IMG/VR virus record: IMGVR_UViG_3300025928_000002 | Coordinates: 1 to 58,128 of that record | Length of the DNA: 58,128 bases | Direction: 5' to 3' (one strand) | Origin: a virus | Shown: positions 1 through 58,128 of the stretch, in pieces | Numbering within the stretch: position 1 is the first letter of the stretch | How the letters are laid out: each line of letters starts with the position of its first letter | Program-made: the position numbers and the translations under genes | The notes under the pieces: model-generated | What the model was told of the DNA's origin: nothing | Database searches by the model: none | Seen by the model: only the letters and a program-made list of their open reading frames with translations

Positions 1-127
1 CTGGGGTGCCTGAGGGTGCCGCGGAGGACTCACTTCTGTACTCCCTGTTCATGCGGGGTCAGGATGAGACCAAGCAGTCGTGGTGGTCGATTCGAATGCC
101 CTCCTGGACTAACACGGTAGTCTTCCC
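1..127. repeat. Terminal overlap, left copy
   Basis: Bases 1-127 are identical to 58002-58128. The repeat lies inside the terminase coding sequence and joins its two parts in frame. A 127-base overlap is what an assembler using k=127 leaves at the ends of a circular contig. It is therefore most likely an assembly overlap and not a biological terminal repeat. Confidence 0.95.
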
Positions 128-884
128 GGGGGGTAGAAACGATCCGGAGATTCTCGAGGCCAAGGACGACTTGACCGATGATGAGTTCAAGCGCCAATAC
201 GGCGCTGAGTTCGTCGAGCGGGTCGGCCGAGTCATGGCCGAGTGGGACAGCGAGATCCACATCAAGGATCTTGAGTATAATCGTCGCTGGCCGTTGTTCG
301 CTGCCGTCGACTACGGCTACACCAACGACTGGGTCTGGCTGTGGATTCAGGTAGACGTCTGGAATAACGTCTATGTCATCGGTGAGGAGCGGTTCAGATT
401 GCGCGACACGGAGGATATCGCGCGCAACGAGCTACTGACCCACCCCCTGTTGTCTAATCTGCAGATGATATACCCTGATCCTGCAGCGCCCGACGACACT
501 TCGATTCTTACCAGAATCTTGGGGAAACCCGCCTCGAACAATACGGGCGGCGAACTCAACACGCGCCTTCAGCTGATACGACGAGCGCTGAAGCCACGAC
601 CTGAGCACCTACCCGACGGCCATCAGGACAAGAAGCCGGCGCTCTTCGTCGACCGCTCCTGCCACCAGCTGGAGTGGGAGATGAGGCAGGGCTACCGGTG
701 GCCCGAGAATAGGGGCTTTAGGTCCGGGGAGATGAGAAACGCCTCGGAGCAGCCGCTCGACAAGGATAACCACGGACCGGAGGCGCTAGGTCGTTTCTTC
801 CGTGGATACATGATGGATAAGACGCCAGTCGGCAGAAGCCGAATGAGCAGGTATAGGACAAGAGGGGCGGTGCCGGCGAGATGA
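1..884 (+). CDS. terL: Terminase large subunit, 3' part
   Basis: This is the C-terminal part of the DNA-packaging motor, continued from the right end of the window. The reading frame has no start here; joined through the 127-base overlap it makes a 467-residue protein (start at 57482). The stretch around AAVDYGYTND (about residue 270 of the joined protein) looks like the start of the RNase H-fold nuclease domain, whose first metal-binding Asp follows a hydrophobic strand. The nuclease cuts concatemeric DNA during packaging. The stop overlaps the portal start (ATGA). The apparent start near base 6 is an artefact of the cut. Confidence 0.88.
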   Translation, partial: GVPEGAAEDSLLYSLFMRGQDETKQSWWSIRMPSWTNTVVFPGGRNDPEILEAKDDLTDDEFKRQYGAEFVERVGRVMAEWDSEIHIKDLEYNRRWPLFAAVDYGYTNDWVWLWIQVDVWNNVYVIGEERFRLRDTEDIARNELLTHPLLSNLQMIYPDPAAPDDTSILTRILGKPASNNTGGELNTRLQLIRRALKPRPEHLPDGHQDKKPALFVDRSCHQLEWEMRQGYRWPENRGFRSGEMRNASEQPLDKDNHGPEALGRFFRGYMMDKTPVGRSRMSRYRTRGAVPAR

Positions 885-2662
885 CCACTCGATACAAGAA
901 GCGGTTTGGCGGTTCGCTGCCCTGGGAGACGTTCCAGTTTCCGAAGTCCTTATCCGAGACGTGGATGCCGAGGGATGACGCGGCGCGCAACTCGGCCTAC
1001 GAGGGCTACAACTCGATGTACTGGAACGAGGACAATGCCTACTCGCTCCGGTGGATCGTCACCGAGCAGCCCGTGTACATACCGATACCTCGGATCATCG
1101 TCGACACGATGGCGCACTACCTGCTCAAGGGTCTTCAGATCGGGGTTCAAGATCCTGAGAAGAACAAGGCCCAGCAGCAGGATCTAGAGGACTTCCTCGA
1201 CAGGCAGCAGTTCCTGTCGAAGTTCCATGTCGCTAAGCACGACGGTTGCATCCGGGGCGACTACGTCTTCCATATGACAGCCAACGACGAGCTGCCTGCG
1301 GGACGACGCATCGCGATCTCATCCATCTACGCCGGCAAGGTCGTCCGCAAGTTCGACGACGACGACGGCGAGCTGATGACTGACGCGTGGATCGTCGAGC
1401 CGTACGAGTTCTCCGAGGGCGATGATCGCAGCAAGGACAGCAAGGATTATGTCCGTCGTCTGCACTACTGGTACTCCGACGCGGATAACGACGCTGATGA
1501 TCAGTCGCATGCGCTCGAGGAGGACGTCGATGAGGTACCTGCCCCCGACTCTACGGAGGCTAGGGAGGGGCTGAGCACCACACGACAGGTCATGCGTGCG
1601 CTCGAGATTCTCGAGGTGAACGAGAAGCTCTGGACGACCGAGGAGTCGGTGGTCGTGACGGAGATCGAGGATGAGCCTCTGCCCGCGCCGATCGACGTCA
1701 TACCGGTGTACTGGTTCAAGAACATCCCGACCGACGGTCAGCCCTTTGGCTCTTCGGACATACGCGGGTTCGAGAGAGGCATCCGCGGCATCTCTCAGGA
1801 GGCAACCGACCTCGGTGTGGGCCTGGCGTTGGATGGTCTGGGCACATTCGTCACCGATGCATCGCGACCTGTGGATGCGAATGGCAACGAGACTAGCTGG
1901 ATCATCGAGCCAGGCATGATCCTAGAGCTCCAGAATGGCACCTACTTCAAGCGTGTGGACGGCATCACCTCCATCACGCCGGCGCTAGACTGGATCAAGT
2001 ACTCTGAGGGTAAGATCGACGAGGCAGCCGGTCTATCCTCAGTAGCGGTCGGAGACGTTGACTCTCAGACCGCAAGTAATCCGATGGCACTCTCGATCAA
2101 GTTCCTGCCGACTTTGGCCAAGCTGCAGGAGCGAGAGGCCGTCGCGCTGGGCAACCTCAACAACATGTTCTGGGACTGGACCAAGTGGCGTGAGGCCTAT
2201 GAGGGTAAGTCCTGGCCCAAGAACGTGAAGCTGAGGATCGAACCCGGCGACAAGCTGCCTCAGGACAGAACCGCTCGCGTCAATGAGCTGAATAACATGC
2301 TCGATCGCGACATCATCTCCAAGGCGTACTATCGTCAGGAGATGGCTAAGCTCGGCTATGAGTTTCCGGATGATCTGCAGCAGCAGATCAACCAGGAGCT
2401 CGAGGATGAGCTTAAGTTCAATGTTCGGAAGGGACAACTGGCTAATCAGGCAGCTGAGACGGCTGCTACCCAACAGGGCGCCCAGGGTGATCCGGGGCAG
2501 ATGCCGCCAGGAGTCAACGGACAGAAGTCCACGACTCTGCCTCCTCCCGGCAACCAAAGCAACAACCAGAAGAAGCCCAACGAGAGCAAGGGCACTGAGT
2601 CCGGGCAACCGTTGGCCAAGCAAGCGAGGGGCGCGAGGCCCCCGGCGACTTCAAGAAGGTGA
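881..2662 (+). CDS. Portal protein
   Basis: 593 residues. It would form the dodecameric ring at the capsid vertex through which DNA enters and leaves. The call rests on position directly after the terminase (4-base ATGA overlap), on size, and on family-like features: an N-terminal region with hydrophobic strands, a central stretch with VYWFKNIPTD and SDIRGFERGIRGI, and a long helical, Gln/Asn/Pro-rich C-terminal tail (from about residue 520). The tail is basic and low in complexity at the end. No motif is diagnostic by eye, so the function follows mainly from synteny. Confidence 0.8.
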   Translation: MTTRYKKRFGGSLPWETFQFPKSLSETWMPRDDAARNSAYEGYNSMYWNEDNAYSLRWIVTEQPVYIPIPRIIVDTMAHYLLKGLQIGVQDPEKNKAQQQDLEDFLDRQQFLSKFHVAKHDGCIRGDYVFHMTANDELPAGRRIAISSIYAGKVVRKFDDDDGELMTDAWIVEPYEFSEGDDRSKDSKDYVRRLHYWYSDADNDADDQSHALEEDVDEVPAPDSTEAREGLSTTRQVMRALEILEVNEKLWTTEESVVVTEIEDEPLPAPIDVIPVYWFKNIPTDGQPFGSSDIRGFERGIRGISQEATDLGVGLALDGLGTFVTDASRPVDANGNETSWIIEPGMILELQNGTYFKRVDGITSITPALDWIKYSEGKIDEAAGLSSVAVGDVDSQTASNPMALSIKFLPTLAKLQEREAVALGNLNNMFWDWTKWREAYEGKSWPKNVKLRIEPGDKLPQDRTARVNELNNMLDRDIISKAYYRQEMAKLGYEFPDDLQQQINQELEDELKFNVRKGQLANQAAETAATQQGAQGDPGQMPPGVNGQKSTTLPPPGNQSNNQKKPNESKGTESGQPLAKQARGARPPATSRR

Positions 2663-2672
2663 GGTTGGCGTG

Positions 2673-3416
2673 ATGCCGACGATCTTCCACAAGCAGCAGC
2701 TCGAGCCCGCCTGGCTCCGATTCACCTACGTCGTGGGATACGACGAGGGTGAGGGGGGCGAAGGCGAGGGCGGCGCCGAAGGTGGCGATGGTGAGGGTGA
2801 GGAGGGTGACGGCGAGGGCGATGAGCCCGATGAGTCCACACCTGAGGGCCTGAAGAAGGCGCTGGATGCGGAGCGCAAGCTGCGCAAGACCGCCGAGCAG
2901 AAGCTCAAGATCGCCGCCCGCAAGGCTGCGAACCAGGCGGCGAAGGAGGGTGAAAGCGGCAAGAAGGGTGAAGGCGACGCGGGTCAGACCGGCCAGCAGG
3001 GTAACGGCGAGACCGACGCACGCATCGAGAAGCTGACCACGGCGCTGCGCAACAACTCGCTGCGCTCGACGATCAGCGAGCTCGCCTCCAACTTCTCAGA
3101 CCCCAGCGACGTCTACCGCTTCCTCGACACCGGCGCGTTCGACTACGAGCAGGACGCCGACGATCCGTCGGTGGTCGTGTGGGATGAGGCTGAGATTCGT
3201 GCGGCGATCAAGGATCTCGCCAAGCAGAAGCCCTACCTCCTGAAGGCTCCCGCCGGCGACGGCGCTCAGAGCCAGCGGCAGCGACGTGGTTCTTCGGGAC
3301 CCAAGTTCGCCGGCAGCGGCTCAGGCAAGCAGACTGGCGGCCTCAGCAACGCTGAGATCGCTCAAAGGTTTCCCGCGATGCGCACTGCAGTCCGGGCAGG
3401 TAACAAGAGTGAATGA
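2673..3416 (+). CDS. Scaffolding-like protein
   Basis: 247 residues, starting at the ATG at 2673 behind a GAAGGTGAGG ribosome-binding site. Residues about 20-60 are almost entirely Gly/Glu/Asp repeats, followed by a Lys/Ala/Glu-rich helical, coiled-coil-like segment (DAERKLRKTAEQKLKIAARK) and a C-terminal region with NAEIAQRFPAM. This acidic and helical build between portal and capsid genes is typical of phage scaffolding proteins, which shape the procapsid and then leave or are degraded. The open frame extends upstream inside the portal gene, but that part is a shadow. No protease gene was seen beside it. Confidence 0.65.
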   Translation: MPTIFHKQQLEPAWLRFTYVVGYDEGEGGEGEGGAEGGDGEGEEGDGEGDEPDESTPEGLKKALDAERKLRKTAEQKLKIAARKAANQAAKEGESGKKGEGDAGQTGQQGNGETDARIEKLTTALRNNSLRSTISELASNFSDPSDVYRFLDTGAFDYEQDADDPSVVVWDEAEIRAAIKDLAKQKPYLLKAPAGDGAQSQRQRRGSSGPKFAGSGSGKQTGGLSNAEIAQRFPAMRTAVRAGNKSE

Positions 3417-3427
3417 GGTGAACACGC

Positions 3428-4354
3428 ATGGGAGATCCGCGGTACGACAAGGTACCAGACGGCGGCACGTTCCGAGCCCCGCTCGCTGCTGACCTGTCCG
3501 GGCTGACGTCAGCGGGTGGCTTCGGTCCCAAGGCAGTCTGGCTCAACACCAGCGGCCAGGCCGTCTTCACAGAGGCGGCGGGCAACACCAGCGTCGTCGG
3601 TGTGCTGGTGAAGAACCTGGCCCAGTACCCCCGACTCGGCAACATCGTCGGCCAGACCAACCTGGCGATCCCGATCGGTGGTAAGGCTGGCGACATCGTC
3701 GACATCATGACCCAGGGCGAGATCGTGCAGCTGGGTCTGACCGCCGGTACGAACTACTACGCGGCGGCCGACGGCACGCTCAGTTCGAATCCGGCCGACG
3801 GCCCGATGATCGGCTGGACCGTCACGTCTGACCGACTGGTGGTTCGCTGCGCCGGTGACGTGAATGTGAACCGTGGAGGCGGCCTCACCGCCAATGGAGT
3901 CACGGTCGCCAACACGGTCACCGAGACCTCGCTGCAGTCCTACCAGCTCGACGCCAACGAGATCATCGGTGGTGAGATCTTCGAGCTGGAGCTCTTCGGC
4001 ATCTACAGCAACACCGGCACGCCGACCGCCACGATCAACATCCGGCTTGGGGGCACGGCCGGCACGCTGCTTGCGGCTGCGATCGTCACCACCCCGACGG
4101 CTGCGGCCAACGACGCCTTCCGAGTCAACGCTCGCGTGAACTTCCACTCGGCCACCAAGGCAGTCGCCACGGCGCGCGCGGAGTTCTCGACCCACACAAC
4201 CGATGTCGACGCCGTCGGCCTGGGCGGTTCCGCCGCTGAGGTCACCGTCGACACCACGACGGCCAAGACCCTGAACATGGACCTGGTGTGGGGCGCCGCT
4301 TCGGCTTCGAACACCCTGACCGTGCTCGGCGGCTCCGCCCGGCGCATCGCGTAA
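3428..4354 (+). CDS. Probable capsid decoration or accessory head protein
   Basis: 308 residues between the scaffold and the major capsid gene. The N-terminal half (about 1-145) has short beta-rich segments (VGVLVKNLAQYP, GDIVDIMTQGEIV) like the small head-decoration proteins often found here. The C-terminal half (about 150-308) is Thr/Ala/Gly-rich and beta-strand-like (ELELFGIYSNTGTP, TINIRLGGTAGT), suggesting an added exposed domain. It may bind capsid capsomers and stabilise the shell. The role is inferred from position and composition only. Confidence 0.5.
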   Translation: MGDPRYDKVPDGGTFRAPLAADLSGLTSAGGFGPKAVWLNTSGQAVFTEAAGNTSVVGVLVKNLAQYPRLGNIVGQTNLAIPIGGKAGDIVDIMTQGEIVQLGLTAGTNYYAAADGTLSSNPADGPMIGWTVTSDRLVVRCAGDVNVNRGGGLTANGVTVANTVTETSLQSYQLDANEIIGGEIFELELFGIYSNTGTPTATINIRLGGTAGTLLAAAIVTTPTAAANDAFRVNARVNFHSATKAVATARAEFSTHTTDVDAVGLGGSAAEVTVDTTTAKTLNMDLVWGAASASNTLTVLGGSARRIA

Positions 4355-4385
4355 CTACTAGAGAACCGAGAGGAGGAACTTCGAG

Positions 4386-5624
4386 ATGGATACTCTGCTC
4401 TACGGCGAGGTCCCGGTCGTCTACAGCAACCCGGTCACCCGCAAGAACATCTTCGCCCGCATGCTCGAGGGCGAGAACCTGCAGGACATGATGGTCCGAG
4501 GATTCGACGAGGGTACTCTCGAGCGCGGCGACGTGCTCGTGCAGGCCGCTGACGGCTCGGACATCAATGTCATCTGGAACGAGATCCAGGACATCCTGAG
4601 CATGTGGAACAGCCAGCGCAACCGGCTGATCGACTACCTCACGTTCCAGGTAACTGACGTCATCGACTACGTCGGCGTTCCCGTCGAGGTCGACTTCGAG
4701 CAGGCCTCGGAGTACGGCAAGCCCGTGGGTATCCGCGGTGGTGGGTTCTACACCCGGGGCTACGACTTCAAGTTCTACGACCTGGCGATCCGGTACACCT
4801 GGATGTTCCTGGCCGAGGCCACGCGGGCCCAGATCGACAACTACACCAACATGGCGCTCGAGGCCGACAACCGACTGATCTTCAAGAAGGTCATGTCGAC
4901 GGTCTTCAACAGCGCCAACGGCGCCGGCATCGCCGACCGGAACATCCCCACCACCGTGTACAAGTTCTACAACGGCGATGGTGAGGTTCCTCCGGCCTAC
5001 AAGAACATCACCTTCACCGGCTCCCACACGCACTACTACACGTCGTACGGCCTGCCGTCGCAGGTGCAGAACGCGGCGCTGCAGCCGGCCACGCTCGACG
5101 ACCTCGAGGACGAGTTCTACAACCACGGCTACACCCTCCAGAACGGCTACGACCTGGTGCTCTGGGTCAACCGCCAGGAGGGCAAGAAGATCCGTACCTT
5201 CAAGGTCGCCAACGGCGCCCGGTACGACTTCATCCCCAGCGCCGGAGTCGGCGGCGGTATCTACCAGCCGCAGTCGCTCGGCATCGTCGGCCGGCCTGAC
5301 GGGACGCCCGTCGACGGCGAGGTCGGCACCTACGGTCCGTTCCACGTGATCGAAGAGCCGTACATTCCCGCCGGCTACGTCTGCGCGCTGGTCTCCGGCG
5401 GTCAGCTCAACATCAACAATCCCGTGGGCATGCGCCAGCACACAAACCCGGTTTACCAGGGCCTCAAGCTGGTCAAGGGTCCTGACGGCTCGTACCCCCT
5501 GAGCGAGGCCTACTACCGTCGGGGCTTCGGCACCGGCGTCCGGCAGCGCGGCGGCGGCATCATTGTGCAGCTCGTCAACAGCACCACCACCACCTACACC
5601 GTCCCGACGGCATACAACCTGTGA
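4386..5624 (+). CDS. Major capsid protein
   Basis: 412 residues with a strong ribosome-binding site (AGAGGAGGA) upstream of the ATG at 4386. Position after portal, scaffold and decoration genes, length and an alpha/beta composition fit an HK97-fold major head protein. The codon choice is strongly GC-ending (C or G at nearly every third base), as expected for the most highly expressed late gene. A hairpin follows the stop at 5629-5666. No long N-terminal delta domain or protease site is obvious. Confidence 0.75.
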   Translation: MDTLLYGEVPVVYSNPVTRKNIFARMLEGENLQDMMVRGFDEGTLERGDVLVQAADGSDINVIWNEIQDILSMWNSQRNRLIDYLTFQVTDVIDYVGVPVEVDFEQASEYGKPVGIRGGGFYTRGYDFKFYDLAIRYTWMFLAEATRAQIDNYTNMALEADNRLIFKKVMSTVFNSANGAGIADRNIPTTVYKFYNGDGEVPPAYKNITFTGSHTHYYTSYGLPSQVQNAALQPATLDDLEDEFYNHGYTLQNGYDLVLWVNRQEGKKIRTFKVANGARYDFIPSAGVGGGIYQPQSLGIVGRPDGTPVDGEVGTYGPFHVIEEPYIPAGYVCALVSGGQLNINNPVGMRQHTNPVYQGLKLVKGPDGSYPLSEAYYRRGFGTGVRQRGGGIIVQLVNSTTTTYTVPTAYNL

Positions 5625-5628
5625 TGAG

Positions 5629-5666
5629 GTGTGGGGCTTAGGTCATATAGTGGGCCGCCCCACGCC
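5629..5666 (+). terminator. Hairpin after the major capsid gene
   Basis: GGTGTGGGGC (5629-5638) pairs with GCCCCACGCC (5657-5666) around an 18-base loop; the only imperfection is a T-G pair. There is no T-run after it. It may protect the 3' end of the capsid message or partly reduce readthrough. Confidence 0.5.
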
Positions 5667-5684
5667 TCACAGAGAGGAGGAATG

Positions 5685-6056
5685 ATGGCTCAACAGCAGT
5701 TCGAGGAGCCGCCGGATCTGTTTGACTCGAGCGGCGAGAAGATCGTCGTCTTCCGGAAGCCGGATGGGACGCTCTTTAGCAACCATCCCGAGTACCAGTT
5801 CGCGAGGGCGATGTACGATCAGGCCCAAGCGAAGGCCGCCGAGGCCGAGCATCCGGCCGTCGACACCGAGGACATGGTCGACGACGAGCCGCAGGAGCAG
5901 GACAACAACGATGGCGTCACCTCGTACGAGGAGATGACCAGCGCGGATCTGCTCAAGCTCACCAAGGAGCGCAACCTCACTCTGCCGGACAAGAAGCGAT
6001 CCACCGCGATCGCCGCGCTCGAGGAATACGACGCGGAGCACGAGAAGTCGGAGTAG
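5685..6056 (+). CDS. SAP/HeH-like small head protein
   Basis: 123 residues from the ATG at 5685, preceded by AGAGGAGG; an ATG three bases earlier is too close to the ribosome-binding site. The middle is acidic. The C-terminus (TSADLLKLTKERNLTLPDKK...AIAALEEYD) matches the pattern of SAP/HeH helix-extended-helix domains that bind DNA and are often found in head-completion genes next to the capsid gene. A role in head completion is inferred from position. Confidence 0.5.
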   Translation: MAQQQFEEPPDLFDSSGEKIVVFRKPDGTLFSNHPEYQFARAMYDQAQAKAAEAEHPAVDTEDMVDDEPQEQDNNDGVTSYEEMTSADLLKLTKERNLTLPDKKRSTAIAALEEYDAEHEKSE

Positions 6057-6060
6057 CCAC

Positions 6061-6399
6061 ATGGTGATGTCGCTGTCGGATCAGGTCAGGCTGAACGCTG
6101 GCGAGACCATCCCCACGGGGGGGTCCGACAGCGACACCAACTTCACTGACCAGCAGATCGCTGACCTGCTCATCCTGAACAACAATCTGATCAATCGCAC
6201 CACAGCCGCTGTGTGGAGAGCTAAGGCTGCTTTGTTCGCCGGCCTCGTCGACGTGCAGGAGGGTAACTCCTCACGTAAGATGAGTCAGGCCTATGAGACC
6301 GCTCAGTCTCAGGCGAAGTATTGGGCCTCACTCCCCGAGGGCGATCCGGTGATGGGTAGAACCCGCATCGGCGTCAACCGGAGGTCGATGCCCTGGTGA
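6061..6399 (+). CDS. Head-tail connector-like protein
   Basis: 112 residues, mostly helical (FTDQQIADLLILNNNLINRTTAAVWRAKAALFAGL). It sits in the usual connector position directly after the capsid group, four bases after the previous stop and with four bases of overlap with the next gene. It is likely an adaptor that docks on the portal. An alternative ATG is at 6067. Confidence 0.5.
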   Translation: MVMSLSDQVRLNAGETIPTGGSDSDTNFTDQQIADLLILNNNLINRTTAAVWRAKAALFAGLVDVQEGNSSRKMSQAYETAQSQAKYWASLPEGDPVMGRTRIGVNRRSMPW

Positions 6400-6800
6400 C
6401 TGCAGCAGCTAACGCGCTGGAGCTTAAGCTTCGTCGCAACGTACTCGCCGCGTATATCGCGGCTGACCCGGTGACTATCAGCTTTCGTCGATACCCCGAG
6501 GTGGACGACGGCGCTGGAAGCTGGGTCAAGGGACGGGTTCAGAACATCACCCCACAGGTGATGCGACTGGTCCCCTACAAACGTCGACTGTCCTCGCTCA
6601 CGGACCACACGGCCGATGGCGACATACCGAACGTTCAGTACTCGCTGGTGGCCACCATCGATGTAGACGTCCAGCGATGGGATGAGTTCACCCTCAACGG
6701 CGCCGAGTATAAGGTCATGGGCATCGAGCCCAAGACTCAACTTCGGTCGATAGCTGATCGGGTCACGATTCTGATCGAGATCCGGGATAAGGCCTCCTGA
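6396..6800 (+). CDS. Head closure/connector protein
   Basis: 134 residues with a GTG start that overlaps the previous stop. Beta-rich C-terminal half (VQRWDEFTLNGAEYKVMGIEPK...RVTILIEIRDK) of the kind found in phage head-closure proteins (SPP1 gp16-like group). It is the second gene of four tightly overlapping connector genes. The exact role is inferred from gene order. Confidence 0.5.
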   Translation: MTAAANALELKLRRNVLAAYIAADPVTISFRRYPEVDDGAGSWVKGRVQNITPQVMRLVPYKRRLSSLTDHTADGDIPNVQYSLVATIDVDVQRWDEFTLNGAEYKVMGIEPKTQLRSIADRVTILIEIRDKAS

Positions 6801-7156
6801 TGTCGGAGGGGGCGGGCTTCTTCATCACGGAGGACACGCTCACCGCGTCCTTGGAGAATGCGCCAGCTGAGTTGATGGCCGAGGTTGAGGCCCATGCGGT
6901 CCAGCTTGCGGTGCGCATTCTAGACTACGCGAAGCAGAATGCGCCGTGGCAGGACCGCACCGGCGACGCCCGCCGGCTACTCGACGTCGACGTACAGCAA
7001 GATGAAGACACGATAGTCATCCAGCTCTACCACCAGGTCGACTACGGTCTGTGGCTGGAGGTCATAGAGAGTGGCCGCTTCGCGATCATCATGCCTACGC
7101 TCGAGAGGTTCGCTGGTGAAGCCTTCACGGTGACTAATGAAGGGGGTGAGGGGTGA
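6800..7156 (+). CDS. HK97 gp10-like tail completion/neck protein
   Basis: 118 residues. The pattern AVQLAVRILDYAKQNAPWQDRTGDARRLL, then a beta segment and VDYGLWLEVIESGRFAIIMPTLE, is the recognisable HK97 gp10-like signature (helix, APxxTGxLR-like turn, then YGxxLExG). Proteins of this family join the finished head to the tail. The start overlaps the stop of the previous gene by one base. Confidence 0.65.
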   Translation: MSEGAGFFITEDTLTASLENAPAELMAEVEAHAVQLAVRILDYAKQNAPWQDRTGDARRLLDVDVQQDEDTIVIQLYHQVDYGLWLEVIESGRFAIIMPTLERFAGEAFTVTNEGGEG

Positions 7157-7563
7157 TGGGCGCTCGAGAGTTTATCCATCGTGTGCTAAGCACGGATCTC
7201 GACCTTGGCACCATACTCACACCTGACCGGATCAAGGTAGGTCAGTCGGTCATGACGGCCCAGATCCAGAAGCCTTACATCATCGTCAAGATGATGAACG
7301 ACCCTGATCTGACCTTCGACGACCCTGACATAGCTGCGAGACCACACCAGCAGTATTTCACGGTGTATGTGCACGACGCACGACCGAGCTACGGGCAGGT
7401 GGACCAGATCTGCGATCTCGTGAAGGCCGCATTCCGGCTGAATCCCTCGTCGAAAGATGATAGAGTTACCTGGATAACCTACCTCGAGCGGAGCGCTGAT
7501 TTCGACGACGTCTCGTTGGACACCGTCTTCCGCTACATGAGGTTCATCGCACAAATGACCTAG
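7156..7563 (+). CDS. Tail terminator-like protein
   Basis: 135 residues, starting at the ATG at 7156 that overlaps the previous TGA; a GTG at 7153 is also possible. Contains YFTVYVHDARPSYGQVDQICDLVKAA, an alpha/beta arrangement typical of tail terminator proteins that cap the growing tail tube. It is last in the connector group and precedes a strong ribosome-binding site for the next gene. Confidence 0.5.
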   Translation: MGAREFIHRVLSTDLDLGTILTPDRIKVGQSVMTAQIQKPYIIVKMMNDPDLTFDDPDIAARPHQQYFTVYVHDARPSYGQVDQICDLVKAAFRLNPSSKDDRVTWITYLERSADFDDVSLDTVFRYMRFIAQMT

Positions 7564-7576
7564 AAGGAGGTCCACC

Positions 7577-7960
7577 ATGAACGGATGGCTTCGATACGCG
7601 GGTTCCGCGCTGACCCGAGTTCTGTCCCACCTGGATCTGTCCCAGCTCGGCGCCGACGCGAAGGAGCTCGAGGCGCTCGGCGAGAACGCGGCGGTCACCT
7701 TCGTCAAGGGCGTGGCCCAGCACGTCGAGCCCGGTCTGGCCGCGTTCATCGCGGGTCACCCGACGCTGCAGGACGAATTCCACACGCTGACCGACGACGA
7801 GGCCGCGGCGGAGGTCGCGCAGCGCAAGGGGGACCCTTCGCCGGCTGGCGACACCTCGGCGCCGGCACCCTCCAGCTCGACGTCCGAGGGGACCGACCGG
7901 AGCCCCGAGCCGTCCAGCTCTGGGTCGGCGAGTGGCGACTCGACCCCGAGCACCCAGTAG
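7577..7960 (+). CDS. Hypothetical protein with Ser/Pro-rich tail
   Basis: 127 residues behind a near-perfect ribosome-binding site (GAAGGAGG). The N-terminal 75 residues are helical and acidic; residues about 85-127 are a disordered Ser/Pro/Gly/Asp tail. It lies between connectors and the major tail gene and is separated from the next gene by a strong hairpin. Similar short genes are sometimes minor structural proteins, but no function is recognised. Confidence 0.6.
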   Translation: MNGWLRYAGSALTRVLSHLDLSQLGADAKELEALGENAAVTFVKGVAQHVEPGLAAFIAGHPTLQDEFHTLTDDEAAAEVAQRKGDPSPAGDTSAPAPSSSTSEGTDRSPEPSSSGSASGDSTPSTQ

Positions 7961-8027
7961 GTCCGGGCAACTACGGCCCCTTCGAGCCGTGGATTCGTGC
8001 CTGACTGATTTGCCGGCGCGCCGGTGA

Positions 8028-8069
8028 CGCAGGGCCCTACCTGAGGCTGATTCCAGGTGGGGCCCTGCG
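8028..8069 (+). terminator. Strong hairpin between head and tail genes
   Basis: CGCAGGGCCCTACCTG (from 8028) pairs with the complement ending at 8069 (CAGGTGGGGCCCTGCG), a 16-bp stem with one T-G pair and a short loop. A perfect palindrome CCGGCGCGCCGG lies just upstream at about 8013-8024. The hairpin probably ends or attenuates the head transcript. The following TAAGATGAT may be part of a -10 region. Confidence 0.6.
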
Positions 8070-8135
8070 GTGTAAGATGATGCGTGCGAGTGATTGATCG
8101 TCCGATGAGCCTCAATCGACTAGGGAGCGAATTGG

Positions 8136-8345
8136 ATGATCGATCTTAGGTGCGATGGCACCATGCATGCAAGGCTAGATCTCGACCGCGGCACCCTCGA
8201 GGTGAAGTGCGGTCGTCGTAGGTGTGGGGCCGCGCCTGACGTGGTCGTACTCCACACCTTCAATCTGAACACCGGCGAGATGGTCGACACTCGCAGGTTC
8301 GCTAACCCACCCCGTAAGGAGGATCGCACAGATGACGCTAGCTAA
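8136..8345 (+). CDS. Small zinc-ribbon-like (Com-like) protein
   Basis: 69 residues after AGGGAG. Contains LRCDGTMHARL and EVKCGRRRCGA, so three Cys and one His arranged like the small Com-type zinc-binding proteins found near tail genes in actinophages, followed by VVLHTFNLNTGEMVDTRRF. May bind zinc and nucleic acid. Its end overlaps the start of the major tail protein gene by 14 bases. Confidence 0.55.
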   Translation: MIDLRCDGTMHARLDLDRGTLEVKCGRRRCGAAPDVVVLHTFNLNTGEMVDTRRFANPPRKEDRTDDAS

Positions 8346-8883
8346 TCCCCCGCTGCCGTTCGGCCTGAGAGACGTCAAGGTTTACCCGATCGACGCCAAC
8401 GGCAACGTCGGGTCGGGTGTGGACCTGCCCGTGGCCCAGACCTTCACCTTCAAGGAGACCGAGACCTTCGAGATCCTGAAGGGCGACGATCAGAACCTGG
8501 CAAGTCATGGCGGCGGCCCGATGGTCAGCTGGGAGCTCGAGTCCGGCGGCATCTCACTCGACGCGTACCTGGTCATCATGGGCGGCGCGGTCGTGACGAC
8601 CGGCACCACACCCAACCAGATCAAGACGTACACCAAGCTGACCACCGACCAGCGGCCATACTTCCAGGTCGAGGGTCAGGCGATCAGCGACTCCGGCGGC
8701 GACCTCCACGGCATCGTCTACCGATGCAAGGCCGACGGCGGCTTCGACGGCTCCTGGGCGAACGGCAAGTTCTGGGTCTCGAAGGCCACTGGCTCGGGCT
8801 TCGGCGACAACGCCGGCACGTCCCCGACCTACAAGCTGTACCGCTTCGTCCAGAACGAGACTGCCACGGCGATCGTTCCGTGA
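8332..8883 (+). CDS. Major tail tube protein
   Basis: 183 residues, with AAGGAGG upstream of the ATG. Beta-rich with many Gly/Thr, and placed immediately before the tail chaperones and tape measure, as expected for the tube subunit that stacks into the tail. Codon usage is strongly biased to GC-ending codons like the capsid gene, which supports high expression. Confidence 0.7.
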   Translation: MTLANPPLPFGLRDVKVYPIDANGNVGSGVDLPVAQTFTFKETETFEILKGDDQNLASHGGGPMVSWELESGGISLDAYLVIMGGAVVTTGTTPNQIKTYTKLTTDQRPYFQVEGQAISDSGGDLHGIVYRCKADGGFDGSWANGKFWVSKATGSGFGDNAGTSPTYKLYRFVQNETATAIVP

Positions 8884-8918
8884 TAGCATAAGCCAAACAT
8901 CGATCCCCTGGAGGACCA

Positions 8919-9446
8919 ATGGCTCAGACTCGTAATAACCTCGGCGGCATCCAGAAGGCGTCGAGCGTCTCGGACTTCAAGAAGAAGCGTGAGCCGGTGG
9001 AGCTGCCCTCCGGCCTGCGCATGGTGCTGAAACCCACATCTCTCTCGGGATTCCTGCAGACCGGCCAGATCCCCAACTCGCTCATGGCAGTGGTCAAGAG
9101 CGCGATGGCCGATAAGACCGGCGAGAATGTCGACGCGATGGCCGCCGACGTCATGTCCGACCCCGAGGGCCTGAAGGACCTGTTCGCCGCGATGGACACG
9201 TTCGTGATCTCGGTCGCCGTGGAACCGCGAGTCTACCCCGCGCCAGATGATGACGAGGAGCGACGAGACGATATCGTCTATGTTGACGAACTCGAGGACG
9301 AGGACAAGATGTTCATCTTCACTCGAGCCATCGGTGGGGCGGGTGGGGCCGAGCCGTTTCGTCAAGAACCTGCCGGCCGTGTGGGCGCTGTTCAACCACG
9401 CAAAGCAGTGGGGGGTACGACCAAGCGAACTCCTCGGGCTAAGTGA
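8919..9446 (+). CDS. Tail assembly chaperone (G)
   Basis: 175 residues, with GGAGG before the ATG at 8919. Located between tail tube and tape measure genes, the universal place for the G/GT chaperone pair that coats the tape measure during tail assembly. The last 33 residues after MFIFTRAIGGAGGA are a low-complexity basic tail, whereas the +1 frame continues a well-structured protein to 9657. That is what a programmed frameshift gives. Confidence 0.7.
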   Translation: MAQTRNNLGGIQKASSVSDFKKKREPVELPSGLRMVLKPTSLSGFLQTGQIPNSLMAVVKSAMADKTGENVDAMAADVMSDPEGLKDLFAAMDTFVISVAVEPRVYPAPDDDEERRDDIVYVDELEDEDKMFIFTRAIGGAGGAEPFRQEPAGRVGAVQPRKAVGGTTKRTPRAK

Positions 9447-9657
9447 GCCTGAGGACGCCTATCTCGCATACTGCCTCGACGAGGCTGTAGCCTACGTTGG
9501 CTCCGCCATCAAGGCTGAGCTTGAGTCTGAGATGTCTGAGGTAGAAGGTCGTGTGAACCAGGAGCGCAGAGCTCAAGCGGTACTGAGTAGATACTTCAAT
9601 AGCGACAATAAGCCCCCCACCGGTCAGTTCGCTGACCCGGCTCTACTCTTCCAGTAG
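9247..9657 (+). CDS. Tail assembly chaperone, T frame reached by +1 frameshift
   Basis: Downstream frame of the chaperone pair. The sensible protein part begins near GRVGPSRFVKNLPAVWALF and runs to DPALLFQ. The ATG at 9247 lies in sequence that is plainly coding in the other frame, so it is not the real start. Fused from 8919 through a shift at 9336-9348 the product would be about 245 residues. The tape measure gene follows after 11 bases. Confidence 0.65.
   Translation: MMTRSDETISSMLTNSRTRTRCSSSLEPSVGRVGPSRFVKNLPAVWALFNHAKQWGVRPSELLGLSEPEDAYLAYCLDEAVAYVGSAIKAELESEMSEVEGRVNQERRAQAVLSRYFNSDNKPPTGQFADPALLFQ
9336..9348 (+). promoter_or_regulatory. Candidate +1 frameshift site
   Basis: In the zero frame this reads GGT GGG GCG GGT GGG GCC. 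Two GGGG runs (9336-9339 and 9345-9348) let a glycine tRNA slip one base forward and re-pair fully. The move from frame G to frame T needs +1 (or -2), not the common -1. Confidence 0.5.
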
Positions 9658-9668
9658 AGGAGGCTCAC

Positions 9669-12488
9669 ATGGCCACGCTGCTCGGATCGGTGTCCGGTCA
9701 GATCAAGATCGATGTGTCTCAGGCGCTAGCCGCCTATGTCGCCGTGCAGCAGGCCAACCGTGACACCATCAACGCGCTCCGGCAGATGAGCTCGACGCTC
9801 AACACAGTCGGTAACGCAATCGGTGTGGTGGGGCTTGGACTGGCGGCCGCGCTCGGATATGCGGCTAAAGAGGCTGCGAACTTCAACGCTCAGATGGACT
9901 ACTTCCAGTCGATCTCGGGCGCGACCGCCAACCAGATGGACCAAATCCGTCAGAAGGCGCTGGCCCTCGACCAGACCACGATGTTCTCGACACAGGACAT
10001 CGCGAACATGTTCGTGGAGTTGGCTAAGGCTGGTGAGGGAACCGATCAGATTGTCGGCGGTGTGGCCGATGCGGTCGTCAATCTGGCGCAAGCAGCTCAG
10101 ATTCCTCTGAACAGCGCTGTCACCACCGTGGTGTCGGTGCTAAATGCATACAACCTATCCGCCTCCCAAGCCGCTGAGGTGTCAGATAGGCTTGCCGGCG
10201 CGGCCAACGCGTCCATTCTTGAGGTCTCCGACCTCGCTACATCGTTGAAGTATGTGTCCGGTGTGGCCGATCAGCTTGGTATCTCCTTCAATGAGACCAC
10301 TACCGCGCTAGACCTGCTAGGTCAGGCGGGTATCAAGGGATCGATGGGCGGCACCGAGCTCCGTCAGATCCTAGTGTCTATCCTGGGCACCACAAAGCCC
10401 GCCGCGGCTGAGCTGAAGCAGCTGGGTATCATCACAAAGGATGGTGCCAACCAGTTCTTCGACGCGAGCGGCAAGGCTAAGTCGCTTAGCGACATCTTCC
10501 AGATTCTTCAGGATCACCTCAGGGGCCTGAACCAAGAGCAACAACTGGCGGCCCTGAAGACGATCTTCAACAACCGCGCACTGTCTGCCGCCGCCATCTT
10601 GACTAAAGCCGGCGCAGACGGATTCAAGCAGATGAACGACGCTATGTCTGGCACGACCGCTGCAGACGTCGCGGCTCAGCGCATGGACAACCTCGCGGGC
10701 GACACCAAGAAGTTGACATCGTCGCTGAAGACGATGGCTATTGAAGCAGGTCAGCCGCTACAGAACTTTCTTCGTCAGGTCGTTCAGGGGCTTACATCCC
10801 TCGTCCACTGGTTCGAGAATCTGTCGCCTGCGACTCAGTCGAACATCATCCACATCTTGGCGATAACTGCGGCTTTCCTCCTCGCTTCAGCCGCCCTCAT
10901 CAAGATAGTCGCTTTCGCCATCAGGTTCGCTGAGACGATGAAGACTCTAGCCACAGTGGCAAAGTTCCTGTGGAGTGTTCTTACCATCGGCGTCAATGTC
11001 ATTAGGGCGCTAAGCGTAGCGTTGATGGCTAATCCCATCGGCTTGATAATCGCTGCTGTGGTCGCCTTGGCTATCGCCTTCTTCATTCTGTATGAGAAGG
11101 TAAAGCCTGTACGTGACTTCTTCAACGCCATCGGGCGAGGTCTCAAGACCGCGTTCGAAGCCACGGTCAACTGGTTCAAGGGTCTGCCCGACTTCTTCGA
11201 GCACGTGTGGGCTGACATCAAGCAGTGGTTTGACGATGGAGTTAACGGCGTCAAGAAGGCCTGGGATGCTGTAGTCAATTTCTTCAAGGGCATCGGCGAA
11301 TCGATTAAGAACGGTATCGTCGGGGCTTATAACGCGGTTATTAATTTCTTTGAGAATCTGCCTGGCCAGGTAGAAAGCTGGATTGACAAGGTAGCTAACT
11401 CGGTAGCCAACTTCTTCCAGAATCTCCCCTACAAACTCGGCTACTGGCTTGGTTACGCCCTTGGTGCATTCATCAAGTGGGAGAGCGATGTCGTTCGCGA
11501 CATCGGCAACTGGCTCCTGAAGATGACCATCAACATGGGCAACTTCTTCCAGTCTCTGCCCGGCAAGCTTGTGAACTGGCTCCGCGAGGCGGCAAACGCG
11601 ATAGCCACATGGATTAACCAGGTCGAGCAAGACGTTGTCGACTGGCTCATCCAGATGGGCAAGGACATCGGCAACTTCTTCATCAACCTACCGGGCAATG
11701 TGTGGAACTGGCTTGTGTCGGTCGCCACCAACATGAAGAGGTTCGAAGATCAGGCCATCAACGATGTGGTGGGCTGGATAGAACGCACCTCAGGCTCTAT
11801 CGCTAACTTCTTCAGCTCCTTGCCGGCGCGCATCGGTGGGTGGCTGACCAGCGCCCTGACCAACATGGTCAACTGGGTTGAGACGATGGTGCAGAAGGCC
11901 AACGATCTTGGACAGCGTGTCCTTGCAGCCATTGGCAACTGGTTTACTCAATTGCCGGGTAACATACGTCAGATCTTCGACAACGCAGTCTCAGCCATCG
12001 AGAATGCGATCTCTGATGCGTTCAACGCAGCAGCTAACTTCGCTGAGGGTCTGTGGAATGGCTTCAAGCATGGCCTTGGTATGCACTCGCCTTCGTACAT
12101 CGAGAAGGCCATGTTCCAGATCACTGACACGATGTACACCGAGACCGACAAGATCTCGGACTATGTGAAACAGATCAATGGCCTGGGCGAGCAGATGATG
12201 GGCTTGAACCCGGCCACCGCAGCGTCTGCCTACAGCTCCATACTGAGCAATAGTCTCGGCAGCCAGATCGCAATGCTTCAGGCGCTCAAGCAACTTACCG
12301 GCAGTAGCTCTACAGCGGGTTATGGCTTCAGTAACTCGTTGTTCCCAGGACAAGTTGGCGTGCTAGGTGGCACGGGAAACACCCCAACTAAAGTACTAGA
12401 GGTCAACGTCTACAACCCAGTGGGCGAGGATTCGGCGACATCTACGACGCAGCAGCTTAGGACCCTAGCCTCGATGGGAGCGTTCTGA
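9669..12488 (+). CDS. Tape measure protein
   Basis: 939 residues, preceded by AGAGGAGG. It sets tail length and lies in the tail lumen. N-terminal part is Ala/Gln-rich and helical; residues about 60-330 resemble the TP901-type tape measure domain (FNAQMDYFQSISGA, STQDIANMFVELAKAG). Two membrane-like segments occur near residues 395-420 and 450-475. From about 490 to 800 a motif of the form NFF..LPG....W repeats about eight times, each roughly 40-45 residues apart, the classic tape-measure repeat. Such a length suggests a tail of roughly 140 nm by the usual 1.5 angstrom per residue. Confidence 0.9.
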   Translation: MATLLGSVSGQIKIDVSQALAAYVAVQQANRDTINALRQMSSTLNTVGNAIGVVGLGLAAALGYAAKEAANFNAQMDYFQSISGATANQMDQIRQKALALDQTTMFSTQDIANMFVELAKAGEGTDQIVGGVADAVVNLAQAAQIPLNSAVTTVVSVLNAYNLSASQAAEVSDRLAGAANASILEVSDLATSLKYVSGVADQLGISFNETTTALDLLGQAGIKGSMGGTELRQILVSILGTTKPAAAELKQLGIITKDGANQFFDASGKAKSLSDIFQILQDHLRGLNQEQQLAALKTIFNNRALSAAAILTKAGADGFKQMNDAMSGTTAADVAAQRMDNLAGDTKKLTSSLKTMAIEAGQPLQNFLRQVVQGLTSLVHWFENLSPATQSNIIHILAITAAFLLASAALIKIVAFAIRFAETMKTLATVAKFLWSVLTIGVNVIRALSVALMANPIGLIIAAVVALAIAFFILYEKVKPVRDFFNAIGRGLKTAFEATVNWFKGLPDFFEHVWADIKQWFDDGVNGVKKAWDAVVNFFKGIGESIKNGIVGAYNAVINFFENLPGQVESWIDKVANSVANFFQNLPYKLGYWLGYALGAFIKWESDVVRDIGNWLLKMTINMGNFFQSLPGKLVNWLREAANAIATWINQVEQDVVDWLIQMGKDIGNFFINLPGNVWNWLVSVATNMKRFEDQAINDVVGWIERTSGSIANFFSSLPARIGGWLTSALTNMVNWVETMVQKANDLGQRVLAAIGNWFTQLPGNIRQIFDNAVSAIENAISDAFNAAANFAEGLWNGFKHGLGMHSPSYIEKAMFQITDTMYTETDKISDYVKQINGLGEQMMGLNPATAASAYSSILSNSLGSQIAMLQALKQLTGSSSTAGYGFSNSLFPGQVGVLGGTGNTPTKVLEVNVYNPVGEDSATSTTQQLRTLASMGAF

Positions 12489-13369
12489 TGACAGCAACAA
12501 CCGCCGAGACGGTCACTGTCGACGGACTCGTGCTTAACACCCTTGCGTACAACATCTCCACACGTGCGGGCAGATACACGACGCCGGACGTAAGAACCAA
12601 GAACGTCGAGCTGCCTGGGCGTCATGGTACTTTGACCGTCAGAAGCAAGAGATTTCAGCAAGGCGTTATAGTGCTCTCGATGTGGGTGAGAGGCGCTAAC
12701 TCCGACGGGTTCATGCCCACCAGCGACCTTCAGTCCCGCATATTCCAGCAGAATCTCGACCTGCTCATGCAAGTGTTCACACGCAAGAGCGGTCTGCTGG
12801 ATGTTAGACAGACGCTGCCGGACGGCAGTGTGCGTCAGTGCTTCGCTGAAGTGCTCGCGGCCATCGACCCACAGAGTAAGTCTACTCGACCGATGGCTGC
12901 TTTCTCGGTCGCATTGACTATTCCTGCTGCGTTCTGGCAGGATCTCAACCCAATCACTTACACGTCGACTGCAGGACTTACCTCCTCTCAGACGTTGACC
13001 CTGAGCCCATTCATCGGAGCCACCGCGCCCATGGACGACCTGGTGTGGACTATCGCCGGCGCGGCCACCAATCCAAAGATCCAGGCGCTTGAGAGTGGCT
13101 CACCGCTCAGCGTCGACACATGGATGCAGTACAACAACACTATACCTGACTTCAAGAGCCTGACGGTGGACTGCAGTTCATGGGGCGTATCTGGTGTGGC
13201 GGGCTTCTCGCCTAGCACAGCTGACGTGAGTCATGCGGGCGCATCGACCTTCATGTCGCTGCAGCCTGGGCCACAGAACACAGCTCCACAGGTCAAGTGG
13301 ACAGCGTCGGGGGTCGACTCGAGCACTCAGCTGACCGTCACCGGTCGTCGCAAGTATGTGACGGTGTGA
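12488..13369 (+). CDS. Distal tail-like protein
   Basis: 293 residues, overlapping the tape measure stop. The N-terminal half carries VDGLVLNTLAYNISTRAG and NVELPGRHGTLTV, the pattern of phage distal tail (Dit-type) proteins, which form the ring between tail tube and baseplate. The C-terminal half is a beta-rich domain (about 165-293) ending in a strand-rich ...LTVTGRRKYVTV. Position directly after the tape measure supports the call. Confidence 0.65.
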   Translation: MTATTAETVTVDGLVLNTLAYNISTRAGRYTTPDVRTKNVELPGRHGTLTVRSKRFQQGVIVLSMWVRGANSDGFMPTSDLQSRIFQQNLDLLMQVFTRKSGLLDVRQTLPDGSVRQCFAEVLAAIDPQSKSTRPMAAFSVALTIPAAFWQDLNPITYTSTAGLTSSQTLTLSPFIGATAPMDDLVWTIAGAATNPKIQALESGSPLSVDTWMQYNNTIPDFKSLTVDCSSWGVSGVAGFSPSTADVSHAGASTFMSLQPGPQNTAPQVKWTASGVDSSTQLTVTGRRKYVTV

Positions 13370-13370
13370 C

Positions 13371-16300
13371 ATGGGCCTCTTCGAGTTTCGCATACTGAAC
13401 CCCTCCACGGGTAAGCCCGACATCGTTCTACCCGACGTCGAGAGTTTCACCCTATCGCCGGCTATGTCGGATGTCGGCACAGTGCAGTTCACCTATCCGA
13501 AGAATGGCCTGAATTACTCTCAGATCCAGAATGATCGTGATCTGTATGTGTTCTTCAATGGCACTGAGGCGCTTAGTCTGAGAAGCACGCTCGAGCAAAG
13601 CCAGGGCGACGACGCCAGCTTGGCGGAGGAGGGCGACCTAAAGGCTTTCAATGGACGCTCCACATTCTCCCACTTCGACCGGGCGGTTGTGTATCCTTCG
13701 GGCTGGCCCGGTTCGACAAATCCGCCCACACAGGCCTACAGCGCCGTGTCTGTGGGTCAGGTGCTCATCGATCTCATACAGAAGGCTCAAGCTCGAGGCA
13801 CGATCCCTGAGATAACCTGGTCCTTCACTGCAACCCACGACTCAGCGGGTAACAGCTGGAGCAACATCACCATCAGCTTCAACGCTCAGACTACTTACCT
13901 GACCTGCTTCCAGACCATGGTGGCATACGCCTTGTGCGACCTGAGGATGGTCGGGTATAGGCTAGACGCATACGTGTTTCAGCAGATGGGCACTGATCAT
14001 ACTACGGTTCAGCCGCCCCTGGTGATGCGCAAGGGTCGGGATCTCACCCAAGCTCAGCAGCAACAGAGTACGATGGGGCTCTCCACCTCTGCTTTAGTGG
14101 CGGGGGACAACAACACGTATGTTGAGGTTAACGACCTCGTGAACCAGAGCATTCGAGGCAGACGAGAGACGGGCTACTCTCAGAGCGGGGTGCAAGACCT
14201 AGGCACCCTAGACGCGGTTGGCATCGCGCTGCTGTCGACCGTCAGCACCGAACTCAAGTCTCGCACTCTGCAGCTCAACTTCGCCGACCCCAAGTGTCCC
14301 GTGCCCACACAAGACTTCGACATCGGCGACTGGACCTATGTCGATCTCAACGACGGTTCGTTGACTCGTCAACGCATCGTCGTATGGAGTGCATCCCTGG
14401 CAAATGATGGCACCCTGACCGGCACTGTCACGTTGGACACTATCTTTCAGGAGAAGATCAACCGTATCAATGGCCGGTTGAATGCCCTACAGAATGGGGT
14501 CGTGCTCGCCGGCGCAAGTAATCCAACGCCCGTGAGTAAGCTACTGTACCCGCCCAAGGTACCCACCGGACTGGTTGTCGGCACAAGTGTGTACCAAGAT
14601 GATCAAGGTCACACTTTCGGGCAAGCCACGATCACTTGGACCGCAGTCACCCAGAACACCAACAACCAGTCGGAGTCCAGCCTGGCTAACTATGCGATAC
14701 GTAGCAAACTGCATGCAAGCGCCGCCTGGAGTCCTGCCACATTGGTCGACCCTGGCCTGACCGCAGCTTACATGTCGCCCTTCGTGCCTAACACAAGCTA
14801 CGACTTCCAGATCTCTGCGATCGACACTCAGGGTAATGTGAGCGGATGGTCAGCTACTGTAACCGTCACGATGTCGGCTGACACCACTGCGCCCAACCAG
14901 CCATCGACCCCCTCTGTGAGCTCTCGGCTCGGTCAACTGAGCGTGGTGTGGGATGGTAAAGACAGCGGTGCGGCGATCATGCCCCCAGACTTCGACCACA
15001 CGAACGTGTATGTATCTGCCTCGGGCTCGGGGTTTACCCCCAGCTCGAGCAACCTGTTCGGCACCATGCGTGTAGGCCAGGCGCTACAGATTCCGGGCAG
15101 TATTCTAAGCTATGGCAGTACATACTTCGTCAAGCTCATCGCAGTCGATAAGAGTGGTAACTTGAGTGCGGCCTCTGCGGCAGGAAGCGCTACTCTCTCT
15201 CAGGTCGTCAGCACTGACCTTGGCATTGGTCAGGTTAGTCTTGGTAACCTCGCCTTCTCCGACATGGGCAATCTGATCGACAACGGCTCGTTCGAGGATC
15301 CCTCCTGGCAGACTATACGTAACGCTGAGTTCGGTGGAACCCATTGGTCGCTTGACTCCACGACTGCATTCGCCGGCACTACCTCGATCCGACACACAGG
15401 TGCGGTCGGGTCAGATGAGACCGTGATTCTAAACTCTGTCACAGCCAAGCAGGGGCAGACGTTTATGGGCGCGGTGGACATCAAGATGGACTCTACGGTG
15501 AACCCGACCATGAGGGTGGCGCTGGGGGTCATCTGGCGAGACCTGTTCAACAACTCTATCGCCTATCAAGATCTCGTGTACAACTGGAATGCACCCTCGA
15601 GTAACGACAGCATCTGGCGAGCCCGAGTCGCTGGGACCGGCGTCACGGCTCCCTACGGCACGGTTAAAGCTGACTTCGTGCTCGCGACAAGCAACCATAC
15701 AGCCGGCAACGTATGGTTCGACAACGTCGAAGTGCGCATGCAGATTGACACCTTGATCGTGGCAGACGCCGCCATCACCAACGCGAAGATCGTCAGTCTC
15801 ACGGCCGACAAGATCACTGCGGGCACAATCAATGCGGGCATCGTGCTCGCGGGTCAGATGGAGACTGCCTCGTCCGGCGGTAGGGTCTTGATCGATGGCC
15901 CTTCAGACACAGTCTACATCTACGACTCGACTGGTGTGGCTATCGGCACATTCGGCGTCAATGGCTTGCAGCTGTTTGTTAACCCTGGTAGCGGCTCATT
16001 GATCATCGATCATGCTGCTGGTTCGACCAAGAGTCCAATTCTAAACTTCACAGCTAACGCCTCTACACCTCCATCAACTCCGTCCCAGATCTACGCTAAC
16101 GTGGCGACATTGCCTCTGGGGGGCGGATTGTTCGGTGAGGAGGAAGGCATTGTCATCAAGTCTGCCTCTCAATCTGATGGTAGTTTTGTACGTATAGTCG
16201 TGGAGAGTGGTATCTCTAACACGGGTACTACTGCCAATGGTGATCTACTCTATAGCGACGGTACCACCGAGACTACCATGATGTCTTGGGGCTCATTTGG

Positions 16301-16616
16301 ACTGAAGGGTTTTAACCCTGGCATGGGGTCTGGTCAAGGGCCGGTGTTGATCTCAAATCAAAGTTCAAGCGGCTATGTGAACTTTGCTACTTTCACATCA
16401 TTGACCTTCGCAGCTGGCCTGGCTGACTATTTCGCCCCCGGCCAATACTCAGGCGCTGTCGCTACATTGGGTAACTGCGGGGCCACTCAGATTCAAGTGC
16501 AGTCGCTTACCTACAACGCGGGCACCGGCCTCACCGACATCCTGATAGCGGCGTGGACTCCCACTGGCGCTCTGTTCGCCGGTACTGGTGTGGTGAACAT
16601 TCTAGCCTGGCAGTGA
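13371..16616 (+). CDS. Large tail tip/baseplate protein with fibronectin-like domains
   Basis: 1081 residues, starting one base after the previous stop. N-terminal third resembles the hub domain of siphovirus tail-associated proteins. Residues about 400-620 hold two fibronectin type III-like repeats (VPTGLVV...ITWTAV; QPSTPSV...LSVVWDGKDSG). Residues about 640-800 look like a carbohydrate-binding sandwich (LIDNGSFEDPSW). Then comes the ITNAKIVSLTADKITAGTI segment common in tail tip proteins, and a Gly/Ser-rich C-terminal domain likely to contact the host surface. Confidence 0.75.
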   Translation: MGLFEFRILNPSTGKPDIVLPDVESFTLSPAMSDVGTVQFTYPKNGLNYSQIQNDRDLYVFFNGTEALSLRSTLEQSQGDDASLAEEGDLKAFNGRSTFSHFDRAVVYPSGWPGSTNPPTQAYSAVSVGQVLIDLIQKAQARGTIPEITWSFTATHDSAGNSWSNITISFNAQTTYLTCFQTMVAYALCDLRMVGYRLDAYVFQQMGTDHTTVQPPLVMRKGRDLTQAQQQQSTMGLSTSALVAGDNNTYVEVNDLVNQSIRGRRETGYSQSGVQDLGTLDAVGIALLSTVSTELKSRTLQLNFADPKCPVPTQDFDIGDWTYVDLNDGSLTRQRIVVWSASLANDGTLTGTVTLDTIFQEKINRINGRLNALQNGVVLAGASNPTPVSKLLYPPKVPTGLVVGTSVYQDDQGHTFGQATITWTAVTQNTNNQSESSLANYAIRSKLHASAAWSPATLVDPGLTAAYMSPFVPNTSYDFQISAIDTQGNVSGWSATVTVTMSADTTAPNQPSTPSVSSRLGQLSVVWDGKDSGAAIMPPDFDHTNVYVSASGSGFTPSSSNLFGTMRVGQALQIPGSILSYGSTYFVKLIAVDKSGNLSAASAAGSATLSQVVSTDLGIGQVSLGNLAFSDMGNLIDNGSFEDPSWQTIRNAEFGGTHWSLDSTTAFAGTTSIRHTGAVGSDETVILNSVTAKQGQTFMGAVDIKMDSTVNPTMRVALGVIWRDLFNNSIAYQDLVYNWNAPSSNDSIWRARVAGTGVTAPYGTVKADFVLATSNHTAGNVWFDNVEVRMQIDTLIVADAAITNAKIVSLTADKITAGTINAGIVLAGQMETASSGGRVLIDGPSDTVYIYDSTGVAIGTFGVNGLQLFVNPGSGSLIIDHAAGSTKSPILNFTANASTPPSTPSQIYANVATLPLGGGLFGEEEGIVIKSASQSDGSFVRIVVESGISNTGTTANGDLLYSDGTTETTMMSWGSFGLKGFNPGMGSGQGPVLISNQSSSGYVNFATFTSLTFAAGLADYFAPGQYSGAVATLGNCGATQIQVQSLTYNAGTGLTDILIAAWTPTGALFAGTGVVNILAWQ

Positions 16617-16670
16617 CCCTACACGGCTGAGGTGATATGATGGCGTTAGGAGTTCAATCCGGAGGATGAT

Positions 16671-16943
16671 ATGGAACCACGATACTCTGTCGACACCAAC
16701 GCGGTGATCGAGAAGCTGAAGAGTCGAATCGCTGATGAGGCGTATAACCGAGCTCTGGCTGAGTCCGCTGTGGATCAGCTGCTCGCCCAGAACATCCAGC
16801 TTCAGGGTCAGCTGAGCGAAGTTCAGCTTGAGAACCGGGAGCTGAAGCAGAACACGGAGCTGGAGATCCAGGAGCTCCGAAGTGAGATTGAGGAGCTTAG
16901 CAAGCCTCAGCATGAATACCAAGTAGTCTCATCGCCTGAGTAG
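16671..16943 (+). CDS. Small coiled-coil protein
   Basis: 90 residues with CCGGAGGATGAT upstream. Almost entirely helical with heptad-like Leu/Ile spacing (LLAQNIQLQGQLSEVQLENRELKQ), so a coiled coil. It opens the lysis region and is preceded by TATGAT at about 16636, a possible -10. Function unknown; similar genes between tail and lysis cassettes are often annotated only as hypothetical. Confidence 0.6.
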   Translation: MEPRYSVDTNAVIEKLKSRIADEAYNRALAESAVDQLLAQNIQLQGQLSEVQLENRELKQNTELEIQELRSEIEELSKPQHEYQVVSSPE

Positions 16944-16952
16944 GAGACCATA

Positions 16953-17255
16953 TTGCTGACCGCCGTGATGAGCAGCCCCATAACCGTCTTAGCGGTGTTG
17001 GCGTCGGTGGTCACTCTAGTTCTCACCGGCGTGTTAGTCCCCAAGCCGGTCGTCGACTTACTGATCAAATCCAAGAATGAAGAGATCGATATGTGGAAGG
17101 GGATCGCAGAAGAGAGAGAGCAGATAAACCGTACAGCTCTAGAGTACGCTAGCAAGTCGTTGGGGGTAAACGAGACCGCTATCAAGGCGCTCGACTCGCT
17201 CGCAGCCGCCGCCCAATCTGGGGATGCTGATGCATCTGCTACGAAGGTTTCTTAA
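16953..17255 (+). CDS. Single-membrane-span protein, possible holin
   Basis: About 100 residues with a TTG start at 16953 (an ATG at 16968 is an alternative). An N-terminal membrane segment (SPITVLAVLASVVTLVLTGV) is followed by a charged helical cytoplasmic part. Position just ahead of the endolysin suggests a holin or holin partner that lets the endolysin reach the wall. One of two membrane proteins in this cassette. Confidence 0.55.
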   Translation: MLTAVMSSPITVLAVLASVVTLVLTGVLVPKPVVDLLIKSKNEEIDMWKGIAEEREQINRTALEYASKSLGVNETAIKALDSLAAAAQSGDADASATKVS

Positions 17256-17256
17256 C

Positions 17257-17499
17257 ATGCTATCACACTACTCGAGAACCAAGGCTCAGGTTGACCAGGG
17301 GATTGAGGAAGCTCGGGTTGAGATGAGCCGAGCTAGGGGCGATGCAACTAGAATGGGCCACCTGAGGGGTCGGGTGGGGCAACTGGCAGATAGGGCTGAA
17401 GTGATACGAGAGAGGAATGGATTCGACGAGTTGATGGAACGTCTAGTCAAACAAGGAGGGACTCGATCCCATGGCGGCACCCACGGTGGTCGAGCTTGA
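17257..17499 (+). CDS. Small helical protein of the lysis region
   Basis: 80 residues from the ATG at 17257 (GAAGG upstream, directly after the previous TAA). Arg/Glu-rich helical protein (QVDQGIEEARVEMSRARGDATR) without membrane segments. Short proteins like this recur in actinophage lysis cassettes; the role is unknown. Its 3' end overlaps the next gene by 29 bases. Confidence 0.55.
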   Translation: MLSHYSRTKAQVDQGIEEARVEMSRARGDATRMGHLRGRVGQLADRAEVIRERNGFDELMERLVKQGGTRSHGGTHGGRA

Positions 17500-17932
17500 T
17501 GCGATACAAGCCGGCACACAAGTAATCTGGTTCGCGGCAACTACGCTTTTCATGGTGTACTGGTCGCTCAACCGGCGGTGGTGGAAGAGCATCTGGGCGA
17601 AGATGTTCATATCTCTAGACATCGCTCTGTGGTTCGTCGATCTGCCGAACTGTCTGCACCAATGGTTCCATTTCAGTATACAGAACACCTTCTTCGCTTA
17701 CTACGACATCCTCACCGTGTGGGGAGTCGCCTTGACGATCTTCTGGCGAGCTGGTATGATCGTGTACATACAGCTGACTCGCGAGAGGCGAGAGGCGGAA
17801 TGGGAGGAAGAGGATGGCGAGATATCCGGGAGCAATCTTCAGAGGGCCGGTGCCGAATCAGGCCTCGGGCGGTATGAGGAGTCATCGACTCTTCGTGCTC
17901 CACATCCAGGAGGGGACGGAAGCGGGAACTGA
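17471..17932 (+). CDS. Holin-like membrane protein
   Basis: 153 residues with AAGGAGGG upstream. Three hydrophobic stretches are visible: about 15-32 (VIWFAATTLFMVYW), 42-58 (KMFISLDIALWFVDL) and 70-100 (FFAYYDILTVWGVALTIFW), followed by a charged soluble tail. This layout and its place directly before the endolysin fit a holin that opens the cytoplasmic membrane at lysis time. The 3' end overlaps the endolysin gene by 119 bases. Confidence 0.65.
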   Translation: MAAPTVVELDAIQAGTQVIWFAATTLFMVYWSLNRRWWKSIWAKMFISLDIALWFVDLPNCLHQWFHFSIQNTFFAYYDILTVWGVALTIFWRAGMIVYIQLTRERREAEWEEEDGEISGSNLQRAGAESGLGRYEESSTLRAPHPGGDGSGN

Positions 17933-18659
17933 CTCCTGGTTCCACAATCCGGCTGCTCAGGTCAGCTCGAACTTCGGCAACCCGCTGGTCGGACGACCCG
18001 ATCAATGGGTGGACACCGATGACCGTGCCTGGGCCCAGATGGCTTACAACGATGTCGCCATCAGCGTCGAGAACGAGGGCAAGAGCGGCGACCGCCTGAA
18101 CGCCAACCAGCTCGAGAACGCCTCTCAGATCCTGGCCTGGGCCCACACCACGCACGGTACCAAGCTGCAGGTCACCGACGATCCCAACGGCGAGGGCGTA
18201 ATCGGCCACGGGCTGCTCGGAGTAGCTGGGGGTGATCACCCCGACTGCCCCGGCTCACCGATCTTGGCCCAGCGGCAGCAGATCGTGGATCGAGCCAAGC
18301 AGATCCTCGGACAGTCGGTCGACCCGACTCCTACGCCGGCGAGCAACGAGCTCGTTGTGGATGGGATGCTCGGCCCGAAAACCATCGCCAAGTGGCAAGA
18401 GGTGATGGGCACCCCGGCCGACGGCATCATCTCCACACCCAGGAGCAACCTGGTGGTGGCCGTGCAGAAGTTCCTCAACGCCCAGATCGGCGCAGGTCTG
18501 GTCGTCGACGGCGCTGGCATCATGCAAGACGGTCGGCGGTACTACACGGTGGCGGCTCTGCAGCGGTACCTCGGTACCACCGACGACGGCATCATGTCAG
18601 TACCCGTCTCACAGGTGGTGATGGCTCTACAGCGCCGCCTGAACCAGAACCGCTTCTGA
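17814..18659 (+). CDS. Endolysin: amidase with two peptidoglycan-binding repeats
   Basis: 281 residues. The N-terminal domain (about 1-165) is an N-acetylmuramoyl-L-alanine amidase of the PGRP/Amidase_2 type: FVLHIQEG, WFHNPAAQVSSNF, AWAQMAYND, IGHGLLG and DHPDCPG hold the zinc-site histidines and cysteine. It cuts the peptide from the glycan in peptidoglycan. The C-terminus (about 180-281) has two repeats of the form VDGxxGxxTxxxWQ...GTxxDGIxS, a cell-wall-binding motif seen in many Streptomyces phage lysins. The start lies within the holin gene, but MARYPGAIFRGPVPNQ is the expected N-terminus of this family. Confidence 0.9.
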   Translation: MARYPGAIFRGPVPNQASGGMRSHRLFVLHIQEGTEAGTDSWFHNPAAQVSSNFGNPLVGRPDQWVDTDDRAWAQMAYNDVAISVENEGKSGDRLNANQLENASQILAWAHTTHGTKLQVTDDPNGEGVIGHGLLGVAGGDHPDCPGSPILAQRQQIVDRAKQILGQSVDPTPTPASNELVVDGMLGPKTIAKWQEVMGTPADGIISTPRSNLVVAVQKFLNAQIGAGLVVDGAGIMQDGRRYYTVAALQRYLGTTDDGIMSVPVSQVVMALQRRLNQNRF

Positions 18660-18665
18660 CGCAAC

Positions 18666-18709
18666 ATCGCCCGCGCAGGCCGTCGCATCATGATGGCCGC
18701 GCGGGCGAT
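18666..18709 (+). terminator. Late operon terminator
   Basis: ATCGCCCGCGC at 18666-18676 pairs perfectly with GCGCGGGCGAT at 18699-18709, right after the endolysin stop and before the convergent gene. The T-run is weak. It likely ends the late rightward transcript. Confidence 0.75.
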
Positions 18710-18718
18710 TCGCTGTGT

Positions 18719-19291
18719 CTAGAGTCGATTGAGAGTATGATTTGGATCGGTAGGATGGGGCGAATCGAGGTGACCTAAGGCGATACGCCGCAGTCGCGTG
18801 GCGACTTCCCTAGCAAATCTTCGGTCATTCAACTCGTGGTTCAGGCCGCTGGGGTGGGGAAATTTGACCACCGCAAACTCACCGCCATCCACTAGCTGAA
18901 GGTCGAACCAGGGTGACTTGTGGGGCAGGTCGAAACCTCTCCACACCTTAGTGCCCAGCGCGACTACCACCACTGGGTTACCGCTGTCGATCCAGTCGTT
19001 GTACCCCTGGGGGGTGAGCTTGAGTCTTAAGTGAACGCGCATCCGACCCTTGAGATTCGCCACCCCCTCACGGGCCAGCGGTCGAGTCAGTTGACTAGAT
19101 CTGCACTTAGGGTCTGGGTTAAGCGGAAGTGGTTTAAGCAACAGGTTCTCTAGGTAGAAGAGTCGCTCCAGCTCGTCGCGAGTGTTGACTCCTAGCCACC
19201 TCATGACTGTGTTACCCGAAGGTCCGCTGAAGGCTCTACCATCGCCCTTAAGAGAGGGAGCTTGCCCCAGCAGAACTGGCTTTACTTGCAT
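18719..19291 (-). CDS. Uracil-DNA glycosylase-fold protein
   Basis: 190 residues on the reverse strand. N-terminal VLLGQAPSLKGDGRAFSGPSG and the late motif PHPSGLNHELND are the two signature regions of the UDG superfamily (phosphate/uracil pocket and the HPS loop); VVVVALGTKVW is the central strand. Such enzymes remove uracil or other altered bases from DNA. The first motif lacks the classic catalytic Asp/His of family 1, so substrate is open. It is separate from the UDG-like domain fused to the polymerase. Confidence 0.65.
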   Translation of the reverse strand: MQVKPVLLGQAPSLKGDGRAFSGPSGNTVMRWLGVNTRDELERLFYLENLLLKPLPLNPDPKCRSSQLTRPLAREGVANLKGRMRVHLRLKLTPQGYNDWIDSGNPVVVVALGTKVWRGFDLPHKSPWFDLQLVDGGEFAVVKFPHPSGLNHELNDRRFAREVATRLRRIALGHLDSPHPTDPNHTLNRL

Positions 19292-19312
19292 GAGATCCTC
19301 CCGACATAGAAC

Positions 19313-19350
19313 CCGCCGGCTCGAGGGGTGCGGTCACCTCAAGCCGGCGG
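19313..19350 (-). terminator. Hairpin between two leftward genes
   Basis: CCGCCGGCT (19313-19321) and AGCCGGCGG (19342-19350) form a perfect 9-bp stem, with a further GAGG/CCTC pairing inside the loop. It follows the stop of the 19368-19949 gene and may end or attenuate transcription into the UDG-like gene. Confidence 0.6.
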
Positions 19351-19367
19351 AGTCTGGGTGTGGAGCG

Positions 19368-19949
19368 TCAGTCCTCGTCGTCGAACTCGAGCTCTTCGTC
19401 GTCCTCCTCGGCGGGCTCCGGCGCCTTCTTCGCGGCCGCCTTCTTGGCGGTCGTCTTGGCCGGCGGGGTGGCCTTCGCCGCCCGCTTGGTGGCGTTGTCC
19501 GCCTTGAGCTTCTCGAGCGCCTCCTTCTTCGCGGTCTCGGCCTCGCCGCTCAGGTAGGCCTTGACGATCGCCTTGACCTCCGGGTCCTGCAGACCCAGCG
19601 GCCAGTCGTACCGGCTGCGGTTGCCGGCGACGATCTCGCGGTTGACTCGCGGGCCGCCGGGCTTGTCGGTCTCGCGGGCCATGCGGCGGATCAGGGTGCG
19701 GAGCTCCCGCGTGGTCACCTGCTTGCCGCACTTCTGGGTCAGGTACTCGGCCAGGTGGGCGACCCCGAAGACCACGTCGGCCCCGGCCCGGGACTTCTTG
19801 CTGGTCGCGGTCGAGTCGGCCTCAGTCTCCTGAACCTCCTCGAACTCCTCGTTCTCCAGCTCCTCGAGCTCCTCCTCGAGCTCCTCGGGCTCGGGCTGCG
19901 GAGCCGGCTTCGGCTTAGCCGCGGCGGCCTTTCGAGTGCGCGTCGCCAT
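19368..19949 (-). CDS. DNA-binding-type protein with acidic and Lys/Ala-rich tails
   Basis: 193 residues, AAGGAGG before the ATG. Residues about 15-50 are Glu-rich, residues 60-140 form a compact helical core (VAHLAEYLTQKCGKQVTTRELRTLI...RSRYDWPLG), and residues 150-185 are Lys/Ala/Pro-rich like a histone tail, ending in an acidic cluster. The core loosely matches the LRKFLR-type domains at 33467 and 44891. It is probably a nucleoid-associated or regulatory DNA-binding protein. A good promoter (TTGACA, 17 bases, TAGATT) drives it. Confidence 0.55.
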   Translation of the reverse strand: MATRTRKAAAAKPKPAPQPEPEELEEELEELENEEFEEVQETEADSTATSKKSRAGADVVFGVAHLAEYLTQKCGKQVTTRELRTLIRRMARETDKPGGPRVNREIVAGNRSRYDWPLGLQDPEVKAIVKAYLSGEAETAKKEALEKLKADNATKRAAKATPPAKTTAKKAAAKKAPEPAEEDDEELEFDDED

Positions 19950-19998
19950 GATGTCCTCCTTGTTGTGCCCTCAGTGATGGGGCGATCGGTATGCCACA

Positions 19999-20027
19999 AA
20001 TCTATCCATCGCAGCCTCGCTTGTCAA
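19999..20027 (-). promoter_or_regulatory. Leftward promoter for the 19368-19949 gene
   Basis: Reverse-strand TTGACA (20027-20022), a 17-base spacer, then TAGATT (20004-19999). It gives a leader of about 45 bases with a strong ribosome-binding site. It lies back to back with the rightward promoter at 20075-20103. Confidence 0.7.
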
Positions 20028-20074
20028 GGCGACGGGAACTTCCGATAAGCGCTGCATATATGTAAGGGGCCGCC

Positions 20075-20109
20075 TTGCTGCATGGCGCGCTGGATGATAG
20101 CATATGAGC
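20075..20109 (+). promoter_or_regulatory. Leaderless promoter for gene at 20110
   Basis: TTGCTG (20075-20080), 17 bases, TAGCAT (20098-20103), then six bases to the ATG at 20110. No ribosome-binding site precedes this ATG. The ATG at 20104 overlaps the region between -10 and start, so 20110 is preferred. Confidence 0.55.
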
Positions 20110-20451
20110 ATGACGCAGATGATTTTGATAGCCGCTGATGATGAGACCATCGCTAGATTGCGCACGAAGATTGATGCTACGGACTCGATGCAAGTCGTGG
20201 GGATCTTTCATGCAATGCGAACTCGATGCACATGTCCTGATGACATCACGGGACGCCATCACGGCAAGCTGAGCTCACTCGGCTCTAGGTTTAAGTGGTG
20301 GGTGCATCGAGGCTGCGGCAAGCCTACACCGGGCATCCATCGCGTGGGTAATCTGCTGGGCGCGATCAAGTTCCAGCGGAACGGCGAGCCGCCGGTCGTG
20401 ATAGACTCAGTAGTGATCCACGATCATGGCTTCTACAACGAGGAGAAGTGA
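20110..20451 (+). CDS. Hypothetical protein, first gene of the replication block
   Basis: 113 residues from the ATG at 20110. Begins with a beta strand (MILIAADDETIARLR), has a Cys pair and His-rich middle (RCTCPDDITGRHHGK, WWVHRGCGKP) that could bind zinc, and ends with PVVIDSVVIHDHGF. It precedes the helicase gene by three bases and is probably co-transcribed with it. Function not recognised. Confidence 0.6.
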   Translation: MTQMILIAADDETIARLRTKIDATDSMQVVGIFHAMRTRCTCPDDITGRHHGKLSSLGSRFKWWVHRGCGKPTPGIHRVGNLLGAIKFQRNGEPPVVIDSVVIHDHGFYNEEK

Positions 20452-20454
20452 GGG

Positions 20455-21957
20455 ATGCCGAAGTATCACTGGAAGACCACGCCCTACGAGCATCAGGTCT
20501 TAGCGGTCAAGAAGCTGCTTCGCAACGGCTGGGGTGGCGCTTTGCTCATGGAGCCTAGAACCGGCAAGACCAAGACCTTCATCGACTACGTGTCAATCCT
20601 GCATCAGCTTGAGCGCATCGACCGAGTGCTGGTGTTCTGTCCAGTCTCAGTCATGGGTGTGTGGAAAGATGAGTTCGCGACACACTGTCCTCGCCGCTAT
20701 CAGATCATCATATGGGATCGTGACACGCGTAAGGTATTCCCCAAGATCCCTCGTCGAACCGACGGCAAGCTGCAGATCGTCATCACAAACTACGACTCAC
20801 TCTCCACACCTGGCAGGGTCACCCAGCGAGATCGCCGGGGTAAAGTGGTCAGAAGATCCACTCGGCGAGGCGGCAGGTTCGATGTGTACCGCGCCCTTCA
20901 AGCTTGGGGTCCACATGTCATCGGCCTGGACGAGAGTCATCGCATCAAGTCGCCAACCGCGCGTAAGTCCAGGATGATACATAAGCTTGGCGATCAAGCC
21001 GACTATCGAGTGATCATGACCGGAACAGTCGTCACTAAGAAGAAGCGCGTGTTCGATGTGTGGAGTCAGTGGCAGTTCCTGAACCCCTATCGATTCGACG
21101 ACATGACCTTCAGTGAGTTCAAGTCTTACTTCGGCCGGTGGGTGGGCTTGAATGGGTACAAGAAGTGGTTGGGCAACCAGAATCTGAAAGAATTGCATAA
21201 AAGAATTCATCGAGACTCATTCGCAATAACTAGGGCAGAATGTTTCGACCTGCCCCCTCGTCTGCCCCCCGAGATCATCAGGGTCAAGCTGGTAGAGTCT
21301 GGACCGGCGTACGATGACATGGCTCGTGAGATGGTACATCAGATCGAGACCGGCGAGTTCACCGAAGCGTCTCTGCAGATCGTGCAGATCACTCGACTCC
21401 GACAGATAACTTCGGGCATCGCCAAGACTAACCCAACAGACGAATACCCCAACGGCCGGCTGTACCGTGTGGGGCAAGAGAAACTGGATGTTCTCGAAGA
21501 TCTGCTAGTTGATCTCATCGAGAATGATGAGAAGGTCGTCATCGGCGCTCAGTTTGTACATGACATCCAGGCGATTCAAGCCATATGTGAGCGACTCAAG
21601 GTTCCATGTTTTCCCCTTTATGGTAAGGTCAGTAGATCAGATCGAGACCTGAATATCAAGGCATTTAGAGCTTACTCCGATGGCTGTGCGGTGTTTCTCA
21701 TGCAGCCATCTGCAGGTTCGCTGGGTATCGATCTATCGACCGCGGGCACCTTCATCTGGTTCTCTCTAACTTTGAGCTATGTCGACTTCAGTCAGGCCGA
21801 GGATCGCATCGCTCTGAACAAGCAGGTGGCCGGTACCCGATTCGTGTATCTGCTAGCCGAGGGAACAGTCGACGAAGTGGCATACGACACTCTGCTCGGG
21901 GATGGCGACGTCGCGAAGGCGATCATGGCGTCTCCCGAGTCGATCTTGCGCGGTTGA
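20455..21957 (+). CDS. SNF2/DEAD-type SF2 DNA helicase
   Basis: 500 residues, AGGAGAAGTGAGGG upstream. Motif I LLMEPRTGKTKTFIDYV (about residue 29), motif II GLDESHR (DESH box, about residue 160), motif III VIMTGTVVTKKK, motif V GSLGIDLSTAGTFIW and motif VI QAEDRIALNKQ show a complete SF2 helicase core of the SNF2-like type common in phages. It uses ATP to remodel or unwind DNA during replication or repair. It heads the replication gene block. Confidence 0.85.
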   Translation: MPKYHWKTTPYEHQVLAVKKLLRNGWGGALLMEPRTGKTKTFIDYVSILHQLERIDRVLVFCPVSVMGVWKDEFATHCPRRYQIIIWDRDTRKVFPKIPRRTDGKLQIVITNYDSLSTPGRVTQRDRRGKVVRRSTRRGGRFDVYRALQAWGPHVIGLDESHRIKSPTARKSRMIHKLGDQADYRVIMTGTVVTKKKRVFDVWSQWQFLNPYRFDDMTFSEFKSYFGRWVGLNGYKKWLGNQNLKELHKRIHRDSFAITRAECFDLPPRLPPEIIRVKLVESGPAYDDMAREMVHQIETGEFTEASLQIVQITRLRQITSGIAKTNPTDEYPNGRLYRVGQEKLDVLEDLLVDLIENDEKVVIGAQFVHDIQAIQAICERLKVPCFPLYGKVSRSDRDLNIKAFRAYSDGCAVFLMQPSAGSLGIDLSTAGTFIWFSLTLSYVDFSQAEDRIALNKQVAGTRFVYLLAEGTVDEVAYDTLLGDGDVAKAIMASPESILRG

Positions 21958-22005
21958 TGAGAATGTCGAGTGATGATAGACTATAGTGAAGGAGGTTAAC
22001 GCATC

Positions 22006-22308
22006 ATGATGACGCGACTTAGCGCGACTGCCGCAGATATCGGAGAAGTCAAGGAGTTCATCCGACTCGCAGAGACTCTGGGTTACGACGACGACACTCT
22101 GGTTGGCAACCACCACACCGGGCTTGATCTCTTCATCGAGCTCCCGGTGCAGTCATCTAGCTACGGCTGCGGTGATGATAGCTGTAAGTTCAGGACTGTC
22201 AAGGAGGCGATGGGACTCACAGCTGACCGGCAGTTGATTATGCCCCACCACAGTAACGGCCGGGGATACACTTGCGCGGGATCTGGAAAGGAGGGTCGAC
22301 CGATATAA
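22006..22308 (+). CDS. Hypothetical protein, possible metal-binding
   Basis: 100 residues after GAAGGAGG. Starts with a helix (DIGEVKEFIRLAETLGY) and has scattered His/Cys (GNHHTG, YGCGDDSC, YTCAGSG). Its TAA overlaps the ATG of the kinase gene, so the two are translationally coupled. A promoter-like TTGATG, 17 bases, TAGACT lies just upstream (about 21955-21983). No function recognised. Confidence 0.55.
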   Translation: MMTRLSATAADIGEVKEFIRLAETLGYDDDTLVGNHHTGLDLFIELPVQSSSYGCGDDSCKFRTVKEAMGLTADRQLIMPHHSNGRGYTCAGSGKEGRPI

Positions 22309-22865
22309 TGATCATCATAGAAGGCCCGGATGGCGCTGGCAAGACTACGCTTATCAACAACCTGTCGTCGTTCTTCGGGCTGCCTGTGGCGCCGAGGGTA
22401 GTACGTCAAGACACGACAGCGATGGTCAATTTGCGAGAGTGGGTTGACACTAATCTGGCGCAAGGCTTCCAGCCGACCATATTCGACCGCCATCGTCTCA
22501 TCTCAGAGCCCATCTACGGCACGATCCTGCCGAACAAGATCGTCGACAACGACTTCTGGGATCGGCGATGGCTCAAGGAGGCGATGGCCAAGTTCCACGA
22601 CATCCGCCCTCTGGTCGTGTACTGCCTCCCGCCACTCGGCACTGTGGTCAGAAACATAGTCGACGACCCAGATAACCAAGAGGTCCGCCCTCACATCGCC
22701 CAGATATATCGGGCATATGTAGCCCAGGCTGCCCGCTCGTCGAACTGCTATGTGTGGGACTACACCAAGATCGGCGATGTATCTGGTCAACATGAGATAC
22801 TCGCAAGCCTCCTGTACAAATCCGTCGAGCGAGTGAAAGAAGGCCGTCGTGACTGGTGGAACTGA
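22308..22865 (+). CDS. dNMP/thymidylate kinase-like P-loop kinase
   Basis: 185 residues from the ATG at 22308, overlapping the previous stop. N-terminal IIIEGPDGAGKTTLINNL is a Walker A loop of the nucleotide-kinase type; FDRHRLISEPIYG is the DR(Y/H) motif found in thymidylate and dNMP kinases. It would phosphorylate deoxynucleoside monophosphates to diphosphates. Neighbours (dUTPase/dCTPase-like, two TS-fold proteins, dCMP deaminase) suggest its substrate may be the modified monophosphate made by the phage, as gp1 does in T4. Confidence 0.75.
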   Translation: MIIIEGPDGAGKTTLINNLSSFFGLPVAPRVVRQDTTAMVNLREWVDTNLAQGFQPTIFDRHRLISEPIYGTILPNKIVDNDFWDRRWLKEAMAKFHDIRPLVVYCLPPLGTVVRNIVDDPDNQEVRPHIAQIYRAYVAQAARSSNCYVWDYTKIGDVSGQHEILASLLYKSVERVKEGRRDWWN

Positions 22866-23328
22866 AGAGCTCCCCTACCGGGGTGCGAAGGTGATCGTGG
22901 CAGAGGCCAGTCCGGGCTACCTCTTCTTCGACAAACTCGCCACCATATTCGCGGGCCAGCAGCAGCTCATGGATCGTTACTACGACATCGAGAAGCAGGG
23001 TGGCTTCTCTTTCCCAGTGCCGCAGGATGAGCTGGGTGAACTAGACTTCTGTCTCGTGCAGGCAAGATTGCATGAGATGTTCGGCTTCACGGTACGAGAG
23101 CTCAGCGAAGCCATGCAGGAGCTGCGATGGAAGCCGTGGAAGCAGAAGTGGACGCCGACCGACCGCGAGAAGTTCGCTGAGGAGATGGCCGACGCGCTGC
23201 ACTTCTTCGTGGAGATGTGCATCACCGCCGGCATGACCGCGGAGGATCTGTTCAACGCCTACTTCCGAGCATGGCAGAAGAATAGAGGCAGACAGGACAA
23301 TGGATATTCAGACACCTCCGTCTCTTAA
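22849..23328 (+). CDS. dUTPase/dCTPase-like (all-alpha NTP pyrophosphatase)
   Basis: 159 residues with a GTG start overlapping the kinase gene by 17 bases. ELSEAMQELRW, EEMADALHFFVEMC and WQKNRGRQDNGY are the metal-binding EExxD-type helices and the KNxxRQ..GY tail of the dimeric dUTPase branch of the MazG superfamily, which also includes T4 dCTPase-dUTPase. It hydrolyses dUTP and perhaps dCTP to the monophosphate, feeding the adjacent TS-fold enzymes and lowering unmodified pools. Confidence 0.75.
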   Translation: MTGGTEELPYRGAKVIVAEASPGYLFFDKLATIFAGQQQLMDRYYDIEKQGGFSFPVPQDELGELDFCLVQARLHEMFGFTVRELSEAMQELRWKPWKQKWTPTDREKFAEEMADALHFFVEMCITAGMTAEDLFNAYFRAWQKNRGRQDNGYSDTSVS

Positions 23329-23461
23329 GAGATGGGCTCAAGTTCTAACTTTCCTGATCATCACGTTGCTGGCAGTCGTGGCTGTGGCTGCCGGCGTATT
23401 GGTCTTACTGTGCATCATCAACTTGATCGGATACGTCGTTGTTGACATCTCACACCTATAG
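23300..23461 (+). CDS. Small membrane protein
   Basis: 53 residues from ATG 23300 to TAG 23459-23461, overlapping both neighbours (29 bases upstream, 23 downstream). A short polar N-terminus (MDIQTPPSLKRWAQ) is followed by one long hydrophobic segment of about 34 residues (VLTFLIITLLAVVAVAAGV and onward). AGGCAGACAGG lies upstream. Function unknown; its tight overlaps suggest translational coupling within the nucleotide operon. Confidence 0.5.
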   Translation: MDIQTPPSLKRWAQVLTFLIITLLAVVAVAAGVLVLLCIINLIGYVVVDISHL

Positions 23462-24470
23462 CGCCCCGACCCTGAGCGAGCTCCACACCCGCATGTGTCT
23501 GAGTCTCGCTTACGCCAGCGAGGATCAACTCGACACTGCGTCGGTCATCGACGTCTCTCAGCACAACGTGCTGGCCACCGCGGACACGCTCGACTGGGAG
23601 TTTGACCTCAAGACGCTCTGGTTGACTAAGTCCCGATGGACCATGATGGTCAACCAATACCTCAACGCCGAGGACGTCAAGGCTTGGCTCGCCCAGTGCA
23701 TGAAAGTCGGCTCTAAGGGTCGGGGGCAAGCGACTCTCCGCACCAAGACCGTGAAGTCCGAAGGCGGTCGGGCGAATGGCATGACCAACAAAGAGCGGCG
23801 GCGGTGGGGATCGTGCATGCTCGCCATCGTCTACAAGGCCTTGCCGACTCCGACCATCACTCTCCACAGCCGCACGTCCTACCTGGGGTACCTGTCAGCC
23901 CTGGACGTCAGTGTGGCTCAGAAGCTCGGCGCTTACGTCGCGGATCTGATTGGCCTGACCGTCAGCGATATCGGTTTCGTCTGGCAGATCGACTCGATAC
24001 AGTACCACTCATTCAAGTCACTGGCCTTCTTGCTCTCAAATGAGGACCCGTCCATTCGTAAGTTTGGACGCCGAGTCCTACTGCTGCCGGAGTCGAAGCT
24101 CAACGAGGACGAGCGGATCTTCGCTAACGCCCCAGCTATTCGGGGCAGTAGGCTCTGGCTAGCCAAGGTACGCCGTGAAGACCAAGGGGGTGTTACTTAC
24201 GGACAGATGAGCTACAACACCTATAGGCGCATCCGCCGGCGGTGGCATACAGAGGTCCGAGGGTATGACTTCGGCGAGCAGTTCGAGGGCCCCAAGATCC
24301 TCAAGGATGGCACTGAGGGCGCTGAGTTCTTCAAGCGCTACCTGCCTCTGCCCAACGTCTACGTCTCGACGCTCGACCTGACGACTCTCAAGTTGCCCAG
24401 AGACTACCTCGCTGATATCATGGAAGGTGTAGAGGTAGAGGTCGACTCAGACGATGAGGAGGAAGAGTGA
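23439..24470 (+). CDS. Thymidylate-synthase-fold protein, first of two (Asp at the Asn site)
   Basis: 343 residues with a TTG start (23439 or 23442). WGSCMLAIVYKAL provides a Cys 19 residues before the Arg of TLHSRTSYLG, close to the 20 in TS (E. coli C146 to R166). Eleven residues after that Arg is Asp (LSALD), where TS has the Asn that selects dUMP and dCMP hydroxymethylases have Asp. GFVWQIDSIQY matches the TS FVW...H.Y strand, though the His is Gln. The N-terminal part is divergent. Likely a deoxynucleotide (hydroxy)methyltransferase or an inactive partner of the next gene, whose start overlaps its stop. Confidence 0.6.
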   Translation: MLTSHTYSAPTLSELHTRMCLSLAYASEDQLDTASVIDVSQHNVLATADTLDWEFDLKTLWLTKSRWTMMVNQYLNAEDVKAWLAQCMKVGSKGRGQATLRTKTVKSEGGRANGMTNKERRRWGSCMLAIVYKALPTPTITLHSRTSYLGYLSALDVSVAQKLGAYVADLIGLTVSDIGFVWQIDSIQYHSFKSLAFLLSNEDPSIRKFGRRVLLLPESKLNEDERIFANAPAIRGSRLWLAKVRREDQGGVTYGQMSYNTYRRIRRRWHTEVRGYDFGEQFEGPKILKDGTEGAEFFKRYLPLPNVYVSTLDLTTLKLPRDYLADIMEGVEVEVDSDDEEEE

Positions 24471-25381
24471 TCACGGTAGGTTCACGATCGTTCGACATGA
24501 TCATGTCCGAGCTCGCTGAGCATCTGAACTACCTGGCTCAACCTGTGGAGAGTCAGACGTGGCAGTCCCAGAGCACCGATGGCCGCACAGGCATGAGACT
24601 CACCTGGGAGCTCGAGGACGTCGCGGTCAACATGCATGTGCCGGGTACTGTCGCGATGATGGCTGAGCTGACATCACCTAATCTGCCATGGGCTGACATC
24701 CACTTCCAGGAGCGCGTCGGTGGCAATCCAGTGAACCCTCCGCCATCTCATGCGATCTGGCCCCATCGGCAGCAAGGCAACCAGGAACATCTTGGAGCTG
24801 ACCTGAAGTTCTCCCACACCTATCCGGAGCGATACTGGCCCACTCATGCCGGCCATAGGCCCGAGCAGTGCGGTGTGGGACCGAACGGCACGTCGACCTG
24901 CGAGTTCGGCCCTACCTTCGGCGTTCGATATGAGTATGGTGACCTGTTCGATGTCGTGAATCTCCTCGAGCGGGATCCAACTACTCGACAAGCGTATCTG
25001 CCGGTGTGGTTCCCAGAGGACACTGGCGCCGTGTTCAATCAGCGAGTTCCCTGCACTCTGGGCTACTGGTTCCGCATTCGCAAAGGGCACCTCCACTGTA
25101 CCTATCACATGAGGTCCTGTGACTACCTTCGCCACATGCGTGACGACGTGTATCTTGCGATGCGTCTCATGGACTGGATCTGCAACCGGCTCAACGACCT
25201 GTCTTATCTGGCAACTGAGGGGGTCGATCCGAGTCGCCATCTCAGTCTGTTGATTCCCGGCCGATTAACCATGAACATCGGGTCGCTTCACATCTTCGAC
25301 GGTGACCGGGCCAACATGAAGGATCTATCACGACGCCTGAGTCGTAAGGCGTCCGAGCGAGTCATGGGAGCGATGGGATGA
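24467..25381 (+). CDS. dCMP hydroxymethylase/thymidylate synthase family, second of two
   Basis: 304 residues, GTG start overlapping the previous stop. The TS core is clear: VVNLLERDPTTRQAYLPVWF, then VPCTLGYWFRIRKGHLHC with the nucleophile Cys, YHMRSCD exactly 20 residues later, and LTMNIGSLHIF for the D.H.Y strand. Eleven residues after the Arg is Asp (RDD), in place of the Asn of TS. That change is the known switch from dUMP to dCMP, as in T4 gp42. Expected reaction: addition of a methylene-folate carbon to C5 of dCMP. Product could be 5-hydroxymethyl- or 5-methyl-dCMP. The dCMP deaminase start overlaps its stop. Confidence 0.75.
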   Translation: MITVGSRSFDMIMSELAEHLNYLAQPVESQTWQSQSTDGRTGMRLTWELEDVAVNMHVPGTVAMMAELTSPNLPWADIHFQERVGGNPVNPPPSHAIWPHRQQGNQEHLGADLKFSHTYPERYWPTHAGHRPEQCGVGPNGTSTCEFGPTFGVRYEYGDLFDVVNLLERDPTTRQAYLPVWFPEDTGAVFNQRVPCTLGYWFRIRKGHLHCTYHMRSCDYLRHMRDDVYLAMRLMDWICNRLNDLSYLATEGVDPSRHLSLLIPGRLTMNIGSLHIFDGDRANMKDLSRRLSRKASERVMGAMG

Positions 25382-25878
25382 CCTCCGATGAGCGACCCTC
25401 ACGCGACGATATACTGATGCTCTCTGCGAATCTCTGGGCACGCCGTAGCAGCTGCTCACGATCGCACATCGGCGTCGTCATCGCGTCGACCGACGGCAGG
25501 ATTCTGATTACCGGTTACAACGGCGCTCCGGCCGGCATGCAGCACTGTAACCACAACTGCACGTGCAGGTATGTTAGTCGTGAAGCGTTTGAATCGGCTT
25601 CGCTAGGCCATTTTCTCGAATGCCCCGCGGATAAGCCCTGTCTAATCTCTGTACATGCAGAGGCCAACGCTATCGCCCGTTGTGCGATGGAGGGCATACG
25701 TATCGGTGGGTCTCAGATCTTCACCACCTTCTCGCCCTGTGTCCCTTGCGCCCAGCTCATCATCAGCTCTGGCATCTCTCGAGTGGTGTGGGGTCAAGAG
25801 TATAGGGATCATCGCGGCCTGGATCTACTTGACCAAGCGGGGCTAGAGGTGGTAAAATATGGGCATGAGACGGACTAA
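25378..25878 (+). CDS. Deoxycytidylate deaminase
   Basis: 166 residues, ATGA overlap with the previous gene. Zinc and catalytic motifs are complete: HAEANAIARCAMEG and SPCVPCAQLII; an extra CNHNCTC segment resembles the second zinc site of phage dCMP deaminases. It converts dCMP to dUMP, the precursor of dTTP. Next to two enzymes predicted to use dCMP, it may set the split between thymidine and modified cytidine synthesis. A leaderless promoter for the next gene lies inside its 3' end. Confidence 0.9.
   Translation: MTSDERPSRDDILMLSANLWARRSSCSRSHIGVVIASTDGRILITGYNGAPAGMQHCNHNCTCRYVSREAFESASLGHFLECPADKPCLISVHAEANAIARCAMEGIRIGGSQIFTTFSPCVPCAQLIISSGISRVVWGQEYRDHRGLDLLDQAGLEVVKYGHETD
25829..25864 (+). 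promoter_or_regulatory. Leaderless promoter for gene at 25865
   Basis: TTGACC (25829-25834), 18 bases, TAAAAT (25853-25858), six bases, ATG at 25865. It lies inside the deaminase coding sequence and fits the spacing rule seen at nine other genes. Confidence 0.6.
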
Positions 25879-26116
25879 GCAGCAACCGCCTGTATTTCCC
25901 CCTGAGAAGGCTAAAGATGGGGGCTTTGGGATCGAGCAGTACGAGGGTGACAACGAGTATGTGAAGGGGCTGTGGCCTGGCTCTAAGATTCTTGCCACCG
26001 AGCATGTGCATATCGCGCCCTGTGGTGGCTACTTCAACCACAAGCATGATCGCGGCGCTGAGCCCCACACCCACACCCACGACGAGTGCGAGTGGTGCGA
26101 GAGGAATCGAGCTTGA
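25865..26116 (+). CDS. Hypothetical His-rich protein
   Basis: 83 residues from the ATG at 25865 (an ATG at 25859 overlaps the promoter spacing). Contains AEPHTHTHDECEWCERN at the C-terminus, with several His and two Cys that could hold a metal. It overlaps the deaminase end by 14 bases and the polymerase start by four bases. Function not recognised. Confidence 0.55.
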   Translation: MRRTKQQPPVFPPEKAKDGGFGIEQYEGDNEYVKGLWPGSKILATEHVHIAPCGGYFNHKHDRGAEPHTHTHDECEWCERNRA

Positions 26117-28665
26117 GCGGCAGAGATCTCGACTTCTATGAGGTCGGCACGTGCGATAAGTGCAAGCTCCATCGTGGCGCAGACACAGTGTGTGAGCGTG
26201 GATTTGGGTCCACGCCTGCGGCCGTGATGATCGTCGGCAAGATGCCGAACTCTGATCGCTACCAGACTATGCTGAGAGAGGATCTCCGGCGAGCAGGTCT
26301 GTCTGGCAGCATCAAGATCTTCTGGTCGTCAGCGCTTAAGTGCCGCAACTTCGAGGCGAACGCAAGTAACACCGACATCAAGACCTGCCGGCAGTATCTC
26401 GAGCGTGAGATTCAAGCGGTACAGCCCAAGTTCATCTTGACCATGGGTAACGAGGCGCTGCTCTCTGTGACCGGCCATAGCGGCATCATGAAATGGCGGG
26501 GTAGGCCGCTGCAGATGCATGGCGCCGTCGTGATGCCTACGATCTCGCCATCGGCCGTGCTCGCTAGACCCCAGAATCGCCCTGGTTACGAGGCAGATCT
26601 TAAGCTCTTCTGCTCGCTGGTCCACGGAGTAGATCCCGAGGGCGTTGTTGTTCCGATCGATTTCACCACCATCGACTCGCCGGCTAAGCTCAAGGAGCTG
26701 GCGGAGGATCTCGACGACGCTGATCTGCTGGTGTTCGACATCGAGACCAACATCGTGCCGCTGCAGGAGTATGACCCTCGCGCTCGCATCATCTCACTGA
26801 GTGGTACGTACATCGTCGATGGTCAGGTTCGGGGATTCGCGTTGCCGCTATACCATCCTGAGTCGCCCTTTGAGACTCGATGGCGAGCTGCGATTAGATT
26901 CATTGTTCCACACATGGCGCGCGTCAAGAAACGCATCGCCCACAACGGCAAGTTCGACTGCAGATGGCTTAGCCGATTCTCAGGTGTGGAGATATGGAAC
27001 ACTTTCGACACCATGCTGGGCACCCATCTTCTCAATGAGAACGTGCTCAAGGGTCTCAAGCCTCAGGCTCAGATGAGACTTGGCGTCTCGCCTTGGGGTG
27101 TGGATACTGCTAATCTGCTCTCTATGCCTCTGCGAGAAGTGCTTGAGTACAACTTCCTCGACACCTACTACGATTACCTGATCTACCTGCAGATTGTCGA
27201 TGAGCTGAAGAAGCAGCCTAGACTTGCTCGACTCTACTCTTTCCTGTACAAGCCTGCTAACCGCGACCTGATCAAGACTGAAGGTCGCGGCATGTGGCTC
27301 GATGTCGATCGCCTGAAGGATCGGTTGCCTGAGGCTCGACACAGGCTTGACACGATCGAGGCTGCGCTTTCTGAATGGCTCCCCGAGCGAGACTCCATCG
27401 CCTGGCCCACTGACTCGAAGGGTCGACCGCTCGAGCCGAACTTCAATCCTTCTAACTTCTGCAGATGGTTCCTATTCACCTGGCTTGAGCTACCTGTGCT
27501 CGCCAGGGGCAAAGAGAAAGATGACGGCTCGCCTGGCGCACCATCGCTAGCGGCTGACGTGCTCTCGCTGATGATGGAGAATCCCGATCATCATCCGGTC
27601 ATCGATCTGATGGCCAAGCGTGCAGGTCTTCAGAAGGATCTCAGCTTCCTTGAGTCGTACGCCCAGCTGTACGATGAGAATCAGCGCATGCGTACCTCCT
27701 TCAAGCTTGCCGGCACAGTCACCGGCAGGCTCAGCTCCGGCAAGGAGGACTCATCCAAGTTTGTAGGATCAGCCTCTAAGATCAAGGGCTTCAACGCTCA
27801 GCAGGTACCGCGTGACCCATTCATCCGTGGTGTCATCGGCTCCACACCGGGGTGGACGTGGGTCGAGGCTGACTACTCTCAGATCGAGCTGAGGATCGCT
27901 GCATTCTGCGCCAACGAACGTACCATGATACGGATGTATAATGAAGGCGCTGACATCCACATGGAGACCACGATTGCGGTCACTGGGCTGCCGCGACACA
28001 AGGTCACCAAGGAGATACGCAAGAAGGTTGGCAAACCGGTCAACTTCGGCTTTCTGTATGGCATGGGTTGGATGAAGTTTATCTACACTGCCTTCAACAA
28101 CTACGGCGTCAGATTCACTGAGCAGGAGGCTCGCGCTTACCGCGAAGCATACTTCAGGCTGTTCCCCGATCTGCTGACTTGGCATGACCGCCAGCGTCGT
28201 CTGGTCAGAGCTAATGGTCGAGTACAGTCGGCAATTGGTCGAGTGCGCCACCTGCCCGACATCGAGTCGCCTGAACAAGGAGTACGTGCAGAGGCCGAGC
28301 GACAGGCGATCAACTCACCGGTACAGGGCCTCGCCTCCGACATGGCTGTACTCAGCATGATCCACATCAACGAGCAGCTACGTGAACAAGGGCTAGATGA
28401 CGCAGCTCACTGTCTCGGTCTTGTCCACGATGCGACCAACTGGGAGATTCGCGATGACAAGGTGGCTCAAGTGCTACCCATCATCAAGAACGGCATGGAA
28501 GATATGAGCTATCTGCGACGCAAGTTTGCTTTGAACATGACGCTGCCCATCATCGCAGATCTGAAGGTGGGGCGCCACTGGGGCGACTCGCTCGAGTTGA
28601 CGCCCGAGCAAGTATACGACTACCCTGGGCTCGAGAAGATCGAAGAATACAACATCGCCTACTGA
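26113..28665 (+). CDS. Family A DNA polymerase with N-terminal UDG-like domain
   Basis: 850 residues from the TTG at 26113 (AGAGG upstream; overlaps the previous TGA). Residues about 10-180 form a UDG family 4/5-like domain (CDKCKLH, ALKCRN, TISPSAVLARP), a fusion known from SPO1-type polymerases. Then a 3'-5' exonuclease: FDIETN (about 207), HNGKFDCRWL, YNFLDTYYDYL. The polymerase part has motif A ADYSQIELRI (about 585), the O helix KKVGKPVNFGFLYG and motif C LVHDAT (about 771). Motif C has Ala where Pol I has Glu (HDE). It is the replicative polymerase. Confidence 0.9.
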   Translation: MSGRDLDFYEVGTCDKCKLHRGADTVCERGFGSTPAAVMIVGKMPNSDRYQTMLREDLRRAGLSGSIKIFWSSALKCRNFEANASNTDIKTCRQYLEREIQAVQPKFILTMGNEALLSVTGHSGIMKWRGRPLQMHGAVVMPTISPSAVLARPQNRPGYEADLKLFCSLVHGVDPEGVVVPIDFTTIDSPAKLKELAEDLDDADLLVFDIETNIVPLQEYDPRARIISLSGTYIVDGQVRGFALPLYHPESPFETRWRAAIRFIVPHMARVKKRIAHNGKFDCRWLSRFSGVEIWNTFDTMLGTHLLNENVLKGLKPQAQMRLGVSPWGVDTANLLSMPLREVLEYNFLDTYYDYLIYLQIVDELKKQPRLARLYSFLYKPANRDLIKTEGRGMWLDVDRLKDRLPEARHRLDTIEAALSEWLPERDSIAWPTDSKGRPLEPNFNPSNFCRWFLFTWLELPVLARGKEKDDGSPGAPSLAADVLSLMMENPDHHPVIDLMAKRAGLQKDLSFLESYAQLYDENQRMRTSFKLAGTVTGRLSSGKEDSSKFVGSASKIKGFNAQQVPRDPFIRGVIGSTPGWTWVEADYSQIELRIAAFCANERTMIRMYNEGADIHMETTIAVTGLPRHKVTKEIRKKVGKPVNFGFLYGMGWMKFIYTAFNNYGVRFTEQEARAYREAYFRLFPDLLTWHDRQRRLVRANGRVQSAIGRVRHLPDIESPEQGVRAEAERQAINSPVQGLASDMAVLSMIHINEQLREQGLDDAAHCLGLVHDATNWEIRDDKVAQVLPIIKNGMEDMSYLRRKFALNMTLPIIADLKVGRHWGDSLELTPEQVYDYPGLEKIEEYNIAY

Positions 28666-28668
28666 TGA

Positions 28669-28680
28669 TAGAATGGTGAC
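28669..28680 (+). promoter_or_regulatory. Possible leaderless -10 before gene at 28681
   Basis: TAGAAT (28669-28674) followed by exactly six bases and the ATG. The -35 position has no good match (AATACA-like), so this is the weakest member of the leaderless set; no ribosome-binding site is seen either. Confidence 0.35.
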
Positions 28681-29760
28681 ATGCCGACCTCCAGCAACCT
28701 CTACATCGACCCTGCCATCGACACGGAGATCATCACCCATAGCGCGCTCAAGACGTTCAGGCGCTGCCCTCGACAGTACTACTACAAGTACGTCCAGAGG
28801 TTGAAGCCTAGAATGCTGGGCATCCCGCTCAAGCGAGGCACTTGGATGCATGAGCTTCTAGAGGTCCACCACGGCGGAGGCGACTGGAAGCTACGGCACA
28901 TCGAGCTGTGCAAGAAGTACGACGAGCTGCTCGACGAGGAGAAGGATTACTACGGCAATCTGCCGGAGGAGTGCTACTCTCTCATGAGGGCTTACGTCTA
29001 CTACTACGCAAACGACTCATGGGAGACAGTCGAGACTGAGTTTACCCTACAGGTCGAGCTGCCCATGAAGTCGGCGCTCGTGGTGTATCGGGGTCGAGTG
29101 GACACTCTCTTCACCGACATCTACGGCCTGTGGATCAACGACCATAAGACTCATGGTCGGTTACCTGACCTAACTTTCCGACTGCTCGACGGTCAGTCAG
29201 CTCTATACCTGTGGGCCGCGTTGGCCTCCGGCCTTGACGTCCAAGGCTTCAAGTGGAATTACCTAAGAACTGTCGGGCCGTCGAAGCCCCGAGTGGTCAA
29301 GGCTGGCGACCGCCTGTACAAGAACATGGGCGACACCGACTACCATACCTTCGGCCTCGAGATCAAGCGATTGCTCGCCGCCGGCGAGCTTAAGGGCATG
29401 ACGCCGGACATCAAGCACATCCTGCTTCGGCTCAAAGCCCAACAGTATGTGCCGGGGGAGCCCCAGACTTCGCCATTCTTCAGACGCGACTCTCTTGAGA
29501 AGAGCGATGGGATGCTAGGTCAAGTCGTCGCTGAAGCGATCCACACCACCGCTAGAATCCGCAAGTATCCCTTCCACCGACCCGAGATGATCGAGCGGGT
29601 CATCGATCGCAGCTGCAGCTACTGCCCTTTCAGGGATCTCTGCACCGTAGAGCTCATGGGGGGAGATACCAAGTACCTCAAGAAGAACAACTTCAAGGTT
29701 GGCGATCCGATGGACTACTATCAGGACCGCATTCCGGACAAGAGGGAAGATGAATCTTAA
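28681..29760 (+). CDS. Cas4/RecB-like PD-(D/E)XK exonuclease
   Basis: 359 residues. SALKTFRRCPRQYYYKYV is the N-terminal Q/Y and first Cys region of Cas4-like proteins; RGTWMHELLEVHH, GRVDTLF and LWINDHKTH contain the His, Asp and E/D-x-K-type nuclease residues; SCSYCPFRDLC gives the last three iron-sulfur cysteines. Such enzymes resect double-stranded DNA to make 3' ends for recombination. The next genes (Sak4-like ATPase, SSB-like) fit a phage recombination pathway. Confidence 0.85.
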   Translation: MPTSSNLYIDPAIDTEIITHSALKTFRRCPRQYYYKYVQRLKPRMLGIPLKRGTWMHELLEVHHGGGDWKLRHIELCKKYDELLDEEKDYYGNLPEECYSLMRAYVYYYANDSWETVETEFTLQVELPMKSALVVYRGRVDTLFTDIYGLWINDHKTHGRLPDLTFRLLDGQSALYLWAALASGLDVQGFKWNYLRTVGPSKPRVVKAGDRLYKNMGDTDYHTFGLEIKRLLAAGELKGMTPDIKHILLRLKAQQYVPGEPQTSPFFRRDSLEKSDGMLGQVVAEAIHTTARIRKYPFHRPEMIERVIDRSCSYCPFRDLCTVELMGGDTKYLKKNNFKVGDPMDYYQDRIPDKREDES

Positions 29761-30166
29761 GAGGAAGCCACAGTTCGAGACGAAGGACACCGAGTACGGC
29801 GACAGAGTCACGCTGAGCGGCCATATCATTCTCAGCATGCCTCTAACCCCAGGGGCGATGTCAGGTCGCAGCTACACTGCAAGCTGCACGCTATGCCGTG
29901 ATCGACGACTCGCCATGGGCGAGCCCAGTGGCCCGACTGTGGGTGCCTTGGGTTTCTTCAGGGATGAGTCGCATCGCGACAGAATCATCAACAACCACCT
30001 GAAGGCCCACGATGGCCAGGGCGACCTGGTGCATGTCGTGCATCTGCCTCGCAGAGTCCGACTCATGAATCTGGAGGATGAGATCAAAGATGGCAACCGG
30101 CAAGGACTACGCGGCGATAGCCCGACAGCGGATCGTCAGGCCCGCCGAGCAGGACAAGAAGCCTAG
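29750..30166 (+). CDS. Hypothetical zinc-finger-like protein
   Basis: 138 residues from the ATG at 29750 (AGAGGGAAG upstream, overlapping the nuclease stop). CTLCRDRR followed at a distance by INNHLKAH gives a CxxC...HxxxH pattern like a C2H2 zinc finger. The C-terminus overlaps the next gene by 77 bases in another frame and is Arg/Gln-rich. Probably a small DNA-binding partner in the recombination operon. Confidence 0.55.
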   Translation: MNLKRKPQFETKDTEYGDRVTLSGHIILSMPLTPGAMSGRSYTASCTLCRDRRLAMGEPSGPTVGALGFFRDESHRDRIINNHLKAHDGQGDLVHVVHLPRRVRLMNLEDEIKDGNRQGLRGDSPTADRQARRAGQEA

Positions 30167-30893
30167 GATCCTCGTCTACGGTCGTTACAAGAAGGGCAAG
30201 ACGACCTTCGGCATCTCGGCCGGTGTGGAGAAGACGCTGATCGCCGACCCCGAGACCGGCACGTCGTACATGAAGGGCCTGAATCCACACGTCTGGCCCA
30301 TCACGACCTGGACGGACCTCGACGAGCTGTATGGTTTCCTGCGACTGGGCAACCATCAGTATGAGTGGGTCGTGCTCGACGGTCTGTCGCGATTCAACGA
30401 CATGGCTCTAGACTTCACCATGAAGGTCCGCGAGGAGCGCCAGATCGATGCCCAGCCCGGCATGGTCGCCCAGAAGGACTGGGGCCAGGCCGGCAAGTTG
30501 ATGAAGACCATGATGGTCAACTTCCACAACCTCTCCAAGATGGGCATCATCTACACTGCTCAAGAGCGGCCGCTCGAGACGATCTCGTCAGAGGCTGACG
30601 AGGACGTCGAGCAGGAGAACATGGCCTTCGTGCCTGACATCCCCAAGGGCGTCCGAGCGACCGTGAACTCACTGGTCGATGTCATCGGTCGAATCTACGT
30701 GGTGCAGATCGAGGTCAACGGGGTCAAGAAGCTGCAGCGACGCATGTGGCTGGGAGATCATCCCATGTACGACACCGGCGCTCGCTCGGAGTACGTGCTG
30801 CCCGATTATCTGAAAGGGCCCACAGTACCGCGACTGCTGCAGCTTCTTAACGAGGGTAAGGTCGCTCGTCCGGCTCGAGCCAGCAAGAGCTGA
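30090..30893 (+). CDS. Sak4-like RecA-fold ATPase
   Basis: 267 residues from the ATG at 30090 (alternative 30078). RILVYGRYKKGKTTFGI is Walker A; YEWVVLDGLSRF is Walker B; GIIYTAQERP resembles the sensor strand. This short RecA-like form, next to a Cas4-like nuclease and an SSB-like protein, matches the Sak4 single-strand annealing ATPases of phages. It would promote recombination or repair of replicating DNA. The last residues are basic (RPARASKS). Confidence 0.75.
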   Translation: MATGKDYAAIARQRIVRPAEQDKKPRILVYGRYKKGKTTFGISAGVEKTLIADPETGTSYMKGLNPHVWPITTWTDLDELYGFLRLGNHQYEWVVLDGLSRFNDMALDFTMKVREERQIDAQPGMVAQKDWGQAGKLMKTMMVNFHNLSKMGIIYTAQERPLETISSEADEDVEQENMAFVPDIPKGVRATVNSLVDVIGRIYVVQIEVNGVKKLQRRMWLGDHPMYDTGARSEYVLPDYLKGPTVPRLLQLLNEGKVARPARASKS

Positions 30894-30951
30894 TACGTAT
30901 TGACGGCCATGATATGATCGATGTACATCCCACAACAACAAGGAGGATAGC

Positions 30952-31743
30952 ATGCCCAAGCCAGCGGCCGCTGCTGAGGCGCTCGACTTCACCAATGTGA
31001 AGGACGGGGGAGGCCAGTTCAGCAAGACTCGGTTCCCGGAGGCTGACTACAAGGCCCGGGTCACCCAGGTGCAGTCGGTCACACCCAAGAACGACCCGAA
31101 CGCCAAGATGTGGCTCTTCACCATCGAGGTGACCTACAAGGGCCGCAAGGGCACCTACCCGTACTACGTCAAGCTCGTCGAGAACCAGCTGTGGAAGCTG
31201 CGCAACCTCTTCGCGGCGGCCGGCATGACAATCCCCCAGAAGCGAGTCAAGGTCGACCCCAACAAGGTCGTCGGCAAGTTCATCGGCGCTACGCTGCAGG
31301 ACAGCGAGTACAACGGCCGCATCCAGTCGGAGGTGCAGTACGTCCTGCCTCTCGATAAGATCGAGGCCTACGACGGCGATCTCGAGGACCAGACCGACGA
31401 CGAGGTCGAGGATGAGGAGGAGCTGGAGGAGGAGCTGGAGGAGGAGGTCGAGGACGAGGAGGAAGAAGAGGAGGAGAGCGAGGAGGACCGGCAGAAGCGG
31501 CTTCGCCGGGAGCGCGCTGCGGCTCGCAAGGCCAAGGCCGAGGCGGAGGCAGCCGCGGCGGCGGAGGAGCTCGACGAGGACGAGGACGAAGAGGAGGAGG
31601 AGGATACTCCGGCGCCCCGGCGGACCAAGAAGGCCGCTGGCCCCGCCCGCGGCAAGACCGCGAAGAAGACCACCTCCGCTAAGCGGCCGGCGCCCGCGGT
31701 GGACGACGACGAGCTGGAGGATCTCGACCTCGACGATCTGTAA
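30952..31743 (+). CDS. Single-stranded DNA-binding-like protein with long acidic tail
   Basis: 263 residues, AAGGAGGATAGC upstream. Residues 1-140 form a compact beta-rich domain (DYKARVTQVQSVTP, MWLFTIEVTYKGRKGTYPYYVKLVE, VVGKFIGATLQDSEYNGR) like DUF669-type phage SSBs. Residues about 145-235 are nearly all Glu/Asp, interrupted by Arg/Lys/Ala and Pro/Lys segments, and the end is DDELEDLDLDDL. Acidic C-termini of SSBs recruit replication partners; this one is unusually long and mixed. The gene follows the Sak4-like ATPase. Confidence 0.7.
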   Translation: MPKPAAAAEALDFTNVKDGGGQFSKTRFPEADYKARVTQVQSVTPKNDPNAKMWLFTIEVTYKGRKGTYPYYVKLVENQLWKLRNLFAAAGMTIPQKRVKVDPNKVVGKFIGATLQDSEYNGRIQSEVQYVLPLDKIEAYDGDLEDQTDDEVEDEEELEEELEEEVEDEEEEEEESEEDRQKRLRRERAAARKAKAEAEAAAAAEELDEDEDEEEEEDTPAPRRTKKAAGPARGKTAKKTTSAKRPAPAVDDDELEDLDLDDL

Positions 31744-31753
31744 TACCCAGCAG

Positions 31754-31783
31754 TTGACGGTCAGTCGACCGTCATGCGATGAT
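31754..31783 (+). promoter_or_regulatory. Promoter with overlapping operator-like inverted repeat
   Basis: TTGACG (31754-31759), 18 bases, GATGAT (31778-31783). GACGGTC (31756-31762) and GACCGTC (31767-31773) form a perfect inverted repeat over the -35 and spacer, a likely repressor site. Transcription would enter the noncoding stretch 31790-31952. Confidence 0.6.
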
Positions 31784-31810
31784 TGATGTGCCCGCCCGCC
31801 GCAGGCACTG

Positions 31811-31864
31811 CAGGACCCGATGGATGTTCTCCTAGTCGAGGGCAGCGTCAACCATCGGGTCCTG
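31811..31864 (+). ncRNA. Structured noncoding leader or small RNA candidate
   Basis: CAGGACCCGATGG (31811-31823) pairs perfectly with CCATCGGGTCCTG (31852-31864) around a 28-base loop. It lies about 30 bases after a strong promoter in a 209-base stretch without genes. It may be a small RNA or an attenuating leader for the nuclease gene at 31953. A second -10-like GATAAT lies at about 31908. Confidence 0.4.
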
Positions 31865-31952
31865 CTGGTGTGTGGGCCGATTCGCTCGATCGCCGCTCGA
31901 TGCGCGATAATTGATGCGAGGAAGTTTCTAAGGATGGGGTAGGAGCGATCGG

Positions 31953-32336
31953 ATGACCGGGCCTGAGACACGCATTCAGCGCCAAATGCAGGCGACAGTA
32001 CGAGCACGTGGAGGTTACGTGCTCAAGGTTCATGGCTCACCCATGATGCCGAATGGCACCCCGGATCTTTTGGCGTGCTATAAGGGATACTTTCTAGCGT
32101 TTGAGGTCAAGACGCCCCAGACCAAGACCGACGTCTCGCCGGCGCAGCGCCTGAGACTGAAGCAGATCAGGGACGCCGGCGGGGGTGCTTATGTGGTGTG
32201 GGATGTCGACCGAGTCGAGGAGATTCTCGACTCCATCGATCGCATAATATCGGTCGTCGATGATGCGCTCGATTCGCTACCTGAGGAAGCCGCAGAAGGG
32301 GCTTTGGATCGATGGCATCGGTCAGTCGATAAATGA
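31953..32336 (+). CDS. VRR-NUC family nuclease (Holliday-junction-resolvase-like)
   Basis: 127 residues, AGGAGCGATCGG upstream. ETRIQRQMQATVRARG, MPNGTPDLLACYKGYFLAFEVKTP and SPAQRLRLKQIRDAGGGAYVVWD show the full VRR-NUC pattern: Glu in the first helix, PD, then ExK, and a Q/L-rich helix. This fold cuts branched or flapped DNA. It closes the recombination block. A bidirectional hairpin terminator lies between it and the convergent genes. Confidence 0.85.
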   Translation: MTGPETRIQRQMQATVRARGGYVLKVHGSPMMPNGTPDLLACYKGYFLAFEVKTPQTKTDVSPAQRLRLKQIRDAGGGAYVVWDVDRVEEILDSIDRIISVVDDALDSLPEEAAEGALDRWHRSVDK

Positions 32337-32394
32337 TGCGCAGGCCCATGCTAACATTCTCTACATCGCTTTAAGACGCTTTACACACGGATGA

Positions 32395-32412
32395 GCCCCT
32401 CGCGAGAGGGGC
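32395..32412. terminator. Bidirectional terminator between convergent genes
   Basis: GCCCCTC (32395-32401), loop GCGA, GAGGGGC (32406-32412), a perfect 7-bp stem. It lies between the stops of the rightward nuclease and the leftward gene at 32420. Confidence 0.7.
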
Positions 32413-32419
32413 CCACTCG

Positions 32420-32800
32420 CTAGTCGGTCAGCGCCTGGATGTCAGGAGTGAGAGCCTCCTTCAGCCCCTCTTGCAGGTAAGCCGCCATGCTGAACTGGTA
32501 ATCGATGAACTCCCTCAAGTGGGAGCCGGGGTCCTCCCCGTAGATGCGGTATGACATGCGACGGGCTAGGCTCTTGCACAGATCGTAGATGCCCTGGTTC
32601 TCCAGCACCTTCGCCAGCTCCTCCTGGGGCGTCACACCCAGAGCAGCTGCGGCGACAGTCATGCGATAGATGTGAACCCAGTCGTCCAGGGTGAGCACCT
32701 GCAGGAAGTGTCCCTGAGCGACCCCATCGGGCAGCTTGTTGGTCATGTGGTGGATGGTAGAGTAGGGATTGATCACCGTCATCTCGGCGGTCTGGGTCAT
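32420..32800 (-). CDS. Hypothetical helical protein
   Basis: 126 residues, preceded on its strand by AAGGGGGCTT. Mostly helical: DDWVHIYRMTVAAAALGVTPQEELAKVLENQ and QFSMAAYLQEGLKEAL. No cysteines in a metal pattern, no membrane segment. It is the last gene of a leftward block of small genes. Function not recognised. Confidence 0.6.
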   Translation of the reverse strand: MTQTAEMTVINPYSTIHHMTNKLPDGVAQGHFLQVLTLDDWVHIYRMTVAAAALGVTPQEELAKVLENQGIYDLCKSLARRMSYRIYGEDPGSHLREFIDYQFSMAAYLQEGLKEALTPDIQALTD

Positions 32801-32940
32801 GGTTAAGCCCCCTTGATTGCGGCTTTGTCGACATATTCATCGACTTAATCATGCTACTGCGTCCCGCAAATCATGGCAAGGCTCAACACACCACCAGACC
32901 CGGGAGCGTGGGGTCTCCCGGGTCTGGCGTCAGTGGGTGA

Positions 32941-33108
32941 TCAGTAGGTCAGCGTGCCGTCGCCGATGCCGTCGCGGATCTGGGCCTTGTCCTCGACCGT
33001 CAGGTGCGACCACTCGCTGCGGAACTTGGCCAGGCTGTAGTCGGGCGAGTTCGGGTCGACCTTCTGCGCGAAGAACTTGTGGACTTCGGCCAGATTGGCA
33101 GCGGTCAT
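32941..33108 (-). CDS. Small hypothetical protein
   Basis: 55 residues, from the ATG at 33108 (GGGAGCTACTC upstream) to TGA at 32941. It begins MTAANLAEVHKFFAQKVD and ends IGDGTLTY; helical, mildly acidic, no known motif. A good promoter (TTGACG, 18 bases, TATACT) lies about 50 bases upstream. It falls between two longer leftward genes and uses codons typical of this genome. Confidence 0.6.
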   Translation of the reverse strand: MTAANLAEVHKFFAQKVDPNSPDYSLAKFRSEWSHLTVEDKAQIRDGIGDGTLTY

Positions 33109-33157
33109 GAGTAGCTCCCTCGAATCAGCTGCCCCCGTGTGGGGCGGCGATAAGATA

Positions 33158-33187
33158 AGTATAGGGGCTCAAGCGGCTGTTCGTCAA
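33158..33187 (-). promoter_or_regulatory. Leftward promoter
   Basis: Reverse-strand TTGACG (33187-33182), 18 bases, TATACT (33163-33158). It serves the 55-residue gene and perhaps the gene at 32420. Confidence 0.65.
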
Positions 33188-33332
33188 GGCTTGGGGCAGA
33201 TAAGCTGAGCGACCCCCGGGACGGGGGAAGTCGTTTACCGGGGGTCGTCAGGTCGCACCTTCCCTATAGCACAAGCCGACTGAAGACGGCGACCCATCGG
33301 GGGTCGCAGATCATATACTATCACACACCAGA

Positions 33333-33377
33333 ACTCCTCGATCTAGCCAGCGGGGGGAGGGGCTGTGATCGAGGAGT
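33333..33377 (-). terminator. Probable terminator after the LRKFLR-type gene
   Basis: ACTCCTCGATC and GATCGAGGAGT form a perfect 11-bp stem with a 23-base G-rich loop, 90 bases past the stop at 33467. Confidence 0.5.
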
Positions 33378-33466
33378 CCTGACCGGGCCGGTCGCTCAGG
33401 CGATGCCTGCCCGTGTAGATCGGCTGCCTGGGTGTGGAGTGCCCAAGGGTGAGCCGGTCGCTTCAA

Positions 33467-34078
33467 TCACTCTATGACATCACGATCAGGGTTGTCAAGG
33501 AGAATCTTGTTGAACTCTACCTCTGAGATGTCTCCGTTGTGGTACCTACAGTAAGGGTGCCCGGTGGGCTGGTTCTTGAGCTCCGGCGAAGGACCACAGA
33601 GCAGCGCGATGGGCTCTTCGTCCCCACACCAGGTGATCTGGGGGTGGAACTTGCAGAATCGAGTGCCAGCGACGGTCGGGCTGGTGCACTTCACGGTCAG
33701 GCCCTTGACCTTTGGGTGCGGCCAGCTGTGGCTGCAGATAACCCCGTGCTTGCGCTGGCGGTCCCCGATGCTGGAGTTTAGACGAGCGAGCATGTCGTCC
33801 TCCGAGAGAGGATCGACCTTAGCGACCGCGCGGCCGGCGCGGCGCTTGGGCTCACCGGGGGTGGATGAACGGTTTGACCGAGCAGGCGACTTACCAGACT
33901 GCCAGGCGGTGAACTTGGTCTTGAGCTCCGGCAGATCGTCCTGCCCGATCACGTAGCGGGCGCCCTGTCCCACCGGAGCGAGGGGGCTGGCGGACGAGCG
34001 GAGAAACTTGCGCAAGGTGCGAGCGTCGGTTCCGAGCTCTGAGGCGACCTTGGCAGTGTCGAGCGAATCTGTCGACAT
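33467..34078 (-). CDS. LRKFLR-type DNA-binding protein with zinc-binding C-terminus
   Basis: 203 residues. Residues about 8-55 (KVASELGTDARTLRKFLRSS...VGQGARYVI) form a small helix-turn-helix-like domain nearly identical in pattern to the start of the 44891 protein. The middle is basic. Residues 110-190 hold ICSHSWPHP, VKCTSP, TRFCKFHP and HPYCRYH, several Cys/His suited to zinc. Likely a DNA-binding regulator. Its promoter has a 12-bp inverted repeat, which suggests self-regulation. Confidence 0.55.
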   Translation of the reverse strand: MSTDSLDTAKVASELGTDARTLRKFLRSSASPLAPVGQGARYVIGQDDLPELKTKFTAWQSGKSPARSNRSSTPGEPKRRAGRAVAKVDPLSEDDMLARLNSSIGDRQRKHGVICSHSWPHPKVKGLTVKCTSPTVAGTRFCKFHPQITWCGDEEPIALLCGPSPELKNQPTGHPYCRYHNGDISEVEFNKILLDNPDRDVIE

Positions 34079-34082
34079 TGGT

Positions 34083-34143
34083 ACTCCCAGTCGTGAGGTG
34101 CAGCGTCTAGTCTAGTATATCACCACACGACTGGGAGCGTCAA
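34083..34143 (-). promoter_or_regulatory. Promoter with operator-like inverted repeat
   Basis: Reverse-strand TTGACG (34143-34138), 18 bases, TATACT (34119-34114). The perfect repeat CTCCCAGTCGTG (34084-34095) / CACGACTGGGAG (34126-34137) puts one arm between -35 and -10 and the other over the ribosome-binding site. Either a double operator or an mRNA/DNA control site. Confidence 0.65.
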
Positions 34144-34151
34144 GGCCGCAC

Positions 34152-34598
34152 TTAGACGGGCTCCACGTCCTGCCCGACCGTCGTCGAGGAGGCCCCCCCG
34201 CTGTTCGACACGTTGTCCACGATGGCCGATGCGACCTTATCGATGGTTATCGAGTCCGGCAGAGCGACCAGGTCGCCGGCGCCATCCACCTCCACCTCGG
34301 CCAGCAGCAGCGCGTCGCCCACGATCACGCCGTCGTAGAAGGTTGTCGCCCGATTGTTCTGGGGCAGTCGAAGACGTAGGCCGTCATCATCGACCAGCAT
34401 TACCACGGTCGGATACCTCGTCCAGTTCACCGAGCCCGGGGTCCACATCAGCGCGTGGAGAGATCGCGTCCGCACGATCTCGGGCATTTCGCTGGGGAAA
34501 AACGCTCGTACCTCGCTGAGCTGGGTGTGGTAGTCGTCGCTGAGCTTCACCTCCTTCATCGGCTGGGCGTCGTCGGCCGGGATCAATATACCTCTCAT
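34152..34598 (-). CDS. DUF3846-like protein
   Basis: 148 residues from the ATG at 34598. RGILIPADDAQPMKEVKLSDDYHTQLSEV, then TVVMLVDDDGLRLRLPQNNRAT and GVIVGDALLLAEV follow the pattern of DUF3846 phage proteins (ILIPADG...VEL..., VNEEG, I.G). The family has no established function and is frequent in actinophages. The start shares one base with the stop of the upstream gene, so both are coupled. Confidence 0.6.
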   Translation of the reverse strand: MRGILIPADDAQPMKEVKLSDDYHTQLSEVRAFFPSEMPEIVRTRSLHALMWTPGSVNWTRYPTVVMLVDDDGLRLRLPQNNRATTFYDGVIVGDALLLAEVEVDGAGDLVALPDSITIDKVASAIVDNVSNSGGASSTTVGQDVEPV

Positions 34599-34903
34599 CA
34601 CTTCCCCTTCTTGCTGCGTCGAGCGCGGGGGTGATGTACCACGACCCCCTCGCGCACTGTGGATGAACTCTTGGCCCGTCCCTGGGGTGACGCAAGGAAC
34701 ATGACCTGGTGGGGGGCGCAAGCGCTGCACTCAGCGCCGGGATAGACGCCGGTCACGTGCGTCTCACCGTAGGATCGGGGCCTCATGAACTCTGTAGCGA
34801 TATCCCCGAAGCTGTTACCGCTGGACGTCTGCGCTGAACGAGGGTCGGTGGCGAGCAGCGCGAAGATAGGTTCCTGGTTCGGGCTGAGCGAGCGAGCGAT
34901 CAT
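34598..34903 (-). CDS. Hypothetical protein
   Basis: 101 residues, CCTGGAGG before the ATG. CSACAPHQ in the middle and a basic end (HHPRARRSKKGK). It is the first gene of a two-gene unit with the DUF3846-like gene, under a strong promoter (34972-35000); a small hairpin ACCCGAT/ATCGGGT (about 34922-34939) lies in its leader. No function recognised. Confidence 0.55.
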   Translation of the reverse strand: MIARSLSPNQEPIFALLATDPRSAQTSSGNSFGDIATEFMRPRSYGETHVTGVYPGAECSACAPHQVMFLASPQGRAKSSSTVREGVVVHHPRARRSKKGK

Positions 34904-34971
34904 TCTGGCCTCCAGGTAGATACCCGATGTAGATCGGGTCTGGGAGCGGCCCTGAGCTGGGCAGCGCTCCT

Positions 34972-35000
34972 AGTATATCAAACCACCTATCTGATGTCAA
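34972..35000 (-). promoter_or_regulatory. Strong leftward promoter
   Basis: Reverse-strand TTGACA (35000-34995), 17 bases, TATACT (34977-34972), near consensus. It overlaps the stop of the gene at 34997-35236. Confidence 0.75.
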
Positions 35001-35236
35001 CTCAAGCGATCGAGCGAGGCGGCTGTCCAAGGCTCGTCGCAGTCGGCGCAGCCGAACACCACCTCGTGCTCGCAGTCGGGCGATGGCACGAACACCGGAT
35101 GGCCAAGTGAGTCGACTCCGAAGATGTCGCCATGAGTCGCGACGAGCATCATCCATCTGTGTTGACCAGGCGTACAGGTAGAAGCCGATCCAGGCTCTAC
35201 AGAATCTTCGGACTCGATGTGATCGCCCTCGGGCAT
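34997..35236 (-). CDS. Small hypothetical protein with possible zinc site
   Basis: 79 residues. HVFVPSPDCEHEVVFGCADCDEPW gives Cys-x-His and CxxC that may hold zinc. A His-Arg-Trp segment precedes (GQHRWMMLVATHGD). Second gene of a leftward pair after 35251-35811. Function unknown. Confidence 0.55.
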   Translation of the reverse strand: MPEGDHIESEDSVEPGSASTCTPGQHRWMMLVATHGDIFGVDSLGHPVFVPSPDCEHEVVFGCADCDEPWTAASLDRLS

Positions 35237-35250
35237 GAGATCCCCTAGAC

Positions 35251-35811
35251 CTAGTAGCGACGGTAGTTATCGTGAGAGATGCCGCATACAGCACAGCGGC
35301 GTATAGAGCCATCGAAATAAGGCTCAAGAGGAGTCCCAATGAAAGCGTGATGTTTTCTGAAGTAGGCGAAGACGGTCGGTCGCCGGCAGTAGAAGCACCA
35401 GTCGTGTGGGCCGTACTCTTGGATGAGTTCAGAGCTTGGCGCCCAAACCTTCTCAACGACCTTCTTGCTGACGTTGCCCTTGCCGTCGACGACGAGCATG
35501 GGCTTTCCGGTCTTGGGGTCTCGGACGAGGAACCTGCGGGTCGGCGGCTTGTAAGACACCCCCCTACACTGAAGCACGGCGTTGTGAATCGAACCGTCCT
35601 CGATCCTCGGAAGAACGTAGTCGACGCCGGACTGATAGTGAGTGACATCTTTGCGCCTCCATGGCGAAGTCTGGTTGAACCTCACCCACAGCCTCCATCC
35701 GTCAGACCTCGCGGCCTGGTGCGGATACATCGGCGGCGTCTCGGTGAAGAACTTCCTAAACGTCTTGTCCTCTAGCAGGTCTCCGAGTGGTATCAGGGTG
35801 ATCGGGGTCAT
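35251..35811 (-). CDS. Hypothetical protein with zinc-ribbon-like C-terminus
   Basis: 186 residues from the ATG at 35811 (CCAGGAGCC upstream); upstream in-frame ATGs overlap the promoter. Contains FTETPPMYPHQAARSDGWRLWVRF, then VRDPKTGKPMLVVDGKGN, and a C-terminal CFYCRRPTVF...RRCAVCGI with two CxxC pairs, a likely zinc ribbon. Possibly binds nucleic acid. Divergent from the primase-helicase gene. Confidence 0.6.
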   Translation of the reverse strand: MTPITLIPLGDLLEDKTFRKFFTETPPMYPHQAARSDGWRLWVRFNQTSPWRRKDVTHYQSGVDYVLPRIEDGSIHNAVLQCRGVSYKPPTRRFLVRDPKTGKPMLVVDGKGNVSKKVVEKVWAPSSELIQEYGPHDWCFYCRRPTVFAYFRKHHAFIGTPLEPYFDGSIRRCAVCGISHDNYRRY

Positions 35812-35854
35812 TGGGTCAGTGGCTCCTGGTGTCGTCGAGCAGCGTCGTGGCATC

Positions 35855-35884
35855 ACTATATCAGCCCTAGCAAAGGTCGCGCAA
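35855..35884 (-). promoter_or_regulatory. Leftward promoter, divergent pair
   Basis: Reverse-strand TTGCGC (35884-35879), 18 bases, TATAGT (35860-35855). Confidence 0.6.
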
Positions 35885-35901
35885 CTGCTCTGTCCGGTGG
35901 G

Positions 35902-35930
35902 TTGATAAGTAATAAACTCTGTGCGATGAT
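35902..35930 (+). promoter_or_regulatory. Rightward promoter, divergent pair
   Basis: TTGATA (35902-35907), 17 bases, GATGAT (35925-35930), ahead of the primase-helicase gene; its back-to-back partner lies 18 bases away, so one regulator could control both. Confidence 0.6.
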
Positions 35931-35954
35931 TGAACCTCAAGAAAGGGGGCGACC

Positions 35955-38015
35955 TTGGACAGGCGCCAAGCTGAGGATGTATTAAGCATCATATCGCAAG
36001 CGTGGGGGCCCTCAGAAAACACTGGATACTGCTTCTTCCCCTGGATCAACCGACGTGAGCAGGCACAGGGTAAGGGGGGATTCCACAGCGTAGCCTTCGA
36101 GTGGCCGACCGAGCGGGATGAGATCGTCGACCACATGCTCAAGCACCAACACGACGATCTGTACTGGTGCCCGGTCATATTCGACGGCCCACACCGACAA
36201 GAGGGCCTGGCCCACGAGGAGTACGCACTGTGGGCCGACCTAGACGAGGCAGATCCACACCGCATAGAGTCGCGGTGGAAGCCCACCGTGGCCTGGGAGA
36301 CGTCGCCGGGCAGGTATCAGGCCATCTGGCTGCTCAAGGACCACGACAACGAAGATCTCTACGGCGCGGCCCGCCAGTCTGGTGAGAACCGGCTGATGAC
36401 CCACATGCTAGGCGCTGACCCCAGCGGGTGGGATATCACCCAGCTGCTCAGGGTGCCAGGCTGGGTCAACCACAAGGCGGAGTACTCAGCGCCGGGCAGG
36501 CATCCCCAGGGTAAGCTGCTGTGGTCCGATGGACCTCGCTATGAAGCTGTGAGCTTCAACGATCTGCCGCCCTTGCCCAAGGGCTTCCACATGGTGGAGT
36601 TCGACGAGGACCTGCTCAAGGAGGTCGAGGAGGTCGACCGGCACGAACTCGCCAAGCGCATCGGTCCGATGCTGCCCAAGCGGGCTCAGAATCTGCTGAA
36701 GGCCAAGAGCGTCAATGGCGACGACCGCAGCAAGACTCTATGGTATCTGACCCAGTGTCTCGCCGAAGCGGAATGCACCGTGGCGGAGATCATAGCCATG
36801 GTCCGCCCGACCATCTGGAACAAGTTCGACGGCCGTGCCGACGAGCTCAGACGCTTGGGCGCTGACGCAGTGGCCGCGGTCGACACCCACGAGGAGAAGG
36901 CCGCCGGCGGGCCCCTGCCGGTCAAGCGTAACTGGAAACAGGGCATGGCCTTCGTCAAGAGGCCCCTCTGGCTCATACCCGGCCTCATCGTGCAGGGCAG
37001 TGTGGGCTTCATCGCCGGCGAGCCCAAGACCCGCAAGAGCTGGGTCGGTCTCGATCTCGCATTCTCAATCGCTCTCGCGGGTAAGGGCGTTCAAGCGAGA
37101 TTTATGAACTACTTCGACGTCAATGAGGGCGGCCCGGTTCTATATCTCATTCTCGAAGACGCCCTGCCGGTGGTGAAGAGCCGCGGTGAGAAGATCTGGG
37201 CGTCCAAAGCCGCTGAGGCCTGGGGTATCGCCCTGACGGACGAGGGCGTGGAGCTCGGTCGCGACTTCATGTCCTCCGAGCCCGACCCGGACATCGACTA
37301 TGTAGGCGACTGTGTGGTGCAGCTGTCGTCCGAGCGCGGCCGAGACTGGCTCTCCCTGATGATCGGTGAGGGACAGCTAGGCACCAACCGGCCCTACAAA
37401 GCCCTCATCATCGACACCATGATGCGCTCCGCTGGGGATGTCGATGAGAATAAATCCCTGGAGCTCATGACCAAGCTGCTGGGTCCTCTCACCACCCTGT
37501 CTCGACGACACAGCCTGAATATCATAGTAGTACACCACTTCAAGAAAGCCTCCAAAGATGGCTCCGCCCGCGGCGGTCAGCGCATGCTCGGCTCTCAAGC
37601 CTTCCACGCCTGGGCGGAGGACTCACTCTACCTGACCACCGACGGCCACGACCTAGTGGTGGAGGCAGAGTCCAAGTCAACCGAGTCCTCCACACATAGA
37701 TTCTCCTTCAACGGTCCCCGAGGCACCTGGTCGCCCACCCACGAGGCCAACTTGATCAACACCCCCCAACCTACCGAGCTCGACTTCGCCGGTGTCCATC
37801 GACCCAAGCCTAAGCAACCGAGCCTCAACCCGACCACAGCCAAGGTACTTGCAGCCCTGGTCACCCTAGGCCCGGACACCCACCACCACGCTATCGCCAA
37901 AGCCGCCGACCTGACCTACAACGACGCCAAGCATCATCTCAATCTTCTCTGCCAGTCCAAGCTGATCACCCACACCACCGTGGCTGGCACTCAGCGCTGG
38001 TCCCCCAAAGCATGA
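35955..38015 (+). CDS. Primase-helicase (AEP-like primase plus RepA-like ATPase)
   Basis: 686 residues with a TTG start after GAAAGGGGG. Residues 1-200 look like a RepB-type archaeo-eukaryotic primase: ALWADLDEADPHRIE (metal-binding Asp pair), YQAIWLL and TQLLRVPGWVNHK. Residues about 330-590 are a RepA/AAA_25-type helicase: GFIAGEPKTRKSW (Walker A), KALIIDTMMRSAG (Walker B) and IIVVHHFKKASKDGSARGGQRMLGSQ (sensor/H4). The last 60 residues resemble a winged helix (TAKVLAALVTLG...YNDAKHHLNLL). It would unwind the fork and make primers for the polymerase at 26113. Confidence 0.85.
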   Translation: MDRRQAEDVLSIISQAWGPSENTGYCFFPWINRREQAQGKGGFHSVAFEWPTERDEIVDHMLKHQHDDLYWCPVIFDGPHRQEGLAHEEYALWADLDEADPHRIESRWKPTVAWETSPGRYQAIWLLKDHDNEDLYGAARQSGENRLMTHMLGADPSGWDITQLLRVPGWVNHKAEYSAPGRHPQGKLLWSDGPRYEAVSFNDLPPLPKGFHMVEFDEDLLKEVEEVDRHELAKRIGPMLPKRAQNLLKAKSVNGDDRSKTLWYLTQCLAEAECTVAEIIAMVRPTIWNKFDGRADELRRLGADAVAAVDTHEEKAAGGPLPVKRNWKQGMAFVKRPLWLIPGLIVQGSVGFIAGEPKTRKSWVGLDLAFSIALAGKGVQARFMNYFDVNEGGPVLYLILEDALPVVKSRGEKIWASKAAEAWGIALTDEGVELGRDFMSSEPDPDIDYVGDCVVQLSSERGRDWLSLMIGEGQLGTNRPYKALIIDTMMRSAGDVDENKSLELMTKLLGPLTTLSRRHSLNIIVVHHFKKASKDGSARGGQRMLGSQAFHAWAEDSLYLTTDGHDLVVEAESKSTESSTHRFSFNGPRGTWSPTHEANLINTPQPTELDFAGVHRPKPKQPSLNPTTAKVLAALVTLGPDTHHHAIAKAADLTYNDAKHHLNLLCQSKLITHTTVAGTQRWSPKA

Positions 38016-38396
38016 CAATCAAAGGACAAATGCGAGTCAAAGCAGGACAGACATAAACCTCTCACGCGCGCGCCCCTTGTGCTCGCATGCATGCGCTCCC
38101 CACCTTAAGGTGGGGGGAGCATCATGCATTGCGAGTGCAAGCGAACTAAAAACTACATGGCGTCGGTTGAGGCCACGCCACTCGCTCCGCTCGGGCAGCG
38201 TACTCAACGGTGACACAGGCTGTATACACACACCCGCCCTGCCCCGCGGTGGGGCGCACCACATGTCCCACACCGCCACTCTGCGCGTTCCGCGCGCCGG
38301 GCGGTGGGGCAGTGGGGCCTCCTAGGGCGGGGCTTTAAGGGGGAGGGAGGACTAGAGGGGTCGACATCGAGATCAGGTTGATGATAAAATGGTCAC
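38016..38396. other. Noncoding stretch with large imperfect palindrome and promoter
   Basis: 381 bases without a credible gene. 38076-38141 forms a long imperfect hairpin with the core CTCCCCACC/TTAA/GGTGGGG. Then GC-rich sequence with short repeats, and the leaderless promoter at 38361-38390. It may hold a terminator for the primase gene, an origin element, or both. Confidence 0.55.
38361..38396 (+). promoter_or_regulatory. Leaderless promoter for gene at 38397
   Basis: TCGACA (38361-38366), 18 bases, TAAAAT (38385-38390), six bases, ATG at 38397. Confidence 0.55.
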
Positions 38397-38738
38397 ATGA
38401 TACAACGACTGCAAGCGGCTCCGCTAGGCCGACCGCCCAGCTTCAAGGAGCCCGCCACATTACCGCCCTTCACCGCGGAGGCCACGCTCAAGCGCGCGGT
38501 CGAGCGACTCGCCTCTCTGGAGGGACTGCCCAAGTCCGAGATCATGCGACGCGCCATGAAGCTGGGCATGCGACAGCTTCTGCGGGAGCGCAAGGGCGAG
38601 CTCGACCCCATGGTGCGCGCCGCCTTCGACGCGGGCTTCGATGAGGCTCGCGGTCTCGAGGAGATCGAGCAGTCCGACGAGGCGGAGCTCGCCACAGCCG
38701 CCTTCAACTCTTTTGTAGAAGGATGGAGGGCCGTCTGA
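38397..38738 (+). CDS. Ribbon-helix-helix-like regulator
   Basis: 113 residues, leaderless. FTAEATLKRAVERLASLEGLPKSEIMRRAMKLGMRQLL fits a strand followed by two helices with the S-x-x-I/L-x-R-A pattern of ribbon-helix-helix DNA-binding proteins, followed by an acidic helical C-terminus. As first gene of a 13-gene rightward unit directly after its own promoter, it may regulate that unit. Stop overlaps the next ATG (TGATG). Confidence 0.6.
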   Translation: MIQRLQAAPLGRPPSFKEPATLPPFTAEATLKRAVERLASLEGLPKSEIMRRAMKLGMRQLLRERKGELDPMVRAAFDAGFDEARGLEEIEQSDEAELATAAFNSFVEGWRAV

Positions 38739-39232
38739 TGGGATACGCACAGGAGCTTCACGGTCTCGACCGAGAGATCCAAGAGCAGGTCAATCTCAAG
38801 GAGACCGACGCAGACGCCGCAAGGCGTTTCGCCACGGAGCTCGAGGAGCTGAAGGCCGACCACCAGCGCGCTCTGAAGCTGGTCGCCGACCTCTACACGG
38901 CCGGCACGGGCCGCGAGGGTGTGGGGCCCATACGGGGGGTCGTCGAGGACGTCGTCGAGGAGCGACTTCGGCTGCATCGCACGATACACACGATGCATCG
39001 CATGATCCACACTCTTCGCGAAGAGTGCGTCACCGAGCTGAGCTACAAGGAGATCGACGACATCGCCGGCGAAGAGCCCCGGTGCGCTGAGTGCCACGGC
39101 CATGGTATGGGCTCAGGCCAGGAGCTCGTGCCGGTCTCACTCCGGATCATGTGGCCAGACGAGGCGGGCGATCCGCCAAACTTCGACAAGATCGACGCCG
39201 CTCTGGCGTCTGTGGGACTGCGGAGAGTGTAG
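38738..39232 (+). CDS. Coiled-coil protein with His/Cys-rich segment
   Basis: 164 residues from ATG 38738. Long helical, coiled-coil region (about 5-110) with HRTIHTMHRMIHTLREEC, then CAECHGHGMGSGQE, a CxxCxGxG pattern as in DnaJ-type zinc repeats but only once. Ends with a beta-rich stretch. Function unknown. Confidence 0.55.
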   Translation: MGYAQELHGLDREIQEQVNLKETDADAARRFATELEELKADHQRALKLVADLYTAGTGREGVGPIRGVVEDVVEERLRLHRTIHTMHRMIHTLREECVTELSYKEIDDIAGEEPRCAECHGHGMGSGQELVPVSLRIMWPDEAGDPPNFDKIDAALASVGLRRV

Positions 39233-39234
39233 GG

Positions 39235-40065
39235 ATGATGGACGAGGACTTGGGAGTCGTCAGTAGGGTCGTCAGAGAGAACTACGCCGGCATCGGCGAC
39301 GACGGTAGCGGCATCTACCTGCATCCGGCCAAGTGGAACTGTGCACGTCTGCCGGGTAGTGAGGAGGTTCTGCTGGCCTACTTCTTCAAGCTCATCTACA
39401 TGGAGCGGGTCAGGCAAATCAAGAGGTGGGGCGACCAGCGACACCCTGACGGGACTGGCGAGGGCTACGCGGAGCTCGCTGCATACCTGAAGACTCGGTG
39501 CCAGGACAACGCTGCTCGCGGCAAGGTGGCCTGGCTCGATATTCTAATGGAGGAGGTCGGCGAGGTCGCTGAGTGCGACCCGATAACTGAGGCGGAGCAG
39601 CTTCAGCTTCCCCGAGCTGAGATGGAGCGGGATCTTGAGGCGGAGATGGTGCAGTCCGCTGCGGTGATCGCCGCCTGGTACTCGGACATCTGCCGCAGGG
39701 AGTTGCCGGGCAAGTTCGTAGTAAAGCCTCAGGGGACAAGAGCCGACGGGCTACACGACGACGCGCCAGCCATACAGGCTGCGGTGGATCAGGTCGTGAG
39801 CTGGCACAAGTTGGACGACGGCGGCGCGTCCGCCCACGGTCTGGGTCTGCCGGGCGCTCAGCCTGATGGGCGGGGCGAGACGTTCGACCGAGATGGTACC
39901 ATGGCCTACACACAGTGGGGCCTCACAGGTCAGCAGGGTGTGGAGCGACTGCGCGACGCCATCAGGAAGTTGCAGGACGAGCATGGCGGTCAGCTGCCTG
40001 AGGGTAAGTACACGATAGATCTGAGGGGAGATGACGATGAGACTCCTGAGCAGGCTGGGTCGTAA
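39235..40065 (+). CDS. MazG-like nucleotide pyrophosphohydrolase
   Basis: 276 residues from ATG 39235 (39238 also possible); the earlier frame is shadow. RQIKRWGDQRHPDG, then WLDILMEEVGEVAE and QSAAVIAAWYSDICR reproduce the MazG-like helices with the EExxE metal site. The C-terminal 100 residues are unrelated and hydrophilic. Such enzymes hydrolyse NTPs or alarmones such as ppGpp and can counter host stress responses. It is the second all-alpha NTP pyrophosphatase in this genome. Confidence 0.7.
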   Translation: MMDEDLGVVSRVVRENYAGIGDDGSGIYLHPAKWNCARLPGSEEVLLAYFFKLIYMERVRQIKRWGDQRHPDGTGEGYAELAAYLKTRCQDNAARGKVAWLDILMEEVGEVAECDPITEAEQLQLPRAEMERDLEAEMVQSAAVIAAWYSDICRRELPGKFVVKPQGTRADGLHDDAPAIQAAVDQVVSWHKLDDGGASAHGLGLPGAQPDGRGETFDRDGTMAYTQWGLTGQQGVERLRDAIRKLQDEHGGQLPEGKYTIDLRGDDDETPEQAGS

Positions 40066-40471
40066 GTCGCCGGTGGGTGTGGACTACGAGCCGCTGAGGA
40101 TCGACGCCGGGATGTATCACGACCTCAAGGTCATGGGATCCTCAGTCGAGCGGGCCAGCGCGAACTACCACAACGCCACTAACGAGTGGATGTTCGGCCT
40201 GGGCGTCTTCCGCAACATACGGCTAGACGCTCTGCATCTGGTGCGGCTGGTGTCCTATGACGTCGGCACCGTCATGGATCGCACGAGGGACGGCGGCAGG
40301 AACTTCGTCTATCGCATATCCGCGCGGTGGTACCTAGGTGAGAGGGAGTGGCAGGTTGGTCAGAACAGCTTGACCATTCTCCACACGCCGCCGCAGCTCG
40401 TCAACGTGCTCGCCTCGGACTTCGACGAGTGGTGGAAGATCTACAACGAACAGAAGGAGAAGTGGGCATGA
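40031..40471 (+). CDS. Hypothetical protein
   Basis: 146 residues, CTGAGGGGAG upstream, overlapping the MazG-like gene by 35 bases. Mixed alpha/beta, Trp-rich C-terminus (SARWYLGEREWQVGQ, DFDEWWKIYNEQKEKW). No cysteines or membrane spans. Its stop overlaps the next start. Function not recognised. Confidence 0.6.
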   Translation: MTMRLLSRLGRKSPVGVDYEPLRIDAGMYHDLKVMGSSVERASANYHNATNEWMFGLGVFRNIRLDALHLVRLVSYDVGTVMDRTRDGGRNFVYRISARWYLGEREWQVGQNSLTILHTPPQLVNVLASDFDEWWKIYNEQKEKWA

Positions 40472-41187
40472 TGATGGTCAGGGAGGATGGTCAGGAGTAT
40501 CGGGGCAAGAGGCTGACCCGCGAGCAGGTCGACATCGTCGAGAAGCGGCTGAGCGAGACTCTTGACCGCTGGTCGGGTGTGGGTCATACCGTGGAGGGCG
40601 CACGACTGCACGTCGAAGCTGAGTTCCTGCAGACTCTGATCGAGGAGCTCAGCGAGGGCTCGCTCGACGCTGACGTCGGCTCAACGGCCGAGCAGATCGC
40701 CGCTCTCGAGGGTCAGCTGGCCATGGCCAAGAAGTGCCTGAGGGGTATCGGACTGCCTGAGACCACCATCAACATGATTCTCTCGGGTGGGGTGACGCCG
40801 GCTGCGGTGGGTCAGGTGGAGACGAACGAGATCGGCGACACAGTGAGGGACCAGGCTGAGGGGTTGGAGAGCCTGAAGGTAGAGATAGCTAGGTCGCCAC
40901 GACACAAGGCTAAGCTGGTTCTGCAGCAGGTTCTTGAGGGCTGGGGTGTGGGGGGTTTCGACAACGATGGCATGAACGACCCTGCACCCTCTGAGAGGGT
41001 GATGGCCCGGCAGCTGATGGACGCGCTCGATGAGGAAGGCATTCTCAAGGCCCTGTACGCCGCTGGACTCAAGCGGGGCTTGGCTCGAGGGCAGCACCCC
41101 GGCGACGACTTCGGCTATCGGGCGGTTCGAGCTGACACGTTGCAGAAGCTTGACGTCATGTTCTACAAGTACTGGCTCGCCAGGTAG
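40468..41187 (+). CDS. Hypothetical helical protein
   Basis: 239 residues from ATG 40468. Helical with Glu-rich N-terminus (RLSETLDRWSGVG), and a region AEQIAALEGQLAMAKKCLRGIGLPETTINMILSGG that may form a coiled coil and a turn. No catalytic motif visible. Part of the rightward unit; unknown role. Confidence 0.55.
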   Translation: MMMVREDGQEYRGKRLTREQVDIVEKRLSETLDRWSGVGHTVEGARLHVEAEFLQTLIEELSEGSLDADVGSTAEQIAALEGQLAMAKKCLRGIGLPETTINMILSGGVTPAAVGQVETNEIGDTVRDQAEGLESLKVEIARSPRHKAKLVLQQVLEGWGVGGFDNDGMNDPAPSERVMARQLMDALDEEGILKALYAAGLKRGLARGQHPGDDFGYRAVRADTLQKLDVMFYKYWLAR

Positions 41188-41206
41188 CTCTGTTGTGGGA
41201 TGAGAG

Positions 41207-41554
41207 GTGCAGCTCTTTCTTCTGATCTTGTGGATCACTTCGTGCACGCTAGGTCTGATAGCATGGGTGCCTGGGCTCACCGGCAGGTGGCCCTGGCCAC
41301 CATTCAGGGAGATAACTATGACGTACGGCAGAGAGTCTGGCGACTGGGGTGATGGCGATCCTCAGGCTGAGATCGAGCCCGGACCGGGTGACCATGGTAC
41401 CTGCGCGGTCTGCGGCGAGGAGATCATTCTGACGCCCGTCCAGGGCATGGAGCTCAAGTGGCTCCACATGAACGCTGTGCAGGACGGCGAGATATGGGTC
41501 AGTCTTGACGCTGAGCGCAACGACCATGAGGCTCAGCTGGGCGGTCCGGCCTGA
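41207..41554 (+). CDS. Hypothetical protein, possible membrane anchor and CxxC
   Basis: 115 residues with a GTG at 41207; an internal ATG at 41318 (GGGAGATAACT upstream) would give 78 residues. The longer form begins with one membrane segment (LFLLILWITSCTLGLIAW). The shared part has CAVCGEE...LKWLHMNA, a CxxC...H pattern that may bind zinc. Which start is used cannot be settled from sequence. Confidence 0.5.
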   Translation: MQLFLLILWITSCTLGLIAWVPGLTGRWPWPPFREITMTYGRESGDWGDGDPQAEIEPGPGDHGTCAVCGEEIILTPVQGMELKWLHMNAVQDGEIWVSLDAERNDHEAQLGGPA

Positions 41555-41742
41555 TGAAGCAGCTGATGTGGGGCAAGAGCAAGGAGAGCGGGGTGTGGTG
41601 GGCGAGGACATATCGGTGGAGGCTCATGTGGAACGACCACGACTCGCTCTACGTCTGCGTGGGCAAGGCCAGACTGAGGCTCATGAAGCCCGGAAAGTTT
41701 AGAAGAGTGGAGGGGGATCATGGGGCATCCCGGAGAGGGTAG
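41554..41742 (+). CDS. Small basic Trp-rich protein
   Basis: 62 residues, start overlapping the previous TGA. Basic and aromatic (WWARTYRWRLMWNDHDSLYV). The 3' end overlaps the next gene by 23 bases. No known family; coding potential rests on tight packing with neighbours. Confidence 0.45.
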   Translation: MKQLMWGKSKESGVWWARTYRWRLMWNDHDSLYVCVGKARLRLMKPGKFRRVEGDHGASRRG

Positions 41743-42043
41743 GGAGGTCGAGTATCGGGGTCTGCTGGAGTATCGGTGGACCGCAGGCTGCTCGCCGACG
41801 GTGGGCATAGATCAGGTACGTAAGGTCATGATGGCTCGATGCGGTTCATGTGGGAGCCACACGGCTGAGTATCCACTATACGTCAGCGCAGGGGGTGTGC
41901 CCGCTAGGCTAGGCAGAGACAGGTCTGAGGAGCATGAGCACGACGCTCCGCTAGGTGTAGGATGGGTCGATGCCGAGGTGCTGATGGAGTGGACCACCAG
42001 GCATCTAGACAGCACCATCGCTGTGATGAGGGGGTTATTCTGA
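41720..42043 (+). CDS. Hypothetical protein with CxxC
   Basis: 107 residues, AGTGGAGGGGG upstream. MMARCGSCGSHTAEYPLYVS gives a CxxC and His that could bind metal; acidic C-terminus. The TGA overlaps the next ATG (TGATG). Unknown function. Confidence 0.55.
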   Translation: MGHPGEGREVEYRGLLEYRWTAGCSPTVGIDQVRKVMMARCGSCGSHTAEYPLYVSAGGVPARLGRDRSEEHEHDAPLGVGWVDAEVLMEWTTRHLDSTIAVMRGLF

Positions 42044-42630
42044 TGACATCTGTATCCGTATCTGTATACCCACCCCGACAGGTGTATGCGGCCGCCCTCT
42101 GCTCGGTCAGGGGGGAGTGGGATGAGCTGCGGTGGCAGATCTACGACCGGGCCCGGGCGATGGGACTCTTTCTGGCTAGGCCTGGGGAGGGTCCGCAGCG
42201 CTTCGGGCCTGGCCTGAATGAGGCCATGGTACAGTACGACTATGCACGAGAACAGATCAGATCTCTGGTGGCTACTAATGGCGTGCTGAGACTGCACGGC
42301 CGGGAGCACGTGAGAGTCGTCACGCCGCTGTTCACCTATGATCTGAGGAATGCTGGGCGGTGGGCCGGTAGGACCTGGTTCGGTCTGTGGTCTAGTGAGG
42401 GCTGGAGGCAGGGTGAGCCTAGGTGGCAGTGGGGCTCGATGAGAGAGCAGCAGGCCAAAACGCTGATGGAGGTTCTGCTGAGGTCAGGCCCGTGGGCCGA
42501 TGAGCTGGGGCAGCCTGTCGATATGGGTCAGGGCAGAAGGAGGGCTGATCGGCCGGTGGACACTGATGAGCTTATGTGGTGGCTGGGACTGGCCGACAGA
42601 GAAGCTGAGAGAGAAGCTGAGAGTGTCTGA
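42043..42630 (+). CDS. Hypothetical protein
   Basis: 195 residues from ATG 42043. Trp/Arg-rich (WGSMREQQAKTLMEVLLRSGPWADELG), mixed fold, no recognised motif. The C-terminus overlaps the GTG start of the next gene by eight bases. Confidence 0.55.
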   Translation: MTSVSVSVYPPRQVYAAALCSVRGEWDELRWQIYDRARAMGLFLARPGEGPQRFGPGLNEAMVQYDYAREQIRSLVATNGVLRLHGREHVRVVTPLFTYDLRNAGRWAGRTWFGLWSSEGWRQGEPRWQWGSMREQQAKTLMEVLLRSGPWADELGQPVDMGQGRRRADRPVDTDELMWWLGLADREAEREAESV

Positions 42631-43042
42631 GCATGAGGTTCAGGGGCAGACTCCGGGGGAGACTCGGAGTAAGGGTCTGAGGGGCTCGCTGGTCGGTAAG
42701 GCTCTGGATCCTTCGAGACCGATGACCGCCAGGGAGCTCCAGGGGGATATGCACTGGATGAGGGAGGTCAGGAGGCAGGGCAGCGGCAGGAGGAATGACG
42801 ACACTAGTCTGAGAGAGATCACCGCTGAGGATCGGGGGAAGTCGGGTCATAACAGGGGGGTCGCGGTCAGGGTCGCCTGGTGTGGGGCCGAGAGTGAGGC
42901 CGCCATCAAGAGCGGGTGGGCCGCCGACAAGGCCCGGGCTGGAAGCCGACTCAAGATGACGCAGAATAGGGGGATAGTCACCTGCGCTGATTGCATCGAA
43001 GCTGAGCTGAAGCATCATGAGTCAGAGACTGAGGGGAAGTAA
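42623..43042 (+). CDS. Hypothetical protein with C-terminal CxxC
   Basis: 139 residues from the GTG at 42623; the upstream extension is shadow of the previous gene. Very Arg/Glu/Gly-rich N-terminus, then RVAWCGAESEAAIKSGW and IVTCADCIEAELKHHE, where CxxC and two His may bind zinc. Followed directly by the next GTG. Unknown function. Confidence 0.5.
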   Translation: MSEHEVQGQTPGETRSKGLRGSLVGKALDPSRPMTARELQGDMHWMREVRRQGSGRRNDDTSLREITAEDRGKSGHNRGVAVRVAWCGAESEAAIKSGWAADKARAGSRLKMTQNRGIVTCADCIEAELKHHESETEGK

Positions 43043-43684
43043 GTGGCTAAGTCTGGGGTTGGATCAGCTGAGAGTGGAGAGAGGTCGGTGCCCCGGCAGC
43101 AGGTGGACCGACTGGTCAGGTCTCGCATCGCTGAGATCATGTCTGCGGCCGGTGTGGACATTGGCAGGATCGGCCTGGAGGTGGTGTGGGATCTGCCGCC
43201 GGACTTTGTCAGGGCCTATGAGAATCTATGGCGGCTGGTCGCTGAGGGCGACAGGTTGATCGATGGCCGGGGTGAGTTGGGCAAGGACGCTGAGGTCGGA
43301 AGGGCCAAGGATCCAAAGAGCAGTCAGATGGGCGGTGGAGCTAATGGCAGGACTAAGGACACGGATCGCAGTAGGTCTCGCCTGGACACTGTTGTGGTTA
43401 GGTCGGGCGGCTCAGCTCGTCGTCGGGGGGCTGGGAGTCGCGCTCCTGGTGGTGTGGGGGCTAATGGCCTGGAGGGCGCTGCGGAGCTGAAGGAGCGGGT
43501 CGACAAGCGGCTGAGGGCCATCGCCAGGGATGTGATAGGGGAGCTCATGGAGCTGTACGGCCTGGACGTGAGCACGGGGGAGATCCGGGTGAGGGTGGAC
43601 ACAGCAAAGGTCGGGCAGATGAGGGGGGCTCTGGCCCGGGCAGCGAAGGTCGGTGATGATATCGACGACTCGCTCGATGAATGA
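43043..43684 (+). CDS. Hypothetical protein, end of the rightward unit
   Basis: 213 residues, GTG start right after the previous TAA. N-terminal helix (QQVDRLVRSRIAEIMSAAGVD), a disordered Arg/Ser/Gly middle (about 80-135), then a helical C-terminal domain (VDKRLRAIARDVIGELMELYGLD) ending acidic. The two-domain layout with a flexible linker is unusual. Unknown function. Confidence 0.55.
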   Translation: MAKSGVGSAESGERSVPRQQVDRLVRSRIAEIMSAAGVDIGRIGLEVVWDLPPDFVRAYENLWRLVAEGDRLIDGRGELGKDAEVGRAKDPKSSQMGGGANGRTKDTDRSRSRLDTVVVRSGGSARRRGAGSRAPGGVGANGLEGAAELKERVDKRLRAIARDVIGELMELYGLDVSTGEIRVRVDTAKVGQMRGALARAAKVGDDIDDSLDE

Positions 43685-44809
43685 TTTTGGGGCTGTCTAG
43701 GGAAGCGTGATCGACTCTTTAGTCGATCGGGATAGGCCTTCATGACGAATGATGCATGGGGGCCTATCTTGCTGTCTAGGGATTGATGATATCGAATCGT
43801 GATTGGGAGTTGGGTCACTCTTATCTTGTTGGGGGGTGATAGTGAGGCTTATTCTAACCCGGGGGCTGCGGGTGCGGGTGATGGTGGTGTACAGGGTATA
43901 GCGTGCGTGAGGACGTGAATAACAACGGGGGGTGGAAGATAGGTTCGAAGCAAACAATGGGTACGAGCGGACTAAGATTACAACGGTCATATCCACGTAA
44001 AATCTACGGGGTAGTGCTTAACACTCAACGGACTACATAGTAACACACAGCGGACCACTTTCTCAAAACGCCCACACAGGGTAAGGCCGCACCCGTTTGA
44101 CATGAGTACGTTGTTCGAAACGTCGACGGGCGCGGGTAAAGGAACTTTCCGCCCTGTAGCGACTGTAAAATTCAGGTAAAACTCCCAAATCATCTCAAAA
44201 AGGGATTGATATCATCAAATAAATTGATTGATATCTCAAAAAAAGCCCGTTCTTATGCGGTAAGAGTCTCGCGCCGGCGCGTCGCCGGGCGCCAGCGCAT
44301 ATAGCGCCCCTGCACGTCATACGCACGCGAGTGAGAGGGCCGTAGAATCATAAATTAATGCAGTCGTTATAACTTGTCATCCGCCTGACAGTGTCCGATT
44401 CGCGAAAAACGAGTCGTCTTGTCGCATAAATCGGTTGACATTTGTCGAGGTCGCACAAATTGAACAGATAAGACGTATACAATCAACTGGAAACGGATTT
44501 TAGTTTCGAAAATTCCAGACTGATCTAGGATATAACCTGAAAACCATCCAAATTGGACATATCCTGGGATACTGCCCGGAGAATGATCGGTTAGGGGGCT
44601 ATGAATGGCCCACTTCAATACTACCATACGTGGCAAGGTTTGTCAAGGCTGCGCAGGATACAACTTGCCCAGGAGCCGCGGCGATATAGATGGCGCGCAC
44701 GCGCGAATATCATTGATCGATAAAAAAGTAAAGGTTCCTGGGCGATCGATGGCTAATCGTTATTCATAAAGGGTCTTCAAAAGTCGTCCGTTTTAAGGTG
44801 ATTTGGAGC
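43685..44809. other. Long low-GC noncoding region
   Basis: More than 1.1 kb with no convincing gene. Base composition drops sharply. TTGATATC occurs twice at about 44207-44232 with A/T-rich sequence between. Other features are a GC-rich patch with GCGCC repeats (about 44270-44310), one copy of the AACTGGAAACGGAT element (44478-44516), and AGGATAT/ATATCCT inverted pairing near 44530-44570. It may hold an origin, a regulatory region or host-derived sequence. Confidence 0.6.
44478..44516 (+). repeat. AACTGGAAACGGAT element, copy A
   Basis: The first 22 bases (TACAATCAACTGGAAACGGATT) recur exactly at 46437, and the following T-rich/AATTC part is similar. Each copy lies in a noncoding stretch. 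Confidence 0.75.
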
Positions 44810-44844
44810 TTGACAAGGGGGCGAGGGGGGTATATATTTAAGGC
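44810..44844 (+). promoter_or_regulatory. Leaderless-type promoter at 44810
   Basis: TTGACA (44810-44815), a 17-base G-rich spacer, TATATT (44833-44838), TAAGGC, ATG at 44845. Here the +1 ATG opens only a short Arg-rich frame, and the real gene starts at 44891 behind GGGAAGG and a G6/C6 hairpin (about 44852-44868). Confidence 0.6.
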
Positions 44845-44890
44845 ATGAACGAGGGGGGAATCGCCCCCCACAAGGGAAGGATTGAATATC

Positions 44891-45301
44891 ATGGCCACCG
44901 CGAAGACCGCCTTCACCGCCGCCACCCTCGCCGCCGAGTTCGGGACCAACCCGAAGGAGCTGCGCAAGTTCCTCCGCACCCCCGAGTCCGGGATCGAGCC
45001 GGTCGGCAAGGGCGCCCGCTACAACATCGAGCTGACCCCCGCCGCGACGACCAAGCTGCGCAAGAAGTTCCAGGACTGGTCCGCGGCCGCCGAGAAGGCG
45101 CGCGAAGAGCGGAAGCAGATGCTCGAGGACGCGGCCGCGAACAAGCTCAACGTCCTGACGATCGCGGTCGAATCGGAAGTGGTTGAGACCGACGACGAGG
45201 TCCCGGCCGAGGAGCTCGACTTCGAGAACATGACCGACGCCGACATCGAGGCCGCGCTCGACGAGATCGTCGCCGAGGACGCCGAGAAGGATGAGGCCTG
45301 A
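44891..45301 (+). CDS. LRKFLR-type DNA-binding protein
   Basis: 136 residues from the ATG at 44891 (GGGAAGG ten bases upstream); a TTG at 44882 is less likely. Residues about 8-50 (TLAAEFGTNPKELRKFLRT...VGKGARYNI) match the N-terminal domain of the 33467 protein almost position for position. Then a basic helix, and an acidic C-terminus from about residue 95. Strong GC-ending codon bias, unlike the surrounding island, suggests high expression. Likely a nucleoid-type or regulatory protein. Confidence 0.65.
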   Translation: MATAKTAFTAATLAAEFGTNPKELRKFLRTPESGIEPVGKGARYNIELTPAATTKLRKKFQDWSAAAEKAREERKQMLEDAAANKLNVLTIAVESEVVETDDEVPAEELDFENMTDADIEAALDEIVAEDAEKDEA

Positions 45302-45319
45302 CATAAACACCCTAACGCT

Positions 45320-45337
45320 CCGCCCCTGAGGGGGCGG
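45320..45337 (+). terminator. Terminator after the 44891 gene
   Basis: CCGCCCC, loop TGAG, GGGGCGG, 19 bases after the stop. Confidence 0.65.
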
Positions 45338-45592
45338 GGCGAAGGTGTGTGTATACGTGTGTGTATTGTAGGGGATGAACAAAAACCCTATCATCTTAAG
45401 GGGTTGATATCGGCTAAGTGATCACTCGCGGCACTTACCTGACACGTCAGGGTGTGGGCAAAATAGAGTGTGGCGATGAGTTGATATAGCGCTAGGAGGC
45501 GCTGAGAGGGGGTTGGAAGGCACCGCGGGGAGCAGCCGTTAATCTGGATATCCTGCTCCCCCGAGCGGCGCTTAAAAAGCCCTGTGAGTGCC
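45338..45592. other. Noncoding stretch
   Basis: About 255 bases. Holds GTGT/ATAC repeats, a CCTGACACGTCAGG palindrome (about 45438-45451), two TTGATAT boxes, and the pair GGGGAGCA/TGCTCCCC (about 45527-45561). No gene seen. Confidence 0.5.
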
Positions 45593-45627
45593 TTGACATG
45601 CGTGGCATGAGGGGGTAGTATTGCCTT
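45593..45627 (+). promoter_or_regulatory. Leaderless promoter for gene at 45628
   Basis: TTGACA (45593-45598), 17 bases ending GGGGG, TAGTAT (45616-45621), six bases, ATG. Confidence 0.7.
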
Positions 45628-45948
45628 ATGAACAAATACATTGAAGCCTCGCTCAAGATCGACCTCGCGCAGGTGATCACCGCGCTTGCCGAAGAGTTGA
45701 TCGACGTCACCGACCTCTGGCAGGTGATCACCGACCCGCCGACGAACGAGGAAGATCTCATGGACTTCATCGATCGCGACGACATACAGCAGCTATACTT
45801 CGTGATCAAGACGGTCAAGAGCTTGACCAAACATCTCGACCCGATGCTCATGGTATCCCTGCGCAAGCAGCTCGTTGTTCTGCAAGAAGAGAATGAATGC
45901 GACACCTGCGGGGGGACTCTGCTGATCAGCTGCACTTGCGAGGGCTGA
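45628..45948 (+). CDS. Hypothetical acidic protein with C-terminal zinc-type cysteines
   Basis: 106 residues, leaderless. Helical body (IDLAQVITALAEELIDVTDLW) and a Cys cluster at the end (ECDTCGGTLLISCTCEG), four Cys in a ribbon-like pattern. Enriched in Asp/Ile codons of GAT/ATC type like its neighbours. Unknown function. Confidence 0.6.
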   Translation: MNKYIEASLKIDLAQVITALAEELIDVTDLWQVITDPPTNEEDLMDFIDRDDIQQLYFVIKTVKSLTKHLDPMLMVSLRKQLVVLQEENECDTCGGTLLISCTCEG

Positions 45949-45952
45949 CACC

Positions 45953-45982
45953 TTGACACGGGGGGCACACGGGGTATAGTAT
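45953..45982 (+). promoter_or_regulatory. Promoter for the 46028 gene
   Basis: TTGACA (45953-45958), G-rich spacer, TATAGT or TAGTAT (45975-45982). Unlike its neighbours it gives a leader of about 40 bases with AGGAGGG. Confidence 0.65.
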
Positions 45983-46027
45983 AACACTGATCGACCGACA
46001 ACACAAAACACTCCACAGGAGGGTATC

Positions 46028-46396
46028 ATGAGCGGCGCATACAACATCACGACCCTGAAGCGCAAGATCTCACCCAAGAAGGTGCTCATGTGGTCACTCG
46101 CCGGCCCCGTCGCGATCTTCGCGCTCTTCATCATGATCGCGCTGGGTGTGGGATTCGCGCAAGCGATCGGCAGCAACCACTCGCCCAACCAGATCACGAT
46201 CGAGAAGACAAACTCGATGTACGACGACTGCGTGACCTTCGCGAACGCTCGCGGGTACTCAAGCGACATATGCGAGTCGCTCACTCACACCGACAAGACC
46301 GTCTCAAGCTTCAACGACGGCTTCGTGACATCTAAGCAGGACGACTGCCAGCAGGGCGACGCGAAGGCATGCGAATGGGTTAAGACCAACGACTGA
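46028..46396 (+). CDS. Membrane-anchored protein with four-Cys exported domain
   Basis: 122 residues. A basic N-terminus (KRKISPKK) precedes one membrane segment (VLMWSLAGPVAIFALFIMIA); the rest has four Cys (DDCVTF, DICES, DDCQQ, ACEW) that could form disulfides outside the cell. A type II anchored surface protein expressed from its own promoter could alter phage adsorption or exclusion. The role is inference. Confidence 0.6.
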   Translation: MSGAYNITTLKRKISPKKVLMWSLAGPVAIFALFIMIALGVGFAQAIGSNHSPNQITIEKTNSMYDDCVTFANARGYSSDICESLTHTDKTVSSFNDGFVTSKQDDCQQGDAKACEWVKTND

Positions 46397-46400
46397 ACTC

Positions 46401-46432
46401 TGCGACGCCCGCGCGATGCGCGGGTAGTCGCA
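46401..46432 (+). terminator. Terminator after the 46028 gene
   Basis: TGCGAC-CCCGCGC pairs with GCGCGGG-GTCGCA around GAT, one short bulge, four bases past the stop. Confidence 0.7.
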
Positions 46433-46436
46433 TGTC

Positions 46437-46533
46437 TACAATCAACTGGAAACGGATTCTTTTTTCGGAAATTCTGGATTATTCCATATATGGCTCATGT
46501 CGAACATGTCCCATATGTCCGTTTCCACTTGAT
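46437..46533 (+). repeat. AACTGGAAACGGAT element, copy B, in a large palindrome
   Basis: ATCAACTGGAAACGGA (46441-46456) pairs with TCCGTTTCCACTTGAT (46518-46533), one mismatch in 16. Inside are CCATATATGG and CATG/CATG pairings. The first 22 bases equal copy A at 44478. Confidence 0.7.
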
Positions 46534-46612
46534 CGAGATGGTTTTCCGATCAATCTCATTGTATCATGATCGCGCCCCCTCGTCAAGGAGGTAAAACGGT
46601 GTTTTGAGGCAT

Positions 46613-46657
46613 GATGTTTTGACCTGCATATCTAAGATATCCGAGTGCAAACATCTT
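46613..46657 (+). repeat. GATGTTTT palindrome, copy 1
   Basis: GATGTTTTGACCTG, a central ATATCTAAGATAT, then a tail with GCAAACATC pairing back to the start. Closely related to 47381-47427. Confidence 0.65.
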
Positions 46658-46711
46658 GCTCCTGCGCCCCTTATTTACTTGATCGATAATAAAAGATCTT
46701 GTAAAAACCCC

Positions 46712-46746
46712 TTGCGCATGCGCGCGCGAGGGGGTATCATTAAAGC
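46712..46746 (+). promoter_or_regulatory. Leaderless promoter for gene at 46747
   Basis: TTGCGC (46712-46717), 17 bases ending GGGGG, TATCAT (46735-46740), TAAAGC, ATG. Confidence 0.7.
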
Positions 46747-46989
46747 ATGAACATTCGATTGATCGATCTCGATTATCTCGCGCGCATCGATCGCGCGATT
46801 GCGCAGGGGAAACCGATCATCAAGAAGTCCGATCACCCCTATCCCGATGAGGGCATGATGTTTTGCCCCGAATGCGACAGCAAGATCGACTACTTCGATG
46901 ATCGTGATCATCTGATCATCAACCCGAGCGATTCCGATCACGCATTCATCGCAATCTGTTGCGAGGGATATCATCCCCTTGCGATATAA
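46747..46989 (+). CDS. Small zinc-ribbon-like protein
   Basis: 80 residues, leaderless. MMFCPECDSKIDYFDDRDH and FIAICCEGYH supply CxxC and CC plus His. Coding sequence dense in GATC. One of four small genes of the same build between 46.7 and 48.1 kb. Unknown function. Confidence 0.6.
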   Translation: MNIRLIDLDYLARIDRAIAQGKPIIKKSDHPYPDEGMMFCPECDSKIDYFDDRDHLIINPSDSDHAFIAICCEGYHPLAI

Positions 46990-47000
46990 CTGATCATGCC

Positions 47001-47046
47001 CGATGCGCAGGGGGCAAAAGATCTTGAACTGCCCCCTTGCGCATCG
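47001..47046 (+). terminator. Terminator overlapping the next promoter
   Basis: CGATGCGCAGGGGGCA (47001-47016) pairs with TGCCCCCTTGCGCATCG (47030-47046) with one bulged base. The right arm contains the -35 TTGCGC (47037-47042) of the next promoter. Confidence 0.7.
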
Positions 47047-47065
47047 CGCATCGATCCCCTATAAT
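47037..47065 (+). promoter_or_regulatory. Promoter for gene at 47106
   Basis: TTGCGC (47037-47042), 17 bases, TATAAT (47060-47065), perfect -10. The leader is about 34 bases with GAAGGGA. Confidence 0.7.
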
Positions 47066-47105
47066 TTAATTAATCGATCAAAAATGATTCGAAGGGAATC
47101 TGATC

Positions 47106-47339
47106 ATGCGCCAGATCGAAGTGATCGCATACGAACTGCTCTCGATGCCCGAGGTCGCCGATCTTCGCGCGACGCGCGACGCGATCGAGCTCGCGGATCT
47201 GATCATCAACAACGGCCCCGACGCGCTGATCACTTTTCTCGATGACAAACTCGATCTTGACGACGACGATGCATGCATTGAGATCATGGACGAACTGCGC
47301 GAGATCATGACCGAGATGATCTTGCACCCAGTCGACTGA
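47106..47339 (+). CDS. Small acidic helical protein
   Basis: 77 residues, Asp/Glu/Ile/Leu-rich and fully helical (VIAYELLSMPEVADLRATRDAIELADLI...DACIEIMDELREIMTEMI). No Cys motif. Its DNA holds about twelve GATC sites. Acidic small proteins of this kind can act as DNA mimics or inhibitors of host enzymes, but there is no direct evidence here. Confidence 0.6.
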   Translation: MRQIEVIAYELLSMPEVADLRATRDAIELADLIINNGPDALITFLDDKLDLDDDDACIEIMDELREIMTEMILHPVD

Positions 47340-47380
47340 TCATCAATGCCCTGATTCCTCCCCCAGGGGGGTTGAGGGGC

Positions 47381-47427
47381 AAGATGTTTTGACCTGGATA
47401 TCTTAGATATCCCGGCTAAAACATCTT
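47381..47427 (+). repeat. GATGTTTT palindrome, copy 2
   Basis: AAGATGTTTT (47381-47390) and AAAACATCTT (47418-47427) are perfect complements; inside, GGATATC/GATATCC. Shares GATGTTTTGACCTG and the ATATCT.AGATATCC core with copy 1. Confidence 0.75.
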
Positions 47428-47473
47428 GTCGCAGGGGGCGAATGAGGGGGTTCAAATTACTCGCGGGTAACCC

Positions 47474-47508
47474 TTGACGTAGGGGGTTGCGCATGCGATG
47501 ATTAATGC
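47474..47508 (+). promoter_or_regulatory. Leaderless promoter for gene at 47509
   Basis: TTGACG (47474-47479), 17 bases, GATGAT (47497-47502), TAATGC, ATG. AACCC before and GGGTT after place the -35 in a small hairpin loop. Confidence 0.65.
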
Positions 47509-47817
47509 ATGACGAACGATGAACTGATCGAACACCCGATGCGCACGAACGCGATCATCGCAACTGCGCGATCGATGAACATCTCTGACTCTGATCTTCT
47601 CTCTTACGCGATCGACGCGATCGACGAACTCGATCATCACGCTTACGACGCGCTCGACGATCCGCGCATCTCGATCATTCTGATCATCAACGCATTGACG
47701 GGATCTGACGACGATCACGACGACATGATCCATGATCTCACGCACGCGCTGAACATGATCGACAAATGCACCGATCATCCCCAAAACTGCGCATCTTGCT
47801 GCGATCTCGATGATTAA
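47509..47817 (+). CDS. Small Asp/Ile/His-rich protein
   Basis: 102 residues, leaderless. Helical and very acidic with DDDHDDMIHDLTHALNMIDK and a C-terminal HPQNCASCCDLDD (three Cys). Coding DNA is packed with GATC (about 17 sites). Unknown function; possible metal binding through His/Asp/Cys. Confidence 0.6.
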   Translation: MTNDELIEHPMRTNAIIATARSMNISDSDLLSYAIDAIDELDHHAYDALDDPRISIILIINALTGSDDDHDDMIHDLTHALNMIDKCTDHPQNCASCCDLDD

Positions 47818-47824
47818 AACATCT

Positions 47825-47860
47825 CCCCCGCGCCCCCTTGACGAACAGGGGGCGCGGGGG
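47825..47860 (+). terminator. Perfect hairpin with the -35 of the next promoter as its loop
   Basis: CCCCCGCGCCCCC (47825-47837), loop TTGACGAACA, GGGGGCGCGGGGG (47848-47860): 13 of 13 pairs. The loop contains TTGACG, the -35 element of the following leaderless promoter. Confidence 0.8.
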
Positions 47861-47873
47861 GTATGATTAAGGC
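47838..47873 (+). promoter_or_regulatory. Leaderless promoter for gene at 47874
   Basis: TTGACG (47838-47843), 18 bases, TATGAT (47862-47867), TAAGGC, ATG. Confidence 0.7.
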
Positions 47874-48062
47874 ATGAACTCGATCGAACGACTCGCTTGC
47901 CGAATGATCGACGCTATGCCGATCTCCTTCTACGAATCGCGCGCTGCATTGATCCCTTATTATACACTGATTTACACGCCGCTGCGACTGCTTGATCTCC
48001 GACGCAATATTCGATCATTCCTCGCCGACGCGATCATGGAAAACTCCGATCATCTCGACTGA
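47874..48062 (+). CDS. Small hypothetical protein
   Basis: 62 residues, leaderless. Helical with two mildly hydrophobic stretches (LIPYYTLIYTPLRLL). Last of the four small GATC-rich genes, with its own terminator. Unknown function. Confidence 0.55.
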   Translation: MNSIERLACRMIDAMPISFYESRAALIPYYTLIYTPLRLLDLRRNIRSFLADAIMENSDHLD

Positions 48063-48068
48063 TCACTG

Positions 48069-48087
48069 CCCCCGCGCAATGCGGGGG
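48069..48087 (+). terminator. Terminator after the 47874 gene
   Basis: CCCCCGC, loop GCAAT, GCGGGGG, six bases past the stop. Confidence 0.7.
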
Positions 48088-48119
48088 TAAGATCATGTGT
48101 GCGTAAGATCGGTGTGGGA

Positions 48120-48528
48120 TGATATGGTATAGGGGTTTATATGGGGCGCCTTATATATGCCCTTATATGGATGCATCATATATCCGATCATATATCATTG
48201 ATTGATAATGATATGCATGCATTGATATCATCCGCATCATGCATCTATGCATATGATGCATCTGCATGCATATATCCCCTTCTGATATGCAATGCGAATC
48301 GATATCCTATATATCCTTATTCATCCAGATTGTTTCCATCTATCCATATTCATATGCATTCCTGTGAGATTGGATGAGTCATGGTCATGTGAGATGCGTG
48401 AGATGAGATGGGATGCATGTCCGTTATGAACCCCCCCGGGTGGAAACGTGGGGATAAATCCGATCCCCATCTTTCGGACGATGTCTCAGACCGGCTACCT
48501 ATCTCCCGTGGGAGCCATTATTCAATAA
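48120..48528. other. A/T-rich region of ATGCAT/GATATC/TATAT words
   Basis: About 400 bases. 48125-48380 is made almost wholly of short overlapping words (ATGCAT, GATATC, TATATG, CATATA), then a G/C part with TGGGGAT/ATCCCCA near 48450. The 78-residue open frame inside is low in complexity and not believed. An origin or regulatory site is possible. Confidence 0.55.
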
Positions 48529-48563
48529 TTGACCGACCGTCACAGAGCTGATATGATCGCCTC
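48529..48563 (+). promoter_or_regulatory. Leaderless promoter for gene at 48564
   Basis: TTGACC (48529-48534), 17 bases, TATGAT (48552-48557), six bases, ATG. Confidence 0.7.
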
Positions 48564-48914
48564 ATGGAACAAATCGAGCAGCACCTCATCGGCTACCTCA
48601 ACACCACTCCCGACGAGTTTGAGCGCCGCTTCCTGCCCACCTACCTGCGCAACGTGAACGACTGCGTCGCCCTCTCCCTGCGGCTCTTCCAGCACAGCTC
48701 GACCGCCCGGGTCGCACCGGTCTCCGTCACCACCATGACCCTCGAGCCCATGTGCAAGTATCTCGCCAGCTACATCAATAGCGTCCTCTCCACCCGGCAC
48801 CCGTCCATACAGATACAGCGGGAGCTCGAGAGGCTGTTCGCGATCAAGTTCGACCTCAACACGATCGTCATCGATCTGCCGGCGCACGAGTCGAACTCCC
48901 CCATCAAGTACTGA
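48564..48914 (+). CDS. Hypothetical protein
   Basis: 116 residues, leaderless. Mostly helical (EQHLIGYLNTTPDEFERRF, QRELERLFAIKFDLNTIVIDL). Codon use returns to the GC-ending genome norm, marking the right border of the island. Followed after six bases by a lipoprotein gene. Unknown function. Confidence 0.6.
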   Translation: MEQIEQHLIGYLNTTPDEFERRFLPTYLRNVNDCVALSLRLFQHSSTARVAPVSVTTMTLEPMCKYLASYINSVLSTRHPSIQIQRELERLFAIKFDLNTIVIDLPAHESNSPIKY

Positions 48915-48920
48915 TAGGAT

Positions 48921-49160
48921 ATGCCCATGCGCATGCATCTGAAGATTCTGCAAGCACTGAATGCGACCTACCTGGGTGTGGGACTCGGTCTCTGGGCCGG
49001 CGCTCTGCTGCTCGCCCTGCCTCTCTCGAGCTGCTGCAGCGGTACAGACTGCACTCCAGCCAGCCCAACCTCCCAGAACCCCACCCCGCGCATCACCAAC
49101 CCAGCGCCCTCGCTCATGACGGGCACCAATCTACCGACCGCGATTGGAACGATACGTTGA
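48921..49160 (+). CDS. Small putative lipoprotein
   Basis: 79 residues (alternative ATG 48927). Hydrophobic signal (GVGLGLWAGALLLALPLSSC) ends in a lipobox-like LPLSSC, so the Cys could be lipidated. The rest is a disordered Pro/Thr/Ser segment. Overlaps the next gene's start. First of three lipoprotein-like genes in a row. Confidence 0.55.
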   Translation: MPMRMHLKILQALNATYLGVGLGLWAGALLLALPLSSCCSGTDCTPASPTSQNPTPRITNPAPSLMTGTNLPTAIGTIR

Positions 49161-49840
49161 GACGCTCCACACGAGCCCTGACCGCCGCTCTGACGGCGGC
49201 CATCATGGCCACGAGCCTGGTCGCCTGCGACAAGAACAGCGGTAACAGCTCCTCGCCGCCCCAGTCCGCGACCCACGTCTGCCCGACGGACGACGACCAC
49301 TGGTCCTGGTGCAGCAACAATCCGGACAACCAGGGCAGCAGCGCCGCCGCAGCGGTGCCCGCGCCTCAGGTCGACGCTGGATCGCCTGGACGTCCGCCCA
49401 GGATACCGGGGCCTGAGGCTCCGCTGCCCCAGGGGCCGGGCTTCTGCGCCACCAAGGCCGATCCGCCGGACACCGGCCTCCACATCGATCCGATCGACGA
49501 CGAGGTTGTCGCCACCACGCTGAACTCCTGCGCCGGCGGTCTGCAGCTCGCGCCCAAGAAGTTCATGCTCGTGCTGACGATCTACTGGCACACCAAGAAC
49601 AGCACGGTGTGGATTCCGCTGGCCACGCCGGGGCAGACGACCGACGTACGCATACCCTACCAGTACCCGGCCTTCACCACGACGCACGCGGTGGCGCCCT
49701 GCGTGCCCGGGGCATCTTACTTCATCAAGATACAGATGCCCGAGGGACAGAACAATCTGAACTACCAGGGAGTGCCGATGCCCCCGATCGACACGAGCGG
49801 CCGGCAGTTCGACGCCGACGGCTACTGCCACACGCCGTAG
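49157..49840 (+). CDS. Putative lipoprotein with exported beta-rich domain
   Basis: 227 residues with a TTG start overlapping the previous stop. Signal peptide (RRSTRALTAALTAAIMATSLVAC) with lipobox SLVAC near residue 24. Then a Ser/Pro/Gln-rich linker and a domain from about residue 95 (VVATTLNSCAGGLQL, KFMLVLTIYWHTKNSTVWIPL, YFIKIQMPEGQNNL). It would be displayed on the host cell surface during infection. Possible role in blocking superinfection is inferred. Confidence 0.6.
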   Translation: MRRSTRALTAALTAAIMATSLVACDKNSGNSSSPPQSATHVCPTDDDHWSWCSNNPDNQGSSAAAAVPAPQVDAGSPGRPPRIPGPEAPLPQGPGFCATKADPPDTGLHIDPIDDEVVATTLNSCAGGLQLAPKKFMLVLTIYWHTKNSTVWIPLATPGQTTDVRIPYQYPAFTTTHAVAPCVPGASYFIKIQMPEGQNNLNYQGVPMPPIDTSGRQFDADGYCHTP

Positions 49841-49850
49841 GCAGCAAGCC

Positions 49851-50081
49851 ATGACCCTGCTGACACAGCTGATACTCGCTCGAGGCAGTTCGTCAGGTGG
49901 CTCCGCACACATACACCTGACGCCGGGCGAGATACACGCCCTGCTCACGCTGACCCGCTGGGTCGGCTATCAGTTCTGGCACGCCACGGCCTGGGTGCAG
50001 TGCGCTATCGTGGGCGTGCCTTCAGCCGCCGGCATCCGCTGGCTGCACCGATGGGATCCACTGAAAGATGACAAGGACTGA
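49851..50081 (+). CDS. Small hypothetical protein
   Basis: 76 residues. Contains HIHLTPGEIHALLTLTRWVGY and a weakly hydrophobic stretch (WVQCAIVGVPSAAGI). Sits between two lipoprotein genes and is probably co-translated with the next. Unknown function. Confidence 0.5.
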   Translation: MTLLTQLILARGSSSGGSAHIHLTPGEIHALLTLTRWVGYQFWHATAWVQCAIVGVPSAAGIRWLHRWDPLKDDKD

Positions 50082-50082
50082 C

Positions 50083-50292
50083 ATGAAGCTCGCCGCCGTG
50101 CGCAACCGCAACTACGCCCTGCTGATCGCGGGCTGCTGCATGCTGATCATCACCCTCGCGCTGCTCGCCACGCTCGCGGGCTGCGACAAGAAGCGGACGC
50201 CTGACAACAAGACCGTCCACCAGGGCATGTCGGCGGTCGTGCGACCGATGGCCTCCGCCTCGCCCGACAACTGCAGCTCCTGCCACAGTTAA
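50083..50292 (+). CDS. Small putative lipoprotein ending in CxxCH
   Basis: 69 residues from the ATG at 50083 (AAGGA upstream). A hydrophobic signal (LLIAGCCMLIITLALLATL) ends with lipobox TLAGC, Cys34. The short mature part ends NCSSCHS, which is the CxxCH motif used for covalent heme in c-type cytochromes. Heme binding would be surprising for so short a protein; disulfide or metal binding is equally possible. Confidence 0.55.
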   Translation: MKLAAVRNRNYALLIAGCCMLIITLALLATLAGCDKKRTPDNKTVHQGMSAVVRPMASASPDNCSSCHS

Positions 50293-50326
50293 TGAATAAG
50301 TTAAATCCAGAGGCCACAGCCTCGGG

Positions 50327-50356
50327 TTGACGCTGACAGAACATTGATCATATAGT
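50327..50356 (+). promoter_or_regulatory. Promoter, probably late
   Basis: TTGACG (50327-50332), 18 bases, TATAGT (50351-50356). It is the last clear promoter before the structural genes that lead into the terminase. Confidence 0.65.
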
Positions 50357-50366
50357 CTCTGCGACG

Positions 50367-50401
50367 GCCGCCGGTGTGGGAGATGCCCCCGCGCCGGCGG
50401 C
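50367..50401 (+). terminator. Hairpin in the late leader
   Basis: GCCGCCGG and CCGGCGGC, perfect 8-bp stem with a 19-base loop, ten bases after the promoter. An early hairpin may be an attenuator that needs antitermination, or may protect the 5' end. Confidence 0.45.
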
Positions 50402-50632
50402 TTCAGCGTGACACATTCTAGACGACTCGAGGGCCAAATCGTCTAAGTATCAAGACACCCAGCAGTCAGAGCTATCCACGCTCTAGCCACTGTCAGGCTC
50501 GGCCGGGCTCGATGGCAGTCGCGAGGCCTTTCTAGAGGGCTGGACTGAGAGACGGAGACCTCGTCTGGGAGATGTGGGTGAGATGCCCACGGCCTAACCT
50601 CGAAACATCTGACAATCCGCCGGAGGTGGACC

Positions 50633-50878
50633 ATGGCCGCCCTGACAGGCTGGCAGCCGTCGACTGACGGCGATGGCAGAATCAACTTCAGCACGATCAC
50701 AGAACTTCGGGTCGTCAGGCAGTCGGCCAATGCGCTGCAGACAATCGACCCGCAGGCCGGCACTGAGACCTGGTGCGTGATGGCTCTACTGACGGACGGC
50801 AGGCAGGTGCAGGTGCAGCCCACACGCACCAGCAAGGCCGCCGCGCTCACTGACCTGAGCACGGTCAGCGGCATCTAG
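50633..50878 (+). CDS. Small hypothetical protein
   Basis: 81 residues, CCGGAGG upstream. Beta-rich (GRINFSTITELRVVRQS, VMALLTDGRQVQVQP). First gene after the structured leader. No recognised family. Confidence 0.6.
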   Translation: MAALTGWQPSTDGDGRINFSTITELRVVRQSANALQTIDPQAGTETWCVMALLTDGRQVQVQPTRTSKAAALTDLSTVSGI

Positions 50879-50921
50879 TCCACGAAGCAAGACGAGATCA
50901 CGTGGTGCTATGATGAGCCGC

Positions 50922-51065
50922 ATGACGACCACCGAGCAGTTCAGGGCCCTATACAAGCACGACGCGCGCATGGAGAAGCTGCGTGAGGTCGGGCTCAAGA
51001 TACTAAGCGTGGCGATCGTGCCCCCGGTGGCGCTCGCTCTGACAGTACTACTCCTTAGGGGGTGA
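50922..51065 (+). CDS. Small membrane protein
   Basis: 47 residues from ATG 50922 to TGA 51063-51065. Polar N-terminus (MTTTEQFRALYKHDARMEKL) and one C-terminal membrane segment (ILSVAIVPPVALALTVLLL). TATGAT lies seven bases before the start. Unknown function. Confidence 0.45.
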   Translation: MTTTEQFRALYKHDARMEKLREVGLKILSVAIVPPVALALTVLLLRG

Positions 51066-51068
51066 CAC

Positions 51069-52337
51069 ATGGCCGCGTCGGGCGGATACAGCCGCGTACA
51101 CCACACTGCGGCGCCGCAGGCTCCTGAGCCTAAGAAAGCCAAGGAACGTCGGCTGCGTCGGGAGCAGCTGGCCATGGGCCTAGACGTCATAGAGCCTGGT
51201 CACCCGCTCTACGAGCCCCCTTATGAGCGCGACACCGGCGACCAGAACGTGCGTCACTACCCGGACGGCCAGTACCACCCTGACGACAAGGATATGCTGG
51301 GCGAGGACGGCATCTCCACGGGCGAGTTCTGGAAGAGGCGCAGGCAGCTTCGCCGGGTGTGGGAGCCTGAGCCGGTGCCGCCGGTGATCATAGACTTCAC
51401 CGAGGTCAAGGAGCCGCTGTTTCCTCACCTGCTGCATCCTAGCCATAGCAGGTCTATGGCTCCCAACGCAGAGCTCTGGCGGGAGGCCATCGCTGAGGCG
51501 CGTCGGCGATTCCCCGGCAAGAAGAACGTAGAGGATGAGATACAGCGAAACTGCTATCTCTGGGATCGCATGGACGCTGGCACGCTGCCGGCCGACTTCA
51601 ACCCATACCCGCCCAAGTCGGACAAGCATGCAGCCTTCGCAGAACGCATCGTGCTGGCGGACGACAGGCCCCGAGACACCACCTATGACTACCTGCTGAC
51701 CACCCGGCAGACGCGTCGCCGCGCTAAGCGCAAGCTGGCCAAGGGGTTGCACCTCAGCGACGAGGAGTTCTCGCTTCTCTTCAGGCCGATCGAGGAGTGG
51801 TCGCTGGAGGAGCTGTCTGACGGCTACCCCCACAGCGACCTGACCGGCGCTAAGCTGGCCGCCACCGCCACATCCTCTCTCTTCAGGGGCGAGCTGCGCG
51901 ACAAGGTCAAGACCGAGCTTGAGCGGCGCATCAAGGACCGCTTGGACAAGCTGACCGTGACCGCCACAGACGCGCTGGGCGACGTCATGAAGAACGCTGA
52001 GCTTGACGGTCGTGGTCGTCCGATCGTGCCGGCGTCGGCTAAGCTCCGGGCGGCAGAGTATGTGCTTGACCGCATGATGGGCAAGCCGACTATACGCACC
52101 GAGAGCGAGCTGTCCACGAAGCTCACCGCAGTGCTGGCCGAGGTCATGGTGGCGCCTGAGATGAGACTCACTGAGGACGGCGTCGTGCCCACCGGCCAGC
52201 TGCTCGCCGGGCAGCGTGGTCGCCGGCAGGACCACCAGGACGACGTGCTTGACCGCGTGTACCGTAGCACGATCGGTCATGAGGTCAGGGCGCTAGAGGG
52301 CATCATGGACGCTGAGGTGATCGACGATGGAGAATGA
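51069..52337 (+). CDS. Basic helical protein, possible terminase small subunit-like
   Basis: 422 residues. Charged throughout. The N-terminal 120 residues are basic and Pro-rich; the middle has RRRAKRKLAKGLHLSDEEFSLLF, helix-turn-helix-like; the end of the helical core, IVPASAKLRAAEYVLDRMMGKPTI, matches the AAExILDRxxGKP pattern often seen at the end of terminase small subunits. It is much longer than usual for that family and lies 5 kb before terL, so the call is tentative. Confidence 0.4.
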   Translation: MAASGGYSRVHHTAAPQAPEPKKAKERRLRREQLAMGLDVIEPGHPLYEPPYERDTGDQNVRHYPDGQYHPDDKDMLGEDGISTGEFWKRRRQLRRVWEPEPVPPVIIDFTEVKEPLFPHLLHPSHSRSMAPNAELWREAIAEARRRFPGKKNVEDEIQRNCYLWDRMDAGTLPADFNPYPPKSDKHAAFAERIVLADDRPRDTTYDYLLTTRQTRRRAKRKLAKGLHLSDEEFSLLFRPIEEWSLEELSDGYPHSDLTGAKLAATATSSLFRGELRDKVKTELERRIKDRLDKLTVTATDALGDVMKNAELDGRGRPIVPASAKLRAAEYVLDRMMGKPTIRTESELSTKLTAVLAEVMVAPEMRLTEDGVVPTGQLLAGQRGRRQDHQDDVLDRVYRSTIGHEVRALEGIMDAEVIDDGE

Positions 52338-52638
52338 CGAGCCGCAGGGTGTTGCCGGTCATCAGTGTTTGCTCTGCAGCCTGGACCGCATCGGCCATCA
52401 GATGGGCGAGGAGCGAGGCGAGATCAACCACAAGTTCTCACTCGACGGCGGCATGCAGCGGTCCACCGTGCGTGTGGGCAGCAAGGTCGAGCGGCCGAGA
52501 CCCACGGTGATGATCACTGTCGTGCCGGCGCCTGACCTAGCACTACGAAAGCTGCTCGTGGCCAAGGGGCTGATTGACGAGAGCGAGCTGATAGACACGG
52601 CGCCTCAGATCAGCGCTGAGGACCTGGGTCTACAGTGA
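52327..52638 (+). CDS. Hypothetical protein
   Basis: 103 residues, overlapping the previous gene by 11 bases. CLLCSLDRIGHQMGEERGEINHKFS gives CxxC and two His; VMITVVPAPDLALRKLLVAKGLID follows. Similar short proteins precede JAMM genes in some phages, but no function is known. Confidence 0.5.
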   Translation: MENDEPQGVAGHQCLLCSLDRIGHQMGEERGEINHKFSLDGGMQRSTVRVGSKVERPRPTVMITVVPAPDLALRKLLVAKGLIDESELIDTAPQISAEDLGLQ

Positions 52639-52997
52639 TCGACGACCCGACGACGGCCGAGGCGATTCGCGCGATCATTCGTCGGGCCGATCGCGAAGAG
52701 GCCGTAGGACTTCTCTATCGCGCTGCTGGCGAGCCGGAGATAGTGCTCGCGCTAGATAATATCAGCAGCACGCCTGAGAGCTCTTATGTAATCTCTACGG
52801 CCTCGCTGCTCTCGGGTCTGAAGCTGATCGTCGACGACGTAGGCTCGCTGTCTGAGTCTGACGTTGTTATATGGCATAGCCACCCCACCGGAGCCAAGGG
52901 GCCGTCGCGCAAGGACATGAGAACGAAGTTGCCGGGACTACGCTACGCGGTCGTCACCATGGACGAGTCCGGCGAGCTCGACTTCGTCGAATACTAG
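52635..52997 (+). CDS. JAB/JAMM metalloprotease-like protein
   Basis: 120 residues with a GTG start. EEAVGLLY gives the upstream Glu, and HSHPTGAKGPSRKDM is the full HxHx(7)S/PxxD JAMM zinc motif. JAMM enzymes cut isopeptide or peptide bonds; in tailed phages they process tail or structural proteins (as lambda gpK does), and in bacteria they work with ubiquitin-like systems. Here it stands without an NlpC/P60 domain, before a Tad2-like gene and the tail spike. Confidence 0.8.
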   Translation: MIDDPTTAEAIRAIIRRADREEAVGLLYRAAGEPEIVLALDNISSTPESSYVISTASLLSGLKLIVDDVGSLSESDVVIWHSHPTGAKGPSRKDMRTKLPGLRYAVVTMDESGELDFVEY

Positions 52998-53006
52998 GAG
53001 GACAAC

Positions 53007-53300
53007 ATGCCCAACATCGACGCACCTTTCTACCAGGCGCTGGAGAGCTGTCTCGAGGACGGCGACGCGATCGCTCGGCTCGCCTGGGAGAATGAGAAGG
53101 TGGTCATCGCCCAGAAAGGATACCCTGAGGGCATCGCGATCAATAGCAACACCGCTCAGGCCACCGGCCGGCCGGAGGGCACTACGATGCGCTTCCTGCC
53201 CTACCTGATGGAGCACGACATCGAGTCCGACACGTGCGTGCCCTGGGCACCCACGCAGGAGGACATCTTCGCTACCGACTGGTTCGTCGCCCAGAAGTAG
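53007..53300 (+). CDS. tad2: Tad2-family (DUF2829) anti-Thoeris protein
   Basis: 97 residues, GGAGGACAAC upstream. FYQALESCLEDGDAIARLAW at the start and PYLMEHD, VPWAPTQEDIFATDWFV at the end reproduce the DUF2829 pattern (xxxALxxLxxGxxVxRxxW ... PYL ... PWxPTxxDxxAxDW). Characterised members (Tad2) bind and hold the cyclic ADP-ribose-type signal of Thoeris defence, which blocks effector activation. Length is normal for the family. Position among late genes is unusual for an early-acting counter-defence protein. Confidence 0.7.
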   Translation: MPNIDAPFYQALESCLEDGDAIARLAWENEKVVIAQKGYPEGIAINSNTAQATGRPEGTTMRFLPYLMEHDIESDTCVPWAPTQEDIFATDWFVAQK

Positions 53301-53336
53301 CGGTGACGCCGGCAGGACTCTGAGAGGAGGTGTGGA

Positions 53337-53732
53337 ATGCCCAGCTCAAGCGTGGTCGCCGACCAGCTGAACTTCACGGCCGACGAGGGAGCCGTGCGGT
53401 CGCTCAGCTTCACTCTGCAGGACTCAGCCACACCCCCGAACAACATCAACCTGACGGGCATCGTGCTCGAGTTTGTGGCCGAGTCTCAGGATGGCACCAA
53501 GGTCGTGTCGATTCTGACGACAGACGTCAGCAACCCGATGGGCTCTCTGGTCGTCGGCACCCCCGCCACGAACGGTCAGGTTACGCTGAATCTCACCGGC
53601 GTGGCGACTTTGGCCATGTGTCAGGCGAGGGGCGGCTACGTGTTCTGGTCGCTGTGGTATCAGCCCGGCACTGCGTCCGCGCAGTCTGTGGTCAACGGTC
53701 AGCTGAGCGTTAGGAGGATCGCCCAGCCATGA
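53337..53732 (+). CDS. Baseplate/tail beta-sandwich protein (BppU-like)
   Basis: 131 residues, GAGAGGAGG upstream. Pattern LNFTADEGAVRSLSFTLQDS..., NLTGIVLEFVAES, VTLNLTGVATLAM and GGYVFWSLWYQ is typical of the small beta-sandwich domain found at the N-terminus of baseplate and receptor-binding proteins. Overlaps the tail spike gene by four bases, so it may attach the spike. Confidence 0.6.
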   Translation: MPSSSVVADQLNFTADEGAVRSLSFTLQDSATPPNNINLTGIVLEFVAESQDGTKVVSILTTDVSNPMGSLVVGTPATNGQVTLNLTGVATLAMCQARGGYVFWSLWYQPGTASAQSVVNGQLSVRRIAQP

Positions 53733-56545
53733 CAGTCGTAACCCTCGACCAGCAGCGGGTCGTCAATGCCACCGACAACGGCCCCTCAACCTCCGTCACG
53801 ATCAACTCGCTGGGTCTTCAGGGTCCCCAGGGACTGCCCACCACGGTCAACGGTAAGTCCGGCGCCTCGATCACTCTCGTGGCGAGCGACGTCGGCGCTA
53901 TCGCCACCACCGCCAGAGGCGCCGCCAACGGCGTCGCGTCGCTCGACGCTTCGTCCCTGGTGCCCATCGCGCAGCTGCCGCTGAGCGGCCTCGCTACCAA
54001 CTTCGTCGATCTGTCGACAAACCAGAGCGTCGGGGGCACCAAGACCTTCACCACGATACCGGTGGGGCCCGCTTCAGACCCGACGACCGGCAACCAGCTG
54101 GCCCGTAAGGCCTATGTAGACACATTTCTGCCCCTCGCGGGCGGAACTTTGTCCGGGTCGCTGGCCACCGCGGGTATCACGGGCACCACGTCGGTAATGT
54201 CGACCTCCGTGCAGACGCCAATTCTGCTCGGATCGACCTCCAGCGGCGGCACTCTGACGCTCAAAAGCACCACGAACGCCACCAAGGGTAAGATTCTGCT
54301 CGGCAACGCTGGCACGAGCGCCTACGACGAGGTAAACGACCGCATCGGTGTGGGAACTGCCTCGCCGTCGGTCAAGATCCACGGTCAACAGGCCTCCACA
54401 GCCACCAACGTGACGCTGAGGTTAGACGTCGCCGGCGACACGAACGCCCGGTGGTCCTCCGACGCCAACGGGCTGTTCCAGTGGGGCCCCGGCAACGCCG
54501 CGGTCGACACGAATCTGTATCGCGCAGGTGTGGGGCAGCTTAAGACCGACGGCACTCTGACCGCTTCGGTGTTTGGTCCAGGCACTGGCGTCACTGCGTG
54601 GGTGAATGTCAAGGGCGCGCTGTATGGCGCTAAGGGCGACGGCGTCACCGACGACACCGCGGCGATCGCAGCAGCTGCTCTTGCAGTACACAACGCTGGC
54701 GGCGGCACTGTGTACTTCCCCGCCGGTACTTACATGAGCAACACCATCACCTTCAACAATGGCACCACTGGTTACTTTGGTGTCAACTTCGAAGGCGATG
54801 GCACTAACTGCAGCACGATCAAGAAGATCGGCAATGGCGATCTGCTCGTGATGTCCGGTCCCGCGACCGACACCACTGGAGCTACGCACTGTCGACAGTG
54901 CTCGATCCACAACATGCGTCTGCACGGCAACTCTAAGACCGGGACGCTACTCAAGCTTTACTACGCGGACAACTTGTTCTTCATGAACCTCTATATGACG
55001 AACAACTTGGACATCTGCGTCGACACGACTGAGTGCTGGGACTCCCGCTTCTACAACCCCATCTGCGTCACCAACGGTAGCGCGACCGCCAACGCAGCGA
55101 CGCCAAACTTCTATCTTCGCAATTCGGCGACAGCCTCCGGCTTCGGCCACAGCGCAGACAGCGTCAATCAGGTCCACATCGTCAATGCTCGGTTTGAAGA
55201 CTTCACCACTGGCGCGATCTGGATACAGCAGGGCGTCAGCAACACCTCCTCGCCCAACGGCTTCTTCTTCGTGAACATCAAGATGGAGGCCCACTCCATC
55301 AACGGTGGTCCACACCTGCTAGTGGACAACCACTGCACTGGCGCTTACGTCGAGAACGTCTATGTGTATTCTGGAGGCTTCGCTCCTGGCTACAGCACTG
55401 CCCAGGACGCTATCACCTGGGGCGGCAGTGCGAACACGCTGAAGAATGTGGGTATCGCGACTGGCGCGACGCAGACTGTGGCCAACGGCGTCACGATCAA
55501 CTCTAACGCCAATCAGAACTGCTACGTCGAGAACGTGTATGGCAACTACAACGGCGTACCCACCGGGCAGCACATAGCCTTTGGTGCGACGACGAGTGGT
55601 GGCTTTATGGTCATCAACTGCCCGGCGACGGTGACTTCGCTGAGTCAGCTGAATGCTCTGCAGAATATCATCGCCACCGCCAGCAACAACAATGTCATCA
55701 ACGTGCTGGTGAGTGGTGACACGAACAAGCGGTTGCAGATCGCAGCAAGTGGCACCATGTTCTTGGGACCGGGCAACGCGGCCACTGACGTCACGCTGGC
55801 TCGAGTGACCACAGGCGTGTGGGGTGTGACTCAGGGCAGTCTGTTGATCGGCACTTCGGACCCAGCCGATGGTGGATCTGGTGTCTTGAAGATGGGTAAC
55901 GCTGCAGTCTTCCCCGGCACACCCAACGCCGGCTCTGGTGTTATGGCCGTACGTGGGGGCGGTCCGTGGTGGAAGGACGCTGGCGGCGGATCTTCAGCTT
56001 CGATGGTCAGTCCGTCTGAATTCTCTGCGTCGCCGGCGAACGCGTTGTCTGAGTCTGTGCCGCGATTCGCATGGAACTCGACCGCCTGCGCGATCGGCGC
56101 CACGACCGGCACGGTCTACATGATCGCCACTTGGCTCCCGGCTGGTTCGCCGATCAACACCCTAGGCTTTGTCACTGGCGCTACAGCTGCTGGGACGCCA
56201 ACCCACTGGTGGTTGGGTCTGGCGGATCAGAATGGTCTTCAGCTGGCCCATACCGCCGATCAGACGACGACAGCTATCGCGGCGAACAGTAAGATCACCA
56301 AAAGCCTGACGGCGACCTACACCACGACTCGCACCGGGCTGTACTACTTCTTGATCTCGGTCACCGCCACGACTAATCCCACGCTGTCTGGTGTGGGTAC
56401 GGTGACTAACGCGGACAAGGTCACGCCTCTGCTCGCGGGCGTCTCTACGTCGGCGGCGCAGACCACACCAGGAACCGACGGCACTACATCGTACGTGATA
56501 CCGACGACTCAGGGCGCTATCGGCTACATCTACTGCACAACATAG
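53729..56545 (+). CDS. Tail spike/fibre with pectate-lyase-type domain
   Basis: 938 residues. N-terminal part has GPQGLP and VNGKSGASITLVASDVGA, common in phage fibre stems. Around residue 290, WVNVKGALYGAKGDGVTDDTAAIAAA starts a pectate-lyase-3 right-handed beta-helix, with repeated Asn/Gly/Ser turns up to about 650. The C-terminal 200 residues are a Gly/Thr-rich beta domain. Such spikes bind and often cut surface polysaccharide. Substrate unknown. Confidence 0.8.
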   Translation: MTVVTLDQQRVVNATDNGPSTSVTINSLGLQGPQGLPTTVNGKSGASITLVASDVGAIATTARGAANGVASLDASSLVPIAQLPLSGLATNFVDLSTNQSVGGTKTFTTIPVGPASDPTTGNQLARKAYVDTFLPLAGGTLSGSLATAGITGTTSVMSTSVQTPILLGSTSSGGTLTLKSTTNATKGKILLGNAGTSAYDEVNDRIGVGTASPSVKIHGQQASTATNVTLRLDVAGDTNARWSSDANGLFQWGPGNAAVDTNLYRAGVGQLKTDGTLTASVFGPGTGVTAWVNVKGALYGAKGDGVTDDTAAIAAAALAVHNAGGGTVYFPAGTYMSNTITFNNGTTGYFGVNFEGDGTNCSTIKKIGNGDLLVMSGPATDTTGATHCRQCSIHNMRLHGNSKTGTLLKLYYADNLFFMNLYMTNNLDICVDTTECWDSRFYNPICVTNGSATANAATPNFYLRNSATASGFGHSADSVNQVHIVNARFEDFTTGAIWIQQGVSNTSSPNGFFFVNIKMEAHSINGGPHLLVDNHCTGAYVENVYVYSGGFAPGYSTAQDAITWGGSANTLKNVGIATGATQTVANGVTINSNANQNCYVENVYGNYNGVPTGQHIAFGATTSGGFMVINCPATVTSLSQLNALQNIIATASNNNVINVLVSGDTNKRLQIAASGTMFLGPGNAATDVTLARVTTGVWGVTQGSLLIGTSDPADGGSGVLKMGNAAVFPGTPNAGSGVMAVRGGGPWWKDAGGGSSASMVSPSEFSASPANALSESVPRFAWNSTACAIGATTGTVYMIATWLPAGSPINTLGFVTGATAAGTPTHWWLGLADQNGLQLAHTADQTTTAIAANSKITKSLTATYTTTRTGLYYFLISVTATTNPTLSGVGTVTNADKVTPLLAGVSTSAAQTTPGTDGTTSYVIPTTQGAIGYIYCTT

Positions 56546-56550
56546 GAGGT

Positions 56551-56889
56551 ATGGTGGCAAGAACCGCGATCACGCCGGTCCAGGTTACAACGGCCGGCGT
56601 CGCGTCTATGGTCGCGGTTGCGGCCGATGTCGCGAATGGCAACTCGATGGCGAACAACGCACGGCTGAAGATCGGCGTGACCAACGTCGATGGAGCCGTC
56701 GCGCACAACTTCACCATCACGCCCACTCGCCCGGACGGCGGCGGCAACGTCACGGCGGTGTCGACCTCGATCCCGGCGAACACTACCCGACCGATCTGGT
56801 TCGGGCCCTACTCCGTTGCTGACTGGGGTTCGACCCTGCTCATCAACGGCGACAACACGAACATCAAGTTCGAGGGGTACTTCATTTAG
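56551..56889 (+). CDS. Small beta-rich structural protein
   Basis: 112 residues, TAGGAGG upstream. TAGVASMVAVAADVANGNSMANNARLKIGVTNVDGA resembles minor head/tail decoration proteins. Late position between spike and terminase supports a structural role. Confidence 0.5.
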   Translation: MVARTAITPVQVTTAGVASMVAVAADVANGNSMANNARLKIGVTNVDGAVAHNFTITPTRPDGGGNVTAVSTSIPANTTRPIWFGPYSVADWGSTLLINGDNTNIKFEGYFI

Positions 56890-56897
56890 GAGGTGCC

Positions 56898-57215
56898 ATG
56901 GTCTACCCTCTGTTCCGAGATCAGATCGGTGGCTCCGAGTATGGCGGTGTTCAGTACCGCGCCAGGGTAGTGAACAACACCGTCCAGCCCAAGGTACCTG
57001 AGGCCCTGACCGCCGGCGAGCGACTTCGGCTTGGCTACCTCACCGGCGTCGAGGACGACTCGATGTCCTACGAGGATCGTCGACAGATGGTCGGTCTGAG
57101 GAAGCCTGGCGGGCCGCCGTCCTGGTACGTCACCGGGCAGCCTTTCCCGCCCACATACGCTGAAGCGTACGACCAGCAGCAGCGGATCATCGAGTCGGTC
57201 ATGAACTGGTCGTAG
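56898..57215 (+). CDS. Hypothetical protein
   Basis: 105 residues, TTAGGAGGTGCC upstream. Contains YEDRRQMVGLRKPGGPPSWYVTGQPFPPTYAEAYDQQQR; no membrane or Cys motif. Strong coding bias and a good ribosome-binding site. Unknown; may be a packaging or virion protein from context. Confidence 0.55.
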   Translation: MVYPLFRDQIGGSEYGGVQYRARVVNNTVQPKVPEALTAGERLRLGYLTGVEDDSMSYEDRRQMVGLRKPGGPPSWYVTGQPFPPTYAEAYDQQQRIIESVMNWS

Positions 57216-57227
57216 GGAGGTGATGAG

Positions 57228-57467
57228 ATGGCTAAGTTGACTGCAGCCATGCGCAACCGGCTGCCTAAGACTATGTTCGCCATCCCGGCGACCCGTCAGT
57301 ACCCGATCCCGGACAAGGCCCACGCGGTCGACGCGCTGGCCCGGGTCGACAAGAATGGCACCCCGCAGCAGAAGGCGATGGTGCGCGCAGCGGTCAAGAG
57401 GCGCTTCCCTGATCTGCCCTCCAGCAGGGGCCAGGGCGGCTCGAAGACCGCGAGAGCGAGCAAGTAG
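57228..57467 (+). CDS. Small basic protein of a common phage family
   Basis: 79 residues, GGGAGGTGATGAG upstream. KLTAAMRNRLPKTMFAIPATRQYPIPDKAHAVDALARVDKNGTPQQKAMVRAAVKRRFP is a widespread short phage family (LP-x-S/T-x-FA-x-P ... YPI-x-D-x-AHAR-x-ALARV) of unknown function, often next to the terminase. The end is basic and disordered. Confidence 0.6.
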   Translation: MAKLTAAMRNRLPKTMFAIPATRQYPIPDKAHAVDALARVDKNGTPQQKAMVRAAVKRRFPDLPSSRGQGGSKTARASK

Positions 57468-57481
57468 TTAGGCGGTGTGGA

Positions 57482-58128
57482 ATGAGCTCCTCGAAGCCCC
57501 CACGCGTGTTTCGCAAGGATGAGTACTTCAAGAAGACCGGCTACATCCCGCACGGCGGTCAGCGGCTCGTGCACTACAACCCCACCCGTCACCGGGTGCT
57601 GTGCAACGGCCGACGCTGGGGCAAGACCTTGGTTGGTGGTAAGGAGTGCGAAGCCGCGGCGTTCGTCACCAACTTCCTTGGCATGCCTCAGCGAGGCTGG
57701 ATCATCGGTCCGGAGTACACTGACTGCGAGAAGGAGTTTCGCGTCATATACGACACGTTCAAGATGCTGGGTGTCGATACGGTGTCGAGCCGATTCTTGA
57801 ACAACGTCGAGAATGGCAACATGCACATCAAGACCAAGTGGGGCTTCGATCTTCAGTGCCGCTCGGCTAAGCACCCCGAGAGCTTGGTTGGTGAGGGTCT
57901 GGACTTCGTGCTGCTGGTCGAGGCAGGCCGGCACAAGCGCAGGATGTGGGGTGATTATGTTCGTCCCGCCCTGTCCGATAAGCGCGGCTGGTCGCTCACG
58001 TCTGGGGTGCCTGAGGGTGCCGCGGAGGACTCACTTCTGTACTCCCTGTTCATGCGGGGTCAGGATGAGACCAAGCAGTCGTGGTGGTCGATTCGAATGC
58101 CCTCCTGGACTAACACGGTAGTCTTCCC
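57482..58128 (+). CDS. terL: Terminase large subunit, 5' part
   Basis: ATPase part of the packaging motor, running off the right end and continuing at 1-884. NGRRWGKTL (residues about 42-50) is the variant Walker A of terminases, and LDFVLLVEAG (about 140-149) is Walker B followed by the catalytic Glu. Joined length 467 residues. The start is the ATG at 57482, with GGCGGTGTGGA as a weak ribosome-binding site. Confidence 0.9.
   Translation, partial: MSSSKPPRVFRKDEYFKKTGYIPHGGQRLVHYNPTRHRVLCNGRRWGKTLVGGKECEAAAFVTNFLGMPQRGWIIGPEYTDCEKEFRVIYDTFKMLGVDTVSSRFLNNVENGNMHIKTKWGFDLQCRSAKHPESLVGEGLDFVLLVEAGRHKRRMWGDYVRPALSDKRGWSLTSGVPEGAAEDSLLYSLFMRGQDETKQSWWSIRMPSWTNTVVF
58002..58128. repeat. Terminal overlap, right copy
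   Basis: Identical to 1-127; see the left copy. The two ends join with the terminase frame intact. Confidence 0.95.

Follow-up and report, generated by a model that had tools for sequence, protein, structure and literature searches.

The stretch of DNA analyzed here (the window) is a viral record of 58,128 bases with a G+C content of 59% over its whole length. Two tandem open reading frames lie on its plus strand exactly where the sequence-only reading had placed them: ORF1 (23439-24470), encoding 343 amino acids from a TTG codon (TTG at 23439 or TTG at 23442, which are equally possible starts), and ORF2 (24467-25381), encoding 304 amino acids from a GTG codon. The genes share the bases GTGA, in which the stop of ORF1 overlaps the start of ORF2, and an AGGAGG sits before ORF2. 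ORF1 is a divergent protein of the thymidylate synthase (TS) fold belonging to the PHROG 13667 family, and ORF2 is a TS-superfamily protein that is probably a dCMP 5-hydroxymethylase. Upstream, on the same strand, are a thymidylate-kinase-like P-loop kinase (22272-22865; PHROG 761), which would be expected to phosphorylate a modified dNMP, and a dUTPase_2/MazG-type pyrophosphohydrolase recognized by profile matches, either a dUTPase or a dCTPase (22849-23328). Downstream are a dCMP deaminase, likewise recognized by profile matches (25378-25878), and a family A DNA polymerase (PolA, 26086-28665), which would be expected to incorporate the modified dCTP. The kinase, the pyrophosphohydrolase and the deaminase are the neighbors that had been proposed from the letters alone, and PolA joins them.

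Several further features of the region were noted. The N-terminal domain of PolA belongs to the uracil-DNA-glycosylase (UDG) superfamily (PF03167, 4e-12), and upstream, on the other strand, another gene encodes a further UDG-superfamily protein (18719-19291, minus). Between the pyrophosphohydrolase gene and ORF1 there is an apparent short hydrophobic reading frame (23329-23440), and there seems to be a similar frame at this place in the window's nearest relative (L002, around 5890-6020). Long acidic Asp/Glu tails end several replication-module proteins, including ORF1 itself (24420-24467) and those encoded at 19368-19949 (minus) and 30952-31743. Neither a glycosyltransferase or other hypermodification gene nor a carbamoyltransferase was recognized among the window proteins scanned or in the annotations of Muddy, PMBT14 and the right part of Shrew; for the window, this agrees with the sequence-only reading, which had also recognized no glycosyltransferase. 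No flavin reductase was seen in the cassette.

Database searches with ORF1 returned only PHROG 13667 (6e-95), a family formerly without a function to which the TS fold is assigned here, and no convincing Pfam or NCBIfam match. The TS profile PF00303 matched none of 86 ORF1 relatives, TIGR03283 matched one of the 86 weakly, a search with the ORF1 sequence itself had no match in the PDB, and the ORF1 family profile gave weak TS matches there (E 0.8). The case for an active site had been made from a Cys, an Arg-Ser/Thr motif and an Asp in each protein, which in ORF1 are Cys126, Arg145-Thr at +19 and Asp156 at Arg+11. Since the pattern C-x18/19-R[ST]-x9-D is present in 0.3% of shuffled ORF1 sequences, its occurrence in a single sequence is merely suggestive, and it is the invariance of these residues across the family that settles the reality of the motif. 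Among 107 non-redundant ORF1 relatives, the only invariant positions of the 343 are Tyr74, Cys126, Arg145 and Asp156; the latter three are kept in 106 of 106 relatives (one fragment is gapped there), with exactly 11 residues from Arg145 to Asp156 in every case, while Gly124 is nearly invariant. By simple arithmetic, the chance of picking three of only four invariant positions out of 343 is about 6e-7. Cys126 (23814-23816) is the equivalent of the nucleophile Cys146 of TS, Arg145 (23871-23873) of Arg166, and Asp156 (23904-23906) of Asn177 in TS and Asp179 in the T4 dCMP hydroxymethylase (dCH), and Tyr74 (23658-23660) is the probable equivalent of TS Tyr94 and T4 dCH Tyr96.

The remainder of the TS active site is not retained in this family. 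At position 169, where TS has its folate-type Asp, ORF1 relatives carry Glu (53), Tyr (48) or Ser (4); the position of the ribose His207 is occupied by Gln, Thr or Tyr (Gln188 in ORF1 itself); and no invariant Arg is found ahead of the strand leading into the Cys loop, the place of the Arg126 motif. ORF1 accordingly does not have the combination of Asp169, His207 and Arg126 motif of a dCMP hydroxymethylase, and both its greater divergence and its Gln in place of the motif His, which the sequence-only reading had pointed out, are borne out. An acidic C-terminal tail is present in the actinophage group of ORF1.

An AlphaFold model of ORF1, built from an alignment of 86 sequences, has a mean pLDDT of 95.6 and a pTM of 0.92. 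All 50 PDB matches listed for this model belong to the TS superfamily (best E 2e-7, probability 0.99-1.00), led by the phage HY126 dCMP hydroxylase and followed by MilA and the T4 dCMP hydroxymethylase and then by uracil-type TS, while a viral structure library yielded phage TS, gp42 proteins and uncharacterized relatives. The query-normalized TM-scores of the 50 listed PDB matches are low (0.26-0.39), indicating that ORF1 has a far-diverged TS fold and is not a standard TS. In the models of both ORF1 and ORF2, the Cys immediately precedes a strand, the Arg lies close to the end of the strand after it, and the helix that comes next has the Asp as its fourth residue. Furthermore, the C, R and D/N residues share their register in three profile alignments, of ORF1 against the ORF2 family, against T4 gp42/RB69 ORF048c and against canonical TS, each of which is weak alone (P 8e-4 to 8e-3). 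The model and the three alignments agree in setting the Cys, Arg and Asp of ORF1 in register with TS, and the proposal that both proteins carry Asp at the Asn177 site holds. As modeled, ORF1 is a very divergent TS fold, a deeply diverged branch of a known superfamily.

ORF2 is more readily placed, as it matches PF00303 at 26.5 bits (cut-off 24.3) and PHROG 160 at 1.9e-29. With query TM-scores of 0.46-0.61, MilA, the HY126 enzyme and many TS are matches of its AlphaFold model (pLDDT 89.5), a Foldseek search with the model gave the TS family only within the best 50, and the best PDB match of the ORF2 family profile is the CMP hydroxymethylase MilA. Structure prediction of both proteins, which had been suggested as a check, thus led to the TS family throughout the best 50 PDB matches of each, including dCMP- and CMP-modifying enzymes. 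The spacing in ORF2 is Cys196, Arg216-Ser at +20 and Asp227 at Arg+11. Cys196-Thr197 (25052-25057) comprises the nucleophile and a Thr/Ser at position 147, which is His in E. coli TS; Arg216-Ser-Cys-Asp219 (25112-25123) provides Arg166, the deoxyribose-type Ser167 and the folate-type Asp169; Asp227 (25145-25147) occupies the Asn177 site, as in dCMP hydroxymethylases; His275-x-Phe277 (25289-25297) is the His207/Tyr209 motif; and Arg174-Gln175 (24986-24991) is the Arg126/127 motif, which binds the phosphate of the substrate in the partner subunit. In 138 non-redundant ORF2 relatives, Cys196, Arg216, Asp227, Arg174, Gln175 and His275 are invariant (138/138), confirming that ORF2 has all the core motifs ascribed to it, and Asp219 is found in 136. 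At the Ser167 position the family has Ser in 128 of the 138 and Ala in 10.

These residues can be read against enzymes of known chemistry. The change from Asn to Asp at position 177 shifts TS to cytosine, and phage contigs selected for modified cytosine are enriched in TS of the Asp type (PMC8670742). In T4 dCH, Asp179 recognizes and protonates cytosine, Tyr96 bonds to its 4-amino group, and Arg123 and Arg124 from the opposite protomer hold the phosphate (PMC6400193). The ribose preference of MilA arises from Ala176 and Lys133', whereas Ser and Arg give a preference for deoxyribose (PMC5175136). ORF2 resembles MilA, the CMP 5-hydroxymethylase of mildiomycin, in its Asp (Asp186 in MilA), its Cys-Thr and its Asp169-type residue, but differs from it in having the deoxyribose-type Ser and Arg in place of the ribose-type Ala176 and Lys133, which points to dCMP as the substrate. 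T4 gp42 (dCH) has the same full residue set on the TS fold, with Cys-Thr, Arg-Ser-x-Asp and Asp at Arg+11, and is accompanied, as here, by dCTPase/dUTPase, dCMP deaminase and dNMP kinase functions. However, gp42 is a single gene with no ORF1 partner, its sequence is only weakly similar to that of ORF2, and T4 has glucosyltransferases where none were found here. A cytosine nucleotide as the substrate of the pair is well supported by these known families, and ORF2, with its full set of catalytic, phosphate and folate residues, is best read as a dCMP 5-hydroxymethylase.

The sequence-only reading had regarded a side-by-side pair of such genes as unusual, which does not hold, since about 103 phage records (Gordonia, Mycobacterium phage Muddy, Streptomyces, Serratia, Pseudomonas and Brevundimonas) and many viral contigs carry the pair as a conserved unit. 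ORF1 relatives occur in 85 actinophage records and in a further 18 from Serratia, Pseudomonas, Stutzerimonas, Yersinia, Brevundimonas, Desulfofustis and uncultured phages, the Gram-negative relatives having been gathered through ORF2; a search of viral contigs with the ORF1 of Serbin found no relative. HMM iterations from three separate seeds, carrying no positional information, converged on one set of 128-130 proteins, of which 120 are encoded just upstream of ORF2, indicating that the actinobacterial and Gram-negative ORF1 groups are one family. ORF1 is labeled 'hypothetical' in nearly all of the approximately 103 records and ORF1-like genes are called 'pyrimidine hmase synthase' in two, while the ORF2 relatives are annotated as thymidylate synthase. 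In nine loci that we inspected, ORF1 lies directly upstream of the TS-labeled gene or one small gene away, and in most of them a pyrophosphohydrolase gene comes just before ORF1.

The linkage is one-sided. ORF2 follows ORF1 in 68 of the 69 loci that were fetched by ORF1 alone, the exception ending at the end of ORF1, so that none of the 68 testable loci has ORF1 without ORF2. By comparison, no ORF1 was detected in 56 of 174 loci with ORF2, many of these in contigs of more than 100 kb and some incomplete. The presence of ORF1 on the ORF2 tree requires 4 changes, against a mean of 23 when shuffled, and the distance matrices of the two proteins are correlated (r 0.81, 0/500 permutations), as co-inherited genes would give. 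In many loci the two genes overlap or abut, and a search for ORF1-ORF2 fusions found none. The kinase, dCMP deaminase and PolA accompany the pair in 107, 114 and 112 of 118 loci, compared with 3, 12 and 11 of the 56 ORF2-only loci. At a 70% threshold, no ORF2 residue separates the ORF1-linked from the ORF1-less proteins. The two proteins, both of the TS superfamily and both with the base-selecting Asp, are thus a linked, conserved unit of a nucleotide-modification-type cassette.

Variants of the arrangement were also seen. In three loci (L011, 8822-9370; L096, 6819-7364; L167, 6821-7501), ORF2 is closely followed by a third TS-like gene, one of the ORF1 family; in Pseudomonas phage PMBT14 the gene is masked by a dCMP deaminase annotation that is too long. 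In another locus (L090, 3059-4947), two tandem ORF1-family genes precede ORF2. ORF2-type Asp enzymes with no detected ORF1 are present in four contigs of 270-373 kb (L055, L058, L060 and L049), and ORF1 relatives occur in contigs that had been assigned to Acidobacteria and Polynucleobacter MAGs (L245 and L246), which are possibly host-binned phage contigs.

Taken from their sequences and gene content, phages that bear the cassette probably build their DNA with chemically modified cytosine. Our leading interpretation, to which we give a probability of about 0.45, is that the cassette replaces some or all of the phage cytosine with a C5-modified cytosine formed as the monophosphate and that ORF1 works in a mixed dimer with ORF2. 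A TS subunit relies on its partner for the Arg that completes its active site; ORF1 has no fixed Arg of this kind and that of ORF2 is invariant, which makes a mixed dimer the first choice. The co-inheritance of the two genes (r 0.81) is no more than compatible with such a complex. The dUTPase/dCTPase-like enzyme would supply dCMP, on which ORF2 would act as a folate-dependent 5-hydroxymethylase, with Cys196 attacking C6 and Asp227 holding and protonating the cytosine. ORF1 would bring its own nucleophile and base-selecting Asp to the mixed dimer, in which Arg174 of ORF2 would complete the ORF1 site. The kinase would then carry the modified nucleotide on towards the triphosphate, which PolA of the phage would incorporate, while the dCMP deaminase would divert leftover dCMP to dUMP. 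Hydroxymethylation by ORF2, the role of ORF1, the complex and incorporation into virion DNA are the parts of this scheme that we infer.

The mixed dimer is weakened by the ORF2-only loci, since ORF2 found alone and carrying no distinguishing residue evidently does not need ORF1. The dependence of ORF1 on ORF2, and not the reverse, instead favors two enzymes acting in sequence, in which ORF2 makes 5-hydroxymethyl-dCMP and ORF1 acts on this product or later on the modified base. In such a second step the ORF1 Cys would add to C6, the hydroxyl would leave, and another nucleophile would add to the exocyclic methylene, giving a new hypermodified cytosine. A step of this kind would not require folate, which fits the Tyr or Glu at the folate Asp position of a protein that keeps its Y, C, R and D residues. 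The third ORF1-like gene of some phages is also compatible with it, as is the finding of no other recurrent hypermodification gene in the window, Muddy, PMBT14 or the right part of Shrew. On the other hand, we found no precedent for a TS-fold enzyme performing such a step, and we consider sequential action a possible but less likely account. The bolder form of this proposal, in which ORF1 is a new folate-free class of the TS fold that converts the 5-hydroxymethyl-dCMP made by ORF2, or modified DNA cytosine, into a new hypermodified cytosine in about 100 phage records including Muddy, appears unlikely at present. Overall, ORF1 is probably either a mixed-dimer partner or a second-step enzyme, most likely the former, with the latter close behind and favored by the occurrence of ORF2 alone.

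It is rather improbable that one or both proteins are RB69/HY126-type dCMP 5-hydroxylases, which are flavin-dependent and produce 5-hydroxy-dCMP, or Xp12-type methylases. RB69-type phages do make 5-hydroxy-dCMP with a synthase of the TS superfamily (PMC13390438), the HY126 hydroxylase AfhB (PDB 9iqu, 9iqc) is the closest solved fold to ORF1 among the 50 listed, and the same motif region is found in RB69 ORF048c, these enzymes sharing with ORF1 the Asp at Arg+11 and a short Tyr-to-RR spacing. The Xp12-type dCMP methyltransferase, likened here by its literature description alone, is also a TS-superfamily enzyme acting on dCMP. However, the hydroxylases keep Asn169, His207 and an RR motif, whereas ORF1 has Tyr/Glu, Gln/Thr and no fixed RR, and so matches neither residue type at position 169. 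ORF2 likewise does not have the Asn, its Asp169 (136/138) being that of T4 dCH and MilA, and the cassette has no recognizable flavin reductase. This Asp argues, if weakly, for the use of folate by ORF2 and for the hydroxymethyl/methyl class, Asn169 as the marker of the hydroxylase class being itself deduced from the sequences of 9iqu and RB69 ORF048c. The residues do not decide among a hydroxymethyl, a methyl and a hydroxy product.

The loss of folate, ribose and phosphate residues from ORF1, its obligate link to ORF2 and the acidic C-terminal tail of the actinophage group would suit a catalytically silent protein with a regulatory role, one that controls ORF2 or the polymerase and has dCMP, modified dCMP or dCTP as its ligand. 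This is nevertheless very unlikely, because the nucleophile Cys is kept in 106 of 106 relatives and never changes, which would be unexpected for a silent subunit. Least likely is a nucleotide-pool module for dTMP supply involving no DNA modification: the dUTPase, kinase and deaminase do serve dTMP synthesis too and the ORF2 relatives are annotated as thymidylate synthase, but Asp stands at the base-selecting site throughout both families, and Microbacterium phage Triscuit (L012, 5992-9069) carries ORF1, an Asp-type ORF2 and a separate, canonical Asn-type TS in one cassette, so that dTMP synthesis there does not depend on the pair.

We found no published description of the pair or of the ORF1 assignment, although subscription papers and preprints were thinly covered and an earlier description is possible. 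What is new here is the conserved partnership of ORF2 with a deeply diverged branch of the TS superfamily, through which a family labeled 'hypothetical' in nearly all of its approximately 103 records gains a fold, an active site and a pathway. If the proposed role is true, ORF1, which keeps the nucleophile and the Asp, has lost the folate and phosphate residues and always stands beside a complete relative, would extend the range of this superfamily. Modified cytosine is predicted in phages of Mycobacterium, Gordonia, Streptomyces, Serratia, Pseudomonas and Brevundimonas, several of which are in culture, and such modified DNA would bear on how sensitive phages like Muddy are to restriction and CRISPR.

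Follow-up and report, generated by a model that had tools for sequence, protein, structure and literature searches.

The window analysed here, the whole stretch of 58,128 nt of DNA, is an IMG/VR virus record with an actinobacteriophage gene set; its DNA polymerase is nearest to that of Curtobacterium phage Shrew (∼50% identity). We considered a block of four short genes in this window, g1 to g4, together with the promoter-like and hairpin elements between them, the neighbouring early genes and the non-coding tract that adjoins them:

44882..45301, plus strand: small HTH/Lsr2-like early protein, by weak profile matches
45628..45948, plus strand: u1, neighbouring early gene, 106 aa, mild depletion only, 24.9 GATC per kb
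46028..46396, plus strand: u2, 122 aa, SD-led, weak DNA match to gene 80 of Streptomyces phage Jevington
46712..46740, plus strand: promoter-like TTGCGC-17-TATCAT, 6 nt before the ATG of g1
46747..46989, plus strand: g1, 80 aa, Cys-rich, ribbon-like, predicted leaderless
47106..47339, plus strand: g2, 77 aa, acidic (net -16), leader with SD-like GAAGGGA, 11 GATC
47474..47502, plus strand: promoter-like TTGACG-17-GATGAT, 6 nt before the ATG of g3
47509..47817, plus strand: g3, 102 aa, acidic (net -19), 17 GATC
47825..47860, plus strand: hairpin 3′ of g3, C-arm then G-arm, predicted to be paired and holding most AG, GG and GT of the g3 transcript
47838..47867, plus strand: promoter-like TTGACG-18-TATGAT, 6 nt before the ATG of g4, overlapping the g3 terminator
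47874..48062, plus strand: g4, 62 aa, 8 GATC, homologue in phage L008 (45% identity over 53 aa)
48063..48426, no strand: non-coding tract, few AC, GT, AG and CT, much AT
48067..48089, plus strand: hairpin 3′ of g4, CCCCC arm then GGGGG arm
48427..48438, plus strand: conserved site TGAACCCCCCCG, which in phages Shrew, Huwbert and Triscuit lies 51 bp from the right repeat end
51069..52337, plus strand: terminase small subunit homologue, used to find relatives

Taking as leaderless a gene with a -10-like hexamer a few nt before the ATG and no Shine-Dalgarno (SD) sequence, we predict from the letters that g1, g3 and g4 are leaderless and that g2 is not. Matches of g1 to a Lar-like restriction alleviation protein (PHROG 6422, E=0.039) and to the Pfam PhnA zinc ribbon (21.0 bits, cut-off 30.8) stayed below cut-off. 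Single-sequence models of the proteins of g3 and of the gene from phage L045 discussed below were all-helical, at low confidence (mean pLDDT 46 and 53). Within the non-coding tract the plus strand has no AC, CC or CT at 48073-48149 and no AG, GG or GT at 48170-48327; an Rfam scan of the window gave one sub-threshold snoRNA match (48212-48274, 33 bits, cut-off 50), which we took for a chance match in DNA of low complexity.

The predicted terminal repeat and the relatives

Homologues of g1 were found in two other IMG/VR phages, L008 and L009. The order is the same in all three genomes: the g1 region, then the non-coding tract, then TGAACCCCCCCG; the terminase small subunit gene comes after this site in L008 and L009, while in the window it is separated from the site by further small genes. 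Shrew has an exact direct terminal repeat at 1-4512 and Huwbert one at 1-3811; their TGAACCCCCC sites start at 4461 and 3760, in each case 51 bp from the repeat end. For Microbacterium phage Triscuit, a singleton, the accessible text of its paper gives a terminal repeat of 3,795 bp and makes no mention there of dinucleotide depletion (PMC7302621). Its TGAACCCCCC site at 3,744 is again 51 bp from the published end, and TGAACCCCCC was present in 10 of the 17 IMG/VR records searched. From this spacing in three phages the repeat of the window is predicted to end at 48478, which would put the block inside the direct terminal repeat of an actinobacteriophage; as the contig carries a single copy, we only infer this repeat.

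Other searches brought little. The window block and the Shrew block, compared by blastn with 50,697 phage records, had no real match except Shrew itself; the g1 family had no relative in a set with one genome per species; the L045 gene and the shared promoter pattern led only to the contig of L045 among viral contigs, where the DNA polymerase and g2 found nothing.

GATC density

The original prediction drew attention to 46661-48120 as saturated with GATC, on a hand count of about 57 sites; the recount gave exactly 57, while at the level usual in the big genes of the same genome (8.0 per kb) ∼12 would fall in 1,460 bases. The sites were also said to occur both in the genes and between them. This is true of 46 sites in the four ORFs, 9 in spacers and 2 across a gene end; it fails for two of the five spacers, 47340-47508 and 47818-47873, which have none. 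The further view, that codon content alone might not suffice, passed the test proposed to refute it. All shuffled controls stayed below the 46 sites of g1 to g4: (i) synonymous shuffling within genes, with protein and codon counts kept, gave a mean of 26.2 and a maximum of 35 in 5,000 draws; (ii) codons redrawn at the frequencies of the phage's large genes gave 17.7 and at most 32; (iii) shuffling of codon order gave 15.3 and at most 26. Three of the genes are in fact at the maximum that their proteins allow or one site short of it (11 of 11 sites in g2, 17 of 18 in g3 and 8 of 9 in g4).

The GATC excess is one side of a wider word shift in the block. GGCC, CCGG, AGCT, CTAG, GTAC, ACGT and ACCA are nearly absent and AGCC is rare, while the palindromes GATC, GCGC, CGCG and CATG are enriched two- to five-fold; the two-strand count of GATC is 114, where the trinucleotide content of the block predicts 93. 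Once dinucleotides are held in addition to protein and codon counts, ∼37-38 sites are expected in g1 to g4 against the 46 observed (z 3.3-3.9); in the form of this control that keeps each of six pairs (AC, AG, CC, CT, GG, GT) at or below its observed number the expectation is 36.8. Thus, dinucleotide avoidance and the codon choice that accompanies it carry about half of what exceeds the codon shuffle (26 to 37-38), and a larger share of the surplus over the level normal for the phage. What is left, 8-10 sites, is a GATC-specific residue beyond the dinucleotide-held model.

A ban on AG, GG and GT combined with the phage's usual codons yields only 6.1 GATC in g3, where 17 are seen, so that avoidance of CC and the codon choice of the genes themselves must contribute as well. 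GACC is the most avoided word; therefore GAT is used ahead of C. The saturation comes in good part from the steps still allowed, GA, AT, TC and CG, and from the exchange of GAC before C for GAT before C. We conclude that GATC is mostly a side effect and not the primary target.

Avoidance of AG, GG and GT across phages

Behind the abundance of GATC stands a stranger pattern: in a group of actinobacterial viruses, a few short terminal-repeat genes are nearly devoid of AG, GG and GT on the coding strand; for the window it is the predicted repeat that gives the genes this place. Coding-strand counts were compared with synonymous resampling that used the codon usage of the window phage for all phages. 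In g3 we found two such pairs, both in a single GGG, vs 19.2 expected (the minimum of 300 draws was 10), and in g4 one vs 17.0, the rule starting at the predicted leaderless ATG. Among further IMG/VR phages, the gene of L045 has 0 vs 27.9 and the two genes of L043 have 0 vs 24.3 and 0 vs 11.3, and Shrew gp8, gp9 and gp10 have 2 vs 37.3, 0 vs 19.9 and 0 vs 18.4 (gp10 with its ORF taken from one codon earlier); the L008 homologue of g4 has 4 vs 18.5. We call strict the genes with an observed/expected ratio <0.25, a cut-off that, like the promoter and SD patterns, was set after the first strict genes had been seen. Outside this class are g2 (15 vs 29.0) and g1, which lacks the three pairs in its first ∼60 nt and is moderately depleted as an entire gene (19 vs 28.2).

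Coding-strand runs free of AG, GG and GT reach 214 and 146 nt over g3 (with one break) and 167 nt over g4; in Shrew the run is 618 nt long, in L045 it is 420 nt, and in L043 a run of 597 nt takes in two genes together with their spacer. Elsewhere the longest runs are 52 nt (window, 1-44000), 47 nt (window, 48600 to the end) and 64 nt (Shrew, 59 kb outside the repeat); in 40 kb of phage Zuko no run of at least 50 nt was found, and in 30 kb of SPO1 the longest were 66 and 65 nt. Phage T5 (AY543070) has pre-early genes in a long direct terminal repeat, the first-step-transfer DNA, much like the layout predicted here; unlike the strict genes, its first 40 kb have no such runs, the longest being 79 and 82 nt on the two strands. 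Triscuit shares the TGAACCCCCC site and the terminal-repeat architecture predicted for the window but is only weakly depleted. In composition shuffles of the free stretches 51, 59, 49 and 102 pairs were expected; 2, 0, 0 and 0 were seen.

The avoidance acts inside codons and across codon boundaries: at boundaries there are 0 pairs vs 11.4 expected in the 100-aa gene of L043 and 0 vs 16.4 in L045. Gly, Val and Trp are nearly absent from the products of strict genes, and nearly all G in these genes stands in TGA, TGC, CGA or CGC. The letters that replace the lost pairs are C in the GC-rich L045 (CC 52 vs 33) and A or T in Shrew (AT 76 vs 39 in gp8); since they differ between phages, the lost pairs appear to be the target rather than the product of one type of mutation.

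The complementary pairs AC, CC and CT remain common in L043 (80 vs 76 expected), L045 (121 vs 92), g4 (42 vs 47) and g3 (61 vs 75), so in these three phages the rule is strand-specific. Of the four phages that have strict genes, three thus show a depletion that is confined to the sense strand and exceeds what codon usage and protein account for. Shrew is the exception; AC, CC and CT are missing from its block as well, every C being in KCR, and a 576-nt stretch has no AC, AG, CC, CT, GG or GT at all. A first-order chain lacking these six steps predicts both triplets and repeat content of the stretch, and there is no surplus of repeated 6- to 10-mers, which rules out slippage or simple repeats in Shrew. 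A symmetric rule for six dinucleotides (AC/GT, AG/CT, CC/GG) fits Shrew and not the other phages; it was dropped for the strand-specific one because CC/GG is little or not depleted as a duplex outside Shrew.

In g1 and g4 the clean stretch begins at the predicted leaderless ATG, directly after a promoter spacer with GGGGG, and the first G-rich pairs 3′ of the ORF belong to the 3′ arm of the terminator hairpin in L045, g3 and g4. Some clean stretches overshoot the predicted transcript: in L045 and Shrew, and to some degree in g3, they extend as far as the -35 side, and in L043 the stretch runs on for ∼65 nt beyond the terminator. In predicted folds the G of leftover pairs had a higher mean pairing probability than other Gs in g3 (0.96 vs 0.82) and g4 (0.91 vs 0.83), no excess in L045 (0.82 vs 0.81) and a lower one in Shrew (0.62 and 0.59 vs 0.79); the Shrew stretches folded no more strongly than their dinucleotide shuffles (z 0.56 and 0.26).

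Among promoter-led ORFs of 14 loci, seven of the 37 leaderless and none of the 71 SD-led ones were strict (∼4 in 10,000 by chance); the SD-led set includes chance ORFs, and Shrew gp10 and a 43-aa gene of L043 fall in neither class. The other 30 leaderless ORFs, g1 among them, have ratios of at least 0.42. When leaderless genes with ratios <0.5 are set aside (27 of 37 left), depletion lies mainly in the first 30 nt, at 0.42, as compared with 0.92 in SD genes.

Possible causes of the avoidance

A rule that holds on the coding strand regardless of codon boundaries and with hardly an exception implicates the message itself. The explanation we favour, tentatively and at somewhat less than an even chance, is selection of the mRNA for escape from a factor, most simply an endoribonuclease, that acts on single-stranded RNA and recognizes RG or GK; a binding preference would tolerate weak sites while a cutter would not, hence the endoribonuclease. 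In the infected cell something would attack or capture single-stranded RNA at a G with a purine before it or G or U after it; the putative enzyme could be a host defence, a toxin or the phage's own shut-off enzyme. The short early genes, mostly with promoters of their own, would sit in the terminal repeat, and the few strict messages would have to work while the putative RNase is active. The near-zero tolerance would follow if one cut kills a message, and the G-rich dinucleotides that are left would stand mostly in terminator stems. The products, small and for the most part acidic, might then act in the RNase phase, e.g. as inhibitors; DNA- or RNA-mimic inhibitors such as Ocr and barstar-like proteins are small and acidic, and the g3 and L045 proteins may be candidates for this class.

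To our knowledge, no RNase with AG/GG/GU specificity has been described, and a Pfam scan of 50 proteins of the window and its relatives, most of them without any match, gave no candidate RNase. Several observations count against the endoribonuclease: most leaderless genes of these loci are not strict; clean stretches sometimes exceed the transcript; the loss of AC, CC and CT in Shrew is not asked for by a G-only RNA rule; the leftover pairs are less paired than other Gs in Shrew and show no excess pairing in L045; the ban alone fails to reproduce the GATC count; and a GATC residue persists with dinucleotides held.

Some parallels are known. RNA viruses suppress CpG and UpA, which is thought to be an escape from RNA-sensing or RNA-cutting defence (ZAP, RNase L). 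Both cases would be dinucleotide avoidance at the RNA level; here, unlike there, the pairs are AG, GG and GU, the avoidance is near-absolute and it is confined to a small number of short genes in a DNA phage. Toxin RNases, according to the accessible text of one study, cut single-stranded RNA only; among them MazF mRNA interferases cut it sequence-specifically, leaderless messages are favoured once the anti-SD is removed, and PPE genes are poor in MazF-mt3 and MazF-mt7 sites (PMC5408214). The MazF sites given there have at least three bases (ACA, UUCCU), whereas the rule here has two bases and is centred on G. RegB of T4, a phage early endoribonuclease, inactivates messages at GG^AG, and RNA structure protects them, as stated in the available part of its description (PMC3014915). 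By that account RegB needs GGAG/U and, unlike the rule here, would leave GU or a lone AG allowed; no RegB homologue was found among the proteins scanned.

One could go further and suppose that actinobacteria or phages have an RNA-directed defence or shut-off enzyme cutting single-stranded AG, GG and GU, and that ‘immune’ messages, cleared of all such pairs between start codon and terminator, make the first counter-measures at a time when the rest of the RNA is cut; this we regard as possible though doubtful. If true, it would be the prokaryotic equivalent of an antiviral immunity that senses dinucleotides, recognized by the footprint it leaves. With an RNase as the cause, the missing pairs would give its specificity and the strict genes would be candidate inhibitors, a hitherto unseen layer of phage-host conflict that could be tested with one isolated phage, Shrew, on its laboratory host Curtobacterium flaccumfaciens NRRL B-729. 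In any case, the near-total loss of three of the 16 dinucleotides, paid for with Gly, Val and Trp, speaks for an unusually strong and precise selective force. We found no account of this avoidance in the accessible literature, largely outside the subscription journals, on dinucleotide avoidance in phages, leaderless and early genes, endoribonucleases, SD avoidance, interferase-resistant messages, terminal repeats, the phages by name and GATC over-representation, which is weak evidence.

The main competitor, unlikely but to be taken seriously, is avoidance of the anti-SD: leaderless messages would be purged of pairing with the 16S rRNA tail so that translation starts only at the 5′ AUG, which would give new information on how leaderless messages are chosen by the ribosome. 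That every strict promoter-led ORF with an assigned start is leaderless agrees with it, as does the depletion of the first 30 nt in leaderless genes that are not strict, and AG, GG and GU jointly hit every triplet of AGGAGGUG. However, pairs outside any SD-like triplet are banned too (1 observed vs 78.8 expected in eight strict genes), a two-base match brings little binding energy, and TGA and TGATC are abundant although they match the 16S tail further on.

Slightly less probable is a strand-specific DNA process (a deaminase, a nickase or another activity) that by mutation or cutting acts on template-strand C outside KCR. It would account for Shrew, which obeys on both strands, for clean stretches longer than the transcript and for the flip of strand inside the non-coding tract of L043 (4350/4352). 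Yet G still makes up ∼20% of g3, g4 and the L045 gene, nearly all in permitted contexts; L045 exchanged G for C and not for A, unlike C-to-T deamination; reading frames are intact; the clean stretches of g1 and g4 start within 2 nt of the start codon, near GGGGG; and the differences between Triscuit and Huwbert have no skew, substitution polarity giving no signal.

We give only a slim chance to the idea, put forward in the original prediction, that the sites are a cluster for a GATC-binding or -modifying activity (an origin, a Dam/SeqA-like system or modification). GATC does remain the most over-represented of the 256 four-letter words in the dinucleotide-held control, and smaller excesses occur in u1 and u2 (14 vs ∼9) and in the L008 and L009 genes (38 vs 30 expected). 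As the main cause it does not hold up: about half of the excess is gone once dinucleotides are modelled; blocks of the same kind in Shrew (15 vs 16.9 expected) and L043 (2 vs 3.4), both stricter on the dinucleotide rule, have no excess; the two spacers without sites do not suit a Dam/SeqA-type cluster; and no methylase was seen in the subset of window proteins scanned.

Still less credible is low-complexity or foreign DNA, through slippage, genes arising de novo or uptake from a genome whose words are very different, the last also suggested at the outset. The adjoining non-coding tracts are indeed of low complexity with phage-specific words, but the Shrew block fits a first-order chain and has no surplus of repeated words, homologues of g1 and g4 stand at the same place in related phages, the promoter style is common to them and one rule is reached with different letters in different phages.

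The least probable cause is that restriction sites are avoided in the DNA that enters first, for which T5 is a precedent: the block lies in an inferred terminal repeat and six four-base palindromes are depleted, but the four enriched ones show that palindromes are not depleted as a class, and the rule is strand-specific in the window, L043 and L045.

Dinucleotide avoidance in phage Shrew and at leaderless gene starts

Gly, Pro, Val and Thr are wholly missing from three proteins of Curtobacterium phage Shrew, gp8-gp10 (L029 2225-3174), because six dinucleotides (AC, AG, CC, CT, GG and GT) are absent. Shrew is a deposited, isolated phage, and gp8-gp10 present an extreme case open to experiment. 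In leaderless genes (-10-like element a few nucleotides before the ATG) outside the strict set (those with observed/expected below 0.5 taken out), AG, GG and GT occurred in the first 30 nt at 0.42 of expectation (14 loci).

Quasi-palindrome and other non-coding elements

The non-coding tract preceding the conserved site TGAACCCCCC is a large quasi-palindrome; its first arm is G-rich without AC, CC or CT, and is followed by a C-rich arm without AG, GG or GT. The strand switch of the rule spans a few bases (4350/4352 in the IMG/VR phage L043).

L043 4557-4104, minus strand: two-arm tract
L042 16020-16310: two-arm tract
window 48073-48327: two-arm tract

Ahead of the TGAACCCCCC site in locus L032 (6140-6320, minus strand) we saw low-complexity GGTATG/GGGGTA-like units, which look like repeated spacer/-10 elements; a similar stretch is present in Shrew (L029 3290-3430).

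The spacers flanking window genes g1 and g2 carry a long dyad, CAAGATGTTTTGACCTGGATATCTTAGATATCC...AAAACATCTTG, possibly an operator or terminator, its two copies being 80% alike across 61 nt.

46610-46658: dyad, upstream of g1
47380-47428: dyad, downstream of g2

Another element, around ATCAACTGGAAACGGA, has three copies amid the early genes of the window.

44475-44515: direct copy
46434-46474: direct copy
46518-46533: inverted copy

Record ends and pyrimidine genes

6-884: terminase-large-like ORF, first on the contig (by eye)
51069-52337: terminase small subunit gene

With these genes at 6-884 and 51 kb, the record therefore seems to be cut at an arbitrary point in the genome, with a collapsed terminal repeat.

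The pyrimidine gene set of the window is unusually full.

18719-19291, minus strand: uracil-DNA glycosylase-like (Pfam)
22849-23328: dUTPase-like (Pfam)
24467-25381: thymidylate-synthase-like (Pfam)
25378-25878: dCMP-deaminase-like (by eye only)
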